A stretch of 64,000 nt of DNA, from NCBI GenBank assembly GCA_017442805.1, contig JAFRZA010000020.1:1-64000 (forward strand), read 5' to 3'. The translations under genes and the position numbers were made by a program. The notes below the pieces were generated by a model. That model was not told the DNA's origin and made no database searches. It was given only the letters and a program-made list of their open reading frames with translations. This stretch comes from Erysipelotrichaceae bacterium (GTDB taxonomy: Bacteria > Bacillota_I > Bacilli_A > Erysipelotrichales > Erysipelotrichaceae). Of this stretch, positions 1 through 64,000 are shown piece by piece. How positions within the stretch are numbered: position 1 is the first letter of the stretch; every line of letters starts with the position of its first letter.

Positions 1-2
1 AG

Positions 3-101
3 TACATTGACTATTACAACAACAGACGGATCCAGAAGAAAACAAAATGGATGCCTCCTGCGTTATTCAGGAGCACATCCATCTGTAATTCTGTGATATA
101 G
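3..101 (+). pseudogene. C-terminal end of an IS3-family transposase (truncated by window edge)
   Basis: The reading frame entering from the left edge encodes YIDYYNNRRIQKKTKW followed by about 16 residues and a TAG at 99-101. The Y-I-x-Y-Y-N-N-x-R-I-Q block is the usual C-terminal signature of IS3/IS150-group OrfB transposases (DDE integrase fold). Only about 32 residues are inside the window, so it cannot be told whether the element is intact. The next gene is oriented away, so this marks the right end of an insertion sequence. Confidence 0.7.
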
Positions 102-112
102 TCTGATTAATT

Positions 113-141
113 ATTTGGTCCAGGATTCTGGGTACATATCA
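113..141. repeat. Probable right terminal repeat of the IS3-type element
   Basis: Just after the transposase stop lies a stretch containing TTGGTCC and then GGGTACATATCA. Many IS3/IS150-group elements of Firmicutes have right ends of this type (TGGTCC...GGGTRCA..TCA). The left end and target duplication lie outside the window, so the boundary is approximate. Confidence 0.45.
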
Positions 142-288
142 GAAATATCAGGGGTTTATTATGCCAATCTTTTCGGAGCACTTTCGGTCAAGGAAACCGA
201 TGAGGAAATAATGAATGTCCGTTGAATGCCGGTCTTCCGTTGGTTTTGTTATAATAAAAATATAGAGTAAGGAATGACAGGTGATCAT

Positions 289-1980
289 ATGAAGACAGAA
301 TGGTATAAGAACGCGGTGATCTATCAGATCTATCCCTTCAGCTTTCTTGACCGCAATAACGACGGCTGGGGCGACATTGAAGGCATAATCTCCAAGCTTG
401 ACTACATCAAGGATCTGGGCGTGACCGCCATCTGGTTCTCGCCGCTTTATAAGTCGCCGGACTACGACTACGGTTATGACATTGCCGACTATAAGGAGAT
501 TGACGAGAAGTTCGGCACCATGGCGGACTTTGACAGACTGCTGAAGGAGTGCCATAAGCGGGATCTTAAGGTGATCATGGACATGGTCATCAACCATACT
601 TCTACTGAACATGAATGGTTCAAAAAGGCCATTGGGTCACCTGATTCACCATTCCGGGATTATTACATCATCAGAAAAGGCAGAAAGGAAAAGGGCAAGC
701 TGTTACCGCCTACCAACTGGCAGTCGGTTTTTACCGGCAGTGCCTGGGAAAGGATCGGCGACAGCGAAGACTTCTACTTGCATCTTTTCTGCAGGGAGCA
801 GGCTGACCTTAACTGGGAGAATGAAAGAGTCAGAGAAGAAATAATCGACATTCTGAAGTTCTGGCTGGACAAGGGCGTTGATGGCTTCCGCTTTGATGTC
901 TTCAACATGTTCTCCAAGGTCTACCCCCTGCAGGACGATAATGACAAGGGCGGCGTACAGAAGGGCGACAGGTACTTCATTGACGGACCCAGGATGCATG
1001 AATTCCTGAAAGAATTAAATGAAAAGGCTCTGGCGCTGTATGACAGCTACACGGTCGGCGAATCCTACCATCCTTCCAGAGAGAACGCCCTGGCGTATGT
1101 AAAGGAAGAAAACCGCGAACTCGACAGCATCTTCGACTTCGCTCACCTTGATTCCGACAACATTGCCGGTCAGAAGTTCTTCTGGAAACCCTTTGACCTC
1201 AGGCAGTTCAAGAAGGGACTCTTTGACCCCCAGAGAGACAACTACGGCTTAGGCTGGAATACCCTGGTGCTGGAAAACCACGACAATCCCCGCAGCGTCA
1301 GCCGCTTCGGCATCGATACGAAGAATTACCGCTATGAGGCAGCGACGATGCTGGCGACGGTAACCTACCTGGGCTTCGGCATCCCCTACATCTACATGGG
1401 TCAGGAAGCCGGCTTTACCAATTGTAAGTTCAGTAACATTGAAGAAATGAAGGATCCGGTCAGCCACTTCGTCTATGACCTGATGACTCATTACGGCATG
1501 CCGAAGAAGCTGGCCTTCAGCTTCATTAAGTACGGCGCCAGAGACCACGCCCGGGTGCCCATTGCCTGGAATGATTCCGTTAATGGCGGTTTCAACAAGG
1601 GTAAGGAACCCTGGCAGAAGATCAACCCGAATTATAAGGTAATCAACATCGAAACCGATTTGAAATCAGATAAATCAGTTTACCGTTATTTCCGGAAACT
1701 GTTGGGAATCAAGAAGAACGATCCGGCTGCCGTTTACGGAAAGACGGAGGAATACGACCATGAGAATAAGAAGGTTGTTGCCTACAGCCGTGAGCATGAA
1801 GGTCACCGGCTGTTTGTCCTTGCCAACTTTAGCAAAAAGCCAATCAGCTGGCAGCTGCCGGAATGGGTGAAAGACGGAGAAGTACTGATAAACAATTACC
1901 CGCAGCTGGACAGAGACGGCTTAACAGTCAGACTGCAGCCTTATCAGTCAGCCGTGATCAGGGCAAAGAGTATCATTTAG
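289..1980 (+). CDS. GH13 alpha-glucosidase (oligo-1,6-glucosidase / trehalose-6-phosphate hydrolase type)
   Basis: Cytoplasmic alpha-amylase-superfamily enzyme of 563 residues that hydrolyses the non-reducing-end glucose of short alpha-glucosides. The (beta/alpha)8 landmarks are in order: INHTSTEHEWF (about 101-111), GFRFDV with nucleophile D203, acid/base E258 in TVGES, and ENHDNPR with D332. The valine after the nucleophile (V204) is the residue that favours alpha-1,6 bonds in oligo-1,6-glucosidases; maltose-specific relatives have threonine there. The start at 289 is chosen over the in-frame ATG at 274 because AGGTGATC lies at the right distance before it. No sugar transporter lies next to it, so isomaltose versus trehalose-6-phosphate cannot be decided. 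The convergent-looking 5' region contains only the IS end. Confidence 0.88.
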   Translation: MKTEWYKNAVIYQIYPFSFLDRNNDGWGDIEGIISKLDYIKDLGVTAIWFSPLYKSPDYDYGYDIADYKEIDEKFGTMADFDRLLKECHKRDLKVIMDMVINHTSTEHEWFKKAIGSPDSPFRDYYIIRKGRKEKGKLLPPTNWQSVFTGSAWERIGDSEDFYLHLFCREQADLNWENERVREEIIDILKFWLDKGVDGFRFDVFNMFSKVYPLQDDNDKGGVQKGDRYFIDGPRMHEFLKELNEKALALYDSYTVGESYHPSRENALAYVKEENRELDSIFDFAHLDSDNIAGQKFFWKPFDLRQFKKGLFDPQRDNYGLGWNTLVLENHDNPRSVSRFGIDTKNYRYEAATMLATVTYLGFGIPYIYMGQEAGFTNCKFSNIEEMKDPVSHFVYDLMTHYGMPKKLAFSFIKYGARDHARVPIAWNDSVNGGFNKGKEPWQKINPNYKVINIETDLKSDKSVYRYFRKLLGIKKNDPAAVYGKTEEYDHENKKVVAYSREHEGHRLFVLANFSKKPISWQLPEWVKDGEVLINNYPQLDRDGLTVRLQPYQSAVIRAKSII

Positions 1981-2025
1981 GGCACATAAATTCAAAAAAG
2001 GGCGTCATTCAGCTAGAATGAAAGC

Positions 2026-3453
2026 GTGGAGAAGGAAAAGACATCAAGGATAGGTCAGGACTTTACGCTGGCTTCACTGCTAAAATTCGCGCTTCCGGGT
2101 CTGTTAACCAATCTTTCAACCCGCGTGTATGAAACATTGGACGACGCCCTTTTTGTTTCGCGCTTTGTCGGTCAGAACGCTTTGGCCGGCATCAAGATCC
2201 TGATGCCCATTGATGCCCTGGTCTTTGCCCTGACCCACATCTTCGGTCTGGGCGCCAGCACCTACGCCGCCACGGAAATGGGCCGTGGCAATCGGCAGGA
2301 AGCTCATCGCATCTTTACGAGGATGATCACTCTGGGTCTGCTCATCGGAGCGTGCATTGCGGCGGTAATGATCATCTTTGACGATCAGATCCTGGGTTTT
2401 CTGGGTGCCGGGCGGGACATCATCCAGTATACCGAAGTCTATGTCGCCATAACCTTTGTAGCCCTGCCTTTCAAGCTGGCTTCCATGTGCTTCGGCGCTT
2501 TCTATTCCGCTGCCGGCAAACCCTCAATGGGTCTTTTCAACAGCGTGCTTTCCGGTGTGATAAACATCGTTACTGACTATTTGACCATCGTCGTCTGGCA
2601 GATGGGCGTGGCCGGAGCCGGTATCGCGACCAGTCTGGGCCACATCGTTACCTTCCTGGTTGGCGCCGTCTTCTATCTGAGACGTAACAGCGACATCGGT
2701 TTTGTCAGACCGCAGGGCGGTTATCTGAAGACGCTGGGAACGTCACTTCGCTATTCCGTTTCCCAGGTCACCAACAGTCTGACCCTCAGTTTCACGTCCC
2801 TGATCGTCAATAGGATAATCATTCTCTATCTCGGTTCTGACGGCATCGCGGCCCGTTCGATCGTCAATGACCTGAGGCAGATCCTCAACGCCGCCTTCAT
2901 CGGCTACGCGGCGACGGTCGGTCCGATCATCGCCTATAACTACGGAGCCAGGCGGCCGAAGATGCTGAAGAAGATTCTGTCATATAATCTGAAAGTCTGG
3001 TTTTTCGGCTGTAGCGCCATGATGATCATCATGCAGATGCTGAAAAGGCCGCTGATCAGCCTGTTCATGAATCCGGAGACATATACGCAGTCTTTCTTTG
3101 ACCTCACCTATTATGGCCTGACGGTCGAACTGTTCGCTCCGATCTTTACGGCCGGTTTCATCATGGCTAACCGGATGTTTGTTTCTCTGAGCGCTCAGAA
3201 GATCGCCACGGTGCTTTCGATACTCCGTAACTTCATCTTCCGTCTGAGCATTGCCCTGATTCTGCCGGCGGTCTTTGGCGCCAACGCCATCTGGTTCTGC
3301 TTCCCGGTCGCCGAGGCGCTGGGTTTCAGCTGTTCAGCGATCGCGGTCATCATGAACGCCGACAACTACGGTTACGGCCGAAGCGGAGCGGCCTATCTAA
3401 TCGATATATTGCCGCAAGATGGCAACATGGAAACAGAAGATAACGAGGCCTGA
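2026..3453 (+). CDS. MATE-family multidrug/toxin efflux transporter
   Basis: Integral membrane protein of 475 residues with about 12 hydrophobic segments and the two-fold MATE layout. The first half opens with FALPGLLTNLSTRVYETLDDALFVSRFVG. The second half has the family's A-x-G-P-I-x-A-Y-N-Y-G-A motif near residues 296-308. MATE proteins export cationic drugs or metabolites against Na+ or H+. The start is a GTG with only a weak upstream purine tract, so the exact N-terminus is uncertain; no better in-frame start keeps helix 1. The gene ends inside a strong terminator hairpin. A fragment of a second MATE gene lies at 32678-33175. Confidence 0.85.
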   Translation: MEKEKTSRIGQDFTLASLLKFALPGLLTNLSTRVYETLDDALFVSRFVGQNALAGIKILMPIDALVFALTHIFGLGASTYAATEMGRGNRQEAHRIFTRMITLGLLIGACIAAVMIIFDDQILGFLGAGRDIIQYTEVYVAITFVALPFKLASMCFGAFYSAAGKPSMGLFNSVLSGVINIVTDYLTIVVWQMGVAGAGIATSLGHIVTFLVGAVFYLRRNSDIGFVRPQGGYLKTLGTSLRYSVSQVTNSLTLSFTSLIVNRIIILYLGSDGIAARSIVNDLRQILNAAFIGYAATVGPIIAYNYGARRPKMLKKILSYNLKVWFFGCSAMMIIMQMLKRPLISLFMNPETYTQSFFDLTYYGLTVELFAPIFTAGFIMANRMFVSLSAQKIATVLSILRNFIFRLSIALILPAVFGANAIWFCFPVAEALGFSCSAIAVIMNADNYGYGRSGAAYLIDILPQDGNMETEDNEA

Positions 3454-3468
3454 GAACGGGCCTCTTTT
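3445..3468 (+). terminator. Rho-independent terminator after the MATE gene
   Basis: GAGGCC and GGCCTC form a 6-bp stem with an 8-base loop, followed by TTTT. The stem begins within the last codons of the MATE gene. Confidence 0.75.
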
Positions 3469-3549
3469 GAAATCCGCGGTGTTGTTATAAAATTGAGGTG
3501 GGGAAAAAACTTCAGCATCAAAGAACAAACTGTTATCCGGAGGTGCGCT

Positions 3550-4941
3550 ATGAGTACACAGTATGATGTAATAATCATCGGCTGCGGCGAAGCCGGTCTT
3601 TACGCCACTTACCAGCTGATCCAGAAAACCAGGAATCTGAAACTTCTGATTTTGGATAAAGGCGAATCAATTGAGAAGCGGATCTGTCCGATCACCGCGG
3701 GAAAGGTCGATCACTGCATCAACTGCAAGACCTGTGCCATCATGAACGGTTTCGGCGGTGCCGGCGCCTTTTCCGACGGCAAGTTCAACTTCACCACTGA
3801 TTTCGGCGGTTGGCTGACCGACTACATGTCCAAGACGGAAGTCATGGACCTGATCGAACAGGTCGATGCCATCAACGTCTCCTTCGGAGCCACCACGGAA
3901 CGCTATTCTACCGCTACCAAGGAAGCCCGGGAACTGGCCAGAGTGGCCCTTCAGCATGACCTGCATCTGCTTAACGCCTCATGCAAGCACCTGGGTACCG
4001 AACATAACCTTGAGATTCTGACCAACATCTACAACTATCTAAAGCAGCACTGCCAACTGCGCTTCAACGCTGACGTTGAACAGATCGACTACGACGGTGA
4101 TTTCACCCTGACCCTTAAGGGCGGTGAGCAGCTGACCTCACGTTATCTGGTCGGCGCGCCCGGCCGCAGCGGCGCGGAGTGGTTCTCCAAGCAGTGCCAG
4201 CGTCTGGGTCTTAATCTGGACAACAACCAGGTAGATATCGGCGTACGCGTGGAACTGCCGGCGGTTATCTTTCAGCACATTACCGACGTTGTCTATGAAT
4301 CAAAACTCATTTACTCAACCAAGAAGTACGGCGATCATGTCCGCACCTTCTGCATGAACCCGTACGGCTACGTAGTCAATGAAAACGTTGACGGCATCGT
4401 TACAGTCAACGGCCATTCCTTCTCAAATGAAGCTTTAAGAAGCGAAAACACCAACTTCGCCCTGCTGGTATCCAACAAGTTCACTGAACCCTTTGATCAG
4501 CCTTACAGATACGGCAAGCACATTGCCTCATTATCAAATATGCTGGCGGGCGGCGTACTGGTTCAGCGCTTTGGCGATCTGATCAACGGCAAGCGTACCA
4601 CCGAGCACCGGCTGGCCCATTCCACCGTCGAGCCGACCCTGAAGGCGGCTACGCCCGGTGATCTGTCTCTGGCCTTGCCCAAGCGGCAGCTGGACGACAT
4701 CATTGAGATGATCTACGCCCTGGACAAGATTGCTCCGGGTACCGCCAACTATGACACGTTGCTGTATGGGGCGGAAGTGAAATTCTATTCCGCCCGTCTG
4801 GAGCTTGACGGCAATCTGGAGACCGGAATCAAAAACTTCTTTGCGATCGGTGACGGCGCCGGCATAACCAGAGGCCTGGCTCAGGCCGGAGCTTCCGGAC
4901 TGAAGGCGGCCAATGTCATCGCGGAAAGAATCAACAACTGA
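3550..4941 (+). CDS. FAD-dependent oxidoreductase, COG2509-type (uncharacterised FAD dehydrogenase)
   Basis: 463-residue flavoprotein. It begins with the Rossmann dinucleotide-binding motif GCGEAG (residues 11-16), has a Cys-rich segment C-P-I...C-I-N-C-K-T-C (about 43-60) and a glycine-rich MNGFGGAGAFSDGKF stretch. It ends with the FAD-closing motif AIGDGAGITRGLAQAGASG. This combination is typical of the broadly conserved but functionally unassigned COG2509 family. The start is placed at 3550 because GGAGG lies 6 bases before it. It is followed after 16 bases by the DUF89 gene in the same direction, so the two are probably co-transcribed. The four clustered cysteines could bind metal; this is inference. 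Confidence 0.85.
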   Translation: MSTQYDVIIIGCGEAGLYATYQLIQKTRNLKLLILDKGESIEKRICPITAGKVDHCINCKTCAIMNGFGGAGAFSDGKFNFTTDFGGWLTDYMSKTEVMDLIEQVDAINVSFGATTERYSTATKEARELARVALQHDLHLLNASCKHLGTEHNLEILTNIYNYLKQHCQLRFNADVEQIDYDGDFTLTLKGGEQLTSRYLVGAPGRSGAEWFSKQCQRLGLNLDNNQVDIGVRVELPAVIFQHITDVVYESKLIYSTKKYGDHVRTFCMNPYGYVVNENVDGIVTVNGHSFSNEALRSENTNFALLVSNKFTEPFDQPYRYGKHIASLSNMLAGGVLVQRFGDLINGKRTTEHRLAHSTVEPTLKAATPGDLSLALPKRQLDDIIEMIYALDKIAPGTANYDTLLYGAEVKFYSARLELDGNLETGIKNFFAIGDGAGITRGLAQAGASGLKAANVIAERINN

Positions 4942-4957
4942 GGAATAATGAACACCG

Positions 4958-5803
4958 ATGAGGATCATTGAAAGCTGCGCCGCGTGTCTTTATGACAAGC
5001 AGAAGCACATTACGGATGATGAAGAATATCTGGCGGAAGTCAGAAGGATAATTGATGAACGCAGGGAGAACGACGCCTCGCCCTATCTGGTCCATCTCTT
5101 TGATCTGGCTTACCGCAAGAGATTCGGCGTCAGCGCTTCCTACCGTGAGATTAAAAGGAAATATAATGACCTGGTGCTTTCCATGGAGGATTCCATCAGG
5201 AAAAAGATTGAAAAGGCCGATGACCCGCTTAGTGAGTCTCTGGTCTATGCCCGCATCGGCAACTACATCGACTTCGGAGCCATGAACTATGTTGACGATG
5301 AGACTTTCCTGTCGCTTTTTGACAATGTCGCGGTTCATCAAAGAGACAAAGAAACCATGGAATCCTTTGTCAGACAGTGCGCAGAAGCCAGGTCGTTTCT
5401 TTTGTTGACGGATAATTGCGGTGAGATCGTTTTGGACAAACTGTTTCTGGAACAGCTGAGAAAGAGATTTCCAAAGTTGAAGATAACTGTCATGGTCAGA
5501 GGCCGGGAAGTCATCAACGACGCCACCATTGAGGATGCTGAGTATGTCGGACTGGACAAGGTGGCTGAGATCGTGACTAACGGCGATGCCGTAGCCGGTA
5601 CCATTTATGAAATGTTGCCTAAAGAGGCTAAGGAAGTGCTGGACAGCGCTGACGTTATTCTGGCCAAGGGCCAGGGAAATTATGAATCGCTGTGCCGGCA
5701 GGGAAGACACATCTTCTATTCCTTTCTGTGCAAGTGCGAACTGTTCATGGCCAGATTCAATGTGCCGCAGTTTACAGGAATCTTTGTGGAAGAAAATCAT
5801 TGA
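4958..5803 (+). CDS. DUF89 / ARMT1-like damage-control phosphatase
   Basis: 281-residue stand-alone DUF89 protein. DUF89 enzymes are metal-dependent phosphatases that hydrolyse damaged or side-product phosphometabolites such as sugar phosphates. The N-terminal C-A-A-C pair (C7, C10) is characteristic of the prokaryotic AF1104-like subgroup. The active-site motifs are present: DNCGEIVLD with D152 and N153, and AKGQGN with K237 and N241. It lies directly downstream of the COG2509 flavoprotein. Its physiological substrate cannot be read from the sequence. The gene marks the end of balanced-composition DNA before the A+T-rich McrBC cassette. Confidence 0.82.
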   Translation: MRIIESCAACLYDKQKHITDDEEYLAEVRRIIDERRENDASPYLVHLFDLAYRKRFGVSASYREIKRKYNDLVLSMEDSIRKKIEKADDPLSESLVYARIGNYIDFGAMNYVDDETFLSLFDNVAVHQRDKETMESFVRQCAEARSFLLLTDNCGEIVLDKLFLEQLRKRFPKLKITVMVRGREVINDATIEDAEYVGLDKVAEIVTNGDAVAGTIYEMLPKEAKEVLDSADVILAKGQGNYESLCRQGRHIFYSFLCKCELFMARFNVPQFTGIFVEENH

Positions 5804-5908
5804 TAAATAGTACGGAGGATTTGTTATTCAATCATATATAATATCTATGAAGAGTTAAAAGAATAAAACAAGATAATAATCAATATTGAATGAATAAGAG
5901 GTAATTAT

Positions 5909-8443
5909 ATGGGAAAGTTTTCATGGGTTGATTTCTATAAGGAACTGACAGATAAGTTGCTTGCGTTCAGGGGCAGGGGAAGAGAACTTGTTGCTAAAGT
6001 CGCTCAGGTTTATGACTATGCAAACGCTAATGGTGCAAGTATCAAAAATAATATGACTGTATCTCAGTTGACAGAAAAGGGAGTGACCAATCTTAATGAA
6101 GTCGACCCGGTTACTGTTCTTGGTGTCATAAACAGAGAACTCCTGTTTGAAAAAAGAGTAAAACTTTGTGAAGGATTCAAAGAGGTGTTTGAAATAAGCG
6201 CAACTGTTCCCACTGATTTTGAAGCAGTACCGACTTTTGACAATCGGAACGCTTGGATAATAGCGCAGAATTATGATGTCTGGAATCTTGTTGAAGCGGC
6301 AATTAAATACGCTGATACAGGTGAAGGCAAAGACGAGTTTATCAAAGCCTTCAATGTAATACAATCTCGAAAGTCAATGGGATACCTTACATTTGGACTG
6401 TTTTGGATCAGACCAATGACATATGTGGCATGTGATGCCAATGCAATTCACTATATTGCTGATACTTACCCCGATTTGGCTCCGTTGGTAAAAACAAATA
6501 AGCCTACGGCCGAACAATACCTTGCTCTCTGTGAAAGTCTCCAGGAAAAGTATAAGAGCAGCAACAATGAAACAGATAATCTTGAGTTGTCATATAATGC
6601 ATTTGTTTACTCAAAGGCGTTCGTTTTCCAATGCAATCCCAAAGCTTATGATATTATCGGAGCGGTAAGAAATCTGGATAAGATGGTTTATGCCGTAAAA
6701 GTATTGAAAAGGGAAGTTGTTATCGGAAGCAGAGTATATATCTGGATGTCCGGGAAAAATGGCGGAGTAGTTGCCAAAGCAAAAGTCATATCAGAAGTTG
6801 GAAAACATGATGATCCGGAGGGTGATGCCTATTATCTTGAGGGTAACGGATCTGGTGATTCGGAAAATGTCTGGATTGAATTTACAGACAGGATGTGTGA
6901 CAACATTATAAGCAAAGAATTGATCAATTCTGTAAGTGGTATGGAGAACTTTGGATTTAACCAAGGCACGAATTTCAAAATATCCATGGAACAGGCTAAG
7001 ATTCTTGATGACTTAATTGAAGGAAAAGATGTTGCGGAAATTTCTGGTCTGGACAAAAAGTCGGATGATGAATGGTATCCTTCATTAGAAGAGTACAATT
7101 CAGGAATAACAAAGGAAAAATGGCTGGAAATCTTACCAGATCTGCTTAACCGTGGCTGGGGAAGTGTGATGGCAATGTTCCATACTGAGAAGGATGGTGC
7201 AACCTGCAAACAAATCGCCAAAAAATTTAATACCGATCACAATTCTGTCAGAAGCAGATGTGTTCAGATGGCGAAAAGAGTCCATGATATAACGTCATGT
7301 CCTATTTTGACAGAAGGCAGTAACAATATGTATTGGGTTATTTTGTTCCAGGGCAAAAACGTCATTACTGAAGATGAAGGGTCTTATATCTGGAAACTGA
7401 GGCCGGAATTACATGAAGCTCTTTCGGAACTGAATGTTTCACAATGGCTCCCGAAGGAAGGTGTCGTGCCTTTTGAAGAAGATGATAGAACTTCATATTA
7501 CCTGTATGATTCTATTGAACAAAGTGGAAAGAACATTGTTGTCTATGGAACGCCAGGCTGCGGCAAATCATTCTATGTGAAAACGGAAACCGAAAGAGAG
7601 TGCCAGGATGAAAACATTGTAAGAACCACATTCTATCCTGACTATACTAATACAGATTTCATCGGGCAGATACTACCGAGAGTCACAAATAAAAACGTGA
7701 CCTATGAATTCAAACCTGGTCCGTTTACCCTGGCGCTGGAGAAAGCTCTTAAACATCCTGAAGAGAAGGTTGCGCTGGTAATTGAAGAACTGAACAGAGG
7801 AAATGCGGCAAGCATTTTCGGAGAAATGTTCCAGCTTTTAGACCGGGACAAGGATGGAGTTCACCTGGGTAGAAGTACATATTCAGTTGTTAACGTCCAT
7901 ATGCAGGATTATCTCAATGACAGACTTGCTGCAGAAGGCGTTGTCCTGGATAGGATCATGATTCCAGGCAATATGAGCATTTATGCAACTATGAATACCT
8001 CGGATCAGAATGTCTTCACTCTGGATACTGCATTTAAGAGAAGATGGAAGTATAAAAAATTGCCGAACAAATTCGAAAACGATCATAAGTATAAAGATTA
8101 CCTGGTCCCGGGTATGGGAAACATCAGCTGGCAGAGATTCGTGGCAAGCATCAATGACCGTATCGTTTCCAGCATGAATTCGCTTATGGCGGAGGATAAG
8201 CAGTTGGGAGTTTATTTCGCAGAAGAAGAATTGTTGAATAGAACTCCTGAAGACAATACAGAAGAAAAGGTCAGAGAATTCGCCTATAAAATCTTTGAGT
8301 ATCTTTGGGACGATGTCGCAAAGTATAACCGTCAGCAGTGGTTCAGATCAGTAAAGACACTTGATGCACTGCTGGATTTATACGAGGAACTGGCAAAGGA
8401 AAACAGAGGAGCAGAAGTCTTTAACGATGGCATTATCAAGTGA
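5909..8443 (+). CDS. mcrB: McrB-type AAA+ GTPase with EVE-like domain (modification-dependent restriction, motor subunit)
   Basis: 844-residue motor subunit of a modification-dependent restriction system. Domains in order: an alpha-helical N-terminal module (1-235) opening with W-x-x-F-Y-x-E-L; an EVE/PUA-like module (about 270-370) beginning V-x-I-G-S-R-V-Y-I-W-M-S-G; a helix-turn-helix-like linker (about 405-510) ending W-K-L-R-P-E-L; and a McrB AAA+ domain with Walker A GTPGCGKS (547-554), Walker B V-A-L-V-I-E-E (621-627) and the McrB GTPase signature MNTSDQ (695-700) followed by FKRRW. EVE domains are known readers of modified bases, so this is probably the specificity module. RBS AGAGG precedes the ATG. 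The 3' end overlaps mcrC. Composition is more A+T-rich than its neighbours, consistent with transfer. Confidence 0.88.
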   Translation: MGKFSWVDFYKELTDKLLAFRGRGRELVAKVAQVYDYANANGASIKNNMTVSQLTEKGVTNLNEVDPVTVLGVINRELLFEKRVKLCEGFKEVFEISATVPTDFEAVPTFDNRNAWIIAQNYDVWNLVEAAIKYADTGEGKDEFIKAFNVIQSRKSMGYLTFGLFWIRPMTYVACDANAIHYIADTYPDLAPLVKTNKPTAEQYLALCESLQEKYKSSNNETDNLELSYNAFVYSKAFVFQCNPKAYDIIGAVRNLDKMVYAVKVLKREVVIGSRVYIWMSGKNGGVVAKAKVISEVGKHDDPEGDAYYLEGNGSGDSENVWIEFTDRMCDNIISKELINSVSGMENFGFNQGTNFKISMEQAKILDDLIEGKDVAEISGLDKKSDDEWYPSLEEYNSGITKEKWLEILPDLLNRGWGSVMAMFHTEKDGATCKQIAKKFNTDHNSVRSRCVQMAKRVHDITSCPILTEGSNNMYWVILFQGKNVITEDEGSYIWKLRPELHEALSELNVSQWLPKEGVVPFEEDDRTSYYLYDSIEQSGKNIVVYGTPGCGKSFYVKTETERECQDENIVRTTFYPDYTNTDFIGQILPRVTNKNVTYEFKPGPFTLALEKALKHPEEKVALVIEELNRGNAASIFGEMFQLLDRDKDGVHLGRSTYSVVNVHMQDYLNDRLAAEGVVLDRIMIPGNMSIYATMNTSDQNVFTLDTAFKRRWKYKKLPNKFENDHKYKDYLVPGMGNISWQRFVASINDRIVSSMNSLMAEDKQLGVYFAEEELLNRTPEDNTEEKVREFAYKIFEYLWDDVAKYNRQQWFRSVKTLDALLDLYEELAKENRGAEVFNDGIIK

Positions 8444-9659
8444 AGCAAAGGAACATCTGTTTCTTCATGAAGTAACTGGGGAGATAGACAATTCATTTGT
8501 CGGATTAAGAATAATAGGGGAAAGCATTCATGTGTATCATCCTGAATGTTACCCGTTAAGTAAGGATTCTTCTGATTTTGCGACCGAAGTTCTGAACCTG
8601 TTGAAAACGTTCAGTCTGATCAAAAACCTGTCGGAAGATGAGAGCATTTCATATGCCGGAGATTCAGAAGGTGAGTTTCATATTAAAGCATATGTCTGGA
8701 TCATTTCCGACTTTTTAAGAAACGGTTTCTTTATAAATCAGGAAAGAGTATATGCGATGAACCAGAACGGACGCATTAACTGGAAAAGGACGCTGAATCA
8801 GCAACCATTGGTTTCTAATGGGAACGTGGTATATAAAGACATTGTTGTTGAAAAGAAAGTCGATACGGATGACACCTTGTTAAGAATCCATAAGTATTGC
8901 GTGAAAAAGAGTTTGGACTTTTTGGGCTGGCTTTTCGGCATTGACTCCAGCTTAATAGATGCACAGACAGTATCTGAAGATTTAAGAAGTTATTATAATT
9001 ACATTCTTCAAAATGAACTTAATAATGCTTTTGATGACAGAAAAAAAGAACTGCTCAGCAACATGATTATTGTTCTCAACGGGCTTAACGATTATAACAC
9101 GAAAAAGATTATCAGTTACGGTGTTGATCAGTATTATTATGTTTACGAGAAACTGGTTGACTTTATGTTCAGCAATATTGATGTGACCGAATTCTATCCT
9201 CAGGGGAAATGGAAACTTGTGCACTGTGCAAATGAGATTGATTCATCTCATTTAAGACCGGACACTGTTCGTACAACAGAAGACAGTATCTACATACTTG
9301 ATGCCAAATACTATCGATATGGCTACACGGCAGATGAAAATGATCTTCCTGAAACTTCTTCGATACAGAAACAGATTGCTTATGGAGAATATGCTGAAAA
9401 AACACATAAGGGCAAGGAAGTGTACAACGCTTTTGTCATGCCATATGATATGACCAAGGATAATGGATTCGAGTCCGATTCAGCATTGAACTATATTGGC
9501 TCCGCTTACAGTACTGCCAGCAATACTGATAAATCGTATAACAGAATTCACGCTTTCCTGATTGATTTGAAATCTCTGATAGATTCATATAACAGGTATC
9601 AGAAAGATAGTCAGCTTATTAACAAACTGATTGAAGATATTGCTGAGCATTCAGCGTAA
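8427..9659 (+). CDS. mcrC: McrC-type PD-(D/E)xK endonuclease subunit
   Basis: 410-residue nuclease partner of the upstream McrB. The start at 8427 lies inside the end of mcrB (17-base overlap), which points to translational coupling. The C-terminal half has the PD-(D/E)xK active site: D279 in LRPD, then D292 and K294 in ILDAKY. McrC binds the McrB hexamer and cuts DNA flanking modified sites. The N-terminal half is the expected beta-rich McrB-interacting region; I did not find a separate recognition domain in it. An in-frame upstream start at 8361 would add 22 residues overlapping mcrB and has no convincing ribosome site. Confidence 0.87.
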   Translation: MALSSEAKEHLFLHEVTGEIDNSFVGLRIIGESIHVYHPECYPLSKDSSDFATEVLNLLKTFSLIKNLSEDESISYAGDSEGEFHIKAYVWIISDFLRNGFFINQERVYAMNQNGRINWKRTLNQQPLVSNGNVVYKDIVVEKKVDTDDTLLRIHKYCVKKSLDFLGWLFGIDSSLIDAQTVSEDLRSYYNYILQNELNNAFDDRKKELLSNMIIVLNGLNDYNTKKIISYGVDQYYYVYEKLVDFMFSNIDVTEFYPQGKWKLVHCANEIDSSHLRPDTVRTTEDSIYILDAKYYRYGYTADENDLPETSSIQKQIAYGEYAEKTHKGKEVYNAFVMPYDMTKDNGFESDSALNYIGSAYSTASNTDKSYNRIHAFLIDLKSLIDSYNRYQKDSQLINKLIEDIAEHSA

Positions 9660-9749
9660 CACTTGATTAGCGCAAACCGTATGTTTGACAAACGGTCTGT
9701 AGCTGGAGATTATGACGAATTTGAACAACTCTTGAAGAGAGGAACAACC

Positions 9750-10646
9750 ATGAATAATGATGAAGTAAGAAAAAGAGTGGATGAGTTATCACGTAATCCC
9801 AATAACAGCCGGGAAGAAGAACAGGAATTAATGGAGAAACTCAGTTTTCTCATTGACGCGGATAAGGACTACCGCGCCGCGGAATATCTGGGCGGCATTT
9901 ACTATGAAAAGAGAATGTATGATCAGGCTCTGAAGTACTATGAACTGGCTGAATCCTACGGCAGCAAGTGGGCCTGGAATGGGTTGGGCTATATCTGGTA
10001 CTACGGCCGCACCGGTCAGGTAGACTATGAAAAAGCCTTCCGCTACTTCAGCAAGATGGTGGAAGACGGGAATTACGGCAGTGACTTTGACCGCATGGAA
10101 GCCCGCTTAAAGATCGCGGACATGTACAAGAACGGTTACTACGTAGAGAAAAACTGGAATAAATACGTCCAGATGATTGAAGAACTCTACGAAGAAGTAA
10201 AAGACAACTACGACACACCCAGACCGGAAGTGTTTACCAGGCTGGCCTACATCAGGACAAAGCAGGGTAGAACTGAAGAGGCTGTGGAATTATATCTTGA
10301 CGCCAAGAGAGAACTGGCTGAACGGGTATCACATAACCGCTTCTTTGGTGACCTCAACAGGATCAACTGGCTGGAAAACGACCTGTACAAACTGATTGAG
10401 TTTGACCAAAATAACTTTGACCTTTATGACTTGTATTATTTATTGAAGGAAGAACACACCGTCAGCTTTATGATTGGCAGCGAGAAACATGAAATAGAGT
10501 CGAAGAAAAACGGCGAGGAAATGAAAATCAGATTAGATGATAAGTGGTATCGCAACATCAACGACTTCTTCTCTCAGGCGGTAATCGATGATTACATCAT
10601 TGAGGCTTACTACTGGGATATCGAGGATTTCAAAATCATCATATAA
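9750..10646 (+). CDS. Sel1/TPR-like repeat protein
   Basis: 298 residues, soluble, rich in aromatic and acidic residues. Residues about 45-175 contain Sel1/TPR-like helix pairs (A-A-E-Y-L-G-G-I-Y-Y-E-K, A-L-K-Y-Y-E-L-A-E, W-N-G-L-G-Y-I-W-Y-Y-G, A-F-R-Y-F-S-K-M). Such repeats usually scaffold protein-protein contacts. The start at 9750 is chosen for GAGAGG seven bases before it; the frame is open back to 9663. Base composition changes within the first 100 bases of the gene from the A+T-rich defence block to the balanced chromosomal background, so this gene sits at the island border. No specific function can be assigned. Confidence 0.72.
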   Translation: MNNDEVRKRVDELSRNPNNSREEEQELMEKLSFLIDADKDYRAAEYLGGIYYEKRMYDQALKYYELAESYGSKWAWNGLGYIWYYGRTGQVDYEKAFRYFSKMVEDGNYGSDFDRMEARLKIADMYKNGYYVEKNWNKYVQMIEELYEEVKDNYDTPRPEVFTRLAYIRTKQGRTEEAVELYLDAKRELAERVSHNRFFGDLNRINWLENDLYKLIEFDQNNFDLYDLYYLLKEEHTVSFMIGSEKHEIESKKNGEEMKIRLDDKWYRNINDFFSQAVIDDYIIEAYYWDIEDFKIII

Positions 10647-10928
10647 ATACCGAAAAGCTTAACATAAGACAGGTTATGTGAAGCAACATCACCCATATTA
10701 GGGGCATAGTACATAGTGAATATTGTCGGAAGGAATATAGCTGAAACGGATTCTTTCTTTTCCTGACTTAAATAAACAAAATAAGATATACATTCCCGGA
10801 TTGCTCGAACTGGTTTTCAGCAACCGTTTTTAACATAAACAGCTGATAAATGGAATGTCTGGTTGGTGGAATCAGACATTCTTTCTTTTTACAATTATGT
10901 TAATAACAGTTGCGAAGGTGAGAGAAGT
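10647..10928. other. Intergenic region between the Sel1-like and acyltransferase genes
   Basis: 282 bases without a convincing gene. It holds a weak hairpin near 10798-10832 (GATTGCT ... AGCAAC followed by a T-run) and a stronger one at 10853-10890. I see no tRNA and no known riboswitch signature. Confidence 0.5.
10853..10890 (+). terminator. Terminator-like hairpin before the acyltransferase gene
   Basis: GAATGTCTG (10853-10861) pairs perfectly with CAGACATTC (10873-10881) and is followed by TTTCTTTTT. It lies 38 bases upstream of the acyltransferase start, so it either ends upstream transcription or acts as an attenuator. Confidence 0.6.
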
Positions 10929-12002
10929 ATGAGAAAACATTATTTGGATAACATTCGCTGGAATGTGGGAGTTCTGGTAGTAATATATCATGTGTTTTAC
11001 ATGTATAACGCCCAGGGAATCGCCGGCGGCTTAGGCCCGGTAGCGGATCTGAAGGTTCAGTATCAGGATCTGTTCATGTATGCCGTTTATCCCTGGCTGA
11101 TGCCGGTCCTGTTTGTTGTTTCCGGTATCAGTTCCAGACTGTACCTTGAAAAGCATACGGATAAGGAATTTATCAGAAACAGAACGGTCAGACTGCTTGT
11201 ACCGTCAACGATAGGTTTGTTTGTGTTCCAGTTTATTCAGGGATACATAAGTATGAATCTGACTTCCGGCTGGGACATGGTGGCAGATGCTCCCGTTGTT
11301 GTAAAGTATCTGGTCATGGCCTTAAGCGGAATAGGCGTACTGTGGTATATGCAGATACTGTGGCTGTTTACTATCATGCTGACCTGGATAAGAAAAGCAG
11401 AAAAGGACAGAGGATACAGCCTAGGCAGAAAGGTGAATCTGATCATTCTCCTTGCGATGACACCGCTGATCTGGCTGTCTGCGCAGAGCGGTAACACCCC
11501 GGTGATCGTCGTTTACCGTTTCGGTCTGTACAGCACGATGTTCTTTCTTGGCTACTATGTCTTCTCACATGATGAAGTCATTGAAGAGCTGAAGAAGCAT
11601 TTCCTGTGGCTATTGGCAGGTGCAACCATTCTGGGGATTGCTTTCTGTGCCGTTTACTTTGGCAAGAACATCTGTGATGCACCGATAAACAGAAGCGTTC
11701 TGTTTACCAGCTATTGCTGGATAGGATCTCTGGCGTATCTGGGCGGGATGGCCAGATATTGCGACTTTGAGACTGCCTTTACCAGGTGGATGAGTAAACA
11801 CAGCTTCGGATTATATGTGTTCCATTATTTGGGAATATCAGCAGTTGCCCTGTATGTCGGTCAAGACAGGCTGTTGCCGGCTTTATGGATCTATGTGCTC
11901 AGCCTTATCGCCGGATTTGCGGCAGGATATTTACTGGAAGCAGTAATATCACACATACCTTTTATTAGATGGGCGGTATTGGGTATAAAAAAGAAAGGAT
12001 GA
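10929..12002 (+). CDS. Membrane acyltransferase, acyltransferase-3 family
   Basis: 357 residues with about ten hydrophobic helices. The N-terminus (RKHYLDNIRW...VIYHV) carries the acyltransferase-3 pattern with a histidine in the first transmembrane helix, and an R-x-x-R-L-x-x-P motif (NRTVRLLVPS) follows helix 3. These enzymes O-acylate extracellular sugars or lipids using a cytoplasmic acyl donor. The start at 10929 has AAGGTGAG seven bases upstream. The stop overlaps the ribosome site of the downstream XRE-AbrB regulator, so the two genes form a tight pair, and the regulator may control the operon. The substrate is unknown. A second acyltransferase-3 gene lies at 60943-61971. Confidence 0.82.
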   Translation: MRKHYLDNIRWNVGVLVVIYHVFYMYNAQGIAGGLGPVADLKVQYQDLFMYAVYPWLMPVLFVVSGISSRLYLEKHTDKEFIRNRTVRLLVPSTIGLFVFQFIQGYISMNLTSGWDMVADAPVVVKYLVMALSGIGVLWYMQILWLFTIMLTWIRKAEKDRGYSLGRKVNLIILLAMTPLIWLSAQSGNTPVIVVYRFGLYSTMFFLGYYVFSHDEVIEELKKHFLWLLAGATILGIAFCAVYFGKNICDAPINRSVLFTSYCWIGSLAYLGGMARYCDFETAFTRWMSKHSFGLYVFHYLGISAVALYVGQDRLLPALWIYVLSLIAGFAAGYLLEAVISHIPFIRWAVLGIKKKG

Positions 12003-12007
12003 TAATT

Positions 12008-12439
12008 ATGTTCAAGGACAATCTGGTTCAGTTAAGGAAAATGAAATCACTGACACAGGAAGATATTGCCGACATGGTCGGGGTATCAAGGCAGTCAGTT
12101 GCAAAATGGGAATCCGGTGAAAGCATTCCGGATCTGGAAAAGAGCAGAATGCTGGCGAGGGCACTTGGCGTTTCCCTGGATGAACTGGTAAATCATCAGC
12201 AAAGTGAAGACATGGGTTTTGGTGTCCCTCCAAAAGGCAAATATCTTTTCGGAGTAGTAACCGTAGGAGATAAGGGGCAGATCGTCATACCTGCGAAAGC
12301 GAGGAAAGTGTTTGATATAAAAGCCGGAGACCAGCTTGTTGTGTTAGGCGATGACGCTCAGGGTATGGCTATCATGAAGGCCCAGGGGTTCTTAGCTATG
12401 GCAGAAACCATAAAAGATATTATGAGCAGTAAACAGTAA
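12008..12439 (+). CDS. XRE helix-turn-helix regulator fused to an AbrB/SpoVT domain
   Basis: 143-residue transcription factor. Residues 1-60 form an XRE/Cro HTH (LTQEDIADMVGVSRQSVAKWESG). Residues about 75-125 match the SpoVT/AbrB swapped-hairpin fold (VTVGDKGQIVIPAKARKVF...AGDQLVVL). The start is set at 12008 with GAAAGGA eight bases upstream; an in-frame ATG at 11999 overlaps the acyltransferase stop but has no space for a ribosome site. Fusing two DNA-binding folds in a protein this small is uncommon but occurs in Firmicutes. It is co-transcribed with the acyltransferase. Confidence 0.83.
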   Translation: MFKDNLVQLRKMKSLTQEDIADMVGVSRQSVAKWESGESIPDLEKSRMLARALGVSLDELVNHQQSEDMGFGVPPKGKYLFGVVTVGDKGQIVIPAKARKVFDIKAGDQLVVLGDDAQGMAIMKAQGFLAMAETIKDIMSSKQ

Positions 12440-12581
12440 GAAAATAACGAAGTGTTATACGAATAATTCCATAAGGCAGATTATGCGTAGATAGACCTGG
12501 AAATAATTGGCTAAATTCTAATACGTGTTGTTATTGAAAACCATTGCTATAAAAGCATATTTAGCCATTTAGACAACACAA

Positions 12582-12604
12582 GCAACTCCAAGTGAGTTGT
12601 TTTT
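12582..12604 (+). terminator. Rho-independent terminator
   Basis: CAACTC (12583-12588) pairs with GAGTTG (12594-12599) and is followed by TTTTT. It lies 143 bases after the XRE-AbrB gene, at the junction with the decayed gene and the defence block. Confidence 0.55.
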
Positions 12605-12649
12605 ATTTGTTTAGGGGCTTACAATTTCATTAGGAAAGAGCGAATCATA

Positions 12650-13642
12650 ATGACAGATATAAACGATTTGAGTAATAAGGACTTGCTTAAGCTGGTTCTG
12701 TAGCGCCCCGTAAAAGATAAGGATTATCACAAGGCTGTAAGCGCCTTGACCTAGCTTGATGTCGAGAGCGAGGCACCGACGCTCTGGAGTTATATGAGAA
12801 ATGGTGCGACGAGCATGCACATAGGCATTTCGTCTTCCCGGCAACTTACCTTAATGGGCGGGATAGTTACGGATACAAAGAGAACAAGGCGACTATTCTT
12901 ACTGACCTCGACATTAAGAATAACGAGGAAGTGGATAAGATGTTATTCGAATGCCGTCGAAGCCCCCATATAAGGAACTCCGGTAAGATGGACTACGAGA
13001 CATTCAAGCTGCTTCAGCGGACAGATAATCTTACCATTAACAACTTTAACAGTTTCCACTCAGAACTCCAACAGAGACTTATAACGGACGTCCGTTCGGT
13101 ATCCTCGAAGTATTTGCCTTTATATGTTCAGACGTTCGCCTTCATCAAAAAACTGGCAGACCAAGCACAGTATATATCCGACGACCAAGGATAACGCCGA
13201 GTCCATACTCCGCCAGCTTGTGAAGTTCAATACTCTAAGCGGGAGAGAACACCAGGAAAGGAAGGTAGACCTGCCGTGTCCCAGCAGGAAGCGGATACTA
13301 GATGCCAAGAAGCAGGTTCGGATGGTTCGGCTCAATACCGACTTAAAGGTTCCTTATGAAGGAGACAGTGAACAGGTTGAAGTCTTCGCGAATAAACGCG
13401 CATTCTTTAACCATCTCGGCGCTATCAGACTGAACCAGATCGTCAAGGACAACCATTTCTATTACAAGGGCCAGCATAAACGCGAGAAAATCGACAGGCT
13501 GCTAAAACTACCATATACCGATACTATCATCGCCGCAGAACTTCAACTTTGCCTGAACATGTCGGTTGCTGAATATAACGCCACCATCAAGGAAGCAAGG
13601 CAGGCACATTATAAAAAGAGAGGAAGGCTGAAGAAGAATTAG
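12650..13642 (+). pseudogene. Decayed gene of unknown function (two stops, two frameshifts)
   Basis: An ATG at 12650 with AGGAAAGAG upstream opens a frame that meets TAG at 12701 and TAG at 12752. Protein-like sequence then continues in a different frame from about 12775 to 13192 (L-Y-E-K-W-C-D-E-H...LTDLDIKNNEEVDKML) and returns to the first frame from about 13185 to the stop at 13642 (ending A-R-Q-A-H-Y-K-K-R-G-R). Joined, it would be a protein of about 330 residues, hydrophilic, with no membrane segment and a basic C-terminus. I do not recognise the family. Its codon choice is unlike both the A+T-rich defence genes and the chromosomal neighbours, so it probably arrived separately. Confidence 0.7.
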
Positions 13643-13706
13643 AAGGCTGTATGTGATATATTGATAGTATAAACAACAATTACAATCTAATGACCAGGTG
13701 AACGAA

Positions 13707-14096
13707 ATGAATATTAATGGGTTTATCAGAAAAATCTGCGCAGACAATAAGACGAGTATACACAGATTGGGAGCCGGAATTGGCTTAACCAGCGGCGGGA
13801 TGTATAACCTTTCACATTCAAACGGAATGAGCCTCAAGACATTAAGTCGCATCTGCGAATTCTTTGATTACGAGCTCGTCGTAAGACCTAAAAGCGATGC
13901 GGACAGAGAGGCGAAAATTATCATTTTGGAAAGTGAACAATCAAAAGATATCAATGGCAGTCTGATTGTGAAGGATGATGAATTCCAGCGTTCACAGCGC
14001 TCGACTGAAAAGGACGAAATGCTGAAATTGTTTGAATCACTTACCGAAGAACAGCAAGCGGCGATTCTTGTGACCATAAAAGCAATGCTGAAATAG
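13707..14096 (+). CDS. Small HTH (XRE-like) protein, possible controller of the restriction operon
   Basis: 129 residues. The N-terminal 55 residues resemble a divergent XRE helix-turn-helix (GFIRKICADNKTSIHRLGAG...MSLKTLSRICEFFDYEL). The rest is acidic and helical, ending EEQQAAILVTIKAMLK. The start at 13707 has AGGTGA five bases upstream; the GTG at 13698 is less likely. It lies 55 bases before hsdR in the same direction, the usual position for a controller (C) protein or antitoxin-like regulator of a restriction system. That role is inferred from position only. Confidence 0.72.
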   Translation: MNINGFIRKICADNKTSIHRLGAGIGLTSGGMYNLSHSNGMSLKTLSRICEFFDYELVVRPKSDADREAKIIILESEQSKDINGSLIVKDDEFQRSQRSTEKDEMLKLFESLTEEQQAAILVTIKAMLK

Positions 14097-14151
14097 TGGC
14101 AATTAGAAGGAAAACTGATAAGTAGAATACACTGATTAAAGGAGATTGTCT

Positions 14152-17100
14152 ATGAGTGAGATGAATAGATTTGATACTCTTAGATTTAATGAAGATACCC
14201 GTGTAAAGTTCCCGGCTTCTGTTCATTTTCTTCGGCTTGGTTATGAATATCAGCCACTGAGAAAAGGCGAGATCGATTTTGAAACAAAGGTGTTTATCAA
14301 CAGATTCAAGCCGAGTTTATCCAGGATTAATTCTAAGGATTACACCGATTCGGAAATCGCTTCAATTTTATCTGACATAGCCGTAGCAATTAAGGCAAAC
14401 GACTTGGGAAGAACCTTTTATAATTGGTTGATTAACCCTCAAGATAGACCAAAACTGATTGATTTCGACAACATCGAAAACAATGATTTTTCCATAGTTG
14501 ATGAGCTGCCGTTTTCGCCGAAAGAAAAGACAGAAGAAGGCTCTTTCCGGCCGGATATCAATGTTCTTATTAACGGGATCCCGCTCGCTTTCCTGGAGGT
14601 AAAGAAACCGAACAACGAAGGCGGCATTCAGAAAGAATTCAACCGCATGATCAACCAGCGCCTTGTTAATGACGACTTCAAGAAGTTCTTTAATCTGCTT
14701 CAGATCGTCTCATTTTCAAATAATATGGAGTATGAAGACGATGATAGTTCAGACGCCGAGGATGTAAAGGTTGGCTCGTTCTATACCACTCCAAACGGCA
14801 CCAACACCACCTTCTCATTCTTCAGAGAAGACGACAAAGAACACATCACAAACCATGTATATAAAGAGGTGACGCGCGAACAGATTGAAGAGATTCTGAG
14901 AGAAGAAAACTACGATGTTTCGGAAATTGATTCTCCGGAGTTTCAAACAAACCTTGACCCGTTTTCACCGTGTAATAAATTCATCACCTCTATATTTGAT
15001 CATGAGAGGCTCTTGTATTTTCTCAGATACGGTATTATGTATCTCACAGAGAATAAGAAGAGAGTTGACCAGTTGACAAACAAGGTTGAGGAAATACCAG
15101 TTCCGCAAAAGCATATCATGCGCTATCCTCAGTTCTTTGCGACAAGAAGAATTGTCGACAGGCTGGATAACGGTGGCAGAGGCGGAATCATTTGGCATAC
15201 ACAGGGCTCTGGTAAAACCGCTCTGGCTGCTTTCTCGGTGCGTATTTTAAGGGACTATTACTCTAAAAAAGGCGTTACCGCAAAAGTGTTCTTTATTGTC
15301 GACAGGCTTGATCTGAGCAGACAGGCGAGTGACGAATTTGCGATGCGAAACCTTAGTGTGGTTAATTGCCAGACAAAAGACGAACTCGGGAAAGAACTTG
15401 CTAAGACGACCTCTACTCCGAAGAATGACGCAATCGGAGAGATCTGTGTGGTCAACATTCAGCGAATCGATCCCGAGAGAATGCCACAGGTAAAGAACGA
15501 TTACGACGTTAAAGTTCAGCGGATATTCTTCATTGATGAAGCCCATCGTTCATATGCAAAAAGCACAGGAGAATTCTACAAGAACTTAATGACCTGCGAT
15601 ACTGATGGTGTCTACATCGCGATGACGGGCACACCGCTTCTTACCAAGAGTCAGAGATCAAATTTAAGGTTCGGGGACTACATCCACAAATATTTCTACG
15701 ACAAGTCTATCGCAGATGGTTATACTCTCCGCATCAAAAAGGAAGAGATCGAGACAGTTGCTAAAGAGGAAATCAGGGCAAACCTTGATATAGAAAAACA
15801 GAACATTGATCAGGACGACGTATATGAGTCGAACGATTTTGTTAACTGTGTGTCCAAGTATATCGAGAAGGATTTTAAGTTCTTCAGACTTGAAAACACT
15901 GATAATACCATTGGAGGAATGATCGTTTGCCGGTCGAATCAGCAGGCAAAACTGATTCATAATTGGTTTGAAGAGAATTCCTCATTAAAGACCGGATTGG
16001 TTTTGAGTGATGCGGGAAATCCGGCTCAGGACGCCATCAATAAAACAAACCAGGAAGACTTTAAGAAGAACGGGACGCCCGATATGCTGGTCGTTCATTT
16101 CATGCTCACTACTGGTTATGATGTCAGCAGATTGAAAAAGATGTATTTGCTGAGGGCGCCAAAAGCGCATTCATTATTACAGACGATCTCGCGCGTCAAC
16201 AGGCCTTATAAAAACAGAGAAACAGGCAAGACATACAAATATGGCTATATCGTCGACTTCGTTGATATTGAAGAGGAGTATAACAACTCGTTACAGGCCT
16301 ATATAAAGGAACTGGAAGAGGACTCGAATATTGACGGAGATGATAACTACACGCTTGTCGGCTTGGTAATCGATAAAGAGGACATTCAAAAGAAGTTCCT
16401 TACGTTTAAAGAGGAGTTGTCGAAACTGCCGGTAAAGACCGACAATCTGGAGGAGTTCTCGCAGAGCCTGGCTTATTTGAATAAGGACGCATTGCTTAAG
16501 ATAAGAAAGGTCCTGAATGGAATCAAGGAATGCAGGATCGAATTCGAGTTATCGAGAGCAGAGGAATACGCCAAACAGATTGATAAAGACAAATTATCCA
16601 AGCTTCTTAATACACTGAAACTCAGAATCAACTTGCTGAACTTACAGACAAGAACGCTTGATACATTATCGATTCTGAATAATAAGGAAGTCATGGAAGT
16701 CCTGTATGAGTTCTTCAAGGTTAAAACTTACATTCTGAATCTGTCCGATTTCGACGCTTCGAGTGAAGAGGTGACCGAACTTCAGAAGATTATAGAGAAG
16801 TTACAGACTGAGATTTCAAGGAATAGAAATAGAAACGACATCAGAGTCAGGAATCTTGAAGAATTGCTCAAGGAAGTCTTTGAAAGGATGTCGATTGACA
16901 ATATCGCTGAATTGACCGGCGAAATCAAAAAGGCGGTTGAAGAAGCAAAGGCAATCAACGAGGAGAACGAAAGACTTGCTGAAACCTATGGCGGACACTA
17001 TTCGTTTGTGAAAACCTATACTGAAGCAGTATTGAAATACAATGTAGATAGATCCGACCTTGAGCAACTGCTAATTGCTGTGTATGGCTATTTGCAGGAC

Positions 17101-17268
17101 AAGATGAAGGGCGATACTATTACGATTCAGGGGAAGAGCAACTTCGTTAAAGCAATACAAAAGGAGATCACACCTGCTCTATTCATGGCTGGCCTTTATG
17201 GCAAGGTGAAAAACGATCTTAGCGACATCATTGGTGATTTATATACCAACATTCAGTTATTCATGTAG
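14152..17268 (+). CDS. hsdR: Type I restriction enzyme, R subunit
   Basis: 1038-residue ATP-dependent translocase/endonuclease of a type I restriction system. The N-terminal nuclease site is D135 (FRPD) and E149-x-K151 (FLEVKK). The SF2 motor has Walker A TQGSGKT (K355), FIDEAHRSY as motif II, MTGTP as motif III and later R-V-N-R-P as motif VI. The C-terminal third is helical and highly charged, as expected for the part that docks on HsdM/HsdS. The start is set at 14152 with AAAGGAGA upstream. hsdM follows after 9 bases. All motor and nuclease residues are present, so the subunit looks functional. Confidence 0.93.
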   Translation: MSEMNRFDTLRFNEDTRVKFPASVHFLRLGYEYQPLRKGEIDFETKVFINRFKPSLSRINSKDYTDSEIASILSDIAVAIKANDLGRTFYNWLINPQDRPKLIDFDNIENNDFSIVDELPFSPKEKTEEGSFRPDINVLINGIPLAFLEVKKPNNEGGIQKEFNRMINQRLVNDDFKKFFNLLQIVSFSNNMEYEDDDSSDAEDVKVGSFYTTPNGTNTTFSFFREDDKEHITNHVYKEVTREQIEEILREENYDVSEIDSPEFQTNLDPFSPCNKFITSIFDHERLLYFLRYGIMYLTENKKRVDQLTNKVEEIPVPQKHIMRYPQFFATRRIVDRLDNGGRGGIIWHTQGSGKTALAAFSVRILRDYYSKKGVTAKVFFIVDRLDLSRQASDEFAMRNLSVVNCQTKDELGKELAKTTSTPKNDAIGEICVVNIQRIDPERMPQVKNDYDVKVQRIFFIDEAHRSYAKSTGEFYKNLMTCDTDGVYIAMTGTPLLTKSQRSNLRFGDYIHKYFYDKSIADGYTLRIKKEEIETVAKEEIRANLDIEKQNIDQDDVYESNDFVNCVSKYIEKDFKFFRLENTDNTIGGMIVCRSNQQAKLIHNWFEENSSLKTGLVLSDAGNPAQDAINKTNQEDFKKNGTPDMLVVHFMLTTGYDVSRLKKMYLLRAPKAHSLLQTISRVNRPYKNRETGKTYKYGYIVDFVDIEEEYNNSLQAYIKELEEDSNIDGDDNYTLVGLVIDKEDIQKKFLTFKEELSKLPVKTDNLEEFSQSLAYLNKDALLKIRKVLNGIKECRIEFELSRAEEYAKQIDKDKLSKLLNTLKLRINLLNLQTRTLDTLSILNNKEVMEVLYEFFKVKTYILNLSDFDASSEEVTELQKIIEKLQTEISRNRNRNDIRVRNLEELLKEVFERMSIDNIAELTGEIKKAVEEAKAINEENERLAETYGGHYSFVKTYTEAVLKYNVDRSDLEQLLIAVYGYLQDKMKGDTITIQGKSNFVKAIQKEITPALFMAGLYGKVKNDLSDIIGDLYTNIQLFM

Positions 17269-17277
17269 GAGGATATT

Positions 17278-18951
17278 ATGGCAGATATTGTTCAACTCGA
17301 AAGAGATATTAAAGAAATTATCGATGAGCTTAAGGGTATTTGTCAGACCGCTGGTTTGACCGGTTCGGCAGCAGAAGAAGTTGTTATTACATCAACTTTC
17401 CTCTATAAGTTTTTGAACGATAAGTTCATGTGGAATCTTGATAAGCTCGCAGAGAAATACAAGATGACGCGTGAGGAACTTCTTAATGATAATGATGCGC
17501 TAGACTCTTTCTATCACACCTATGCTGAGGATGTGGCCTTTACGAAGGAAGACACAATAACATATCTCGCTACAAAAGTTAATGAACAGAGATTCTATGA
17601 AGTATTTGATAACGCCCTGGAGCGCATTTCAAACAACCCCAGAAACGAAGTGTTCTCCGTTGAGACTGCAGACGGGGGGAGAAAGCCTCTCTTTACCAGA
17701 ATCACGGAGAATGTTGAAGCGAGCAAACGTAATAATTTTGCTGTCTCCCTCTTTGGCGTCATTTCCAAGAAAAAGTTTGACTTTGGCGATGCTTTTGAAA
17801 ACAACTTTGACTTCTATTCGACGATCTTCGAGTATCTGATAAAAGACTACAATGTTGCCAGCGGAACCTATGCCGAATACTTCACCCCGCAGGCTGTTTC
17901 TTCGATTATTGCCAAGATACTTGTCCGTATGAGTCCGATCAGAGACACGCTATATGAAGTATACGACCCTTCAGCTGGTTCTGGTTCACTGGTTCTTCAT
18001 CTTGCCAATGAACTTGGCGATGGTTCCTTTGGAAACAAAGCCAGGGTATACACTCAGGACATTTCTCAGAAGTCAACGCGATTTCTCAGAATCAACATGC
18101 TGTTAAATGGACTCACGGAATCTCTTGAAAACATTATCGAGGGCGATACATTAGTTTCACCAGCGCATTTTGAAGAGAAGGATAATCCTAATTCCGGATT
18201 AAAGCATTTTGATTTCATTACATCTAATCCGCCCTTCAAGATGGACTTCTCTTCAACTCGGGACATAATTGCGACCAAATGGTCTGGTTCAGATAGATTC
18301 AAACAAGGTGTTCCGAATATCCCGGCAAACAAGAAGGAATCAATGGCCATCTACCTTCTGTTCATTCAGCATATTCTTTATTCCTTGAAAGATGAAGGAA
18401 AGGCGGCAATAGTTGTTCCAACAGGTTTTTTGACTGCGAAAAAAGGTATTGAGCCAAAAATCAGAAAAGCAATTATCGATAATCAGTGGTTGAAAGGCGT
18501 TATCTCGATGCCGTCAAACATCTTTGCCAATACAGGCACCAATGTGTCGGTTTTATTCATCGATAAAGGGAACAAAGTTATTGATGGTGACGAAGATTCT
18601 GGCAAGGTGATACTAATTGATGCCTCAAAACTAGGTGAGAAAATCAAAGACGGAAAAAACCAGAGGACTGTCTTACGCAAGGGGGAAATTGAGAAAATCG
18701 AAAACACATTTATTGAAAGAAAAGAAAATGACGATTTCTCTGTATTGGTAACATACGACCAAATACAAGAGAAAGGTTATTCTTTCTCTGCTGGTCAGTA
18801 TTTTGAAGTCAAGATTGAATATGTAGATATCAGTGCGGATGAGTTTCAGAAGCGTATGGATACATATATGAGTTTACTCTCCCAGCAGTTCCAAAAAGGA
18901 AAAGAACTGGAAGATAGCATTATGAAACAGATGGGCGGTCTGAAGTTATGA
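17278..18951 (+). CDS. hsdM: Type I restriction enzyme, M subunit (N6-adenine DNA methyltransferase)
   Basis: 557-residue N6-adenine methyltransferase that modifies the site chosen by HsdS. The helical N-terminal domain is followed by the SAM-binding motif DPSAGSGS (230-237) and catalytic NPPF (317-320). GAGGATATT gives a strong ribosome site. The 3' end overlaps the next small gene by 4 bases (ATGA). Both catalytic motifs are intact. Confidence 0.94.
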   Translation: MADIVQLERDIKEIIDELKGICQTAGLTGSAAEEVVITSTFLYKFLNDKFMWNLDKLAEKYKMTREELLNDNDALDSFYHTYAEDVAFTKEDTITYLATKVNEQRFYEVFDNALERISNNPRNEVFSVETADGGRKPLFTRITENVEASKRNNFAVSLFGVISKKKFDFGDAFENNFDFYSTIFEYLIKDYNVASGTYAEYFTPQAVSSIIAKILVRMSPIRDTLYEVYDPSAGSGSLVLHLANELGDGSFGNKARVYTQDISQKSTRFLRINMLLNGLTESLENIIEGDTLVSPAHFEEKDNPNSGLKHFDFITSNPPFKMDFSSTRDIIATKWSGSDRFKQGVPNIPANKKESMAIYLLFIQHILYSLKDEGKAAIVVPTGFLTAKKGIEPKIRKAIIDNQWLKGVISMPSNIFANTGTNVSVLFIDKGNKVIDGDEDSGKVILIDASKLGEKIKDGKNQRTVLRKGEIEKIENTFIERKENDDFSVLVTYDQIQEKGYSFSAGQYFEVKIEYVDISADEFQKRMDTYMSLLSQQFQKGKELEDSIMKQMGGLKL

Positions 18952-19382
18952 GAACAATTTCCCTTCGCTATACTGATAAGTTTGCACCGCAGAATGGCAC
19001 GATTCAGGCACATCAAAGTATATTGGATGAAAAAGGATATGTTTGGTATGGGAAAATGGGAAATCCCATTTCTGCGAAGGTCGCTGAAATGATATTACAG
19101 AATGATGATCCGCGTTTTCTTTTGATTCATAGCGGATATGCAGAAAGATATTGGATGCATATTGATGCCATTTCTCGTGAAAAGCCTGCTGATGACGAGT
19201 TTCCAGCATATTATCGTGAAATCGCTAATAACTTTAAGACCTGGTTTCGGGTCGTAAAGATAGAAATTGCTGAAAGAGATGTTGTTGGAAAATGTAGAGT
19301 GGTATCTTCAGGAGCACCGTTATCTGAAGCGTCAAGACACAGTATAAGTCCGTATTTCATTATAGATTGCATTGTGAGTTAG
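18948..19382 (+). CDS. Small PUA/EVE-like protein between hsdM and hsdS
   Basis: 144 residues, no membrane segment. It starts within the hsdM stop (ATGA overlap), so it is translationally coupled, and hsdS follows after 16 bases. The pattern Y-V-W-Y-G-K-M-G...F-L-L-I-H-S-G-Y-A-E-R-Y-W-M-H-I-D-A-I...P-A-Y-Y...W-F-R-V-V-K-I...S-P-Y-F-I-I is reminiscent of PUA/EVE-type beta-barrels, which read modified bases. That assignment is my inference from pattern and needs a structure prediction. The lodged position inside an hsd operon suggests a role in site recognition, in tuning the enzyme, or as an antirestriction or modified-phage-DNA sensor. Confidence 0.75.
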   Translation: MRTISLRYTDKFAPQNGTIQAHQSILDEKGYVWYGKMGNPISAKVAEMILQNDDPRFLLIHSGYAERYWMHIDAISREKPADDEFPAYYREIANNFKTWFRVVKIEIAERDVVGKCRVVSSGAPLSEASRHSISPYFIIDCIVS

Positions 19383-19398
19383 AAAGGAGGAAGAAAAA

Positions 19399-20535
19399 AT
19401 GATTGTAAAAACAGCAATTGGTGATATTTGCTACATTTCCTCCGCTGGTGATAAACCATTGATATTTGAAGAGGTAATGACTGAAAGATGCCACATTCCT
19501 GTGATTGCGAACGGAATTGATAATGACGGTATTATTGGATATACAGATAAGGCAAAAATTAACACTGAAGCAGTAACTGTTTCAGCAAGAGGGAATGTTG
19601 GAACTTCTTTTTATAGAAACGAGCCTTATTATCCAGTTATTAGGCTTTTAACTATTACACCTAAGAATTGGAATGAGGTAAATTGCAAGTATTTGTATTA
19701 TCTGCTGAAGAATTCTCCTCTTCAAGGTATTGGATCAGTGCAAGCACAATTAACGGTTCCTGATGTTTCAAAGATGGAAGTGTTTTTCGAGTCTGATTAT
19801 GATAAACAAACCTATATCGCGGATATATTATCAACTGTTGATTCTAAGATTGCCAATAATACAGCCATCTGCTTTAATCTCGAAGCCATGGCCAAGTTGC
19901 TCTACGATTATTGGTTCGTCCAATTCGACTTTCCTGACGAGAACGGCAAGCCCTATAAATCCTCTGGTGGGAAGATGGCGTGGAATGAAGAACTGAAAAG
20001 AGAGATTCCTGAAGGATGGAAGGTCATGAAATTCGATGATATTGTTGATGACCCACCAAAGCTTAAAGCAATTAAAGCGCCAGATTATAAAGATAAAGGT
20101 AAATATCCTATCGTTGATCAGGCAGATAAACTCATTACTGGATATACGGATGATGAAAGTTATTTATACAACAACGACGAATGTGTAGTATTTGGAGATG
20201 TTACAACATATTTCAAATATATTAACTTTCCATTTGCAAAAGGGACTGATGGGACAAAGATCATTAAGTCAAAAGAAAACAGAATTCCTGCGCTACTCTT
20301 ATATCATCTTGTTAAAGATTCAAAGTTACCAAATGTTGGTTTTGCGCGACACTATATGTTTTTAAGGGAAGTAAAAATTCTAGTTCCTGATAAACAAGTT
20401 TGCAGGCAATATGATCACTTAACAAAGAATATGATGAATAAAAGGAGAGAATGTATTGAGGAGAACCAACAGTTATCATCTCTTCGAGATTTCCTTCTTC
20501 CAATGTTAATGAATGGTCAGGTAAAGGTAGGGTAA
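19399..20535 (+). CDS. hsdS: Type I restriction enzyme, S (specificity) subunit
   Basis: 378-residue DNA-recognition subunit. It has two target-recognition domains: TRD1 about 1-145 (with IPVIANGIDNDGIIGYTDKA and PYYPVIRLLTI) and TRD2 about 205-345. They are separated by the central conserved helix (about 150-190, KLLYDYWFVQFDFPDENGKP, then the TRD2 entry P-E-G-W-K-V). A second conserved helix closes the protein (LRDFLLPMLMNGQVKV). GAAAGGAGG precedes the ATG. The stop TAA overlaps the next ATG by one base. The target sequence cannot be read from the protein. Confidence 0.92.
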   Translation: MIVKTAIGDICYISSAGDKPLIFEEVMTERCHIPVIANGIDNDGIIGYTDKAKINTEAVTVSARGNVGTSFYRNEPYYPVIRLLTITPKNWNEVNCKYLYYLLKNSPLQGIGSVQAQLTVPDVSKMEVFFESDYDKQTYIADILSTVDSKIANNTAICFNLEAMAKLLYDYWFVQFDFPDENGKPYKSSGGKMAWNEELKREIPEGWKVMKFDDIVDDPPKLKAIKAPDYKDKGKYPIVDQADKLITGYTDDESYLYNNDECVVFGDVTTYFKYINFPFAKGTDGTKIIKSKENRIPALLLYHLVKDSKLPNVGFARHYMFLREVKILVPDKQVCRQYDHLTKNMMNKRRECIEENQQLSSLRDFLLPMLMNGQVKVG

Positions 20536-21332
20536 TGATTTTTTTTGATGATGAAGAGAGAATACTCGAACTCGTTCGAAGCGAAGGCCTCTTCAAAGTT
20601 TGTTTTGTGAATTTTTCCTTTGGTTTGTTAAGGCACTATTTCTCCATACGTTTTAACGCTTTATATAAGAGTTGGACCAATAACACAGAATCGCGGCCAG
20701 ACTATATCAATAATATTCGCAAGGAAATGATTGAGATAATGCGCTTCGATGATTATGTGAGTAACGGATTTAGTCAAAACCAGGTCGAATCAAGAAAAAT
20801 AAAAGCAATGCTTAATAGGTATATCGAACAGAATGGCCAGATTCCCGATAAAGATAAGGTCATCTTCTTCCCGGATGTTACGCTCGATAATCGGTCGAAG
20901 AGTGACTTAACAATGTATTACGATAACTTCGAAAGAGTTGTCCGGAATCATTCGGCGAAGGTTGTGGATTACCGCAAGAATTACCCAGGCTACAAAGTTT
21001 CGTTTTTGCTGTTTGATGAATCACCGTCTTATTACGAAACGAAGGAAAGACTTCAGCATTCCCCTAAACCTGGAGACCTGACAGGACGGTGTAGAAGATA
21101 TTTGCCAATGTATGATAAAAGGTTTGTTGATGTCGTGAAATCAATTGATGCTGATTACGTAATATGGGCTACACCATATCATGATTACAATGTGCTATCA
21201 CCTTTAGTCACGAAAACAGTGTTTCTAATAGATGTCCCCAAATTGAGAAAGAAGCAAAGAACAGTTGATTATGACTACAGTAAAGTATACTGCTCAGAAG
21301 TAAGCCTTGAAGAAAGCGGCAATAGAAGATAA
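20535..21332 (+). CDS. Protein of unknown function coupled to hsdS
   Basis: 265 residues, soluble, basic. It starts on the last base of the hsdS stop (TAATG), so it belongs to the hsd transcription unit. Visible features are a helical N-terminal half and a beta-rich middle with F-F-P-D-V-T-L-D and V-S-F-L-L-F-D-E-S-P-S-Y-Y. The acidic residues in adjacent strands could suit a nuclease-like or Rossmannoid core, but I do not recognise the family and name no function. It lies 117 bases before the SNF2 gene in the same orientation, and both share the A+T-rich composition of the island. Confidence 0.78.
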   Translation: MIFFDDEERILELVRSEGLFKVCFVNFSFGLLRHYFSIRFNALYKSWTNNTESRPDYINNIRKEMIEIMRFDDYVSNGFSQNQVESRKIKAMLNRYIEQNGQIPDKDKVIFFPDVTLDNRSKSDLTMYYDNFERVVRNHSAKVVDYRKNYPGYKVSFLLFDESPSYYETKERLQHSPKPGDLTGRCRRYLPMYDKRFVDVVKSIDADYVIWATPYHDYNVLSPLVTKTVFLIDVPKLRKKQRTVDYDYSKVYCSEVSLEESGNRR

Positions 21333-21448
21333 AGTAATGCTGTGCTAGTGTAAATCTTTTGGGATTTCATAATGACGAATAAAATCTACATATTAAAATC
21401 GGGAGAGTGAACGTCACAAAGATTTAGAACGGAGAGGAGGACATTTCG

Positions 21449-23629
21449 GTGGAGAGAGACTTTACAGTAGTAGATGCGATTGAACTGGTAGAAAAGCACA
21501 AGGCCATTTTGGCCGATCTTTCTTCTATTGAAGACGTCTCTGCGGAAATGGAAAAATCCGTTATAGATGCCAGCAATGATATGATTGAAGCCAAGACCAA
21601 GGAGGTGCTCAACACTGTTCCGGTGGAGGAACTCAGTAAAAGAATCAGGGGCGTAAGAATAAAAGCCCTAAGAGAGAATGGTTATACGACAATTGACAAG
21701 ATACTTGCCGCAACTTTCTACAGATTGAGTTCTATCTATGGAATAAGCGAGAACGCAGCATATGCCATAAAAGAAGCGGCAAACGATATTGCGAGTGATA
21801 CAGCTGCGACTGTCAAAATCAAATTGAGCTTGGATGATAAGAACACTGTTTCATCAAGACTTATTAAAGCCCTATACATATATAAAACCACAACTGATAA
21901 CAGGGATGAGTGCTCGGAATTATTAGATGAGTATAAGCCGAGTGTAGAAAAAGCGCTGAGAAACATAACTCCTGCAACAAGCCGCTTAAAATGGTTGTTC
22001 TCAGGAAAAGACAAAAAAGAAAGAGCGATCAAATCATATCAGTATTTAAGCGACTTGTTAAATAACGATTACTATGATGTCTATAGTTATAACACTAAGG
22101 AAATAAAGAAAAAGAGAAGGTCAACCTCTACAGAAGGTTGGCGAGACTTTGAAGATAATCCCATTCCCTTCTTTATGACGTTAGAGACGATTGCTCCGAA
22201 GGCTCTTGGCAATGATGATACAAAATACGGCCTACCGGAAGAGCTGGCTCTGGAAATACAAGACCAATGCTATTTTCCAAATGGACTTCTATGCGATCTG
22301 AGAAACTATCAGGTCTGGGGAGTGAAATACATTCTGCACCAGGAGAAAGTTCTTCTTGGTGATGAAATGGGCTTGGGCAAAACGATTCAGGCCATAGCCA
22401 CTATGGTTTCTTTGAAGAATACTGGCGCCACCCACTTTCTTGTGGTATGTCCTCTAAGTGTTTTAACAAACTGGTCCAGGGAAGTAGTTAAGAACAGTAA
22501 ATTGCGGGTTGTCGAGATTCATGGCAAAACAAAGGAAACGGCATTGGAGCATTGGATAACGACCGGAGGCGTCGGCATCACGACATATGAAACAACATCA
22601 ATATTCAATTTGAATGATGATTTCAAGTTTTCACAACTGGTAGTTGATGAGGCGCATTACATCAAGAATGCCGACGCAAGGAGAACACAAGGAGTTGCCA
22701 AAATCGCTTCCCACGCAGAACGAATCCTGTATATGACTGGAACAGCATTGGAGAACAGAGTTGATGAAATGGTTAAGCTGATAACCGATTTGCAGCCCAG
22801 TATTGGACGGAGCGCTAGTCATATCTCTCATATGGCTACAGCCCCTGAGTTTAGAAACATTGTCGCTCCGGTTTACTACAGAAGAAAGAGAGTTGATGTA
22901 TTAAACGAACTGCCGGATCTTACCGAAATTCAGGAGTGGTGTAGATTATCGTCAGAAGAAAAACGAGTCTATGAAGACGCTGTCTTGAAAAAGAATTACG
23001 CCGCTTCAAGAAGAGTCTCCTGGAGCGTTGATAATCCAAGCAATTCGTCTAAAGCAAATAGGTTAAGGGAATTGGTTGAAGAGGCTAAGGACGATGGGCG
23101 GAAAATCATCGTTTTCTCTTTCTTCTTAGACACGATCGCAAAAGCAATGTCAATCTTTCCGGAGGATTGCTACGGCCCGATAAATGGTTCAGTTCCTCCT
23201 AGAAGAAGACAGGAAATCTTAGATGAGTTTGACGATGGACCACCTGGTTCAGTTTTAGTAGCTCAGATACAATCTGGAGGCACTGGCCTGAATATCCAGA
23301 GCGGAAGCGTTGTAGTTATTTGCGAACCACAGTTAAAACCGTCAACGGAAAACCAGGCTATATCCAGAGCATATAGGATGGGACAGACCAGAGATGTCTT
23401 GGTATATCGACTGCTGTGTGAAAACACGATAGATGAAAGGATTACTGATATATTGGAAGAGAAGCAAAGGATATTTGATGCCTTTGCTGACAAATCAGTA
23501 GCTGGAGAAGAAAGTGTACAGTTAGATGAAAAGACCTTAGGGGATATTATCGAAGAAGAGATTAAGCGAATTAAAGAGGAGAGAGGCATGATAGACTTCG
23601 AAGAAAAAAATGATATCAATGAAGTATAA
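21449..23629 (+). CDS. HhH-SNF2 family DNA-dependent ATPase
   Basis: 726 residues. Residues about 55-115 contain a helix-hairpin-helix-like segment (V-R-I-K-A-L-R-E-N-G-Y-T-T-I-D-K and I-Y-G-I-S-E-N-A), suggesting non-specific DNA binding. The SNF2/Rad54 motor follows: GDEMGLGKT (304-312), DEAH (400-403), MTGTALENR, then C-terminal motifs Q-S-G-G-T-G-L-N and ENQAISRAYRMGQ. SNF2 proteins translocate on double-stranded DNA. Several phage-defence systems (for example DISARM, DrmD) use one. The start is a GTG with AGAGGAGG eight bases upstream. It is the last gene of the A+T-rich block. Its pairing with the 265-residue protein is the part I cannot match to a named system. Confidence 0.86.
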   Translation: MERDFTVVDAIELVEKHKAILADLSSIEDVSAEMEKSVIDASNDMIEAKTKEVLNTVPVEELSKRIRGVRIKALRENGYTTIDKILAATFYRLSSIYGISENAAYAIKEAANDIASDTAATVKIKLSLDDKNTVSSRLIKALYIYKTTTDNRDECSELLDEYKPSVEKALRNITPATSRLKWLFSGKDKKERAIKSYQYLSDLLNNDYYDVYSYNTKEIKKKRRSTSTEGWRDFEDNPIPFFMTLETIAPKALGNDDTKYGLPEELALEIQDQCYFPNGLLCDLRNYQVWGVKYILHQEKVLLGDEMGLGKTIQAIATMVSLKNTGATHFLVVCPLSVLTNWSREVVKNSKLRVVEIHGKTKETALEHWITTGGVGITTYETTSIFNLNDDFKFSQLVVDEAHYIKNADARRTQGVAKIASHAERILYMTGTALENRVDEMVKLITDLQPSIGRSASHISHMATAPEFRNIVAPVYYRRKRVDVLNELPDLTEIQEWCRLSSEEKRVYEDAVLKKNYAASRRVSWSVDNPSNSSKANRLRELVEEAKDDGRKIIVFSFFLDTIAKAMSIFPEDCYGPINGSVPPRRRQEILDEFDDGPPGSVLVAQIQSGGTGLNIQSGSVVVICEPQLKPSTENQAISRAYRMGQTRDVLVYRLLCENTIDERITDILEEKQRIFDAFADKSVAGEESVQLDEKTLGDIIEEEIKRIKEERGMIDFEEKNDINEV

Positions 23630-23781
23630 AACCCGATGCTATGAACCGTTCCGTGAACTAGGACGATGCCTTGATCTTGTGTAAGAATATGACTATGCCC
23701 TTTGCATGAATTTTACAGTATAATAAATCAAAGAAACCGATACAATCATTGTTGTTTTAATTGAGTTACTTGGGAGATAAT

Positions 23782-24464
23782 ATGGAAAGCATTCGTGATT
23801 TTATCAGCTATACTCAGGAGTTTAATATGCTCAGTGTCATGCTGAGAATCGTTTTGGCGATAATTGCCGGTGGCGTCATCGGAAATGAACGCGGCATGCA
23901 TGGCAGCGCCGCGGGATTACGTACGCATATTTTCGTGTGCGTGGGAGGCGCTCTAACCTCACTTTGCAGCCTGTATGTTTCAAGAGTTTTGGGATTCAAT
24001 GGCGATGTGTTCAGGATTCCGGCCTCAGTTGTATCGGGCATTGGCTTTCTCGGCGCCGGCACCATTCTGGTAAAAAGTGACAGTTCCATAGTCGGACTAA
24101 CGACAGCTGCCGGTATGTGGGTAACCGCGATAACCGGCATTGCTCTCGGTTACGGGTTCTATACCGGTGGCGTAATCACCACTCTCATCTGCATTGTCAA
24201 TGCCACCCTGTTTACCAGGATAGAGCATAACCGTCTGCGTTACATGCGTTCTACATCGAAGTCAGCAACGTTGACATTATCCAGTCCATCGTCAACAAGA
24301 TTTATGACATCCTCAAGAATGATGTCTACATTGATACGATTCCCGCCAAAAGCGGAATTGTCGGCAATGTTGGACTAGAGGTAACGACCTCGACGAAGAA
24401 TGATTTTGAAAGAATAAAAAAGGAACTGAGCAGTTTTGAGGGAATAAACTTTATCGTTCAGTAG
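23782..24464 (+). pseudogene. MgtC/SapB-family membrane protein gene with a frameshift
   Basis: The start at 23782 has GGGAGA upstream. The first frame encodes the MgtC membrane domain: four hydrophobic helices with GGVIGNERG, GLRTHIFVCVGGAL, SGIGFLGAGTI and GLTTAAGMWVTA. After codon ATG at 24244 the frame fails, while the next frame from 24249 encodes a soluble C-terminal domain (FYIEVSNVDIIQSIVNKIYD...) ending at TAG 24462. One missing base near 24247 explains the break. Unrepaired, the protein would keep the membrane domain, lose the ACT-like tail and end at 24378. MgtC-like proteins relate to Mg2+ or membrane homeostasis. The lesion is recent, or a sequencing error. Confidence 0.82.
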
Positions 24465-24493
24465 AATGCTGCCCGACGGCATTCTGCTTTTTT
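24463..24493 (+). terminator. Terminator after the MgtC-like gene
   Basis: AGAATGC (24463-24469) pairs with GCATTCT (24479-24485), followed by GCTTTTTT. The stem overlaps the stop codon of the frameshifted C-terminal part, supporting the view that 24464 is the true gene end. Confidence 0.7.
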
Positions 24494-24619
24494 GTAAACG
24501 GTGTATCAAAAACACGATAATTTAGTACATCTGTTTCCAAAGGAAGGGTATTCTCTGACGGAAACACGGGTTGGGTTGAATATTGAATGAAACGGAAATA
24601 AAAGTTAGCAGGAAATAGT

Positions 24620-25369
24620 ATGTATATGGATCAGCAAGTCACAGAAAAAGGACATACCAGTCCAAAAATGAAAATCAGTATTTACGACCTCATTGATGGC
24701 GCCCGAGAAGCCCGCGGGCTTACCGTGATAATCGATGTCTTCCGGGCTTTCAGTCTTGAGGCCTATCTGTTTTCGCATGGAGTAGAAAAGATTTATCCGA
24801 TTGGCACTATTGAAGAGGCTTTTGCTCTTAAGGAGAAGAATCCCGATTTCCTGCTGATCGGTGAACGCGGCGGTAAGAAGGTTGAAGGCTTTGACTTCGG
24901 TAATTCACCAAGCGCCTTCAATGATAGAAAACTTTATGGCAAGAGTGCCATTCATACCACTTCTGCCGGTACTCAGGGAATTGATAATGCGGTCAATGCT
25001 GAAGAGATACTGGTTGCTTCCTTTGTCAATGCGGCCGCTACAGCTGAATACATCAGGGAAAGAAACCCGGAAGTCGTTTCCCTGGTATGCATGGGCAATG
25101 CCGGAATTGCTCCGGCAGGAGAAGACAGGCTATGCGCTGAGTACATCAGAAGTCTGTTGATCGGTGAACCAATGGCTGACATTGATGTACGGTTGCTTGA
25201 CCTTCGAAATACGGACGGTAAGAAATTCTTCGATGAGAAACAGAAGGAAGTATTCCCGGAACCTGATTTCTGGATGTGCATCAGAAGAGACATCTTCCCC
25301 TTTGTCATTAAGACATACCGGGAAGAAGGCCGAAACGTCAATCGCATGCTGCTGATAGATGGATTATAA
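24620..25369 (+). CDS. ComB-family 2-phosphosulfolactate phosphatase-like protein
   Basis: 249 residues of the ComB family. Founding members are Mg2+-dependent acid phosphatases that dephosphorylate 2-phosphosulfolactate in coenzyme M synthesis, but many bacteria without coenzyme M have homologues of unknown substrate. Matching segments are VIIDVFRAFSLEAYLFSHG (strand 1), LLIGERGGKKVEGFDFGNSP, AIHTTSAGTQGIDN and the C-terminal DFWMCIRRDIFPFV. CAGGA lies before the first ATG at 24620; an ATG two codons later is also possible. No other sulfonate gene is nearby, so a different phosphoester substrate is likely. Confidence 0.8.
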   Translation: MYMDQQVTEKGHTSPKMKISIYDLIDGAREARGLTVIIDVFRAFSLEAYLFSHGVEKIYPIGTIEEAFALKEKNPDFLLIGERGGKKVEGFDFGNSPSAFNDRKLYGKSAIHTTSAGTQGIDNAVNAEEILVASFVNAAATAEYIRERNPEVVSLVCMGNAGIAPAGEDRLCAEYIRSLLIGEPMADIDVRLLDLRNTDGKKFFDEKQKEVFPEPDFWMCIRRDIFPFVIKTYREEGRNVNRMLLIDGL

Positions 25370-25392
25370 TGATCGAAAAGAAGTAGAAGATA

Positions 25393-25593
25393 ATGTGTAA
25401 GAAACTGGATCAGGCCATCAGAAAGTGGCTGTATGGCAATAATGAAGAGATCATGCAGAACGAAGGTGAGGAAATCGCCAAGAGCTTTCTGTTTGGCAAT
25501 ATCGGTGATACCACTCACAAAAGCCAGAGAAAACGCAATGAGACCCTGAACGAGATGTTCGGAGATCATAAGGACAGCCACGAATCATATTAG
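25393..25593 (+). CDS. Small hypothetical protein
   Basis: 66 residues, charged, with no hydrophobic segment (MCKKLDQAIRKWLYGNNEEI...). It lies 23 bases after the ComB-like gene and just before a palindromic terminator, as expected for a short last gene of the operon. The ribosome site is weak (AGAAG). A larger open frame on the other strand (24973-25581) covers the same DNA but crosses the ComB-like gene and is not favoured. I do not recognise this protein. Confidence 0.45.
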   Translation: MCKKLDQAIRKWLYGNNEEIMQNEGEEIAKSFLFGNIGDTTHKSQRKRNETLNEMFGDHKDSHESY

Positions 25594-25603
25594 AAACAAG
25601 TAA

Positions 25604-25623
25604 CGCTCAGGATATCCTGAGCG
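25604..25623. terminator. Bidirectional terminator between convergent genes
   Basis: A perfect 20-base palindrome built from CGCTCAGGAT and its complement, followed on the plus strand by a T-rich stretch (TATCTTCTTTT). It separates the plus-strand ComB unit from the minus-strand M24 peptidase. Confidence 0.65.
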
Positions 25624-25646
25624 CTATCTTCTTTTATGATTAAGTA

Positions 25647-26711
25647 TTAACCTATTATCTTCCAGTTCTTGTCAACGTGGTTTAGCAACCGGCAGCCGTC
25701 TTCAGTAACCATTACCAGATCTTCGATCCTGACTCCAAATTCCCCTGGCAGGTAGATGCCAGGTTCAATGGAGAAGATCATGCCCGGCTCAACCGGGTTT
25801 TCATTGGCGGAAGAGACGTCACCCTGTTCATGGTCAGTCTGGCCGATGAAGTGGCCCAGGCGATGGTTGAAGTAGGGACCGTAGCCGGCTTCGGTAATCA
25901 GATCACGCGCCGCGGCGTCGATTTCCTTCAGCCTGACTCCCGGTTTGATGATGCTGATGGCTTTTTCGTTGGCCTTGCGGACCAGTTCATAGATCATCAG
26001 ATGCTTTTCATCCGGCTGGTCAGTGAAGAAGGTCCTGGTCATGTCGGAACAGTAGCCGTTCAAGCGTCCGCCGATGTCGATCAGTACCAGCTGGCCCTTC
26101 TGTAAGACGGTATTGTCAGGCTCATGGTGGGGGTCAGCGGCGTTGGCTTCAAAGGAAACGATGGAATCAAAGCTGTTTCCCTGACAGCCGTAGGCCAGAT
26201 ACCGGCTGGCGATGAATTCGGCGATCTGCCTTTCGCTCATGCCGACCTTGATATAGCGGCTGGCGTCTTCCATGACCTTGTCGTTAACGGCGGAAGACTC
26301 AAACATCAGCTTCTGTTCCTCTTTATCCTTGACGGCTCTGACGTCGTCGACGCACTGGCTGCCCAGTACCGTCTTAACGCCGGTTGAGTTCATCAGGGGG
26401 ATCAGGAAGCGGGCCGGAAAGACCTTGTCGACGCCTAATGTTCTGGAACTGTCAATGTGCCGGGCCAGCATACCTACGTAATCATCAGTGTCGCTGAACC
26501 AGATGACAGGGATGTCCAGCTCAGGAACGTTGAACAGTCTGTTGGCAAAAAGATACTTTTCGCCGTTATCCTTCAGCAGCAGTACCCACATTCTTTCCAT
26601 GGGCTCCGTGAAGCAGCCGGTAAGGTAGAGGATGCTGTAGGGGTCAGAGACGATCAACTGGGTAAGATCATGTTCTTTCATTTTCTGAAGTACGCGTTCC
26701 GTTCTGTTCAT
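25647..26711 (-). CDS. Xaa-Pro aminopeptidase (M24B family)
   Basis: 354-residue cytoplasmic dimetal peptidase that removes N-terminal residues preceding proline. The N-terminal creatinase-like domain is followed by the pita-bread catalytic domain with all five metal ligands in order: LIDIGG, SDMTRTFF, RLGHFIG, FSIEPGIY and VRIEDLV. The start at 26711 is preferred over the ATG two codons upstream because AAGGAAGG then lies eight bases away. Divergent from the thioredoxin-like lipoprotein pair, with about 100 bases between them. Confidence 0.9.
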   Translation of the reverse strand: MNRTERVLQKMKEHDLTQLIVSDPYSILYLTGCFTEPMERMWVLLLKDNGEKYLFANRLFNVPELDIPVIWFSDTDDYVGMLARHIDSSRTLGVDKVFPARFLIPLMNSTGVKTVLGSQCVDDVRAVKDKEEQKLMFESSAVNDKVMEDASRYIKVGMSERQIAEFIASRYLAYGCQGNSFDSIVSFEANAADPHHEPDNTVLQKGQLVLIDIGGRLNGYCSDMTRTFFTDQPDEKHLMIYELVRKANEKAISIIKPGVRLKEIDAAARDLITEAGYGPYFNHRLGHFIGQTDHEQGDVSSANENPVEPGMIFSIEPGIYLPGEFGVRIEDLVMVTEDGCRLLNHVDKNWKIIG

Positions 26712-26810
26712 GGCCATAACCTTCCTTATTCACTAATGACTATAGCACAAAACTGCCGCTTACAGGTGCGCCGGTTTGGTGAAACAGGGACAAAGTGGTA
26801 GAATAACAGT

Positions 26811-27368
26811 ATGAAGAAACTGTTAATTGCCTTAACGGCGTTACTCATATTAGGCGGCTGTAACCGCCAACCTCTTTATCCCCAGCCGCAGGGAAACGTC
26901 TCTGACATGACCGGCTATAACGGGCTGGTGAGTGAACAGTTCGTCGACATCGATCTGGACGGCATTTTGAAGCTGATGGAAGAGGGAAAGACGGCTATCA
27001 TTTACTTCGGCTATGCCAGCTGTCCCTGGTGCAACGCCCTGGTCCCGGTCTTAAATGAAGTTTCCCTGGAGAAGCAGATGAAGCTTTACTACCTGGACTA
27101 CCACGCTGACGTCAATTATGAAAACGAGAAGATCTTTGAAATCGTCGACAAGTGTGACGAAGCCGGCCTGGTGGAAGAGCATCAGGATGACGGCACAGGC
27201 ATCTTCTATTTCCCCACTGTCCTCTACATCGAAAAGGGCAAACCGGTGCTGCTTCATTCGGGAACGGTCTCCGGACATGACGGCTCGCAGGGCGATCTGT
27301 CGGAGAAACAGCGAGCCAGGCTGAAATACACTCTGGAAAAGGAATTCGATTTCTTAATTATTCAGTAG
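26811..27368 (+). CDS. Thioredoxin-fold lipoprotein with CPWC centre
   Basis: 185 residues. It has a lipoprotein signal peptide with lipobox LGGC (Cys17) and then a thioredoxin-like domain with A-S-C-P-W-C (about 68-73) and a cis-proline-like Y-F-P-T-V-L-Y. Such extracytoplasmic thiol proteins reduce or isomerise disulfides, or accept electrons from a membrane reductase. It is followed after 31 bases by a second thioredoxin-like lipoprotein, so the two are probably partners. Start ATG has a weak upstream purine stretch, but the signal peptide fixes it. Confidence 0.82.
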   Translation: MKKLLIALTALLILGGCNRQPLYPQPQGNVSDMTGYNGLVSEQFVDIDLDGILKLMEEGKTAIIYFGYASCPWCNALVPVLNEVSLEKQMKLYYLDYHADVNYENEKIFEIVDKCDEAGLVEEHQDDGTGIFYFPTVLYIEKGKPVLLHSGTVSGHDGSQGDLSEKQRARLKYTLEKEFDFLIIQ

Positions 27369-27399
27369 AAGTAAGGTATAATCTACTACGGGAGAACTG

Positions 27400-27807
27400 A
27401 TGAAGAAGATTCTTGTTGTCTTATTGGTGTTGTTGCTGGCAGGGGGCTGCCAGAGCGGCCGGATGGCCAGAAAGGACCCCCAGAAGATCATCAGGCTGTT
27501 CGAACAGCAGCAGGCCTTTGTCCTGTTTGTCGAGCGGGCCGACTGCGAGACCTGTAAGGCCTTAAGCCAGGTCATGGAACAGACGGCCAAAGAAAAGCAC
27601 ATTGACATCAACTACATCGTAGTAACCGACGAGATGGTCGAAGACGACGACATGAACTTTCTGATCAACAATTACCTCTACTACCTGGAGGTGACTCCCA
27701 GCACCTACCTGATCAACAACGGTAAGGTCATCGACATGAAGGAAGGATTCATCGAATACGATGAAATGGTGAACTGGCTTGCAGGATACGGCTACATTGA
27801 AGGATAA
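27400..27807 (+). CDS. Thioredoxin-like lipoprotein with CETC centre
   Basis: 135 residues. Lipobox LAGGC (Cys17) after a basic-hydrophobic signal peptide, then a thioredoxin-like domain with A-D-C-E-T-C-K (about 47-53) and the cis-proline segment V-T-P-S-T-Y-L-I. GGGAGAACTG lies before the ATG. The acidic CETC centre differs from the CPWC of the upstream lipoprotein, which suggests different redox potentials or partners. The following gene starts within its 3' end. Confidence 0.8.
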   Translation: MKKILVVLLVLLLAGGCQSGRMARKDPQKIIRLFEQQQAFVLFVERADCETCKALSQVMEQTAKEKHIDINYIVVTDEMVEDDDMNFLINNYLYYLEVTPSTYLINNGKVIDMKEGFIEYDEMVNWLAGYGYIEG

Positions 27808-28585
27808 CACCCTGCATACTGCCTTAAGCAAGAAGGAACTGGAAAACCAGCTGGTGCATCTGGGCATTACCCCGGACATGATCCTGGAAGTCCACTGTTC
27901 CTTAAGAAGCGTAGGCTTCATCATCGGCGGCGCCGGTACTTTTGTCGACGCATTACTGGAAGTGCTGCCTCAGGGTACGGTGGTCATGGCCTGCCAGAAC
28001 GTCGACAACAGCGAACCGCTCAACTGGGTGAATCCGCCCATTGACCTCTCGCTGGCTGACAAGGTCAGGGAGAACATGCCGGGCTATGACATCTACCATT
28101 CCGACGTCCACTTCATGGGCGCTCTGGCCCTTAACTTACGCTCCCGCAAGCAGACCTGCCGCTCCTATCATCCCAGCTGCGCCTTCATCGCTAATGGTAA
28201 AGACGCCAGGGAACTGATGGGCGGTCAGCCCCTCAACTTCCCTTTAGGCCACGGTTCGCCGCTGGAAAAGATGTACAACCGCGACAACAGCTGGATCATG
28301 CTGGTGGGCGTGGACTACAACACGGCGACCGGACTCCACTACGCCGAAAGCATCTCCCAATGCCGTCCAATTGTCTTACAGGGCGGTGCCGTAACTTCCA
28401 ACGGCAAGACCCAGTGGAAGAAATACCTTGACTACGATCTGGACTCCAGCGACTTCGTCGAACTGGGAAAGATCATGGAAAAGAAGAAAATGGTGCGAAT
28501 CGGCAAGATCGGAAACTGCCAGGTAAAACTGTTCAACTTCCGCCAGGCTACCGACTTAGCCATTGAATACTTTAAGAACATTTAG
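27779..28585 (+). CDS. AAC(3)-family aminoglycoside N-acetyltransferase-like protein
   Basis: 268 residues, soluble. Family landmarks: LEVHCSLRSVGFIIGGAGTFVDALLEVL (standard AAC(3) entry), HPSCAFIANGKDA, and PLGHGSPLEKMY with the conserved histidine. These enzymes acetylate the 3-amino group of aminoglycosides, but chromosomal homologues such as YokD often have no proven resistance role. The gene starts with TTG: either 27779 (GGTGA six bases upstream) or 27800. Both overlap the preceding lipoprotein gene. Resistance should not be assumed from sequence alone. Confidence 0.78.
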   Translation: MQDTATLKDNTLHTALSKKELENQLVHLGITPDMILEVHCSLRSVGFIIGGAGTFVDALLEVLPQGTVVMACQNVDNSEPLNWVNPPIDLSLADKVRENMPGYDIYHSDVHFMGALALNLRSRKQTCRSYHPSCAFIANGKDARELMGGQPLNFPLGHGSPLEKMYNRDNSWIMLVGVDYNTATGLHYAESISQCRPIVLQGGAVTSNGKTQWKKYLDYDLDSSDFVELGKIMEKKKMVRIGKIGNCQVKLFNFRQATDLAIEYFKNI

Positions 28586-28602
28586 AAAAGAGAACTGATG
28601 AT

Positions 28603-29520
28603 ATGCTGATTTACATTGACCCTCAGAGCTATACCAACCGCTATATTAAAGAAATCACCGTCCCCGGCTTACCGGAAGACTGCCAACTGACCAGTGACCT
28701 CAAGGACCTTAAGGACATCGACATCTACGTCGCCGGCTTTGGCAAGGTGACCAGAGAGATGATCGAAGAGGCAAAGAACTTAAAGGTCATCGTCCGTAAT
28801 GCCGTGGGCACCGACAACATCGACAGGAAGGCAGCGGAAGAAAAGGGCATCCCCGTCTACAACCTGCCGTTAGTCAACTTTGAGTCGGTAGCGGAGATGA
28901 CGGTAGGCTTCATGATCGCCTGCGGACGCTACATGGTCTTCAACCACATGAACAATGTCAATAACACTGAGGTCAACTACTATACCGACTACCAGGGTCA
29001 GGAACTCTTCGGCCGGACTTTCGGCATCATGGGCTTCGGCCACATCGGCAAGAGAGTGGCAGAGATCCTGTTAAGAAGCTTCAATGCCAGGGTGCTGATC
29101 TACGACCCCTACATCACTGCTGAACAGGCTGATTCTTTCGGCGTTGTCAAGATGGAAGACTACCGCGACCTGCTCAAAGAAAGCGACTTTGTCTCCATTC
29201 ATACCCCGCTTACCGAGCAGACCAGAAACATGATCAACGCCGAGACACTGAAGCTCTGTAAGAAAAACTGCATCATCGTCAATTCCGCCCGGGCGGGCAT
29301 CGTCGATGAAGATGCTCTGTATGAGGCTCTGGCCAGTAAGCAGATTTTTGCGGCCGCTGATGACGTTCTGGAAAGCTACGAGAACAACAAGCTGTTCACC
29401 CTGCCCAACTTCATCGGCACTTCCCATGTCTGCGGCAACTCCGCTCAGGCCCGAAGAAGAGTGGGAGAGCACCTGCTGGAAAGACTGCTTACTGAAATTG
29501 AAAAGATCCGTAACGCGTAG
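28603..29520 (+). CDS. D-2-hydroxyacid dehydrogenase family oxidoreductase
   Basis: 305 residues, cytoplasmic, NAD(P)-dependent. Rossmann motif G-F-G-H-I-G (about 146-151) in GIMGFGHIGKRVAE, catalytic arginine in N-S-A-R-A-G-I-V-D-E, and catalytic histidine near G-T-S-H-V-C-G. Closest in layout to phosphoglycerate or hydroxypyruvate-type dehydrogenases without a regulatory domain; substrate not determined. It follows the AAC(3)-like gene after 17 bases and ends at a bidirectional terminator. Confidence 0.82.
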   Translation: MLIYIDPQSYTNRYIKEITVPGLPEDCQLTSDLKDLKDIDIYVAGFGKVTREMIEEAKNLKVIVRNAVGTDNIDRKAAEEKGIPVYNLPLVNFESVAEMTVGFMIACGRYMVFNHMNNVNNTEVNYYTDYQGQELFGRTFGIMGFGHIGKRVAEILLRSFNARVLIYDPYITAEQADSFGVVKMEDYRDLLKESDFVSIHTPLTEQTRNMINAETLKLCKKNCIIVNSARAGIVDEDALYEALASKQIFAAADDVLESYENNKLFTLPNFIGTSHVCGNSAQARRRVGEHLLERLLTEIEKIRNA

Positions 29521-29540
29521 TAAGCTAAGATAATGAAAAA

Positions 29541-29560
29541 CCGTCTGAACAGACGGTTTT
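29541..29560. terminator. Bidirectional terminator
   Basis: CCGTCTG and CAGACGG form a 7-bp stem with a 2-base centre, flanked by AAAAA and TTTT, so it works in both directions. It lies between the convergent dehydrogenase and WYL genes. Confidence 0.85.
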
Positions 29561-29584
29561 ATATTGGAATAAAACGTACCGGAT

Positions 29585-30574
29585 CTACAGTTTTCTTTCG
29601 CCGGCGTAGACTTCGGCGGCGTAAGCGTAAGCCTTCTGCATCTGCAGTCTCAGCGATTCCGGATAGATGACCCGGGCGTTGGAGCCGTAGCGGAAGAAGT
29701 ACTGGAAGACCTGTTCTTCTGAGCAGTCAAAGTAGTAAAGACCCTTGATGATGTTTGTCGGTCTGGGACGGTAGGAGTAGATCCTGTTGAACAGCTTCTG
29801 ACCCCGCTCACTGAGCATGACGCAGATCTCCGTGGTTTTGTTATAGGCAAACTGGGGAGCTGAACGCATCTTTTCCAACAATGCCCGCGTGTCTTCGGGA
29901 ATGACGGCTGCCTTGTTGAGAACGCGGACATTCTGCAGCCTGGTCATCCGGAAGGAGAAGGGCTGGCCGTTGTAGTAACAGATTAGGTAGTTGAACAGCT
30001 CCTCCTGGCTGCGGGCGATGACGTAGGGAGCGGCCTCGTGTCTTTCTGTACTCTTGTTGGTGGTGAAGTAGATCATCCGGCCCTCGCTGATGGCCCGGCT
30101 GATGGTTTCAAATTTCTCTTTGAAGATGATCTCCTCTCTTCTGTCCTGGGGAAGTGAACAGTAGGAGGCAAACATGTTGCGGAAGTAGCCGGAAAGGGAA
30201 ATGTCGGTCAGACAGCTGGACTGGATGTAATCGATGACGCCGGCGGACTTACGGGTCGGCTTAATGGAAATGGTGACATCAGCCTTTTTGTCTAAAGAAG
30301 AGTACTGGTAGTCCTTGACGGCGTTGAGTATTTCCCCGGAAATCAGGGAAAGATCATGAGCGTCGGAAAGCCGGCCGGAAAGAACTTCCTCAAGCTTACC
30401 GGTCAGGGCGTTATCAGCCTGAGCGTAGGAATCAAAGTAGTTGACGATCAGCGTATTGATGAAGTCGTTGCGGTTAAGGGAGCGGTCCTTCTTGTAGAAC
30501 TCAAAGAAGTCGGCGTCCTTGGTAAGCATCGTGTCAATGTCTTTGGAGACATAAACCTTGATTTTCTCTTCCAT
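29585..30574 (-). CDS. WYL-domain regulator with ribbon-helix-helix-like N-terminus
   Basis: 329 residues. The middle and C-terminal part (about 165-325) fits the WYL ligand-sensing SH3-like domain plus WCX extension: EGRMIYFTTNK, FNYLICYYNGQPFSFRMTRLQNVRVL and a final F-R-Y-G-S-N-A-R-V-I-Y-P. The N-terminal 50 residues (KIKVYVSKDIDTML...NRNDFINTLIVNYF) look like a ribbon-helix-helix rather than the usual winged helix. Start set at 30574 with AAGGTGAT upstream; two nearby in-frame starts exist. It is divergent from rtcB, so WYL control of rtcB is a plausible inference. Confidence 0.8.
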   Translation of the reverse strand: MEEKIKVYVSKDIDTMLTKDADFFEFYKKDRSLNRNDFINTLIVNYFDSYAQADNALTGKLEEVLSGRLSDAHDLSLISGEILNAVKDYQYSSLDKKADVTISIKPTRKSAGVIDYIQSSCLTDISLSGYFRNMFASYCSLPQDRREEIIFKEKFETISRAISEGRMIYFTTNKSTERHEAAPYVIARSQEELFNYLICYYNGQPFSFRMTRLQNVRVLNKAAVIPEDTRALLEKMRSAPQFAYNKTTEICVMLSERGQKLFNRIYSYRPRPTNIIKGLYYFDCSEEQVFQYFFRYGSNARVIYPESLRLQMQKAYAYAAEVYAGERKL

Positions 30575-30742
30575 TTTCATCACCTTCTGACCTGATTATA
30601 CCCTAAAAGGGGTCATGAATTGAAGAAGAAATATGTAAATATAAGGATATTTGACTATTTTCAGGGGTCATAAATGAATTAAAACTGAAGGTTTTTCTTA
30701 TGTTTTGGCCATAATACAATGAAGGTGCAGGAGGAAAACAGC

Positions 30743-31948
30743 ATGAAAACAGTAAAAGGAAAGTACAACGAGGCCATCATCTATACTGATGTGGTCGAAC
30801 AGGTCGCTCTGGACGATATTCAGAAACTGTGCGATCAGCCGTTTACCGAAGGCTCCAGGATCAGGATCATGCCTGACGTTCATGCCGGCAAGGGCTGTAC
30901 CATCGGTACGACCATGACCATCATTGACAAGGCCGTACCCAACGTCGTGGGCGTGGACATCGGCTGCGGCATGTATACCGTTAATCTGGGCAAGGCGGAC
31001 ATTGATCTGCAGAAGCTGGACGAAGTCTGTAACTTCATTCCTTCCGGCACCAATGTCTGGGAGGGACGTCAGGAAAAGACCGACCTGTTGGGATTGAAGT
31101 GCTACAGAAGTCTGAACGACACCAAGAGAATTCAGAAATCATTAGGTACTCTGGGTGGCGGCAACCACTTCATCGAAGTCGATGAAGGACAGGACGGCAC
31201 CAGGTATCTGGTCATCCACTCCGGATCCCGTAATCTGGGCAAGCAGGTAGCGGAATACTATCAGGATCTGGCCGTTGAACTGAACAAGGGCAGAGACGAA
31301 TACTTCAAAAAGAGAGACGAGATAATCACCACTTATAAGCAGCAGGGCCGCAGAACCGAGATCCAGGAAGCCCTGAAGCAGTTAAACAGAGAGTGGAAGG
31401 ACAGAGAACTGTCCATCCCTGCTGAATTATGTTTCGTCTACGGCAGCTATCTGGAAGATTATCTGCACGACGTCAGGATCTGTCAGGACTTCGCCAGAAG
31501 AAATCGGGAAAAGATGGCAGAGATCATTCTGGAGAAAATGGGCTTACAGGCCTACGACGCCTTCCATACCGTTCATAACTACATCGATACCGATGAGAAG
31601 ATCTTAAGAAAAGGCGCCATCGCGGCGCATAAGGGTGAAAGGGTATTGATACCGATCAACATGAGAGACGGTTCCATCATCGCCATTGGCAGGGGCAATC
31701 CGGACTGGAACTACTCAGCGCCTCATGGCGCCGGAAGGAAGATGAGCAGAACGACTGCTAAGGACACCATCAGCCTGGAGGAGTTTGAGAAATCCATGGC
31801 CGGCATCTACACCACTTCCGTCAACGAGAACACCATTGACGAATCACCGATGGCCTACAAGTCTCTGGAAGACATCATCGACAACATCAGGGCTTCCGTT
31901 GACGTGGTGGAACTGATCAGACCGATTTATAATTTCAAGGCCCATTAA
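30743..31948 (+). CDS. rtcB: RtcB RNA ligase
   Basis: 401-residue Mn2+/GTP-dependent ligase joining RNA 2',3'-cyclic phosphate or 3'-phosphate ends to 5'-OH ends in RNA repair. Metal and active-site motifs are present: DVHAGKG (45-51), VDIGCGM with D72 and C75, GGGNHF, HSGSRNLG and the guanylylation histidine in SAPHGAGRKMSR. CAGGAGG lies nine bases before the ATG. No archease gene is next to it. A WYL regulator is divergently transcribed about 170 bases upstream. Confidence 0.93.
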   Translation: MKTVKGKYNEAIIYTDVVEQVALDDIQKLCDQPFTEGSRIRIMPDVHAGKGCTIGTTMTIIDKAVPNVVGVDIGCGMYTVNLGKADIDLQKLDEVCNFIPSGTNVWEGRQEKTDLLGLKCYRSLNDTKRIQKSLGTLGGGNHFIEVDEGQDGTRYLVIHSGSRNLGKQVAEYYQDLAVELNKGRDEYFKKRDEIITTYKQQGRRTEIQEALKQLNREWKDRELSIPAELCFVYGSYLEDYLHDVRICQDFARRNREKMAEIILEKMGLQAYDAFHTVHNYIDTDEKILRKGAIAAHKGERVLIPINMRDGSIIAIGRGNPDWNYSAPHGAGRKMSRTTAKDTISLEEFEKSMAGIYTTSVNENTIDESPMAYKSLEDIIDNIRASVDVVELIRPIYNFKAH

Positions 31949-31953
31949 TACAG

Positions 31954-31989
31954 AAAGCCTTTCAGCATGAAAACGCAGGAAGGCTTTTT
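31954..31989 (+). terminator. Terminator after rtcB
   Basis: AAAGCCTT (31954-31961) pairs with AAGGCTTT, followed by a T-run, directly downstream of the rtcB stop. Confidence 0.75.
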
Positions 31990-32044
31990 CAATCAGTTGC
32001 TTGAATTGATGTCGGAAATGACATCAAAAAGAAAATGAGAAAAA

Positions 32045-32075
32045 TGCACCCGGTCTCGAGATGAAATCGGGTGCA
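32045..32075. terminator. Hairpin, possible terminator of the minus-strand pair
   Basis: TGCACCCG (32045-32052) pairs with CGGGTGCA (32068-32075), preceded by an A-rich tract (AAAA on plus = TTTT on minus). It lies about 90 bases beyond the end of the small minus-strand genes, so it could terminate them. Confidence 0.5.
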
Positions 32076-32161
32076 GTTATAACTCTGTTAGTTTCAGACC
32101 TGCGTCATACATGACACAATGGTTCATAAAACAAATAGGGAAGGGTTTATTTTTAGGCGTT

Positions 32162-32350
32162 TCACCGCAGTAAGAGCCATTCTATAAAAGAACGGAGGGC
32201 AAAATAGCACGTGAACGCAATTACGAATAAGAGTACCGGAAGAAAAACATTCTGCGCATCAATGATTCCTACTACACTGAGGAATATCGTCATCGCCAGC
32301 CCGAAAAGCAACGCTTCCGGAAATCTTCTCAGCAGTATCTTCTTCGTCAT
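32162..32350 (-). CDS. Small membrane protein
   Basis: 62 residues with two hydrophobic helices (ALLFGLAMTIFLSVVGII and VFLPVLLFVIAFTCYFALR) and a basic N-terminus. The start lies 2 bases after the stop of the upstream minus-strand gene, so the pair is coupled. I do not recognise it. The pair lies inverted at the break of a MATE gene. Confidence 0.55.
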   Translation of the reverse strand: MTKKILLRRFPEALLFGLAMTIFLSVVGIIDAQNVFLPVLLFVIAFTCYFALRSFIEWLLLR

Positions 32351-32352
32351 GC

Positions 32353-32679
32353 TTATTGTGTGGAATTGGAACCGCTGTTCTTCAGAACATCGGCAAGAAC
32401 TTCAGCATGGGAAGATTGAGTTAATTGGTATAGCGAATCGCCAACTGAAAAAGTGAGCAATCCGAAGGCTCCTCCCAAAACACCTTTGCGGTATTTTACG
32501 AGTGTCACATCATTGAGGTCATACTCCGCGATGGGTTCCTCTGCGATCCCCCGGAAACTCGACGGAAAGATCCTCAGAGTATTCCCGCAGACCAACAGGG
32601 TAGCCATTCCGTTTCCTTCCGGTCCATTCAGGTTGCCTGAGCAGGCGCAGAGCCTTTCATCAAGGAGCCCCTTTTCCAT
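32353..32679 (-). CDS. Possible bacterial PH-like domain protein
   Basis: 108 residues, soluble, beta-rich (GNTLRIFPSSF, YDLNDVTLVKYRKGVLGGAFGLLTF, DSLYQLTQ, then a final helix). The pattern is reminiscent of YokE-type bacterial PH-like domains. The start may be 32679, or the ATG at 32607 with GGAAGG upstream, which would leave 84 residues. The 32679 start codon shares a CATG with the first ATG of the MATE remnant on the other strand, so the promoter may have been lost or replaced at the junction. Confidence 0.5.
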   Translation of the reverse strand: MEKGLLDERLCACSGNLNGPEGNGMATLLVCGNTLRIFPSSFRGIAEEPIAEYDLNDVTLVKYRKGVLGGAFGLLTFSVGDSLYQLTQSSHAEVLADVLKNSGSNSTQ

Positions 32680-33175
32680 GAATTCTTTAGGCTTAGGTCA
32701 GGGCGTGGCGCCGTTACTTGGCTACAGTTTCGGCTCCGGAAACCGTGAGAAGCTGCTGGAATACCTGAAGTATTCACTGATCTATTCGCTGATCCTGGGC
32801 GTGGTCTGCCAGGCGATCTGTTATCTGGGCTCTTCGGCCATCATCAACGCCTTCCTTTCCTCCAGGGAGAGCGAGGAGTTCATCAGAGGTCTGCACTTCT
32901 TCAAGATCCTGATGGTCACGGACTTCCTGTTTGGCGTTTACTATGTTCTGGTCAACTGCCTGCAGGCCATGGGCAAGAGCCTGGCTTCCTTGATCGTCAA
33001 CGCTTCCCGTCAGGGACTCATCTACATTCCTCTCGCCATCATGCTCAACGGGCTGCTGAAGGAAGACGGTCTGGCTTACGCCCAGCCAATCTCCGACATC
33101 ATCTCCACCCTGATGACCGTTCTGCTGACGGTAATAGCGCTGCATCAGTATAAGAAACTGAAGGAAACGGTCTGA
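32678..33175 (+). pseudogene. C-terminal remnant of a MATE-family transporter
   Basis: 165 residues in one open frame corresponding to the second half of a MATE protein: SLGLGQGVAPLLGYSFGSGNREK is the family's repeat-2 entry and about five hydrophobic helices follow. The first six helices are missing; the DNA upstream holds two small genes on the other strand instead. An ATG with AAGGAG upstream could still allow translation, but half a MATE protein should not transport. It ends 4 bases before the acetyltransferase gene. Confidence 0.8.
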
Positions 33176-33179
33176 ATTT

Positions 33180-33800
33180 ATGAATAACATGACTGAACTT
33201 GGGAAAATGAAAGCCGGTATGCTGTACGACCCCGGCGATGAGGAAATAATCAGGGAACAGGTCCCTCTGCAGGACAAGCTGTGGGCGTTCAATCAGCTCA
33301 AGTCTTCCCAGATGAAGGAAAAGGAAGCCTACATGAAGGAAGTGTTTGCCGAATGCGGAGAGTGGGTCTACATTGAACTGCCGTTTCACGCCAACTTCGG
33401 CGGCCATCACGCTCACTTCGGTTCCTTCATCTATGCCAACTCCAACCTGACCCTGGTCGATGACGGCCATGTTTACATCGGCGATCACGTGATGATGGGA
33501 CCCAACGTCACCATCTCCACCGCCGCTCATCCCATCGACCCGGAGTTAAGGAGAAAGAACCTGCAGTACAACAAGGACGTTCACATCGGTGAGAACACCT
33601 GGATCGGTGCCAACGTCTGCATCATGCCCGGGGTGACCATCGGCAAGAATACCGTCATCGGGGCCGGCAGTGTGGTAACCAGGGACATTCCCGACAATGT
33701 CGTGGCGGTTGGGGTTCCCTGCCGGGTAATGCGCGAAGTCGGCGAACATGATAAGGAGTATTACTACAAAAACGAAAAAGTCAGTGACTGTTTTCAGTAA
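33180..33800 (+). CDS. Maltose/galactoside O-acetyltransferase-type hexapeptide-repeat enzyme
   Basis: 206 residues. The N-terminal helical Mac domain (MKAGMLYDPGDEEI...) is followed by a left-handed parallel beta-helix of hexapeptide repeats (Y-I-G-D-H-V, I-G-E-N-T-W-I-G-A-N-V, I-G-K-N-T-V-I-G-A-G-S-V-V). The catalytic histidine is H117 in STAAHPI. It transfers acetyl from acetyl-CoA to the 6-OH of glucosides, maltose or galactosides. The ribosome site is weak. It follows the MATE remnant by 4 bases and probably once shared its operon. Confidence 0.88.
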   Translation: MNNMTELGKMKAGMLYDPGDEEIIREQVPLQDKLWAFNQLKSSQMKEKEAYMKEVFAECGEWVYIELPFHANFGGHHAHFGSFIYANSNLTLVDDGHVYIGDHVMMGPNVTISTAAHPIDPELRRKNLQYNKDVHIGENTWIGANVCIMPGVTIGKNTVIGAGSVVTRDIPDNVVAVGVPCRVMREVGEHDKEYYYKNEKVSDCFQ

Positions 33801-33821
33801 CTGATATGATAGTGCGATCAG

Positions 33822-33845
33822 AACAGCAGTGAAAACTGCTGTTTT
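33822..33845 (+). terminator. Terminator after the sugar acetyltransferase
   Basis: AACAGCAGT and ACTGCTGTT form a perfect 9-bp stem around a GAAA tetraloop, followed by TT and T-rich sequence. Confidence 0.8.
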
Positions 33846-33870
33846 CTGATTACGGTAATAACGTCCGGAT

Positions 33871-33900
33871 TAGACATCCGGATACCATGTTGTCTATAAT
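33871..33900 (+). promoter_or_regulatory. Sigma-A-type promoter
   Basis: TAGACA (33871-33876) and TATAAT (33895-33900) are separated by 18 bases. It would start an mRNA near 33907 with a leader of about 115 bases before the gene at 34022. Confidence 0.65.
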
Positions 33901-33906
33901 TAAAGA

Positions 33907-34021
33907 GCGTGACAGTTCACGCTGACAGGAGCGAGCAGACTGTGAATCTGAGCAGTGAACGCCGGAGAAACGGCTGACAACGCTGTAATTGGAGACACTG
34001 CTTCAGCACTGAAGGAGAGAG
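33907..34021 (+). promoter_or_regulatory. Structured 5' leader of unknown type
   Basis: The leader holds a hairpin GCGTGA/TCACGC (tetraloop CAGT) near 33908-33923, a later GCCG/CGGC hairpin, and several partly complementary CAGT/ACTG and GCAG/CTGC segments close to the ribosome site. It does not match the TPP, SAM, glycine, lysine or purine riboswitch consensus that I know. It could be a regulatory RNA or just a stable leader. Confidence 0.4.
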
Positions 34022-34759
34022 ATGAACATGAAAAAAGGATCAGTCATACTCCCTGTTATGGGAAGTCTGCTGCTGGTGGTTGTCCTTGCCATCGGCTTTC
34101 TGATCTATAAGACGGAATATGCCAGAACACTGATCGGGACATATGATAATGGAAATCGTCAGCTGACGATCAGTGAGATCGGCGAGCCCGGCTTTCCCTT
34201 CGGCAGCAGTCAGTGCCGGCTGGTGCTGAATGAAGGCGGCCGGCTGGCTGACAGCATGGACTTTTCCGTTGCCAATGACGGCAAGAGACTCTCTGAGGAG
34301 GCCTTTGAAGTCAGCTGGCTTGCCAATGGAGTAAGCGTGACAGTTCATGGCGAGGAACAGGAAGACCGGACCTACGTCCTGTATTCGGCATCAGAAGGAA
34401 TACAGATGCTGACGCAGCCCCAGCTGTTGCATGCCAACTTCATCGAATGGGTAAGGGACGGCTTTAGGGCGGAAGTGTGCGATCCGATGGATAACACCGT
34501 CTTCCCGGACGGCGCCCAGCTGACGGTCATCTTTACCGAAGAAACGTATTTCATCGATTTAGATGGCTCGGTTACATATTATCCCGGCAAATCACTGTTT
34601 GAGCCGAGCATCAGCCGGAAGCTCAAGTGGGTGGAAGGCATGGTCATAGAAATCGAAATCATCGCCTGTGAAGACTACGTTAAGGATAACGGTTTCCGGA
34701 ACCGGGTCATCGGCCGGCGAATCGAAAATGTCGATGTCATCGTTGTTGACCTGGATTGA
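34022..34759 (+). CDS. Membrane-anchored extracytoplasmic protein of unknown function
   Basis: 245 residues. One N-terminal transmembrane helix (about 9-29, VILPVMGSLLLVVVLAIGFL) without a lipobox, then a beta-rich ectodomain (IGTYDNGNRQLTISEIG, CRLVLNEGGRLAD, LTVIFTEETYFIDLDGSVTYYP). No catalytic motif is evident. AAGGAG lies four bases before the first ATG and ten before the second (34028). It is monocistronic between a promoter/leader and a strong terminator. I do not recognise the family. Confidence 0.72.
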   Translation: MNMKKGSVILPVMGSLLLVVVLAIGFLIYKTEYARTLIGTYDNGNRQLTISEIGEPGFPFGSSQCRLVLNEGGRLADSMDFSVANDGKRLSEEAFEVSWLANGVSVTVHGEEQEDRTYVLYSASEGIQMLTQPQLLHANFIEWVRDGFRAEVCDPMDNTVFPDGAQLTVIFTEETYFIDLDGSVTYYPGKSLFEPSISRKLKWVEGMVIEIEIIACEDYVKDNGFRNRVIGRRIENVDVIVVDLD

Positions 34760-34836
34760 AAGCAAGCTGCCTTGATAAGAAGCGTATTACCTCCAGGTAA
34801 ATCCAAACTATGGTGATCCGAAAACTGAAGTCACAG

Positions 34837-34896
34837 AAAAAAGACAGCTGTCTGAACCTTTCCGTTTTCAAAGACTGTTCAGTCGGTTGTCTTTTT
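34837..34896. terminator. Long bidirectional terminator
   Basis: AAAGACA...CTGAAC on the left pairs with GTTCAG...TGTCTTT on the right, with A- and T-runs on the outside, so it can stop transcription from both the 34022 gene and the minus-strand fRMsr gene. Confidence 0.75.
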
Positions 34897-34902
34897 ACTG
34901 AT

Positions 34903-35367
34903 TTAGTCGCGCTGTTCGTACCAGCCGATGCGCTCTTCGATGATCCTGACGATCTCTTCCAGGTTTTCTCTGTCAGTTTGCGAGAAGCGGCCGGTAAGCG
35001 GGGAGTCGATGTCCAGAACGCCGAAGAGCCGGTCATTAATGATGATGGGAATGACGATCTCACTGTTGGAGGCGCTGTCGCAGGCGATGTGTCCTGCAAA
35101 CTGGTGAACGTCTTCAACCAGAACGGTCGCTCTTTCCCGGGCAGCCTTGCCGCAGACCCCTCTGTCCAGCGGAATGATCTCGCAGGCGACCTTGCCCTGG
35201 AAGGGTCCCAGAATAAGCTGATCATCCTGATACAGATAATAGCCCAGCCAGTTGACGTACTGCATTGACTGATAAAGCAGAGCGGAGGTGTTGGAAAGCA
35301 GAGTGACGAGATAGCGCTGATCTCTGACCATTTCCCTGACCTGCTGCTTGAGTAATTCGTAATCCAT
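34903..35367 (-). CDS. msrC: Free methionine-(R)-sulfoxide reductase (GAF type)
   Basis: 154-residue GAF-domain enzyme that reduces free methionine-R-sulfoxide. The three functional cysteines are C62, C72 and C96. Their spacing (10 and 24 residues) equals that of the E. coli enzyme (84, 94, 118). Surrounding motifs G-P-F-Q-G-K-V-A-C, G-V-C-G-K-A-A and H-I-A-C-D-S-A-S-N-S-E-I-V-I-P also fit. AGAGGTAAG lies before the start. Cytoplasmic oxidative-stress function. Confidence 0.92.
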   Translation of the reverse strand: MDYELLKQQVREMVRDQRYLVTLLSNTSALLYQSMQYVNWLGYYLYQDDQLILGPFQGKVACEIIPLDRGVCGKAARERATVLVEDVHQFAGHIACDSASNSEIVIPIIINDRLFGVLDIDSPLTGRFSQTDRENLEEIVRIIEERIGWYEQRD

Positions 35368-35445
35368 TTTGCTTACCTCTTACCCATTATAACATTTCGC
35401 CGGTCTTTCATCTTTATAATGCCCCTGCGGTGTGCTAGAATAAGG

Positions 35446-35518
35446 CCAGACAGGGGTGCCATGTGCTGAGAAATACCCTTAGACCTGATCTGGCCAATAC
35501 CAGCGTAGGAAGATCTAA
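35446..35518 (+). promoter_or_regulatory. TPP riboswitch (THI element)
   Basis: Conserved TPP-aptamer blocks appear in order: CAGGGGTGC, GCTGAGA, ACCCTT, CCTGATCTGG and AATACCAGCGTAGGA. It is preceded by an extended -10 promoter (TGCTAGAAT, 35433-35441) and followed by a short AGCC/GGCT hairpin with TTTTTT (about 35521-35541) immediately before the thiT start, so the expression platform may end transcription or mask the ribosome site when thiamine pyrophosphate is bound. Confidence 0.95.
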
Positions 35519-35542
35519 GCAGCCCCTAGAAAGGCTTTTTTT

Positions 35543-36061
35543 ATGAAACTTACTGTCCGCGATCTTGTTTATATGGCCCTGTACGCCGCCTTGTTCGTCG
35601 TGCTGGACTACCTCACCAATCTGTTTAACCTGTTCAGAATGCCTCAGGGCGGTTCCCTCTCCTTCGCCACGGTGGCACTGTTAGTGGCGAGCTACCATCT
35701 GGGCTGGAAGAAGGGGTTAATGGTCTGCGTAGTATCCATCATCCTGATGTGGGTCATTGGTTCCATTACCTACTATGGAATCATCAGTCTGCTGTTTGAC
35801 TACATCATCGGCTATCTGGCTTACGGACTGGCCAGCCTGGTACCGAGTTATAAGTTTGTTTATTTCGGTGTCATTGTTTCCAACCTGATCCGCCTGGCGG
35901 CTTCGACCTATGCCGGCTGCGCCGTCTGGGAAAGCAGCCTGGAAGGCTCGCTGAGCTACAACGCCGGCTACATCATTCCGACCATGATCGCCGATCTGAT
36001 CCTGGTACCGCTGATTTACAAGGCGATTGAGCCGGCCATCAAAAAGAGACAGAATCATTAA
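35543..36061 (+). CDS. thiT: ThiT, thiamine-binding S component of an ECF transporter
   Basis: 172 residues with six hydrophobic segments. The size and layout match ECF S components, and the N-terminus (TVRDLVYMALYAALFVVLDYL) is typical. The TPP riboswitch directly upstream supports thiamine as ligand. No ECF energising module (EcfA1A2T) lies nearby, as expected for group II systems sharing a module encoded elsewhere. The GAAAGG ribosome site overlaps the hairpin of the riboswitch expression platform. Confidence 0.9.
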   Translation: MKLTVRDLVYMALYAALFVVLDYLTNLFNLFRMPQGGSLSFATVALLVASYHLGWKKGLMVCVVSIILMWVIGSITYYGIISLLFDYIIGYLAYGLASLVPSYKFVYFGVIVSNLIRLAASTYAGCAVWESSLEGSLSYNAGYIIPTMIADLILVPLIYKAIEPAIKKRQNH

Positions 36062-36081
36062 TATTCTGCAGGAGGAAGCAG

Positions 36082-36612
36082 GTGCATCCGGAAGTCAATT
36101 CGCAGGTCTACATTCAGGCCTACAAGCACGATGGTACGCTGCACCGCACCTGGTCAATGGGTGATGTTCTGGAGGCTGACGAACAGCACTTCGTCATCAT
36201 CACCAACAAGAGCTGGGTGCTGGAGGAAAGCGGCTACCGTTGGAATACCCGTGAGCCGGCCGTCGGATATTATTATGCTGACAGGTGGTTCAATGTCATT
36301 GCGATGATCAGAGACGACAGTATTTACTACTATGTCAATCTCGCTTCACCGGCGCTTTATGACGGCGAAGCTGTCAAATTCATCGACTACGACATTGACT
36401 ACAAGATCTACGGCAAGGACCTGATCATTACCATGGACCAGGATGAATACTTCCTTCACAAGAAGATCATGCACTATCCCGATGAAATCGACGCCATCAT
36501 CCGCAGGACGATGAACGAGATCCTCGACGACGTGCACAGTCACCGTCCTCCCTTCAACCGGGAGTACGTGGAAGAACATTTCCAACAGTATCTGAAACAG
36601 CTGGCCAGGTAG
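36082..36612 (+). CDS. DUF402 nucleoside tri-/diphosphate phosphatase (Ntdp-like)
   Basis: 176 residues with GTG start and AGGAGG seven bases upstream. The DUF402 core is visible: YKHDGTLHRTW, YYADRWFNVIAM, YYYVNLASP, FIDYDIDYKIYGKDLIITMDQDEY. The paired aspartates and the D-x-D-E bind Mg2+ in characterised members, which hydrolyse nucleoside tri- and diphosphates. It lies 20 bases after thiT and probably shares its transcript, though a functional link to thiamine is not evident. Confidence 0.85.
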   Translation: MHPEVNSQVYIQAYKHDGTLHRTWSMGDVLEADEQHFVIITNKSWVLEESGYRWNTREPAVGYYYADRWFNVIAMIRDDSIYYYVNLASPALYDGEAVKFIDYDIDYKIYGKDLIITMDQDEYFLHKKIMHYPDEIDAIIRRTMNEILDDVHSHRPPFNREYVEEHFQQYLKQLAR

Positions 36613-36640
36613 CCGGCTGTTTTTTTTTGGGAAAAGAAAA

Positions 36641-36656
36641 AACCACTTTCGTGGTT
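36641..36656. terminator. Bidirectional terminator between convergent genes
   Basis: AACCAC and GTGGTT form a stem with a TTTC loop, preceded by AAAAAA and followed by CTTA; an earlier T-run (36620-36628) follows the DUF402 gene. Confidence 0.65.
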
Positions 36657-36657
36657 C

Positions 36658-37629
36658 TTAACAGACGATTTCGCCGTCTTTCATTATCGGCTTACCGTCA
36701 GCGGTTATGGTGGGGTTGTCAGTGACGATGTCGAAGTGTCCGGCGGCATCCTGCTTGCCGCCCAGTCCGCGGTTGCGGCCCAGACCGATATGGAAGGTGT
36801 GGAAGGCTGATTCGTCCTCAATGTAGGAAACCCCTCTGGTTCGGGAGATGCGATTGAGTCCGATGCCCAGCTCACCGGCCTTGTACATGTTTTCCGAATT
36901 GAATGATTCGATGTAGTTGAGCAGCTTCTGTGCGTCGCTGCCTTCGCTTTCAGCTGAGACGATCCGGCCGTTTTAAAAGATGACCTTGACCGTATTTTCA
37001 ACCAGGCCGATATAACCGAAGGAAGCGTCCAGATAGAGAACGCCGTTGGTCTTGTCCTCGTTAGGAGCTACGAACACTTCAAATGACGATGAACCGATCA
37101 GTCCCTTGCGTCCGGCCTTGCCGTTGAAGTAGCCGGGAGTTCTTCCTTCGATGTCGAAGTACAGGTCAGTCCCTTTTCCGGTGGTAACGTGAACGCTCTT
37201 GGCTCCTCTCATGACGTTGAGTATCCGCCTGGCGTCCCGGTAGGTGACCTGGGAATCCATCTGAATGAAGTCGTTTTCCAGCAGCGAAGTGCCGTCGGAA
37301 CAGGATAAGGGCAGGGAAAGGAAACGGGCGCCGTGTCTGACGGCGGTCTGAATGGCGTTGGTGGTGATGAAGGAGAAGTCGGTGGCGCCGATGATGACGT
37401 TTTCCTTGCAGAAGATGTCGGTCATGCTTTCAATTACTTCACCCTTCTGGACCAGCTGGGAATTCAGGATGGTGGTCTTCAGCACTGCGTCAGCGCCATA
37501 AGCCCAGCGGGAAATGGCTTCCGCTTCCTTCAGATGCGCTTCATCCGTGATAAAATGAATCAGTTCGTCCTTGCCGACGTTGAGCCAGTCGTGCAGGATG
37601 ATGGAGATTCCCTTGTCGATGTTGATCAT
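36658..37629 (-). pseudogene. M29-family aminopeptidase gene with one in-frame stop
   Basis: Reading from 37629 the frame gives 218 residues up to VKVIF, then TAA (36975-36973). It continues in the same frame with NGRIVSAES and a further 105 residues to 36658. Joined, it is a 323-residue aminopeptidase T-like (M29/COG2309) protein. The metal-binding part (A-G-E-L-G-I-G, H-T-F-H-I-G-L-G, G-H-F-D-I-V) lies after the stop, so the truncated product would be inactive. One substitution (for example AAA to TAA) explains it. A restart at the methionine at 36888 would give only the last 76 residues. Confidence 0.85.
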
Positions 37630-37685
37630 AGGCCATTCTTCTTTCTATGCTATAATAATACAATAAAAAGCGGAGGACGGACGAG

Positions 37686-38075
37686 ATGAATAAACTTCCC
37701 AGATATGATTTTGATAAACCGGTAAAGCTGCTGGAGTACCGGGCTCCGAAGTTTGACATCATTTTCTATTCGTTTCTTTTAAGCCTGATCATGGTAGCCG
37801 TGGTATGGCTGCTGTTCATTCACGGCGGCAAGTTTGAGATCAACTTCGTGCTCTGGAGGGTATTGGTTGCGATGCCTTTAGTGATGCTGGGCTACTGGCT
37901 CAGGGAACTGCTGAACGAACTGCGCGTCTACCCTCCCAAGCTGATGAAAAAGCACATCTGGTCGATCAGGGAAATGATGGAACTTACCGGAAAGGACCGC
38001 AAGCGTACCGAGGAGATCATGTCCCATGTCCTGGAAGCCTGCTTTACCGTCGACAGGAAGAACATTTCTGAATAA
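37686..38075 (+). CDS. Small membrane protein with two helices and cytoplasmic tail
   Basis: 129 residues. Two hydrophobic helices (about 24-45 and 53-70) are followed by a charged tail with R-E-M-M-E-L-T-G-K-D-R-K-R-T-E-E-I-M-S-H. CGGAGG precedes the ATG and a TATAAT box lies just upstream, between it and the divergent M29 gene. Function unknown. Confidence 0.7.
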   Translation: MNKLPRYDFDKPVKLLEYRAPKFDIIFYSFLLSLIMVAVVWLLFIHGGKFEINFVLWRVLVAMPLVMLGYWLRELLNELRVYPPKLMKKHIWSIREMMELTGKDRKRTEEIMSHVLEACFTVDRKNISE

Positions 38076-38098
38076 TTTTCATGGAAGAAAGAAAATTT

Positions 38099-38136
38099 AC
38101 ATGTTTGCCTGTAAGAACTTGCAGACATGTTTTTTT
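38099..38136 (+). terminator. Terminator before the DUF969 operon
   Basis: ACATGTTTGC pairs with GCAGACATGT (one bulge-like mismatch), followed by TTTTTTT. Confidence 0.75.
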
Positions 38137-38174
38137 CGTATTATAATGAGTACTAATTTAAGGAGGATATTTCT

Positions 38175-38861
38175 ATGCTAATTAAGTTAATTGGTGTGGC
38201 AATTGTCGTCGTTGGCTTAGTACTCAAGTTCGACACCATCGCAACAGTTGTCCTCGCCGGTCTGGTTACCGGCCTGGTTGGCGGCATGAGCATCATGGAC
38301 ATCCTGACGACTCTGGGTAACTCCTTCGTCACTCAGAGAACCGCAACCCTGTTCGTTCTCACCCTGCCGGCCATCGGTATCTGCGAAAGATTTGGTCTAA
38401 AGGAGAAGGCTATCGACTTCATCAGAAGCATCAAATCTGCCACTGCCGGCCGTGTCATCATCGTTTACGAAGCGATCAGAACGCTGGCTGCTGCCTTCTC
38501 GATCAGATTGGGCGGCCATCCGCAGTTCGTCCGTCCGGTCGTCGTTCCGATGGCTGAAGGCGCTGCCGTTGCCAAGTACGGTGAAATCAATGACAAGATG
38601 TCAGACATCATCAAGGGCGGTTCCGCCGGTGCTGAAAACTACGGTAACTTCTTCGCCCAGAACTGCTTCATGGGTTCTTCAGGAACTCTGCTGATCGCCG
38701 GCTTCCTGTCCGATCCGCTGGGTCTTGGCGAAACCGGTTCACTGGCCCTGCAGGTTGCCAAGTGGTCGATTCCTGTTGCCGTTATCTCCATGGTTTACGG
38801 CATTATAAGAAACCTCTGGCTGGACAAGCAGCTGGACAATGCTAGTAAAGGAGGTAAGTAA
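38175..38861 (+). CDS. DUF969 membrane protein
   Basis: 228 residues with about six hydrophobic segments; motifs RTATLFVLTLPAIGICERFGL and SAGAENYGNFFAQN are typical of DUF969. This family almost always precedes DUF979 and a pyroglutamyl peptidase gene, as here. The two membrane proteins resemble halves of an ion/substrate transporter, so import of pyroglutamyl peptides or 5-oxoproline is a reasonable inference. AAGGAGG lies before the start. Confidence 0.88.
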   Translation: MLIKLIGVAIVVVGLVLKFDTIATVVLAGLVTGLVGGMSIMDILTTLGNSFVTQRTATLFVLTLPAIGICERFGLKEKAIDFIRSIKSATAGRVIIVYEAIRTLAAAFSIRLGGHPQFVRPVVVPMAEGAAVAKYGEINDKMSDIIKGGSAGAENYGNFFAQNCFMGSSGTLLIAGFLSDPLGLGETGSLALQVAKWSIPVAVISMVYGIIRNLWLDKQLDNASKGGK

Positions 38862-38863
38862 AA

Positions 38864-39805
38864 ATGACTCCTGCTCAGATTTTAGGTGAAGTATTCTACA
38901 GTATTATCGGTTTGGTCTTCATTCTGGTTGGCGCCAAGGCGCTGAAGGATGAGGGCTGTTCAAAGAAACTGACGACCGCGGCCTTCTGGTTCCTGCTGGC
39001 CTTCACATTCATTGCCGGACCGTGGGTCCCGAAGTGGCTGGTCGGCGCTGCCATCGTCGTCATGGCCTGTCTGACCGCTATCGGCGGTGTCGTACAGTCC
39101 AAGAATGACGTACCTGATCCCGTTGAAGTTCGCAAGCATGCTGATGAACTGGGCTATAAGATCTTTATCCCGGCTCTGTGCATTGCTGTTGTCGCCGTTG
39201 TCGGCGCTACCCTTGGTTCCAAGGTTCCGGCGCTCAGCTGGCTGACTGCCAATAATGCCATCGGTCTCTCCGGTGTCGTCGCTCTGTTTGCCGTCCTGCT
39301 GCTTACCAAGGCTTCTCCGAAGTACGCTGCCGTTGACGGTGCCAGATTAATGGACAACGTCTCCACCACCGGTATTCTGCCGCAGCTGCTGTCCGCTTTA
39401 GGCGCACTGTTTACCGCTGCCGGTGTCGGTGATGCCGTATCCTACTACGTATCAATGGTCGTTCCGGAAAACAACATTCTGGTCGCCTGCTTCATTTACT
39501 GCTTAGGCATGGCCCTGTTCACCATGATCATGGGTAACGGCTTCGCTGCCTTCACCGTCATCATGACCGGTATCGGCGTTCCGTTCCTGATCAATCAGGG
39601 TGCTGATCCGATCGTTGTCGGTGCCTTAGGTCTGACCGCCGCTTACTGCGGCACTCTGTGCACTCCGATGGCTGCCAACTTCAACATCGTACCGGCGGCT
39701 CTGTTGGAAACCAAGAACAAGTACGCCGTCATTGCCTCTCAGGTTCCGTTCGCTGTCGCAATGCTGCTGACGCACGTTGCCCTGCTGTACTTCTTCGCGT
39801 TCTAA
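38864..39805 (+). CDS. DUF979 membrane protein
   Basis: 313 residues with about nine hydrophobic segments (e.g. VFILVGAKALKDEG, YCGTLCTPMAANFNIVPAALLE). It starts 2 bases after the DUF969 stop, with AAGGAGG inside the DUF969 end. DUF979 forms a conserved gene pair with DUF969, and pcp follows after 9 bases. Transport partner of DUF969 by context. Confidence 0.88.
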   Translation: MTPAQILGEVFYSIIGLVFILVGAKALKDEGCSKKLTTAAFWFLLAFTFIAGPWVPKWLVGAAIVVMACLTAIGGVVQSKNDVPDPVEVRKHADELGYKIFIPALCIAVVAVVGATLGSKVPALSWLTANNAIGLSGVVALFAVLLLTKASPKYAAVDGARLMDNVSTTGILPQLLSALGALFTAAGVGDAVSYYVSMVVPENNILVACFIYCLGMALFTMIMGNGFAAFTVIMTGIGVPFLINQGADPIVVGALGLTAAYCGTLCTPMAANFNIVPAALLETKNKYAVIASQVPFAVAMLLTHVALLYFFAF

Positions 39806-39814
39806 GGTGACCGT

Positions 39815-40426
39815 ATGAAGATACTGCTTACCGGTTTTGAACCATTCGGCGGCGAGACCGTAAATCCGGCTCAGGAAGCGGTTGCGCTGGTAAAGGATGA
39901 AATCAAAGGCGCGCAGATCGTCAAGTGCTACGTACCGGTGGTATTCGGTAAGGCAATCGAGACCGTTCATGCAGCGATGGTAAAGGAAAATCCCGATGTC
40001 GTATTCTGCATCGGCCAGGCCGGTGGCAGATTCGAAGTCACTCCCGAAAGAGTGGCCATCAACTGCGACGATGCCAGGATCCCTGATAACGAAGGCAATC
40101 AGCCTGTCGATCAGCCGGTCTTCAAGGATGGAGCCAACGCCTACTTCTCGACCCTTCCGATCAAGAAGATGGTCGAATACATGAAGAAGGCCAACGTTCC
40201 GGCGGCCATTTCCAACACCGCAGGCACTTATGTCTGCAATCACCTGATGTATGGAGTATGCTACTACGTCGCGAAGGAATTCCCCAATGCGATCGGCGGC
40301 TTCATGCATGTGCCCTTCCTGCACGAACAGGTCATGAACAAAAAGGAAACGGCGTCCCTTTCCAAGGACGATGTCGTTAAGGCCATCGAGGCTTCCATCG
40401 AAGCCATCGTCGATTCCAAAGCATAA
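39815..40426 (+). CDS. pcp: Pyroglutamyl-peptidase I
   Basis: 203-residue cysteine peptidase (C15) that removes N-terminal pyroglutamate. The catalytic triad is present: E78 (G-R-F-E-V-T-P-E-R), C141 (T-Y-V-C-N-H-L) and H165 (G-G-F-M-H-V-P-F). The N-terminus [11 protein letters not shown] is the family hallmark. Its place behind DUF969-DUF979 suggests that it processes the peptides brought in by those membrane proteins. Confidence 0.95.
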
Positions 40427-40428
40427 CT

Positions 40429-40453
40429 GAAAAGAAGCTCCGGCTCCTTTTCT
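40429..40453 (+). terminator. Weak terminator after pcp
   Basis: GAAAAG-A-AGC pairs with GCT-C-CTTTTC around a short loop (unpaired A and C as internal mismatch), followed by TTT. Confidence 0.5.
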
Positions 40454-40534
40454 TTCGTTGAATAAGAAGACAGCAGGCCTGGTGGTCAGTTGTCTTTTAT
40501 TATGCTAAAATGAAAAAAAGAGTGGTGATGTATC

Positions 40535-41191
40535 ATGAAGAGAGTAATCGCAGTAGTTGATGATGAGAAGGACCTGAACGAACTGATCAGCCGTTATCTG
40601 CAGAATGAAGGCTACGAGGTCCGCAGTTTCTATACCTTTGAAAGCACCATGGATCATGTCCAGGACAGCGACATCGACCTGTGGCTTTTGGACATCATGC
40701 TGGATGAGGGCAGTGGCTACGACCTGCTGGAATCTATCAAGAAGTACCACAGCGACAAGCCGATCGTTTTCATCAGCGCCCGCGACCAGGAGTTTGACCG
40801 CGTGCTGGGCCTGGAAAAGGGCGGCGATGACTACATCACCAAGCCCTTCAACATGAAGGAAGTTGTTTTGCGAATCAACAACATCATCAAGCGCTTCTAC
40901 CGCGAGGAAAACAAGATTGAGATCGACGGTTACGTCATTGATGAGCAGCAGCGCAAGGTCTCTGACGGCGTCAATAACATCGATCTGACCACCAAGGAAT
41001 TCGACCTGCTGATGATGTTCGTCCACAAGAAGGGCGTGGCCCTTTCCCGTGATGACATTCTGCGCACGGTCTGGGACGAAGACTTCTTCGGTTCCGACCG
41101 CGTCGTTGACGATACCAAGCGCCGTCTGTGCAAGAAGATGCCCAATCTGAGCATCAACACCCTCTACGGCTACGGGTACAGGTTAGGTTAA
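40535..41191 (+). CDS. OmpR-family response regulator
   Basis: 218 residues. Receiver domain with acidic D9/D10, phospho-acceptor D53 (LWLLDIML), S81 and K103 (ITKPF), then an OmpR/PhoB winged helix (LTTKEFDLLMMFVHKKGVALSRDDILRTVW ... R-V-V-D-D-T-K-R-R-L). Its stop directly abuts the sensor kinase start. The signal is unknown; no target gene is adjacent. Confidence 0.93.
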   Translation: MKRVIAVVDDEKDLNELISRYLQNEGYEVRSFYTFESTMDHVQDSDIDLWLLDIMLDEGSGYDLLESIKKYHSDKPIVFISARDQEFDRVLGLEKGGDDYITKPFNMKEVVLRINNIIKRFYREENKIEIDGYVIDEQQRKVSDGVNNIDLTTKEFDLLMMFVHKKGVALSRDDILRTVWDEDFFGSDRVVDDTKRRLCKKMPNLSINTLYGYGYRLG

Positions 41192-42568
41192 ATGCGCAAG
41201 ATCCTGAGATCATTAGCGAACATGTCGCTGCTTCAGCAGCTGTCGGCAATCATCATCGTGTTTGTCGGCATTTTCATCGGCTTCTTTACCATTTACCTGA
41301 GAGGCAACATCGATGACTTCGTGACCAATCAGTGCATGAACATCATTCAGCGTTCCCAGCAGACCGTCATCGACAACGTCGTTTCCGGCAAGCAGGGCTA
41401 CTCGGAACTGACCTACGATTCCGACGTCATGCACTTCGTCTTCCAGCGCGACAAGCTGAAGACCTACTACGGCAGCGCGACCTATTCGGAGGAATTTCTG
41501 AAGGACATCACCAGGATGGTGGCCGCTCATGGCAGCGGCTGGATCGAATCCAACGTCGATCTGGAAGGCAAGATGTACTACTACCGCCTATACACCATCG
41601 ATTCCGCTACCAAGGTCATATCCCTGATGGATGAGAACTACGGCAAGTCGATCGCCTCGACGCTGCTTTCATCGGTGTCAAACAATACCGCCCTGATCTT
41701 CTCGCTGATGTTCTTTCTGCTGATGATCTGGGTCGGCACGATCATCACGCCGCTGCATCAGATCCAGTCCTATGTGGAAAAGGTCAGAAAGGGCGATGAA
41801 CAGGCCGTGATGACGGTGGAAAGAGGCGACGAGATCGGCGAGATGGCCCGGGCTCTGGTCGACATGAAGGAAGAGATCGAAGATCAGGAAAAGACCAAGG
41901 AGGAAATGATCCACAACATTTCCCATGATCTGAAAACCCCGATCGCGATCATCAAGTCCTATGCCGAGTCCATCCGCGACGGCATTTACCCCTACGATAC
42001 ATTGGAGGGCAGCGTTGATGTCATCATTGAAAACGCCGACCGGCTTTCCAAGAAAGTCCAGTCCCTGCTGTTCCTCAACCGCCTGGACTACGTGATGGAT
42101 CAGGAAAGGGACACCGACAAGACCACTGACATGATCACTCTGGTCAACAACGTCTGCCAGTCCTTCAAGATGATCAGACCGGAAGTCAAGGTCGAAAAGT
42201 ACCTGCAGAAGGGCGTTACCTTTAAGGGCGATGAGGAAAGCTGGCGCATCGTGCTTTCCAACTTGCTGGACAATGCCCTGCGCTACGCGGAAAGCGAGGT
42301 CGTCATCGACGTCCACGATGACATGCTGACGGTCTTCAATGACGGCCAGCCGATCTCCGAAGAGCAGCAGAAACGCCTTTTCAAGCCCTTTGAAAGAGGT
42401 GACAAGGGCAAGTTCGGTCTGGGCTTATCCATCTGTTACAAGGTCTGCAACACCTACGGTTACAAGATTGAGGAAGAGAACATGCCCAACGGCGTCATCT
42501 TCATCATCAGCGCCAAGGAACCGGCCGAAGTGAAGAAGGACCGCAAGAGCGCCAAGGGCAAAAAGTAG
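41192..42568 (+). CDS. Membrane sensor histidine kinase
   Basis: 458 residues. TM1 (about 14-36), extracellular sensor (about 37-165), TM2 (about 167-190), HAMP, H-box N-I-S-H-D-L-K-T-P with H245, N-box L-S-N-L-L-D-N-A-L-R-Y, and G-box F-G-L-G-L-S-I-C. Start immediately follows the response-regulator stop. The sensor domain has no recognisable fold to me. The tail is rich in Lys. Confidence 0.93.
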   Translation: MRKILRSLANMSLLQQLSAIIIVFVGIFIGFFTIYLRGNIDDFVTNQCMNIIQRSQQTVIDNVVSGKQGYSELTYDSDVMHFVFQRDKLKTYYGSATYSEEFLKDITRMVAAHGSGWIESNVDLEGKMYYYRLYTIDSATKVISLMDENYGKSIASTLLSSVSNNTALIFSLMFFLLMIWVGTIITPLHQIQSYVEKVRKGDEQAVMTVERGDEIGEMARALVDMKEEIEDQEKTKEEMIHNISHDLKTPIAIIKSYAESIRDGIYPYDTLEGSVDVIIENADRLSKKVQSLLFLNRLDYVMDQERDTDKTTDMITLVNNVCQSFKMIRPEVKVEKYLQKGVTFKGDEESWRIVLSNLLDNALRYAESEVVIDVHDDMLTVFNDGQPISEEQQKRLFKPFERGDKGKFGLGLSICYKVCNTYGYKIEEENMPNGVIFIISAKEPAEVKKDRKSAKGKK

Positions 42569-42589
42569 GCCGCTCAATTGAACGTCATT

Positions 42590-42613
42590 AACAATATCTG
42601 TTAAAATATTGTT
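42590..42613 (+). promoter_or_regulatory. Inverted repeat upstream of deoD, possible operator
   Basis: AACAATAT and ATATTGTT form a perfect 8-bp inverted repeat around CTGTTAAA, 31 bases before the deoD start. A hairpin of A/T pairs is a poor terminator, so an operator for a repressor is more likely. A -10-like TAAAAT lies in its centre. Confidence 0.45.
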
Positions 42614-42643
42614 GACAATAATCTCAGGAGGAAATAATTAGAG

Positions 42644-43369
42644 ATGAGTACACCACATAACAGCGCCGAAAGAGGCGATATCGCCAAGCTGGTCTTAATG
42701 CCGGGCGATCCTTTAAGAGCCAAGGTCGTTGCCGAGACCTATCTGGAGAATCCGGTTCAGATCAACAGTGTCAGAGGCATGCTGGGCTATACCGGCACCT
42801 ACAAGGGCCACAAGGTCACCGTCATGGGTTCGGGCATGGGCATGCCGTCAATCGGCATCTATTCCTATGAACTGTTCAATTTCTACGATGTCGAAGCCAT
42901 CATCCGCATCGGCTCCACCGGCGCCATGCTGCCGGAGATCAACCTGTATGATGTCATTCTGGCCTCAGCTGCCTATTCCGAATCATCATATGCCTATCAG
43001 CAGGGCGGCGTCAGCGACAAAGTCATCAAGCCTTCCGAAGAATTAAACGAAATTCTCCGCAAGAACGCTGCCAGGCTCGGTTATCCGTTAGTTGAAGGCG
43101 TCGTCAATTCATCCGATGTCTTCTACTACGACGAATCAGTAGCCGCCGAGCGCATCACCACAGCCGTTGAGCAGTATCATGCCTGCTGCGCGGAAATGGA
43201 GTCATTCGCTCTGTTCCACAACGCCAACATGGCCGGCAAGAAAGCTGCCTGCCTGCTGACCGTTTCCGACAGCATCGTCAACCATCAGGAAACCACGGCG
43301 GAAGAGAGACAGAACTCCTTCACCAGAATGATGGAAATCGCTCTGGAGGCTGCTGAAGCATATGACTAG
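42644..43369 (+). CDS. deoD: Purine-nucleoside phosphorylase (DeoD type)
   Basis: 241 residues, hexameric PNP that splits purine (deoxy)nucleosides with phosphate. Motifs: MPGDPLRAK (phosphate binding), G-S-G-M-G-M-P-S-I-G-I-Y-S-Y, R-I-G-S-T-G-A-M, E-M-E-S-F-A-L (ribose) and T-V-S-D-S. CAGGAGG lies ahead of the ATG. The gene overlaps gdhA by 8 bases. Confidence 0.95.
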   Translation: MSTPHNSAERGDIAKLVLMPGDPLRAKVVAETYLENPVQINSVRGMLGYTGTYKGHKVTVMGSGMGMPSIGIYSYELFNFYDVEAIIRIGSTGAMLPEINLYDVILASAAYSESSYAYQQGGVSDKVIKPSEELNEILRKNAARLGYPLVEGVVNSSDVFYYDESVAAERITTAVEQYHACCAEMESFALFHNANMAGKKAACLLTVSDSIVNHQETTAEERQNSFTRMMEIALEAAEAYD

Positions 43370-44699
43370 CAGCTACATTGAAAGAATACTGCATCAAATC
43401 GAGATAAACGACCCGGAACAGCCGGAATTCATTCAGGCAGTTACTGAAGTACTTACTTCGCTGCAGGCTGTTATCGAAGCGCATCCGGAATACGAGAAAC
43501 AGGCGATCCTGGAACGCCTGATCGAACCGGAACGCACCATCATCTTCAAGGTTCCGGTGGAAATGGATGACCATCACGTCGAAGTCTACCGCGGCTTCCG
43601 CATCCAGCACAGCAGTGCCCTGGGCCCCTACAAAGGCGGCATCCGCTTCAACCCCAACGTCAACCTTTCAGTCATGAAATTCCTGGCCTTTGAACAGACG
43701 TTCAAGAACGCCCTGACCGGCCTGCCCTTAGGCGGCGGCAAGGGCGGCAGCAACTTCGACCCCAAGGGCAAGAGCGAAGGTGAGATCAGAAGATTCTGCG
43801 AAAGCTTCATGACCGAGCTTTACCGTCACATCGGTCCGGAAAAGGACGTTCCCGCCGGTGACATGGGCGTCGGCGGCCGGGAGATCGGCTATCTGTACGG
43901 AACCTACCACCGGCTGCTGGCGGAAAGCCGGCTGGGCGCCATTACCGGCAAGGGCGTCGGCTATGGCGGCTCACTGGCCCGCAAGGAAGCTACCGGCTAT
44001 GGTCTGGTCTACTTCGTCAGCGAAGTGCTGAAGAACCACCCGATCGACAAGCCGCGCGCCGTCATCTCCGGCAGCGGCAACGTCGCCATCTATGCCTGCC
44101 AGAAGGCCAGGGAACTGGGCTGGAAGGTCATCGGCATGTCCGATTCCAAGGGCTACATTCTGGATGAAGACCTGGATCTGGAAACCGTCCGGAAGATCAA
44201 GGAAGAAATGCGCGTCTCCCTGGAGAAGTATCCGGAGATGGCCGGACACGGAATCTATGGAACCGGCAGCATCTACGATACCGACTTCAAGGCCGACATC
44301 GTCATGCCCTGCGCCTGCCAGAATGAAATTGACCTCAGGAGGGCCAAGCATCTGAAGGAAAGCGGCGTCCAGATCGTGGCTGAAGGCGCCAACATGCCCG
44401 ACAGCAACGAAGCCATCGCCTTCTACAAGGAAAACGGCGTTATCTTCGTTCCGGGCAAGGCTTCCAACGCCGGCGGCGTCGCCACCAGCGGTCTGGAAAT
44501 GAGCCAGAACGGCCAGCATCTGGGCTGGAGTTTCGAGGAAGTCGATAACCGGCTGCATCACATCATGATCAGCATTCACCAGCAGTGCCGTGATGCCTGC
44601 CGCAAGTACGGACTGCCGGAAGACGACTACGTCTCCGGTGCCAACATCGCCGGCTTCACCAGAGTGGTGGAGGCGATGATCGCTCAGGGAATCTATTAG
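43362..44699 (+). CDS. gdhA: Glutamate dehydrogenase (NADP-type)
   Basis: 445 residues. Substrate pocket and catalytic lysine in K-G-G-I-R-F...L-P-L-G-G-G-K-G-G; P-A-G-D-M-G-V-G-G-R-E-I-G-Y; Rossmann fold with ISGSGNVAIYACQKA. The length and motifs fit the hexameric bacterial GdhA. It interconverts glutamate with 2-oxoglutarate plus ammonia. It starts 8 bases inside deoD, which links purine salvage and nitrogen metabolism on one transcript and ends at a strong terminator. Confidence 0.95.
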   Translation: MTSSYIERILHQIEINDPEQPEFIQAVTEVLTSLQAVIEAHPEYEKQAILERLIEPERTIIFKVPVEMDDHHVEVYRGFRIQHSSALGPYKGGIRFNPNVNLSVMKFLAFEQTFKNALTGLPLGGGKGGSNFDPKGKSEGEIRRFCESFMTELYRHIGPEKDVPAGDMGVGGREIGYLYGTYHRLLAESRLGAITGKGVGYGGSLARKEATGYGLVYFVSEVLKNHPIDKPRAVISGSGNVAIYACQKARELGWKVIGMSDSKGYILDEDLDLETVRKIKEEMRVSLEKYPEMAGHGIYGTGSIYDTDFKADIVMPCACQNEIDLRRAKHLKESGVQIVAEGANMPDSNEAIAFYKENGVIFVPGKASNAGGVATSGLEMSQNGQHLGWSFEEVDNRLHHIMISIHQQCRDACRKYGLPEDDYVSGANIAGFTRVVEAMIAQGIY

Positions 44700-44722
44700 T
44701 TTTCGAATAATAAGAAGAACTG

Positions 44723-44745
44723 ACCCGGGCAATGCCCGGGTTTTC
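44723..44745 (+). terminator. Strong terminator after gdhA
   Basis: ACCCGGGC and GCCCGGGT stem with AAT loop and TTTTCTT tail. Confidence 0.9.
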
Positions 44746-44821
44746 TTGTGGAAATCAGGATTTGGACGATGTGACGGTAATAATGAATTGGGACTGCCTG
44801 CGTAGATTACCCTCTCGAAAA

Positions 44822-44850
44822 TTGACGTACAGTAAATTGTACGTTATAAT
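44822..44850 (+). promoter_or_regulatory. yefM-yoeB promoter with embedded operator
   Basis: TTGACG (-35) and TATAAT (-10) are spaced by 17 bases. Between them lie ACGTAC and GTACGT, an inverted repeat with 8-base spacer. YefM-YoeB complexes are known to bind TGTACA-type hexamers; here the second arm reads TTGTACG. Binding here would block RNA polymerase, the classic autorepression arrangement. Confidence 0.8.
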
Positions 44851-44872
44851 GCAGGCAGGAAAGGAGGCCCGT

Positions 44873-45139
44873 ATGATGATTGCCCTGAACTATTCGCAGT
44901 TCCGTGAGAATATGAAAACATATATGGACAATGTGTGTGATGATTATGAGACACTGACCATCACCCGCAAGGACAACCGCAACGTCGTCGTCATTTCCGA
45001 AGAAGCTTATAACAATCTTCTGGAAAATGTCTACATCATGAGCAATAAGGCCAACTATGACTGGCTGATGGAATCACTGAAGCAGCTGGAAGAAGGCCGG
45101 GCTGAAAGACACGAACTCATTGAGGTTTCCGATGAATAA
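44873..45139 (+). CDS. yefM: YefM/Phd-family antitoxin
   Basis: 88 residues. Phd/YefM DNA-binding domain (NYSQFRENMKTYMDNVC...ITRKDNRNVVVISEEAYNNLLEN) and an acidic C-terminal toxin-binding helix. AAAGGAGG before ATG at 44873. Neutralises YoeB and, with it, represses the operon. Confidence 0.93.
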   Translation: MMIALNYSQFRENMKTYMDNVCDDYETLTITRKDNRNVVVISEEAYNNLLENVYIMSNKANYDWLMESLKQLEEGRAERHELIEVSDE

Positions 45140-45395
45140 GCTGTTTACCGAAAAAGGCTGGAGTGACTATTCCTATTGGCAGTCAGAGGACCGCAAGACC
45201 CTGAAACGGATCAACAGGCTTATTGAGAATATTGAAAGAAACGGCAATAAGGGTGTGGGGAAGCCGGAACCACTGACCGGCCGGCTCTCCGGATTCTGGA
45301 GCCGGCGGATCAATGACCGTGACCGGCTGATTTACCGGATCGACGGGGATGACATTCTGATTCTTTCCTGCCGGTATCATTATGAAGATCACTGA
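45132..45395 (+). CDS. yoeB: YoeB ribosome-dependent mRNA endonuclease toxin
   Basis: 87 residues, RelE fold. Catalytic residues E46, R65, H83 and Y84 are at the same positions as in E. coli YoeB. The flanking motifs are W-S-D-Y-S-Y-W, G-V-G-K-P-E-P-L, W-S-R-R-I and R-Y-H-Y. Starts 8 bases inside the antitoxin gene with GAGG six bases upstream. All active-site residues are intact, so the toxin should be functional. Confidence 0.94.
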   Translation: MNKLFTEKGWSDYSYWQSEDRKTLKRINRLIENIERNGNKGVGKPEPLTGRLSGFWSRRINDRDRLIYRIDGDDILILSCRYHYEDH

Positions 45396-45421
45396 TGAGG
45401 CTGCTGAACCATCAGTCGTTT
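45391..45421 (+). terminator. Terminator after yoeB
   Basis: ACTGATG and CATCAGT stem, overlapping the yoeB stop, followed by CGTTTTT. Confidence 0.7.
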
Positions 45422-45470
45422 TTCCTTTCGGTAATTGATGATAAAATGAAATAAATAAAGGAGAGCATTC

Positions 45471-45824
45471 ATGGCATACATTAAGGAATACAGCAGTGGA
45501 AGAAGAATAATCGAAATTGACAGTTCCTATATCAAGGACTACAGCTCGGGGAGAAGAAACTTTGAAGTGGATGGACCGTATCTGAAAGATTACAGCTCCG
45601 GCAGACGCATGTATGAAATAGACGGTAATTACATCAGGGATTACAGCTCCGGAAGAAGACTTGTGGAGGTGGACGGAAACTACATCAGAGACTATAGTTC
45701 GGGCAGAAGACAGCTTGAAATCGATGGAAACTACATCAAAGAGTATTCAAGCGGACGAAGACTGTATGAAATTGACGGCTTTCTGCCCAGACGTGTCCTG
45801 CTTGCCCTGATCATGATCCTGTGA
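45471..45824 (+). CDS. Six-fold 17-residue repeat protein (beta-flower-like)
   Basis: 117 residues built from six tandem 17-residue units with consensus Y-I-K-D-Y-S-S-G-R-R-x-x-E-I-D-G-N, then a short tail F-L-P-R-R-V-L-L-A-L-I-M-I-L. Each unit looks like two short beta-strands with a turn at S-S-G. This resembles the small '4-fold beta-flower' proteins, but with six rather than four repeats. The hydrophobic tail could be a membrane segment or hydrophobic plug. AAGGAG precedes the ATG. Repeat DNA units have diverged, so the array is not recent. Function unknown. Confidence 0.75.
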   Translation: MAYIKEYSSGRRIIEIDSSYIKDYSSGRRNFEVDGPYLKDYSSGRRMYEIDGNYIRDYSSGRRLVEVDGNYIRDYSSGRRQLEIDGNYIKEYSSGRRLYEIDGFLPRRVLLALIMIL

Positions 45825-45851
45825 TCACATTCTGAAATTAAAGCATGTTTT

Positions 45852-45875
45852 GAAGCATCTTAAATGATGCTTTTC
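45852..45875 (+). terminator. Terminator after the repeat protein
   Basis: AAGCATC and GATGCTT stem with TTAAAT loop and TTCTT tail. Confidence 0.7.
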
Positions 45876-45961
45876 TTATGCCTGAAGAAAGACTGTAAAT
45901 GAAAAACATGGCTTTCATTGGGGGCGTGCTATACTGTTAAGGTAAGACAAGAGGTAGTCCC

Positions 45962-47596
45962 ATGGAAAAGAGAATAACGGATATCCATTGCCCCAAATGC
46001 GGTTCGCCCGCTCATTTTGACATAATCCATCAGCGATACGGCTGTCCTTTCTGCGGTTCAACCGTAGAGATAAATGAAGCCCGGCAGGAAACCCAGGGCT
46101 TCCGCAGGATGCGCATTGAGCATCTTAAGCAGAGCAGTGAAGAATATCAGCTTTTCCACGGTGCCTGCGAAGGCTGCGGGGCTGATGTCGTCTTTGAGAA
46201 AGGCGAAGCGTTATCTGAATGCCCTTTCTGCGGCCGCTCGCTGGTGCGCAGGGAATATCTTAACAGCGAGGACTTCCCGGAAAACGTCATACCCTTTGTC
46301 CTTACGGAAAAGGAAGCGAAGGAAAGACTGCGGCAGTGGTGTGATGATAACCGCGTCAGACCCGAAGCGGGGAAACTGAAGAAGATCATTGACGGTCTTC
46401 GGGGCTTTTATCTGCCCTACGAACTGATCAACGGTCCGGTGCACATGAGAGTGGGCCGGATGGACGGCATGCGCACTTATGAGTGCGAAGGCTTCATCAA
46501 CGGGGAACTGGTCAACCGCTCAGCTCAGCTTGATAACCTGTTACTGGACGGCATGGAACCCTTTGACCTGGACAAACTTGCAGCCTTTGACTTCGGCTAT
46601 CTGGCCGGTCAGAGAGTCAAGATCGCCGACATATCGCAGCAGGCTCTGGAAGAAAGAGCACGACAAGAGACGGCGGAGACTTACAGTCCTTATATCGCCA
46701 AAGTGATGGAGAGCAGAGCCGTGGAAGTGAAGGCCGACGTCAGCGACGCCATCCGTCTGCCGGTGCTGCTTCCGGTCTACTGCCTCTGCCGGGATGACCT
46801 GATGGCGGCGGTTAACGGCCAGAGCGGCAAGGTGTCGGTGCGCTCGCTGAAGAAGAAGCGCTTCTATTTCCTGCCCTGGTGGCTCAAGGCCATCGTGGTC
46901 ACGCTGGCTTTCTCGCTGATCGCCTTTGCGGCCTTCGTGGCCTTCGGCATGGACAAGGCCGGGGCACTTTACATTGACGGGCTGCTGACGATCGTCTTCA
47001 TCATCGTCATTCTGTGCCTTTACAGCGATACCGTTCACAATGACTTCATCGTGGAAACCAATCACGAGATATATACTTCCGGTGAAAGCAACTTCACCCG
47101 CCGCTACGGCAGGCTGGTGCCCAGTGATAAAGTTCTTAAGCGCAAGCTGGAAGAGCCGGTCTTCTTTGAAAAACTGGATGGCGAATACCAACCGGTACAG
47201 CTGCGCTTCACCACGCCTATAAGAGTCATCAGGATGATAATGATGTGTCTTATCGTGCTGTTTCTGCCGGTCATCTGCGCTCTGGTGATCACCGGCTTTG
47301 ACTTCGGAAAAATCAACCTGGGCGGTTCGGCTGCCTGGTTCTGTATCTTCGTGCCGGTAGTGCCGATCTATCTTCTGAAGTTCGGCATCGTCGAGCTGCA
47401 TGACAACCCCTGGATCTATCAGATCAGGGAAGACGGCACTAAGAAGAGATATCACAAGAAGCTGAACATCAGGATCACGCCTTCCGTGATTGGTGATATT
47501 CTGCGGGCGCTGTTTATTCCGCCAGTCAGCCTGGCGGTGTGGTTTGGCATCATCAGCTTCATCGTAATGGTCTATCTGACCGCGGGAGGAGAGTAG
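45962..47596 (+). CDS. Zinc-ribbon membrane protein of unknown function
   Basis: 544 residues. The N-terminus carries two to three zinc ribbons (C-P-K-C...C-P-F-C at about 10-33; C-E-G-C...C-P-F-C at about 69-89). A long soluble region (about 100-300) follows, then four hydrophobic helices in two pairs (about 308-360 and 420-480) and a final pair at the C-terminus (about 515-540). It resembles the poorly characterised TFIIB-type zinc-ribbon membrane proteins of Firmicutes. AGAGGTAG lies before the start. The next gene starts 2 bases after its stop. Confidence 0.8.
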   Translation: MEKRITDIHCPKCGSPAHFDIIHQRYGCPFCGSTVEINEARQETQGFRRMRIEHLKQSSEEYQLFHGACEGCGADVVFEKGEALSECPFCGRSLVRREYLNSEDFPENVIPFVLTEKEAKERLRQWCDDNRVRPEAGKLKKIIDGLRGFYLPYELINGPVHMRVGRMDGMRTYECEGFINGELVNRSAQLDNLLLDGMEPFDLDKLAAFDFGYLAGQRVKIADISQQALEERARQETAETYSPYIAKVMESRAVEVKADVSDAIRLPVLLPVYCLCRDDLMAAVNGQSGKVSVRSLKKKRFYFLPWWLKAIVVTLAFSLIAFAAFVAFGMDKAGALYIDGLLTIVFIIVILCLYSDTVHNDFIVETNHEIYTSGESNFTRRYGRLVPSDKVLKRKLEEPVFFEKLDGEYQPVQLRFTTPIRVIRMIMMCLIVLFLPVICALVITGFDFGKINLGGSAAWFCIFVPVVPIYLLKFGIVELHDNPWIYQIREDGTKKRYHKKLNIRITPSVIGDILRALFIPPVSLAVWFGIISFIVMVYLTAGGE

Positions 47597-47598
47597 AA

Positions 47599-48348
47599 AT
47601 GGAAGTCAGGGAACTGTCCGCAAAGCGCACCGGGCTGACCGGAAACGCGCTGAAGGTGATCGCCATCATCGCGATGACGATCGACCATCTGGCCTGGATG
47701 GACATTGAGACTTACGCTCAGGCCGAAACGCCCGTGCAGATCTTTCTGCACTGCATCGGCCGGCTGACGGCGCCGATCATGTTCTTCTTCGCGAGCGAAG
47801 GCTACCACTATACTCACAATTTCCGCAAGTACCTGGGCCGGATGGCCTTACTGGCTCTGGTCAGTCACTTTGCCTTCTGCTTCTTCAACCAGTCGGATTT
47901 CAATCCCTTCACCAACCTGATCTTCAATGCCACCAGCATTGCCTGGCCGCTGATGTGGGGACTGATCTTCTTATGGGTCTGGGACCGGGATGAATGGAGC
48001 CTCTGGCTGAAGGTTCTGATCACCCTGATCGGCTGCGTGGTGACCTGCACGTCCGACTGGAGCTGTGCCGCGCCGCTTGCCATATTGATGATGGGAAGAA
48101 ACCGGGGTAATTTTCATAAGCAGATGCTGTGGCTGATGGCCATAACCTCCCTGTATGCCATTGCCTTCTTCGTGGTAAACAGCCATGTATACGGAATGCT
48201 GCACATGGCCTGCTGGCTGGCGGTTCCGCTGCTGTCTCTTTATAACGGTCAGCGCGGCCAGTGCCGCTGGCTGGGTAAGTTCTTCTACTGGTACTATCCC
48301 GTGCACATGACCGTCATCGGTCTGATCTATCTGTTCTTGATGAAATGA
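47599..48348 (+). CDS. TraX-family membrane protein
   Basis: 249 residues, about eight hydrophobic helices. The signature GNALKVIAIIAMTIDHLAWM and IGRLTAPIMFFFASEGYHYTHN is typical of TraX. The plasmid TraX acetylates F-pilin; chromosomal relatives are uncharacterised acetyltransferases. GGGAGGAGAG precedes ATG. In-frame upstream codons overlap the zinc-ribbon gene and are not used here. It probably forms one operon with the zinc-ribbon gene upstream and the phosphatase downstream. Confidence 0.88.
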   Translation: MEVRELSAKRTGLTGNALKVIAIIAMTIDHLAWMDIETYAQAETPVQIFLHCIGRLTAPIMFFFASEGYHYTHNFRKYLGRMALLALVSHFAFCFFNQSDFNPFTNLIFNATSIAWPLMWGLIFLWVWDRDEWSLWLKVLITLIGCVVTCTSDWSCAAPLAILMMGRNRGNFHKQMLWLMAITSLYAIAFFVVNSHVYGMLHMACWLAVPLLSLYNGQRGQCRWLGKFFYWYYPVHMTVIGLIYLFLMK

Positions 48349-48367
48349 GTGAGGATCTGAGAAGAAA

Positions 48368-48823
48368 ATGAAACAGCCGACAAGGATCCTGTTTGTCTGC
48401 CACGGCAACATCTGCCGCAGCGTCATGGCGGAAATGATGATGAAGGACATGGCAGCGAAAGCCCGCCGGGAAAGCGACTTTTACATTGATTCTGCCGCCA
48501 CTTCCACCGAAGAGATCGGCAGTCCCATTTATCCCCCGGCCCGCCGCAAGCTGCGGGAAAAGGGAATCGACCCGGGAGATCACCGGGCCAGGCAGGTAAG
48601 AAGAAGCGATTATGATGCCTTTGACATGATCATCGGCATGGACGGCGCCAACATCAGAAATCTCTGCCGGCTGTTCAACGGCGACCCTGACGGCAAGGTC
48701 TTCAGGATGATGAGCTTTGCCTCATCGGACCGCGACATCTCCGATCCCTGGTATACCGATGACTTCGAATCGACTTACCGCGATCTGCGGGAAAGCCTGG
48801 ACGGACTGATGAAGAGACTGTGA
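48368..48823 (+). CDS. Low-molecular-weight protein tyrosine phosphatase
   Basis: 151 residues. P-loop V-C-H-G-N-I-C-R-S with C11 and R17, and general acid D126 in S-D-P-W-Y-T-D-D-F. It dephosphorylates tyrosine or arginine residues. The start is 19 bases after traX-like stop. A kinase partner is not seen in the window. Confidence 0.93.
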   Translation: MKQPTRILFVCHGNICRSVMAEMMMKDMAAKARRESDFYIDSAATSTEEIGSPIYPPARRKLREKGIDPGDHRARQVRRSDYDAFDMIIGMDGANIRNLCRLFNGDPDGKVFRMMSFASSDRDISDPWYTDDFESTYRDLRESLDGLMKRL

Positions 48824-48880
48824 CACCGTTCTTCAAGGTGTTTATAATGGAATTGATAAAATGAAATGGGGGTAATGTTT

Positions 48881-49597
48881 ATGAAGAAGATTTTAAGCAT
48901 TGTATTGACATTAATGCTGGTCATTACGTTTACCGGCTGTCAGTCCGGGGGCGGCGGCAGCAGCTCCGGAAGCGGCAGTGGCAGTGGCATTGGCTCAGGA
49001 AGCGGCACTCCTTCTAAGCCTGATGCCGGCGATTATCTGAGCAGGCGTGAGCTTGAAACCATTGCCAATCAGGAACTTCTGAAATTTGTCGAGGATTTCG
49101 CCGGTTCCGAAGGTGAGTACGTTGACATCTATCTGCCTGTATGCCTGGAGGAAAAGCAGATCTCGGAGCACAAGTATGAATACTATTACGTTTACGGCGA
49201 GTGCTTCGGACAGCTGGCTGAATCAGATGTCAAGGTGCTGAAGGTAACGGTGACAGCTCAAAACGGCCGACAGTACACCGTCAGCCGTGACCGCAATGCC
49301 TCTTATAAAGTCTATCTTACCAACGTTCATTCCAAGGCAATGAACGTGCGCAAGGCACCATACACGGATGCCTCGATAGTTGACCAGAAAGCTACCGGAG
49401 CGAGATTCCCGATATATGTCTTCAACTATGAGAAGTTCCTCTACAGCGGGGAAAAATACCTCTGGTACGGCATTGATCCCAGCGGCTATTCCAGATGGGT
49501 AGCTGACGGCATCCAGACGACCAGCGAGTACTATCGCTTTGACAACGGCTGCAGCACCAAGGACATGGTCCTGGTGTTCATGAAGTGGGCGTCATAG
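48881..49597 (+). CDS. Lipoprotein with SH3-like C-terminal domain
   Basis: 238 residues. Signal peptide with lipobox F-T-G-C (Cys18 in the 48881 start), then a Gly/Ser linker (about 20-45), a helical/acidic middle and a bacterial SH3-like segment (HSKAMNVRKAPYTDASIVDQKATG...YSRWVADGI). SH3b domains often bind cell-wall peptides. GGGGGT lies eight bases before the start. Confidence 0.8.
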   Translation: MKKILSIVLTLMLVITFTGCQSGGGGSSSGSGSGSGIGSGSGTPSKPDAGDYLSRRELETIANQELLKFVEDFAGSEGEYVDIYLPVCLEEKQISEHKYEYYYVYGECFGQLAESDVKVLKVTVTAQNGRQYTVSRDRNASYKVYLTNVHSKAMNVRKAPYTDASIVDQKATGARFPIYVFNYEKFLYSGEKYLWYGIDPSGYSRWVADGIQTTSEYYRFDNGCSTKDMVLVFMKWAS

Positions 49598-49612
49598 GAA
49601 AGAAGATGATTT

Positions 49613-49640
49613 ACCGGCTTTAACAAATGCCGGTTTTCAT
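49613..49640 (+). terminator. Terminator after the SH3 lipoprotein
   Basis: ACCGGC (49613-49618) pairs with GCCGGT (49629-49634) and is followed by TTTCATTT. Confidence 0.75.
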
Positions 49641-49721
49641 TTGGACTGCGGTGATTTTTCAATAAGAATGACCCGAAAGCCGATAATGTGGTAAAATGAA
49701 TGAAATAACGGGAGACAGGAA

Positions 49722-51089
49722 ATGAAGAAGTCATCAAGCGGAGATCAGATCATCCTGACGGTAATGAACATCCTGATAATTCTGGGCGTTCTGGCTTTTT
49801 TCGCTGTCCGTCTGATGGATTCCAAGGCTTCGTTTGAAGAACTCAACGACCGTGACATTCACAATGATCCGCTGGCTGAGGTCCTGATTTCCGACATCGA
49901 CCTGCTGAAGCGGGACCGGCTGTTTGACAACGGCGACGGTTCCTACAGCTTCAAGGGCTACGTCGATCATAACTATGTTTCCTATAACGGCATCATCTAC
50001 CGCATCGTGGAGATCAGCAAGGACAGGGAGATCGTCCTGATTTCCAATGAGCCCATAACCCTCTCGCCGCTATCCCAGCGGGTCAGCCTGGATAAGACAC
50101 CGCTGTACATCTGGCTTAACGCCGGCTCTGACGAACACAGCGGCATCTTTGAAGGCACCCTCAACGGCAAAAAGGAATACCTGACTGCCTGCGCCAACGA
50201 TTTCAGCGAACTGACCAACATCAAGAATGCCGTGCGCACCGTTACCGGCGTCTCCGGCTATGTCAGCCTGCTTTCCGTCTTCCAGTATCAGAACTGCGGA
50301 GGCAGCAAGAGTTTTCTGAACAACGGCACGTACTTCTGGCTCAGCAATACCGACAACAACGGCTTCAGCTATTACGTTGATCCTGCCGGCGACGTCAAGC
50401 CGGCCAAGGACGCGGACCTGATGCTGGCGGTCCGTCCGGTCATCACGCTGAAAGCCGGGCTGATGGTACTGGGCGGCAGCGGCACGCTGAGCGACCCCTA
50501 CGTCATCAATGAAAACGACCCGTACCAGGCCAAGGACATCTGGGTCGGCAGCTTCGTCAACTACAGCGGCATCCTCTGGAGAGTGACGGACAAGGATGAG
50601 GAAGGCAATCTGATCCTCACCAGTCTGGACATAGCCCAGAGGGAAGAAGGTCCGGTCACGATCAGACAGTCGCACAACAACGTCTACAACACTCAGACCG
50701 GAGCCGGCTATTATTTCAATCACACCTATGTAAAGAACCTCTACCGCTATTCCGACTATCTGACCAGAAGAGACTGGCCGCTGGGTGGCTCGGTGGATGG
50801 CGAATACTTTGATTACCGCGACAATTATCAGCGCTCGCTGCGCTGCTTCATCTACATACCGACGACGGCAGACATGTTCCTAAGCGACCTGGATCCCTGC
50901 CGGCTGATGACCTATGACCCCTACGCTCACGCGCTGGCCTACAGCATCGTCGATTACCGGCTGAAGAGTCTGGATGTCACCAAGGAAGGCAATTACCGGA
51001 TCTGCGTCTGCATGCTCGGATCGCTGATGGTGTCTGACGGAACGGGCAGCCGGGAAGAACCCTATGTTCTGGAGGTGGACGAATGGTAG
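49722..51089 (+). CDS. Single-pass membrane protein with two DUF6273-like ectodomain repeats (paralogue A)
   Basis: 455 residues. One transmembrane helix (about 8-30) is followed by two similar halves of about 200 residues. Each has Y-R-I-V-x-I or W-R-V-T-x-K cores, a W-L-N / F-L-N segment, and ends with G-x-G-T-x-x-x-P-Y-V (GGSGTLSDPYVI and DGTGSREEPYVL). This looks like the DUF6273-type extracellular fold; the assignment is from pattern. It is a paralogue of the gene at 58154. The downstream proline-rich gene starts inside its last codons, so the two are translationally coupled. Confidence 0.75.
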   Translation: MKKSSSGDQIILTVMNILIILGVLAFFAVRLMDSKASFEELNDRDIHNDPLAEVLISDIDLLKRDRLFDNGDGSYSFKGYVDHNYVSYNGIIYRIVEISKDREIVLISNEPITLSPLSQRVSLDKTPLYIWLNAGSDEHSGIFEGTLNGKKEYLTACANDFSELTNIKNAVRTVTGVSGYVSLLSVFQYQNCGGSKSFLNNGTYFWLSNTDNNGFSYYVDPAGDVKPAKDADLMLAVRPVITLKAGLMVLGGSGTLSDPYVINENDPYQAKDIWVGSFVNYSGILWRVTDKDEEGNLILTSLDIAQREEGPVTIRQSHNNVYNTQTGAGYYFNHTYVKNLYRYSDYLTRRDWPLGGSVDGEYFDYRDNYQRSLRCFIYIPTTADMFLSDLDPCRLMTYDPYAHALAYSIVDYRLKSLDVTKEGNYRICVCMLGSLMVSDGTGSREEPYVLEVDEW

Positions 51090-52348
51090 CGAACAATGAT
51101 AGGATCATCGATCAGTTCGGCCAGGTCCGCAGCCTGACGGAAAACAGCGAGCCGGTAAAGATCGGCTCACCGACCATCCGCAAGCAGGTCAATCAGACTG
51201 AGCAGGCGCTCAGGGAGATCGGCATTTTTCCTGTGGAGGAAAAGCCGGCCGTTCAGCAGGCGGCTCCCCAGCCGGCCGCCCAGGCAGTTCAGCCGGAGGG
51301 CTCGCGAACAGCCGCCCAGGCGCTGACCGCTCTCTCCAAGCAGGCTTCGCTGGCTCAGCAGCTGACAAGTAAACCCCAGGCGCCGGCAGTCGAGAAGAAA
51401 CCGGCCGTTCAGCAGCAGAGCAGCCAGCCCCGGAAACCGGCTGACGAAAGCGCAGAGCCGAAGCAGCAGAAAGCCGAAGAGACTCCTGGCTACCAGATCG
51501 TAAAAGTGCCCGTTTATGATGAAAAGGGTCAGCTGATCAGCTACCAGCAGGTTAGAAGACCGATCGAAGAAGAAAAAGAGAAGACGGAGACCTATCAGCT
51601 GGTCCGAGTGCCGGTCTATGATACTGACGGTAACGTCGTCGGCTATCAGATGGTCAATCGTCCCGTAAGTGCAAAAAAGGAAAAGCCAACGGTAACCGGC
51701 GATACCAGATACCGCAATCCCGGCACCATCGCAGCCAAAAAAGAAACCGGGCAGAGGGCCCAACCCAAGCCAACTGCCGAAGCCAGGACGCAGGAAGCCA
51801 AGCCGGCTGAAAAGCCGCAGAGCGAAAAGAAACCGCCGCTCGCCGCTCAGCCTGCCCCGGCGGTAAAGCCGAAGCCGCAAGCCACTGTTAAGCCACCGGT
51901 TCAGCCTGCAGCTGAACAGTCAGCTGAAAAGCCGGCCGCATCCCCGCAGCCTGCCAAAACGGTCAGTGAGCCGGCCCCGAAAACCGGTCAGCCTGCCCAT
52001 ACTCCGGTTTCCGTTTCAGCTCAACCGGCTGAAATGAAACCGCCGGTAAAGCCGGCCCAGCCGGCTCTCAGGCCCGTACCTGCCGTTAACAAGATGCCGG
52101 CAGCGGCCAAGCCGAAGGCAGCGGAAGACAGCCAGGACAAACTGAAGTGGTATTTCAAGCTGGTACTGGTCCTTGATGTTCTCTGCATTCTGCTGGTGGC
52201 GGCTCTGTATCTGCCGTTCAGCCCGCTGAGAAAGAACCTGATCATCAGTTCGCTTTCCCAGAAGGAAAAATACTACATCGCCTATGGCCTGTATACAGAC
52301 AGGATGATTCAGGAAACCGTCAATGACTACCTGAACATTGATGAATGA
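51083..52348 (+). CDS. Pro/Ala-rich single-pass protein, partner of paralogue A, lacking the glycosidase domain
   Basis: 421 residues. Intracellular part (1-350) is rich in Pro, Ala, Lys and Gln, with two copies of a 28-residue unit (Y-Q-I/L-V-K/R-V-P-V-Y-D-x-x-G...R-P). One transmembrane helix (about 356-378) and about 45 extracellular residues follow (KYYIAYGLYTDRMIQETVNDYLNIDE). The TM and following segment match the gene at 59553, but where that protein continues into a phosphodiester glycosidase domain, this one stops. GGAGG precedes the ATG, which overlaps the previous stop. Confidence 0.75.
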   Translation: MVANNDRIIDQFGQVRSLTENSEPVKIGSPTIRKQVNQTEQALREIGIFPVEEKPAVQQAAPQPAAQAVQPEGSRTAAQALTALSKQASLAQQLTSKPQAPAVEKKPAVQQQSSQPRKPADESAEPKQQKAEETPGYQIVKVPVYDEKGQLISYQQVRRPIEEEKEKTETYQLVRVPVYDTDGNVVGYQMVNRPVSAKKEKPTVTGDTRYRNPGTIAAKKETGQRAQPKPTAEARTQEAKPAEKPQSEKKPPLAAQPAPAVKPKPQATVKPPVQPAAEQSAEKPAASPQPAKTVSEPAPKTGQPAHTPVSVSAQPAEMKPPVKPAQPALRPVPAVNKMPAAAKPKAAEDSQDKLKWYFKLVLVLDVLCILLVAALYLPFSPLRKNLIISSLSQKEKYYIAYGLYTDRMIQETVNDYLNIDE

Positions 52349-52362
52349 GGAGGAAGGAACAC

Positions 52363-53091
52363 ATGGATAAGATCGAACAGCTTCAGAAGATCTTCGATGA
52401 AAGCAACAGAATCGTTTTCTTTACCGGTGCCGGCGTTTCCACGGAAAGCGGCATCCCCGATTTCCGCAGTGTCGACGGGCTCTACAACCAGAAATACAGA
52501 TATCCTCCGGAGAGAATCATCTCCCATTCCTTCTTCCGTGACAACGTGGAGGAATTCTACCGCTTCTACAAGGACAGAATGGTCTACCCGCTGGCCCGCC
52601 CCAACGCCGCTCATAAGAAGATGGCGGAGTTTGAAGCCGCCGGCAAGTGCATCGGCGTGGTGACCCAGAACATCGACGGCCTGCATACCGTGGCCGGCAG
52701 CAAGAACGTCTATGAGGTGCACGGAACCATCAACAAGAACTACTGCACCAAGTGCCACCGCTTCTACAGCCTTGATGAGATCATGGCCAAGGACGGGGTA
52801 CCGTACTGCGACGACTGTGGTGCCGTCATCAAGCCCGATGTCGTTCTCTATGAAGAGGGACTGGATGATCTGACCGTCAGCGGAGCCATCCGCGCCATTT
52901 CCCAGGCTGACTGCCTGGTGATCACCGGAACCTCGCTGGTCGTCTATCCGGCCGCCGGATTCGTCAATTACTTCAACGGCAAGTACCTGGTGGTGATCAA
53001 CCTGTCGTCGACCAGCTCCGACTCCTCGGCGGACCTGGTTGTCCACGGCAAGGTCGGCGAAGTGCTGAGTCAGATAAAGGTCAATGCATAA
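52363..53091 (+). CDS. cobB: Sirtuin NAD-dependent deacylase
   Basis: 242 residues. NAD pocket TGAGVSTESGIPDFR (21-35), T-Q-N-I-D-G-L-H, catalytic H120 (V-Y-E-V-H-G-T) and zinc ligands C128, C131, C149 and C152. Removes acetyl or acyl groups from lysines. The start at 52363 has GGAGG/AAGG upstream; a possible start at 52345 overlaps the preceding stop. Probably co-transcribed with the surface cassette by proximity only. Confidence 0.93.
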   Translation: MDKIEQLQKIFDESNRIVFFTGAGVSTESGIPDFRSVDGLYNQKYRYPPERIISHSFFRDNVEEFYRFYKDRMVYPLARPNAAHKKMAEFEAAGKCIGVVTQNIDGLHTVAGSKNVYEVHGTINKNYCTKCHRFYSLDEIMAKDGVPYCDDCGAVIKPDVVLYEEGLDDLTVSGAIRAISQADCLVITGTSLVVYPAAGFVNYFNGKYLVVINLSSTSSDSSADLVVHGKVGEVLSQIKVNA

Positions 53092-53097
53092 AAAAAC

Positions 53098-53116
53098 AAA
53101 GGCCATACGGCCTTTT
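53098..53116. terminator. Terminator after the sirtuin
   Basis: AAAGGCC, ATAC loop, GGCCTTTT; with A-run before it, so it may work in both directions between convergent genes. Confidence 0.8.
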
Positions 53117-53130
53117 CTTTAGAATAGTTA

Positions 53131-53886
53131 TCAGTTTTTACATTCGCCTTCATCGCCGCATGAGCATTCTTCGTCGTCTCCGCAGCAACAGCAGCATTCC
53201 TTTTTTTCCTTCTTACAGGGTCTGACTTCTTCCTCTTCGTCGTAATAGTCTTCGCCCAATACCAGGCCGCTGGCCTGATCCATGTCTTCTTCCAGCTGCT
53301 GATAGACGCCGTAGAGTTCGGGAATTTCGTAGCCGTCCTGGTCATCGGGATCATAAGCGAACTGGAAGGGATGAACGCCGTAATTCTTGATCAGCTCCCT
53401 GGCGACGTTGATGTTCTTGATCACCGGTGTCAGCATCAGCAGGTCACAGTCGAGAATGAAGTCGTAGCTGTCCCTGCTGAGAAACCAGACGACATGCTTG
53501 GTCACTTCGGTATTGTAGGGAATGTATTTCTCAATGTCGATCTCCCCGTCTTCCCCGTAACAGAACACCGGCAGTTCGATCTGGGAGATCTCCTCATTCC
53601 AGATCGCCAGATTTTCTTCGTCTTCCTCTTCATCCGGGTCGAATTCGTAGTGAATGGTCAGCTGCAGCCCGTTGAGCAGGGCGTTGGCGTTTTCCACCCG
53701 CATGAAGTCCGGCAGGATCTCCTTCTTGCAGTCGATGTGCCGGAAGTTCCTGATGAACTGGTAGGAGTTGGAATCGTAGTTATAGACAATTGCCCCGTAT
53801 TTCTTTATTTCCCTGTTGAATTCATCGATGAATTCACATTGCGGATCGGTCAGATCCACGATCTTATTGAGATATAAATCACGCAT
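53131..53886 (-). CDS. Acidic protein with Cys-rich C-terminal tail
   Basis: 251 residues. The body (1-215) is acidic and soluble without a family I recognise. The last 30 residues contain a dense cysteine cluster (E-C-C-C-C-C-G and E-C-S-C-G-D-E-G-E-C, plus one earlier P-C-K), nine cysteines in all, flanked by Asp/Glu. Such tails bind metals such as zinc, copper or iron. CAGGTGAT precedes the start. No metal-transport gene lies adjacent. Confidence 0.72.
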   Translation of the reverse strand: MRDLYLNKIVDLTDPQCEFIDEFNREIKKYGAIVYNYDSNSYQFIRNFRHIDCKKEILPDFMRVENANALLNGLQLTIHYEFDPDEEEDEENLAIWNEEISQIELPVFCYGEDGEIDIEKYIPYNTEVTKHVVWFLSRDSYDFILDCDLLMLTPVIKNINVARELIKNYGVHPFQFAYDPDDQDGYEIPELYGVYQQLEEDMDQASGLVLGEDYYDEEEEVRPCKKEKKECCCCCGDDEECSCGDEGECKN

Positions 53887-54045
53887 GTTTTATCACCTGA
53901 CTTATTTTAGCACAACGGTTTACGGCGGGTGAACAATAATACACCCCTGCAATTGTCCTGAATGGGAAGCAAAACGGCCGAAAACCGGAAAATCTTCTGA
54001 TAAACGGGCAAAATGCGGATTATGATGTTATAATTATCTAGGAAT

Positions 54046-54122
54046 GTCCCCGTAGCTCAGCTGGATAGAGCGTTCGCCTCCTAAGCGAAAGGTCTCCGGT
54101 TCGAATCCGGACGGGGACGCCA
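54046..54122 (+). tRNA. tRNA-Arg (anticodon CCT)
   Basis: Full cloverleaf: acceptor GTCCCCG/CGGGGAC, D-arm GCTC...GAGC, anticodon stem TTCGC/GCGAA with loop CTCCTAA (anticodon CCT, reading AGG), T-arm TCCGG/CCGGA with TTCGAAT, discriminator G and encoded CCA. A TATAAT-like box lies upstream at about 54030 and a T-run (TTTTTT) follows at 54123. Confidence 0.97.
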
Positions 54123-54144
54123 TTTTTTAATGAGGACATGAATA

Positions 54145-55476
54145 ATGAATGAATGTTATGTTGAGACCCGCTTCGGCAGAATAAAGGGCCGGGAGAATGA
54201 ATACGGAAGAGAATTCCACAGCGTTCCCTATGCCGTGACCGAAAGGTTTGAAAAGCCGCGTGAGGTGCCTTTCTGGGGTGAATTCGACGCCACCCAAAGG
54301 CAGGTCAACTGCCATCAGCGCTTTGAATACTATGACGAGAAGGCGGAAGACGGCTTCTACTTCCGGGAATTTGACTACATGCGCTTTTCCGACTGGGCCG
54401 AATCGCCGATGACCCTGTCAATCCTGACGCCCAAGGAGCCGGACAACTGTCCGGTCATGGTCTACTTCCACGGCGGCGCCTTCGAGAACGGCTGCATTGA
54501 CGATGAGCCCTTCGGCACTTCCCATGAGTTTACCAACCGGGGAATCATTCAGGTGTCGGTCGGCTACCGTCTCAATGTCTTCGGTCTCTACGGTTCGGAA
54601 AACTTCGGCCTTCAGGACATGGTCTACGCCATTCACTGGATCAGAGACAACATCAGCGCCTTCGGCGGCGACGGCAGCCACATCGTGCTGATGGGACAGT
54701 CAGCCGGAGCGATGGCCGTAGCTGATCTTCTGCTTGATAAGGAAGATCTTGACGGCGTCATCAGAGGAGCCATCATGATGTCCGGTGCCGGCCTGGTACC
54801 CAAGTTCGCCGGCCCGGCTCCCAGAGAGCAGAACGCGCCATTCTGGAACGAAGTAAGGGAAAAGTGCGGATGTAAGACCGATGAGGAACTTAAGAAGGTC
54901 GACGCCCGCAAACTCTGGCAGGCCTGGTATGACTGCAAGCAGGCATCCAGGAGCGTGCAGGTCGGCGTTCCCGCCATCGACGGCCGGATCATCAGGGACT
55001 ATCCCCATGAGATCGCCAAGCGCGACGAGGACGTCAACGTCCCCCTGCTGATCGGCGTTACCTCTCAGGACATGTTCCCCTTCATGATCTTCGAACTGGC
55101 CTTCGGCCTGGCCCTGAACCGGGCCAAGCGCAAGCTCAATCCGGTCTACGGCTATTACTTCGACGTCGTTCCGCCGGGAAACAGCTACAAGGCCTTCCAT
55201 GCCTGCGACCTGTGGTACATGTTCGGCGGCATGGAGAAGAGCTGGCGGCCCTTCGGCGAGGAAGACCGCGCCATCAGCAGGATGATGATCGACTACACTG
55301 CCAACTTCATCAAGACCGGCAATCCCAATGGCGAAGGACTCAAGCGCTGGCCGTCCTTCACCCTGCTGCACCACCGTTTCCGGCTGTTCTCCCGCCGGAA
55401 TACCACGCTGATCACGCCGGCCTTTGCCCGGGGTAAGCTGCTGCGCAGTTTCCTGTTTGACCGCGGCCCGTTCTGA
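54145..55476 (+). CDS. Type-B carboxylesterase
   Basis: 443 residues, alpha/beta-hydrolase. Oxyanion-hole motif Y-F-H-G-G-A-F, nucleophile S186 in G-Q-S-A-G-A, helix A-I-H-W-I-R-D-N-I-S-A-F-G-G-D. The catalytic acid and a histidine (A-F-H-A-C-D-L near 350) are later in the chain. No signal peptide, so cytoplasmic; about 60-100 residues shorter than typical type-B esterases. GAGG precedes the ATG. Confidence 0.88.
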   Translation: MNECYVETRFGRIKGRENEYGREFHSVPYAVTERFEKPREVPFWGEFDATQRQVNCHQRFEYYDEKAEDGFYFREFDYMRFSDWAESPMTLSILTPKEPDNCPVMVYFHGGAFENGCIDDEPFGTSHEFTNRGIIQVSVGYRLNVFGLYGSENFGLQDMVYAIHWIRDNISAFGGDGSHIVLMGQSAGAMAVADLLLDKEDLDGVIRGAIMMSGAGLVPKFAGPAPREQNAPFWNEVREKCGCKTDEELKKVDARKLWQAWYDCKQASRSVQVGVPAIDGRIIRDYPHEIAKRDEDVNVPLLIGVTSQDMFPFMIFELAFGLALNRAKRKLNPVYGYYFDVVPPGNSYKAFHACDLWYMFGGMEKSWRPFGEEDRAISRMMIDYTANFIKTGNPNGEGLKRWPSFTLLHHRFRLFSRRNTTLITPAFARGKLLRSFLFDRGPF

Positions 55477-55493
55477 TCAGAAAAAAGAATCTG

Positions 55494-55522
55494 AGGCGTT
55501 TCCCTTGCGAAGCGCCTTTTTT
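55494..55522 (+). terminator. Terminator after the carboxylesterase
   Basis: AGGCG pairs with CGCCT around a 14-base loop, followed by TTTTTT; A-run before it. Confidence 0.75.
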
Positions 55523-55541
55523 CATGCGGAAAATAACAAAA

Positions 55542-55600
55542 AAGGTACCTTAATATATTGACAAGATACCGAAGATATGTAGAATATAGGTAGGTACCTT
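55542..55600 (+). promoter_or_regulatory. marR promoter flanked by two palindromic operators
   Basis: TTGACA (55558-55563) and TAGAAT (55580-55585), 16-base spacer. A 10-base palindrome AAGGTACCTT sits at 55542-55551 just before the -35, and a second AGGTACCT lies at 55592-55599 around the start of transcription. Two copies flanking the promoter suggest autorepression by the downstream MarR protein. Confidence 0.75.
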
Positions 55601-55628
55601 ATGAAAAGGACGGGAAAGGAATAGATAT

Positions 55629-56297
55629 ATGAACAGAAAAAACGAATTATTACATGAAAACTTCAGAAAAACGGCCGCCCTGCTGCGCCGGAACCGGGTC
55701 CGCGAGTTCGGTAATTACCCGGACACTCAGAACCGCGTGCTGTCACTGCTGGCATTCAAGGACGGCATCAGCCAGCGTCAGCTGGCCTACCTGCTGGGCA
55801 TCAAGCCCCAGTCAGCCGGTGAACTGCTGGGCAAGCTGGAAGCCGGTGGCATGATCAGACGTCAGGCCGATGAGACTGACGGTCGGGTCAACCTGGTCTT
55901 TCTGACTGATGAAGGCCGTAAGAGCGCTGAACAGCTGGCTGCCGGCATCGAAAAGGAAGACATCTTCGACTGCCTCAGCGATGAGGAAAAAAAGCAGCTG
56001 GAAGAGCTGCTGGGCAAGATCGTGGAAACCCACCCGCTCAGCGAGGAGGAACTGAACAGACCCCGCCACGGCCGCAATGCCGATAAGTGGAAGATGTTCA
56101 AGAATGACTTCAGGTTCTGGTTCGAACGTGACCTTAAGGGTGAAATGGATGAAGCAGGCCCGGAAGGCTGCCCGAGACCCTTTGAGGGCGAACCGGAAGG
56201 CGGTGAGGTCAGACCGATGCCGTTCTACCGCGACAAATCAGTCTGGACGAAAGATCTCCGAGACTTACCCGGCGAAGAGGAAGCCGAGGAGATCTGA
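55629..56297 (+). CDS. MarR-family regulator with extended C-terminus
   Basis: 222 residues. Winged-helix MarR domain (about 20-135): VLSLLAFKDGISQRQLAYLLGIKPQSAGELLGKLEAGGMIRRQADETDGRVNLVFLTDEG. The last 80 residues are an added acidic, proline-rich tail not usual in MarR. GGAAAGGAAT precedes the start. Neighbouring genes are candidates for regulation; the palindromes upstream favour autorepression. Confidence 0.88.
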   Translation: MNRKNELLHENFRKTAALLRRNRVREFGNYPDTQNRVLSLLAFKDGISQRQLAYLLGIKPQSAGELLGKLEAGGMIRRQADETDGRVNLVFLTDEGRKSAEQLAAGIEKEDIFDCLSDEEKKQLEELLGKIVETHPLSEEELNRPRHGRNADKWKMFKNDFRFWFERDLKGEMDEAGPEGCPRPFEGEPEGGEVRPMPFYRDKSVWTKDLRDLPGEEEAEEI

Positions 56298-56355
56298 GAA
56301 GTCTTGTCGTAAAAAAGCCGCTGACCTATAATTGAATCATCAGGAGAAAAGAAAG

Positions 56356-56955
56356 ATGAATAATGAATTAAACGAAAAACTTGAAGCCGTCAGAAAAACG
56401 GCTGAAGAGAAGGCTGAAGAGATCAGCGAAGTGGTTGAAGAAGTCAAACTGGAAGCGGCTGAGAAGTTTGAGGAAGCCGGCAGCCTCAGCGAAGAGGTCA
56501 AGGAGAAACTGGACAAGACACTGGCCGCGCTTGACGAGACGCTGAAACAGGATAAGGTTGAAAATCCGGAAAGCGGAATTCAGCTGACCCTCAAGCCGTC
56601 CGACGCCGTTCTGGCTGCCCGCCGGGAAGTGAAGGAAAAATACGGCGAAAAGGACGACAAGACCGTCGAACTCAAGGAAAAGGTCACCGACAAGTACGAA
56701 AAGGCCAAGAAGGACGTCAGCGAGACCTTCGGCGATCTGAAGGAGACCGCGATGAACGTCGGCGGAAAGATCGGCGAAAAGAGCCGCGAAGCTGCCGAGA
56801 AGTTCAAGGACACCGGAGCCGGAAAGGCCCTGCTGGGCGATGACGGCAAGTTCGACATGGACGACGTCGGCCGCATCGGTTCCGACATTCTGGAAGCCGG
56901 CGAGAAGGCCGTAGAAAAGGTCGCATCATTCCTCAAGGACTTAACTGACAAGTAG
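56356..56955 (+). CDS. Highly charged coiled-coil / YtxH- or LEA-like stress protein
   Basis: 199 residues, almost entirely Glu/Lys/Ala-rich helix with heptad-like repeats (EKLEAVRKTAEEKAEEISEVVEEV, EKYEKAKKDVSETFGDLKET). A small Gly-rich section (GKALLGDDGKFDMDDVGRIG) lies near the end. Resembles YtxH/LEA-type stress proteins; no signal peptide. CAGGAGAAAAG before ATG. It is 58 bases after the MarR gene and may share its transcript. Confidence 0.72.
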   Translation: MNNELNEKLEAVRKTAEEKAEEISEVVEEVKLEAAEKFEEAGSLSEEVKEKLDKTLAALDETLKQDKVENPESGIQLTLKPSDAVLAARREVKEKYGEKDDKTVELKEKVTDKYEKAKKDVSETFGDLKETAMNVGGKIGEKSREAAEKFKDTGAGKALLGDDGKFDMDDVGRIGSDILEAGEKAVEKVASFLKDLTDK

Positions 56956-56966
56956 ACGAAAGAAAA

Positions 56967-56993
56967 CTGCCCGCGATCACGGGCAGCTTTTTT
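56967..56993. terminator. Terminator, shared by convergent genes
   Basis: CTGCCCG pairs with CGGGCAG, CGATCA loop, CTTTTTT after it. The minus-strand azlD stop lies at its right edge. Confidence 0.85.
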
Positions 56994-57292
56994 CACAGGA
57001 TGATACTTACGGTCAGTACGGCCAGAGCGGAGATTATCGCCACGGTGGTCAGCGGCTTTTCCAGAAATGACAGCACCAGCGCGACGGCGGTACCGCACAG
57101 GGCGGCTGCCGGCTTTTCGCAGCAGTACAGGATGGCCGGAAAGCTCATGGCGGCGAGCACGGCGTAAGGCAGATAGTAGAGCAGCGAGCGGATGAAGCGG
57201 TTGGTGATCTTCTTTCTGACCAGGGTAAGCGACAGGGCTCTGATGGCGTAGGTTACCAGAGCCATGGTCATAATGGACAACGTTATTCTCAT
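56993..57292 (-). CDS. azlD: AzlD-family branched-chain amino acid exporter subunit
   Basis: 99 residues with three to four hydrophobic segments (YLPYAVLAAMSFPAIL, family hallmark). ATGA overlap with azlC. AzlC and AzlD together export branched-chain amino acids and their analogues. Confidence 0.88.
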   Translation of the reverse strand: MRITLSIMTMALVTYAIRALSLTLVRKKITNRFIRSLLYYLPYAVLAAMSFPAILYCCEKPAAALCGTAVALVLSFLEKPLTTVAIISALAVLTVSIIL

Positions 57293-57984
57293 GACTCTTC
57301 CTCCTTTACCGGGGCGATGAGGCTGACCAGGCCGGCGGAGATCAGCGAACTGATGATCACGGCCAGCGAAGAGGAGAGTGAACTGACATGGTAGTAGAAC
57401 AGGCAGTTGACGGCAATGGCCAGGATGACAGCCAGCAGGACCGCCTTTTCATGGCGGGCCGGCGGCAGGAAGATGGCGATGAACATGGCGTAAAGCAGAA
57501 TGCCCATGGCGTCGGTTATCACCGACGGCAGAACGCTTCCCGCCAGACAGCCCAGCAGGGTGCCGGTCGTCCAGCCGGCTACGACGATGAAGGTGATGCC
57601 GTACATCAGCGCCGGCGTCACCGGCTTCTTCTGGCTGCAGGCCAGGGCGAAGATCTCATCGGTGATGCCGTGGCAGGCGATCAGCCGCTGCTTAAGCCGG
57701 AAATCATCATCCAGCTTCTGCGACAGGGCGATGCCCATCAACAGATAGCGCAGGTTGATGACCAGCTGGGAGAAGGCGATCTCCAGCAGGCTGCCTGAGG
57801 CGGCGATGATGCTGATGCCGGCGACCTGGCCGGCAGAAGTCAGATTGAGAAAGGATACGGCGACGGCTTCAAAGCCGCTCAGACCGCTGGCCAGGGCAAA
57901 GATGCCGAAGCCGAAGGACACGAAAAGATATCCCAGTCCGATGGGAAGTCCCTGTCTGATACCGTCTCTGAAATCAGCGCTCAT
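57289..57984 (-). CDS. azlC: AzlC-family branched-chain amino acid exporter subunit
   Basis: 231 residues, about seven to eight hydrophobic segments. Family signature GIRQGLPIGLGYLFVSFGFG near the N-terminus and LNLTSAGQVAG. AAGGTGG precedes the start; azlD overlaps the end by 4 bases. Confidence 0.9.
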   Translation of the reverse strand: MSADFRDGIRQGLPIGLGYLFVSFGFGIFALASGLSGFEAVAVSFLNLTSAGQVAGISIIAASGSLLEIAFSQLVINLRYLLMGIALSQKLDDDFRLKQRLIACHGITDEIFALACSQKKPVTPALMYGITFIVVAGWTTGTLLGCLAGSVLPSVITDAMGILLYAMFIAIFLPPARHEKAVLLAVILAIAVNCLFYYHVSSLSSSLAVIISSLISAGLVSLIAPVKEEES

Positions 57985-58153
57985 GAGTCCACCTTCTTTT
58001 CCTGATATTCTAGCACAGATCAGCCTTTTTTTCCGTGGTGATAACGCGGTTTTTGCTTTGATGGTAAGGAAAAGGGCAGGTTTGCGTAAATGAATTATCT
58101 ATAGTACAATAAACAATGGTCATTTCTGACCGTGAAGGGACTGACTGATAGAA

Positions 58154-59551
58154 ATGAAGAAAAGGATATCAAAGAAAGAGTTGATTTTCCAGATCGTCAA
58201 TACGGTCCTCGTCATCGGCATACTTGGCTTCTACCTGGCGAGACTGTTCTATTATAAGAAATACTTTGATGATATCTACTTCAATTCCCGCGATACCGCC
58301 GGGAAGCTTTTCAGTGACGTCATCATCGCCAGCCACGACGTCTCCCTGACCAATAACGGCCTGATCAAGAACGAGGAAGATCAGACCTATACCTTCAAGG
58401 GCGACTGCAACAACAACTACGTCATCTATTCCAACCGCCTGTACCGCATCATCGACGTGGACGCCGAAGGCAATGTCCGCATCGTCTCTCAGGACCCGGT
58501 GACCGTCAGCACCATGTACGACGCCGTGCCCTTCAGCCGGGGCTCGCTGTGCCAGTGGCTGAACAAGGGTGACCAGGAGCACAGCGGCGTCTTCTACGAC
58601 ACCCTGAATACCCCGGTCAATTTCCTGATCGATACTCCGGTTTACGAAAACAATGTGGACGACCCCGCCAAGCCGGCCTACAGCCAGGCGGTCAGCGACA
58701 TCGTCATCCGCATTCTCTCCCTGCAGGACTACAGCGCCGTCGGAGGAGCTAACAGCTACCTCAACTGCGGCAGCAGCTACTGGCTGAGCAACATGGACAG
58801 CAGCGGCAAGCACTGGTTTGTCGACGCTGAAGGCAACGTCGCCCTCTCCGGCAGCAAGGTCGAAATGAAGGGCGTCAAGGTTGTTCTGACCATTACCCGC
58901 ACCGTCATCGCCGCCGGCGGTACCGGCAAGGCTGATGACCCCTATGTTCTTTCCCGGAACCAGCCGTCCACGGTCCGCGGACTGGAAGCCGGCAGCGTCA
59001 TCAGCTACAGCGGCTACAACTGGAAGGTCTGCTCCATCACCAACGGCAACGCCGTTCTGCTGATGGACGGCGTGATCAGGGAAGAAGGCCAGCCCGTTGC
59101 CCTGTCATACGGCACCAAGGCGGAATTCAACCCCACGGCCAAGGGCTCGCTGGCCAGCTATCTCAACAACAACTTCCTGGCCTCTCTCAACAGCTACCTG
59201 AACTACCTGGTGGAAACCGAGTGGAGTTTCGGCATGCATGAGGACGTCCAGTCCAGTTATTCCCAGGCGGAAAACTACGTCAAGACCTGCAAGTGCTACG
59301 TCTCCCTGCCCAATAACAGCTATCTGTTTTTGGGAGAGCAGAAGGATTATTTTCTCAATACCATGTCGGCTTCGACCGACAAGCTGATCTACACGGTCAG
59401 CTCCGATCTGACGCTTTACGCCGATCTGCTGGAAAATACCCATTACATCAGACCGGTCATCTGCATGAACGGCTCCGTGAAGCTGCTTTCCGGCAGCGGC
59501 ACGGCTGAAGATCCCTATGTCGTGGAAACCCCGTCAACGGAGGTGAATTAA
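58154..59551 (+). CDS. Single-pass membrane protein with two DUF6273-like ectodomain repeats (paralogue B)
   Basis: 465 residues, same layout as the gene at 49722: TM about 10-30, then two halves, ending G-G-T-G-K-A-D-D-P-Y-V-L (about 255) and G-S-G-T-A-E-D-P-Y-V-V (C-terminus). Shared cores include Y-V-I-Y-S-N-R-L-Y-R-I-I-D, W-L-N-K-G and N-C-G-S-S-Y-W-L-S-N. A TACAAT -10 lies at about 58105. The downstream glycosidase gene starts one base after its stop. Confidence 0.75.
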   Translation: MKKRISKKELIFQIVNTVLVIGILGFYLARLFYYKKYFDDIYFNSRDTAGKLFSDVIIASHDVSLTNNGLIKNEEDQTYTFKGDCNNNYVIYSNRLYRIIDVDAEGNVRIVSQDPVTVSTMYDAVPFSRGSLCQWLNKGDQEHSGVFYDTLNTPVNFLIDTPVYENNVDDPAKPAYSQAVSDIVIRILSLQDYSAVGGANSYLNCGSSYWLSNMDSSGKHWFVDAEGNVALSGSKVEMKGVKVVLTITRTVIAAGGTGKADDPYVLSRNQPSTVRGLEAGSVISYSGYNWKVCSITNGNAVLLMDGVIREEGQPVALSYGTKAEFNPTAKGSLASYLNNNFLASLNSYLNYLVETEWSFGMHEDVQSSYSQAENYVKTCKCYVSLPNNSYLFLGEQKDYFLNTMSASTDKLIYTVSSDLTLYADLLENTHYIRPVICMNGSVKLLSGSGTAEDPYVVETPSTEVN

Positions 59552-59552
59552 G

Positions 59553-60929
59553 ATGAAGATAAGACCTGAACTTATTCACCGCCTGCTTGCCGAGATCCAG
59601 CAGAGCGACCCGGTATACGCCGAAAGTTTCCGTCAGGCTTATGAAGAGGCCCGCAAGGCCGCCGGAAAGCCGGCAGCCCCGAGCGCTCAGCCGCAGGCAA
59701 CACCGGCTCAGCCCCAGCCTGCCAAACCTCAGGCTGCTCAGCCCCAGCCGGCCCAGCCTCAGCCGCCGGTAAGCGAAACGCCGCAGCCGGCCGCTGTTAC
59801 CACAAAGCCGGTCCAGCCGGAAGTCAGGCCTGAACAGCCCGTCAGACCGGCTGAAGCGGAAACGGTAAGCGAACCGGAAGTCAAGCCGGAAACAAAGAGC
59901 GGAAAGAAGAAGGAAAAGCAGAAACTCAGACTGTTCACCAAGCTGCTGATCGTCGTTGACCTCTGCGCCGTACTGTGCTTTGTGACTGCCTACGGTCCGA
60001 TCAGCGCCTTCCGTGACTGGCTGGTACTGACCGCACTGAATACCGCGACCCACAAGCACTTCGCCTATGTGCTTTATTCCGACGCCATGGTCAAGAAGGT
60101 CCAGTCGCAGAACACCATCAGTGAATTCGATGACGAGACGGACACTTCCGCCATCCACTTCGTGGATTACGGCGACAAGGAAACCTATGATTCCATCTAT
60201 GAGGAACAGATCCTCAAGAGAGATGATCCCAATCAGGTATACAAGATCGTGACCCTTGATGAAGACCGCTACACCGGTTTCATCACCGTCATCTATGACC
60301 CGACCAGACTGAACCTGGCGATGGCGGAAACCAGCCGCGGTGAGAAGATCACCCATTTCGCCAAGCGCCTCAACGCGCCGATCGCCGCCAACTGCGGTCC
60401 GGCGGAGTGGAACTCCGGCTATACGGCCATGCACCCCTACAACTCCATCATCTGCGAAGGCAAGGTGGTCAACGAGGGCGGCACGGAACAGGATTACCGT
60501 TATTCCAAGCTGATCGGCATGACTTACGACGGCATTTTGAAACTGAAAATGGAAACGGCGGCGGAAGGCGTGGCGGACGGCTACAAGTGGGCAGTCTGCT
60601 TCGGCCCCTATCTGATCGTCAACGGCAAGCCGGCCGAATTCAAGGGCAACGGCGGCTACGGCATCAACCCGCGTCAGGCCATCGGTCAGCGGCAGGACGG
60701 CATCGTTCTGATCGTTACCATCGACGGCCGCGGCGGCGGCGGTTCTGCCGGCATCAGCATGCCTGACCTCACCGAGATCTTCGTCCGCTACGGCTGTTAC
60801 AACGCAGCCAACCTGGACGGCGGCGGTTCGACCATGCTGGTGGAAAACGGCATTCTGGTCAACAACCCGGTCAGCTACAACCATACCGGAGAGCGTAAGG
60901 TGTACAACTGCATGTACATCACTCCGTAA
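59553..60929 (+). CDS. Membrane-anchored phosphodiester glycosidase (NAGPA-like) with Pro/Ala-rich N-terminus
   Basis: 458 residues. A cytoplasmic Pro/Ala/Gln-rich region (about 30-120), one transmembrane helix (about 128-150) and an extracellular NAGPA/DUF2233-like domain (about 245-458) with I-A-A-N-C-G, F-G-P-Y-L-I-V-N-G, P-R-Q-A-I-G, D-G-R-G-G-G and N-L-D-G-G-G-S-T-M-L. NAGPA enzymes cleave GlcNAc-phosphodiesters; bacterial members are tied to exopolysaccharide or cell-surface glycan processing. GGAGGTGA precedes the ATG. The partner gene at 51083 lacks this domain. Confidence 0.85.
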   Translation: MKIRPELIHRLLAEIQQSDPVYAESFRQAYEEARKAAGKPAAPSAQPQATPAQPQPAKPQAAQPQPAQPQPPVSETPQPAAVTTKPVQPEVRPEQPVRPAEAETVSEPEVKPETKSGKKKEKQKLRLFTKLLIVVDLCAVLCFVTAYGPISAFRDWLVLTALNTATHKHFAYVLYSDAMVKKVQSQNTISEFDDETDTSAIHFVDYGDKETYDSIYEEQILKRDDPNQVYKIVTLDEDRYTGFITVIYDPTRLNLAMAETSRGEKITHFAKRLNAPIAANCGPAEWNSGYTAMHPYNSIICEGKVVNEGGTEQDYRYSKLIGMTYDGILKLKMETAAEGVADGYKWAVCFGPYLIVNGKPAEFKGNGGYGINPRQAIGQRQDGIVLIVTIDGRGGGGSAGISMPDLTEIFVRYGCYNAANLDGGGSTMLVENGILVNNPVSYNHTGERKVYNCMYITP

Positions 60930-60942
60930 CATTAAGAAGAAT

Positions 60943-61971
60943 ATGAAAGAAAGAGTCAGATGGATCGACATTCTCAGAGCCTTGGCGATGTTCGCGGTGG
61001 TTCTGGGCCATACCGTAAGAGGAGGAGAAGTGCAGTGCTATCTGTACTCTTTTCACTTTGCCCTCTTCCTGTTCATCAGCGGCATGCTGGCGTCTGAGCG
61101 CCGGGAAAGCTACGGGAAATTCCTGTGGAAGGATTTCAAACGTCTGCTGGTTCCCTACTTCGTCTTTGGCGTCATCAGCGTGATCATCTATCAGATTTTC
61201 GGCGCCATCGCCGCCAAGGCGCTCAATGAAGAGTTCCACGGCAGCATCCTCACCAATCTCGGCTATCTTCTCTACGGCTCCAGCAAGAACGCTCAGATGG
61301 AATACAACCACCCGCTGTGGTCCCTGACCTGCCTGTTTGTCTGCGACAACATCTTTTACTTCATCAGAACACTGGAAAACAGAGGCCTGTCTGGCCGCTG
61401 GCTGAAGCCTCTGATGATCGCGGTATTCCTGTTACTGGGGTATCTCAACAGCTTTTACTGGCAGCTGAAACTGCCGTTTCAGGCCGAGACGGCCTGGGTG
61501 ATGATGGTCTTCTATCTCACCGGCAATCTTCTGAAGCAGCCGCTGGCTGAACTGAAGCTTAATCGCTGGCTGAAACTGGCCATCGGGCTGGCGCTGATCG
61601 TCATCAGCGGCGCGCTGGGTCTTTACAACGGCCGGGTAAGGTATTCCGCTGACGTCTATAACAATTACCTGCTGTTCTACCTGTCTGCCTTCGGCAGCGT
61701 CTTGGGCTATCTGCTGGTCAGCCAGTGGATCGGAAAGAACCGCGTGCTGGAGTACGTCGGTGTTTCCACCATGGCCATTCTGGTCATGCACAAGTTTCCC
61801 ATCCTCTTCTTCCAGACCATCGTGCCCTTTACCAGATCAAGACTGGCGGACAATGACCTGATCAGTGCCCTGGCAGTCGCCGTCATATCGATCGCCATGT
61901 GCCTGGCAGCCGACAGGATCATCACCTTGATCTGTCCGGCGCTTCTGGGGAAAAGGAAAAAGACATCATAA
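60943..61971 (+). CDS. Membrane acyltransferase, acyltransferase-3 family
   Basis: 342 residues with about ten hydrophobic helices. N-terminal VRWIDILRALAMFAVVLGH contains the active-site histidine of acyltransferase-3, and K-R-L-L-V-P-Y-F follows the third helix. It lies 13 bases after the NAGPA gene and so may O-acylate the same surface polymer; this is context-based inference. Confidence 0.85.
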   Translation: MKERVRWIDILRALAMFAVVLGHTVRGGEVQCYLYSFHFALFLFISGMLASERRESYGKFLWKDFKRLLVPYFVFGVISVIIYQIFGAIAAKALNEEFHGSILTNLGYLLYGSSKNAQMEYNHPLWSLTCLFVCDNIFYFIRTLENRGLSGRWLKPLMIAVFLLLGYLNSFYWQLKLPFQAETAWVMMVFYLTGNLLKQPLAELKLNRWLKLAIGLALIVISGALGLYNGRVRYSADVYNNYLLFYLSAFGSVLGYLLVSQWIGKNRVLEYVGVSTMAILVMHKFPILFFQTIVPFTRSRLADNDLISALAVAVISIAMCLAADRIITLICPALLGKRKKTS

Positions 61972-61995
61972 AAGTGAGTTGACACTCACTTTTTT
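61972..61995. terminator. Bidirectional terminator between convergent genes
   Basis: AAGTGAGT and ACTCACTT with TGAC loop, flanked by A and T runs. Confidence 0.85.
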
Positions 61996-62573
61996 CATTC
62001 TTCAAAGGTTATGCCGCTTTCCGGGTCCATGGATGCTATCTTAGCCAGAGATTCCAGCCGGATGCCCTGATCCCTGATCAGCTTACCGCCGGGCTGATAG
62101 GCTTTCTCCACGATTACTCCGCAGCCCGCCAGCTGAGCTCCGGCTTCCCTGACCACCGATACCAGGGCTGAAAGGGCCTTGCCGTTAGCCAGGAAGTCAT
62201 CGATGATCAGAACGCGGTCGCTGTCATTCAGGTAGCTGCGGCTGACGAAGACCTCGACGTCCTGGTTGTGGGTATAGGAGTGTACGGGGGCATGATAGAC
62301 GTCAGGCCCCATGTTGGCGGCGGCGCCTTTCTTGGCGAAGAGCACCGGGCAGTTATTGAAGTACTGAGCGGTTGCGTAGGCAACGGTGATGCCGCTGGCC
62401 TCAATGGTCAGGATCTTGGTGATCTTTTCATCAGCGAAAAGCCGGTGGAATTCCCGCCCGATCTCATTCATGAGAGCGGTGTCGATCTGATGGTTGAGAA
62501 AGCTGTCGACTTTCAGGATGTCGCCGGGAAGGATCCTTCCTTCCCTAAGGATGCGCTGTTTCAGTATTTCCAT
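61995..62573 (-). CDS. xpt: Xanthine phosphoribosyltransferase
   Basis: 192 residues. PRPP loop VLIIDDFLANGKAL (121-134), F-A-K-K-G-A-A-A-N-M and C-terminal G-G-K-L-I-R-D fit Xpt, which converts xanthine and PRPP to XMP. GGAG precedes the start. Although xpt genes often have a guanine riboswitch, I find no purine aptamer in the 160 bases upstream. Confidence 0.92.
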   Translation of the reverse strand: MEILKQRILREGRILPGDILKVDSFLNHQIDTALMNEIGREFHRLFADEKITKILTIEASGITVAYATAQYFNNCPVLFAKKGAAANMGPDVYHAPVHSYTHNQDVEVFVSRSYLNDSDRVLIIDDFLANGKALSALVSVVREAGAQLAGCGVIVEKAYQPGGKLIRDQGIRLESLAKIASMDPESGITFEE

Positions 62574-62602
62574 GTTCCCTGCTCCTTTTACTGTATGTAA
62601 AC

Positions 62603-62631
62603 ATTATCGGTTTTCCCGCCTTCCTAATCAA
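62603..62631 (-). promoter_or_regulatory. xpt promoter
   Basis: On the minus strand TTGATT (62631-62626) and GATAAT (62608-62603) are separated by 17 bases, about 30 bases before the xpt start, leaving no room for a riboswitch between promoter and gene. Confidence 0.55.
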
Positions 62632-62734
62632 GAAGCGCAGCGCTGAAATGACGGAAAAATGATCCGTGGCGGGCAGCTTTCTGCTGAAAAGCCGGTAGGT
62701 TAATCTATAATATAGGCGTAAGGAGGCAGAAATC

Positions 62735-63703
62735 ATGTGGAACGGACTGCAGATGGCGGAAGCCTTTTATGAGGAATGCGGCAGGCCGATGCTGGAAAGG
62801 CGTTTTCCCGGTTATCTTGACCGGATCGCCGTCGGTCTGGTCGGCCAGGGCTCGGAATGCTTCGGCTATGACGACCGGATCTCCCGGGACCATGACTATG
62901 CCCCGGGTTTCTGTCTGTGGCTCAGCGAGGAACTTAAGCAGCAGATCGGCGAAGAAATGCAGAAGGCCTATGATGATCTGGATTTCGACGGTTTCATCGT
63001 CAGACACCGCCTGGACGCTGCCATGGCGCCGGGCGACAGCGAGATGACCGGAGCGCGGGAGCACCGCGTCGGCGTCTTCAGCATCGAGGAGTTCTATTAT
63101 GAGCATACCGGTCTGACCGGAAAGCCGCAGAGCACGGACGACTGGCTGAAAACGCCGATGTACTATCTGGCGGAAGCGGTCAACGGCCGGGTATTCAGAG
63201 ACCCCGAAGGCCGTTTCAGCGCCATCCGGAAAGCCTGGGAGGATTTTTATCCGGATGACATTCTCAAGAAGAAGGTAGCCGCCGATCTGGCGATGGCCGG
63301 AAAGACCGGCCAGTTCAACTATGAGCGCTCGCTGCGCCGGGGAGATCAGCAGGCGGCTTACAGCTGTGTGACGGAGTTCATCTACAAGATCTCGGCGGCG
63401 CTGTTTCTGCTTAACCGCCGCTACATGCCCTATTACAAGTGGCGGGGCCGGGCGTTGAAGGATTTGAAAATCTGCAGCGATGCGGTCCCCCTGATCTTCG
63501 AACTGCAGCAGCTGCCGGAGAGCGAGAGCGTCCACAAGAGCTATCTGATTGAGAAGATCAGCTCGATCGTCATCGAGGAGATCAGAAACCGCGGCTGGTC
63601 GGAAGGATACTCCGACTACCTGCTGGATCAGGCGAAGATCATCATGAAGCACATCTCCGATCCGCAGATCGCTTCCTGGAACATCTTCGTTGGCGAAGAC
63701 TGA
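62735..63703 (+). CDS. DUF4037 nucleotidyltransferase-like protein
   Basis: 322 residues. N-terminal DUF4037 signature with G-Q-G-S-E-C-F-G-Y-D-D and S-R-D-H-D-Y-A, the acidic S-R-D-x-D resembling a nucleotidyltransferase metal site, followed by a helical C-terminal part. Substrate is unknown. AAGGAGG before ATG and a TATAAT box at 62706-62711. Confidence 0.83.
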   Translation: MWNGLQMAEAFYEECGRPMLERRFPGYLDRIAVGLVGQGSECFGYDDRISRDHDYAPGFCLWLSEELKQQIGEEMQKAYDDLDFDGFIVRHRLDAAMAPGDSEMTGAREHRVGVFSIEEFYYEHTGLTGKPQSTDDWLKTPMYYLAEAVNGRVFRDPEGRFSAIRKAWEDFYPDDILKKKVAADLAMAGKTGQFNYERSLRRGDQQAAYSCVTEFIYKISAALFLLNRRYMPYYKWRGRALKDLKICSDAVPLIFELQQLPESESVHKSYLIEKISSIVIEEIRNRGWSEGYSDYLLDQAKIIMKHISDPQIASWNIFVGED

Positions 63704-63803
63704 GAGGCTGAGATTGTCTCTGCGAAACCCGAAAAAGTGTTCAAAAAAGGCCTTTTTCCGTTCTGAGGGAGAAGTTTTGTGAAATATTGATGAAATATCT
63801 GTG

Positions 63804-63832
63804 TTAACAATGAAACTGCTGTGTGCTAGAAT
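63804..63832 (+). promoter_or_regulatory. Promoter of the last lipoprotein gene
   Basis: TTAACA (63804-63809), 17-base spacer, extended -10 TGCTAGAAT (TAGAAT 63827-63832). The same TGCTAGAAT core precedes the TPP riboswitch. Confidence 0.7.
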
Positions 63833-63875
63833 AAACATAGCAGGAATATCTATATTCCAAGAAGGAGAGAAAATT

Positions 63876-64000
63876 ATGAAGAAATTACTGGTAGTTTTAT
63901 TATCCGTATTAATGGTTCTTTCCATGGCTGCCTGCAGTCAGAAAGCAAAACCGTTAGCGGACGATTCCTACGCCTTATGGGCAGCTCTCGGACAGCATGA
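63876..64000 (+). CDS. Lipoprotein, N-terminal part only (runs off the window)
   Basis: Signal peptide M-K-K-L-L-V-V-L-L-S-V-L-M-V-L-S-M-A-A-C with lipobox M-A-A-C (Cys20). Only 41 residues are visible, so the mature domain cannot be named. GAAGGAGAG precedes the ATG. Confidence 0.8.
   Translation, partial: MKKLLVVLLSVLMVLSMAACSQKAKPLADDSYALWAALGQH

Follow-up and report, generated by a model that had tools for sequence, protein, structure and literature searches.

The window analysed here, a stretch of 64,000 nucleotides, holds two copies of a two-gene unit encoding a membrane protein with two repeats (protein A) and a Pro/Ala-rich single-pass membrane protein (protein B). The source organism is a rumen bacterium, and its genome carries three copies of the unit. 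The features discussed below are the following.

40535–43369, + strand: upstream context of the ancestral locus, comprising a response regulator (40535–41191), a histidine kinase (41192–42568) and a DeoD-like purine nucleoside phosphorylase (42644–43369)
49722–51089, + strand: cassette 1 protein A, 455 aa, with an N-terminal helix and two DUF6273-like repeats
51083–52348, + strand: cassette 1 protein B, 421 aa, with a Pro/Ala/Gln-rich N-terminal tail, a helix and a 43-residue juxtamembrane end; no enzyme domain
52160–52216, + strand: membrane helix of cassette 1 B (residues 360–378), which begins the anchor segment common to B proteins
52345–53091, + strand: Sir2-family gene directly 3′ of cassette 1 B; found downstream of NAGPA-B in five same-genus relatives
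53131–53886, − strand: downstream neighbour at the ancestral locus (MRDLYLNKIVDLTDP...); the same gene lies at the relatives' single-copy locus
58154–59551, + strand: cassette 2 protein A, 465 aa
59553–60929, + strand: cassette 2 protein B, 458 aa, with a Pro/Ala-rich N-terminal tail, a helix (residues 127–145) and a NAGPA ectodomain
60411–60920, + strand: NAGPA phosphodiester glycosidase domain (PF09992) of cassette 2 B

The genes in 40535–43369 were named by reading and from their correspondence to the genes that precede the single A–B pair in relatives. All four cassette reading frames of the preliminary description were recovered at their positions on the + strand, and so was the coupling within each cassette: A and B share 7 nt in cassette 1, and in cassette 2 a gap of 1 nt separates them. 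The cassette 1 B gene also overlaps the Sir2 gene by 4 nt.

The A proteins of the two cassettes show 30% identity across 460 aligned positions (E = 1e-70). They are thus homologous, as the term "duplicated" in the preliminary description implied, but at such low identity the duplication must be old. The two-repeat structure was borne out when repeat 1 was aligned to repeat 2 with hhalign (probability 99.6%, E = 2e-24). Kinship of the repeats with DUF6273 (PF19789) was recovered by profile comparison, with values of 97.7% for repeat 1 and 96.9% for repeat 2 against 0.1% for a control from the helix region, in a comparison set of which one member (L085) was read in the wrong frame. Direct Pfam scans, however, stayed below the cut-off: 58154 scored 15.9 bits where 23.5 are required, 49722 gave no match, and weak matches were seen in 13 of 25 A proteins (best E = 1.1e-5). 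Lcl_C, as an alternative lectin-like family, weakly matched one member. No relative was found when solved structures were searched with the A profile or when viral contigs were searched for A, and AlphaFold models from single-sequence and three-sequence input had mean pLDDT values of 35.9 and 33.9. DUF6273 domains have been modelled as C-type lectin folds (PMC10743442), and by analogy with that literature the A repeats probably adopt the same fold. Because DUF6273 proteins are reported with such folds, we infer that A probably binds surface sugars or a surface glycopolymer and holds the enzyme of B close by. The cytoplasmic part of A is only ~ 10 residues long in most members of the genus. A prepilin-like protein of a relative (L074) bears an A-type repeat as well.

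Alignment of the two B proteins, which had been proposed as a way of locating the end of their homology, gave a significant match over only ~ 117 residues (E = 9e-11). This segment consists of the Pro-rich end, the helix and the juxtamembrane region, and homology ends before the NAGPA domain. In 51083, the helix is predicted at residues 360–378 and the protein ends at residue 421, 43 residues beyond it, in agreement with the ~ 45 given earlier. A Pfam domain scan did not find NAGPA in 51083. The domain was confirmed in 59553 (E = 1.8e-34, 119.8 bits with a cut-off of 25, profile positions 8–168 of 169), which carries the NAGPA motif set of N280, an FGP..IVNG-type region, NLDGGGS and R448; the key positions are invariant across 25 B proteins, and the NLDGGGS region is common to 59553 and solved NAGPA members. 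The Pro/Ala-rich part of B lies N-terminal to the helix, probably on the cytoplasmic side, and therefore would not form a surface stalk spanning the wall. This tail is short in most genomes and 32% identical between two species; in cassette 1 it measures ~ 345 residues. Similar short peptides open several B proteins (PELIHRLLAEIQ, PELSNLYDQIQ, PTELQKLIDDIQ).

The third cassette is located on another contig (C26) of the same genome, outside the window to which the preliminary description was confined. The outer domain of its B protein is CapA/PGA_cap (PF09587), a phosphatase-like domain distinct from NAGPA, matched over its full length (195.5 bits with a cut-off of 27, E = 1.5e-57). Its putative metal-binding residues (D92, H96, N172, H173, H276, H308 and H310) are conserved in 29/29 aligned family proteins. 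The anchor of this protein was detected by the B-anchor profile (E = 1.4e-4) and by a profile built from cassette 1 only (E = 1.3e-5), the match being to a short, hydrophobic segment; ordinary CapA proteins of the family that stand alone gave no match to the B-anchor profiles. A and the anchor can therefore persist when the outer domain disappears or is exchanged for another. The suggestion that the enzyme is optional thus holds for one cassette, where it is dispensable, but is too simple for a genome in which another cassette bears CapA/PGA_cap instead.

We searched related genomes for the pair and found it conserved at every A locus with a readable downstream gene. At all 33 such loci, from two bacterial families, a B gene lies directly downstream within a few bases; 29 encode NAGPA-B, 2 CapA-B and 2 a bare anchor. 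The four loci without NAGPA are confined to the source species and one close relative; NAGPA is the only enzyme type in the remaining 27 genomes that have A and a readable partner (PF09992 was matched in 25/25 NAGPA-B rows scanned). The A and B trees have their main supported clades in common. A contig search for relatives found only the near relative Tb.RUG.113. NAGPA-B occurs without A in several genomes, so the enzyme is not A-dependent everywhere, and of the family's other CapA proteins that were examined, none adjoins an A gene. Three loci of the second family adjoin Alg14-like and other glycosyltransferases, a link to polymer synthesis. The cassettes of the window are not beside glycan-synthesis genes, except for an acyltransferase-3 gene at 60943, which counts against a polymer reading.

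The preliminary description left undecided whether the glycosidase domain had been lost or gained. The flanks of cassette 1 (response regulator, histidine kinase and deoD upstream, Sir2 downstream) are those of the genus's single A–NAGPA-B pair. This gene order shows that the enzyme-less cassette 1 occupies the ancestral locus and NAGPA was lost there, since the NAGPA form is nearly universal and the enzyme-less form sits at the ancestral site. Gain of NAGPA in cassette 2 was rejected, NAGPA-B being the state in all other lineages. A lipoprotein encoded upstream (48866) was considered as a substitute partner in cassette 1 and rejected, as the near relative lacks it at the equivalent locus. Values of dN/dS were ~ 0.21 for cassette 1 A and ~ 0.09 for NAGPA, rough figures because synonymous sites in cassettes 1 and 3 come close to saturation. 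Such purifying selection suggests that the enzyme-less cassette 1 is functional.

We consider it somewhat better than an even bet that the unit is a two-component surface module, in which a lectin-like A is paired with an anchored B whose ancestral NAGPA has been swapped or lost across copies. A would be a single-pass membrane protein whose two outer DUF6273-like domains bind a glycopolymer in the envelope of the same cell, and B a single-pass partner whose conserved helix and juxtamembrane segment place the outer enzyme beside A. NAGPA hydrolyses phosphodiester-linked sugars (PMC12419801), and the ancestral enzyme may trim sugar-1-phosphate diester linkages in the envelope polymer. In the lineage of the source genome the unit would have multiplied: the cassette 2 copy retained NAGPA, the third copy presumably traded its outer domain for CapA/PGA_cap, and the copy at the original locus, having shed its outer domain, would now act as a binding-only or scaffolding pair. 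A more tentative version, which we rate as rather doubtful, is that the tandem lectin-like A and the anchor helix form a general, constant docking platform in the membrane onto which different surface-polymer enzymes are swapped, while the enzyme-less form tunes the active ones by competing with them or organising them without catalysis of its own.

It is unlikely, in our estimation, that A is mainly a sensor or regulator that passes the state of the polymer via its helix and the cytoplasmic tail of B to intracellular partners, with the enzyme secondary and therefore open to loss. The pair does adjoin a histidine kinase and response regulator in two genera, cassette 1 B has kept its long tail and lost only the outer enzyme, and the starting peptide is similar in several B proteins; yet the very short cytoplasmic part of A, a tail that is poorly conserved between two species and short in most genomes, and the lack of any known signalling domain all speak against signalling. 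The tight, nearly exclusive pairing of A and B across two families, and an anchor retained even in cassettes that have lost or exchanged the enzyme, indicate that the two function as a unit and make it improbable that A serves to adhere to host, plant or other cells, with an enzyme that acts separately and a pairing that reflects co-expression only, even though DUF6273 domains occur in phage receptor-binding proteins and the A-type repeat on a prepilin-like protein. Least of all do we expect cassette 1 to be a decaying duplicate left without function once its enzyme was deleted. The missing enzyme and the long stem of its A protein in the tree (1.23) would fit decay, but two species, 35% apart in their A proteins, have both retained the form without enzyme, its reading frames, gene overlap and anchor are all intact, and its A protein has the low dN/dS given above.

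Bacteria widely display NAGPA and CapA domains on their surfaces; to our knowledge, little is clear about the polymers and partners that these domains have in nature. On the module reading, a constant partner whose enzyme is kept, exchanged or dropped would offer a handle on how enzymes are recruited to their substrates, and three cassettes in one genome provide a natural three-way comparison. A bacterial, non-phage role for DUF6273-like domains also becomes open to testing.

The A–B pair is apparently undescribed, and its component parts are known. Both A repeats align over most of the domain length with DUF6273 proteins, among them the target proteins of DGRs and the tentaclins of gut phages (PMC10743442, PMC11792537), but A falls below the Pfam cut-off and has two repeats on a bacterial membrane helix, paired with an enzyme. 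Like the NAGPA/DUF2233 phosphodiester glycosidases (PF09992; solved structures 3ohg, 6pkg and 6ozd), 59553 has a full domain match including the NLDGGGS region, whereas NAGPA-B is tethered to the membrane by the conserved anchor (helix plus juxtamembrane segment) and has its own A partner encoded alongside. The third-cassette B shares with CapA/PGA_cap proteins the full domain and the residues conserved in 29 family members, and differs from other CapA proteins in bearing a B-type anchor and being coupled to A. Surface calcineurin-like phosphoesterases such as ShfP and PhoD (PMC11488536) likewise combine a surface enzyme with adhesion domains, and NAGPA appears in some related architectures; there, however, a single fused chain contains both binder and enzyme, whereas A and B are two coupled membrane proteins whose enzyme can be swapped or dropped.

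Each cassette encodes a one-helix membrane protein with two DUF6273-like repeats (A; 49722 in cassette 1, 58154 in cassette 2), followed by a one-helix partner with a Pro/Ala-rich N-terminal tail (B; 51083 and 59553). The preliminary description had placed all four ORFs correctly, and the translational coupling it proposed agrees with a 7-nt gene overlap in one cassette and a 1-nt gap in the other. The A proteins align as homologues over their full length (30% identity, E=1e-70). Homology between the B proteins is restricted to the region around the membrane helix and ends before the phosphodiester glycosidase domain, NAGPA (BLAST, 117 residues, E=9e-11). As described, this domain is present in one cassette only: PF09992 matched 59553 at E=1.8e-34 and was not found in 51083.

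The idea that the two proteins form a pair held up across related genomes. At all 33 A loci with a readable downstream gene (two more A loci run off their contig), this gene was B: 29 encoded NAGPA-B, two a B protein with a CapA ectodomain and two a bare anchor. The four non-NAGPA loci are cassettes 1 and 3 of the window's genome and of its closest relative, the rumen MAG Erysipelotrichaceae bacterium Tb.RUG.113 (G003), which has all three cassettes, each in the same state. In each of the five remaining genomes of this genus, a single A is followed by NAGPA-B. Family-wide, A was present in 18 of 272 genomes; a second family, of small genomes, contributed full-length A followed by NAGPA-B in 12 further genomes, and A was not found outside these two families in a phylum-wide sample of 392 genomes. 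Several genomes contain NAGPA-B genes without A, which makes A the more dependent partner. At one locus (L026:5494-9992), a single A gene precedes two NAGPA-B genes in tandem, whose products have long, acidic N-terminal tails. Glycosyltransferases adjoin the pair or an extra NAGPA-B in three second-family genomes: a group 1 glycosyltransferase with Alg14-like and GT28-C proteins at L063 and L069, and, by reading, the same arrangement at L070.

Cassette 3 was found through one additional A gene on contig C26 of the window's genome (1.8 Mb, 47 contigs). The B gene next to it, with an 8-nt overlap, codes for a protein carrying a PGA_cap/CapA domain (E=1.5e-57). CapA is generally counted among the calcineurin-like proteins, and the cassette 3 copy retains the residues shared by the 29 CapA proteins compared, among them the D/H/N positions expected for a metal site of that class. 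When the membrane anchor of this protein was compared with B-anchor profiles, the general one matched at E=1.4e-4 and one built from the two cassette 1 anchors at E=1.3e-5. Stand-alone CapA proteins from the same family gave no match to these profiles (best E about 2 or worse); their similarity to cassette 3 B starts mostly only after the anchor. Cassette 3 B is most directly read as a chimera of a B-type anchor and a CapA ectodomain, which is probable rather than proven because the anchors are short and hydrophobic. The same genome encodes a second, divergent NAGPA-domain protein (contig C5:6736-7173; L029:4731-6077), with neither a B-type anchor nor an adjoining A gene.

The preliminary description had left it open whether the enzyme domain was lost or gained; loss stood and gain did not. 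Where members of the genus or of its sister genus have a single pair, it comes after deoD, with a histidine kinase gene before them. In the genus, Sir2 follows the pair and then, at most loci, an opposite-strand gene whose product starts M..LYLN..VD.TD. The corresponding features in the window are:

40535-43369, upstream genes matching the single-pair locus of relatives
52345-53886, downstream gene pair matching relatives (Sir2 and the opposite-strand gene)

Since its flanks match those of the relatives' single pair, cassette 1 lies at the ancestral locus, separated from deoD by about 6 kb of other genes. No NAGPA domain is left there: the break is clean, and the truncated B directly overlaps Sir2. 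Loss is the parsimonious direction because NAGPA-B is the state everywhere else. In the A tree, cassettes 1 and 2 group with the A proteins of the genus and sister genus (support 100/99) to the exclusion of cassette 3, so the duplication that gave cassettes 1 and 2 belongs to this lineage. Cassette 3 is either older or was acquired; branches in this tree are long, and the order of events is tentative.

We also considered whether cassette 1 is decaying. The dN/dS values between the window and G003 are rough, since synonymous sites in cassettes 1 and 3 have nearly saturated. For A they were about 0.21, 0.24 and 0.24 in cassettes 1, 2 and 3, and for NAGPA, CapA and the cassette 1 B anchor about 0.09, 0.16 and 0.16, respectively. 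Decay of the enzyme-less cassette nevertheless fits poorly with this constraint and with the intact, overlapping reading frames seen in both species. An upstream lipoprotein gene was considered as an alternative enzyme partner; it is absent from the corresponding place in G003, and no conserved alternative was found between the window and G003.

Within A, repeat 1 and repeat 2 share homology (hhalign 99.6%, E=2e-24). Against a DUF6273 profile of members gathered from related genomes, repeat 1 scored 97.7%, repeat 2 96.9% and the helix region 0.1%. Because direct Pfam scans remained under the cut-off, we class the A proteins, on these profile matches, as distant DUF6273 relatives and not as members by Pfam's rule. 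DUF6273 domains resemble C-type lectin domains (AlphaFold/DALI analysis, PMC10743442) and are also present on other phage DGR targets (PMC11792537). Among more distant relatives, L074:4635-6353 has an A-type/DUF6273 domain on a protein whose N-terminus carries a type IV prepilin motif; a further such protein, with an Ig-like domain, adjoins a sortase-like gene (L073:5255-7081).

Each A protein has a single strongly hydrophobic segment near its N-terminus, and each B protein likewise has one. In cassette 2, positive charge lies on the N-terminal side of the helix, which fits a topology with the N-terminus inside the cell and the enzyme outside it; the charge rule works only weakly for cassette 1, and cassette 3 A does not obey it. 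The Pro/Ala-rich stretch of B (14-19% Pro, 14-16% Ala) is probably cytoplasmic, because of this charge and the extracellular type of the enzyme. Within this tail, cassette 1 B (51083-52348, residues about 136-196) has two tandem YQ(I/L)V(K/R)VPVYD..G..(I/V).YQ.V.RP repeats, not evident in the near relative. A similar short N-terminal peptide, possibly an intracellular docking site, occurs in several B proteins (59553 and those at L019, L190 and L195): PELIHRLLAEIQ, PELSNLYDQIQ, PTELQKLIDDIQ and DEFQELIDDIQ.

Elsewhere in the window, positions 45471-45824 encode a 117-aa ORF built almost entirely from about six or seven YIKDYSSGRRxxEIDG-like repeats, with no match in the Pfam scan. The stretch 5909-23629 has lower GC (about 36-47%, compared with about 50-56% over most of the remaining window) and looks like an acquired defence island, containing:

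5909 and 8361, AAA_5 and LlaJI-type restriction endonuclease pair
14146, 17278 and 19399, type I restriction-modification set (HsdR, HsdM and HsdS)
21449, SNF2 helicase

The simplest account of the pair would be a binder, A, next to a B-anchored enzyme: A would recognise an envelope glycopolymer and the B anchor would keep the enzyme beside it. NAGPA and CapA might then be alternative activities directed at the envelope from one shared docking unit, and the pair lacking an enzyme would bind but not cut. In this account, the pairing, the anchor homology, the domain identities, the direction of the loss and the constraint are results, and the ligand, A-B contact, activity and role are proposed. 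A passage in PMC12419801, citing Das et al. 2013, has NAGPA releasing phosphodiester-linked sugars. For extracellular calcineurin-like enzymes fused to adhesion domains, some also with NAGPA, the proposed targets are teichoic acids or related phosphoesters (PMC11488536). In the open-access literature, we found no paper joining DUF6273-like or C-type-lectin-fold proteins with NAGPA. Each part of the system has a known relative, and surface polymer enzymes with adhesion modules are a kind already known; the unusual feature is a binder and an enzyme on two separate, coupled proteins, with the enzyme kept, exchanged or dropped while binder and anchor are retained.
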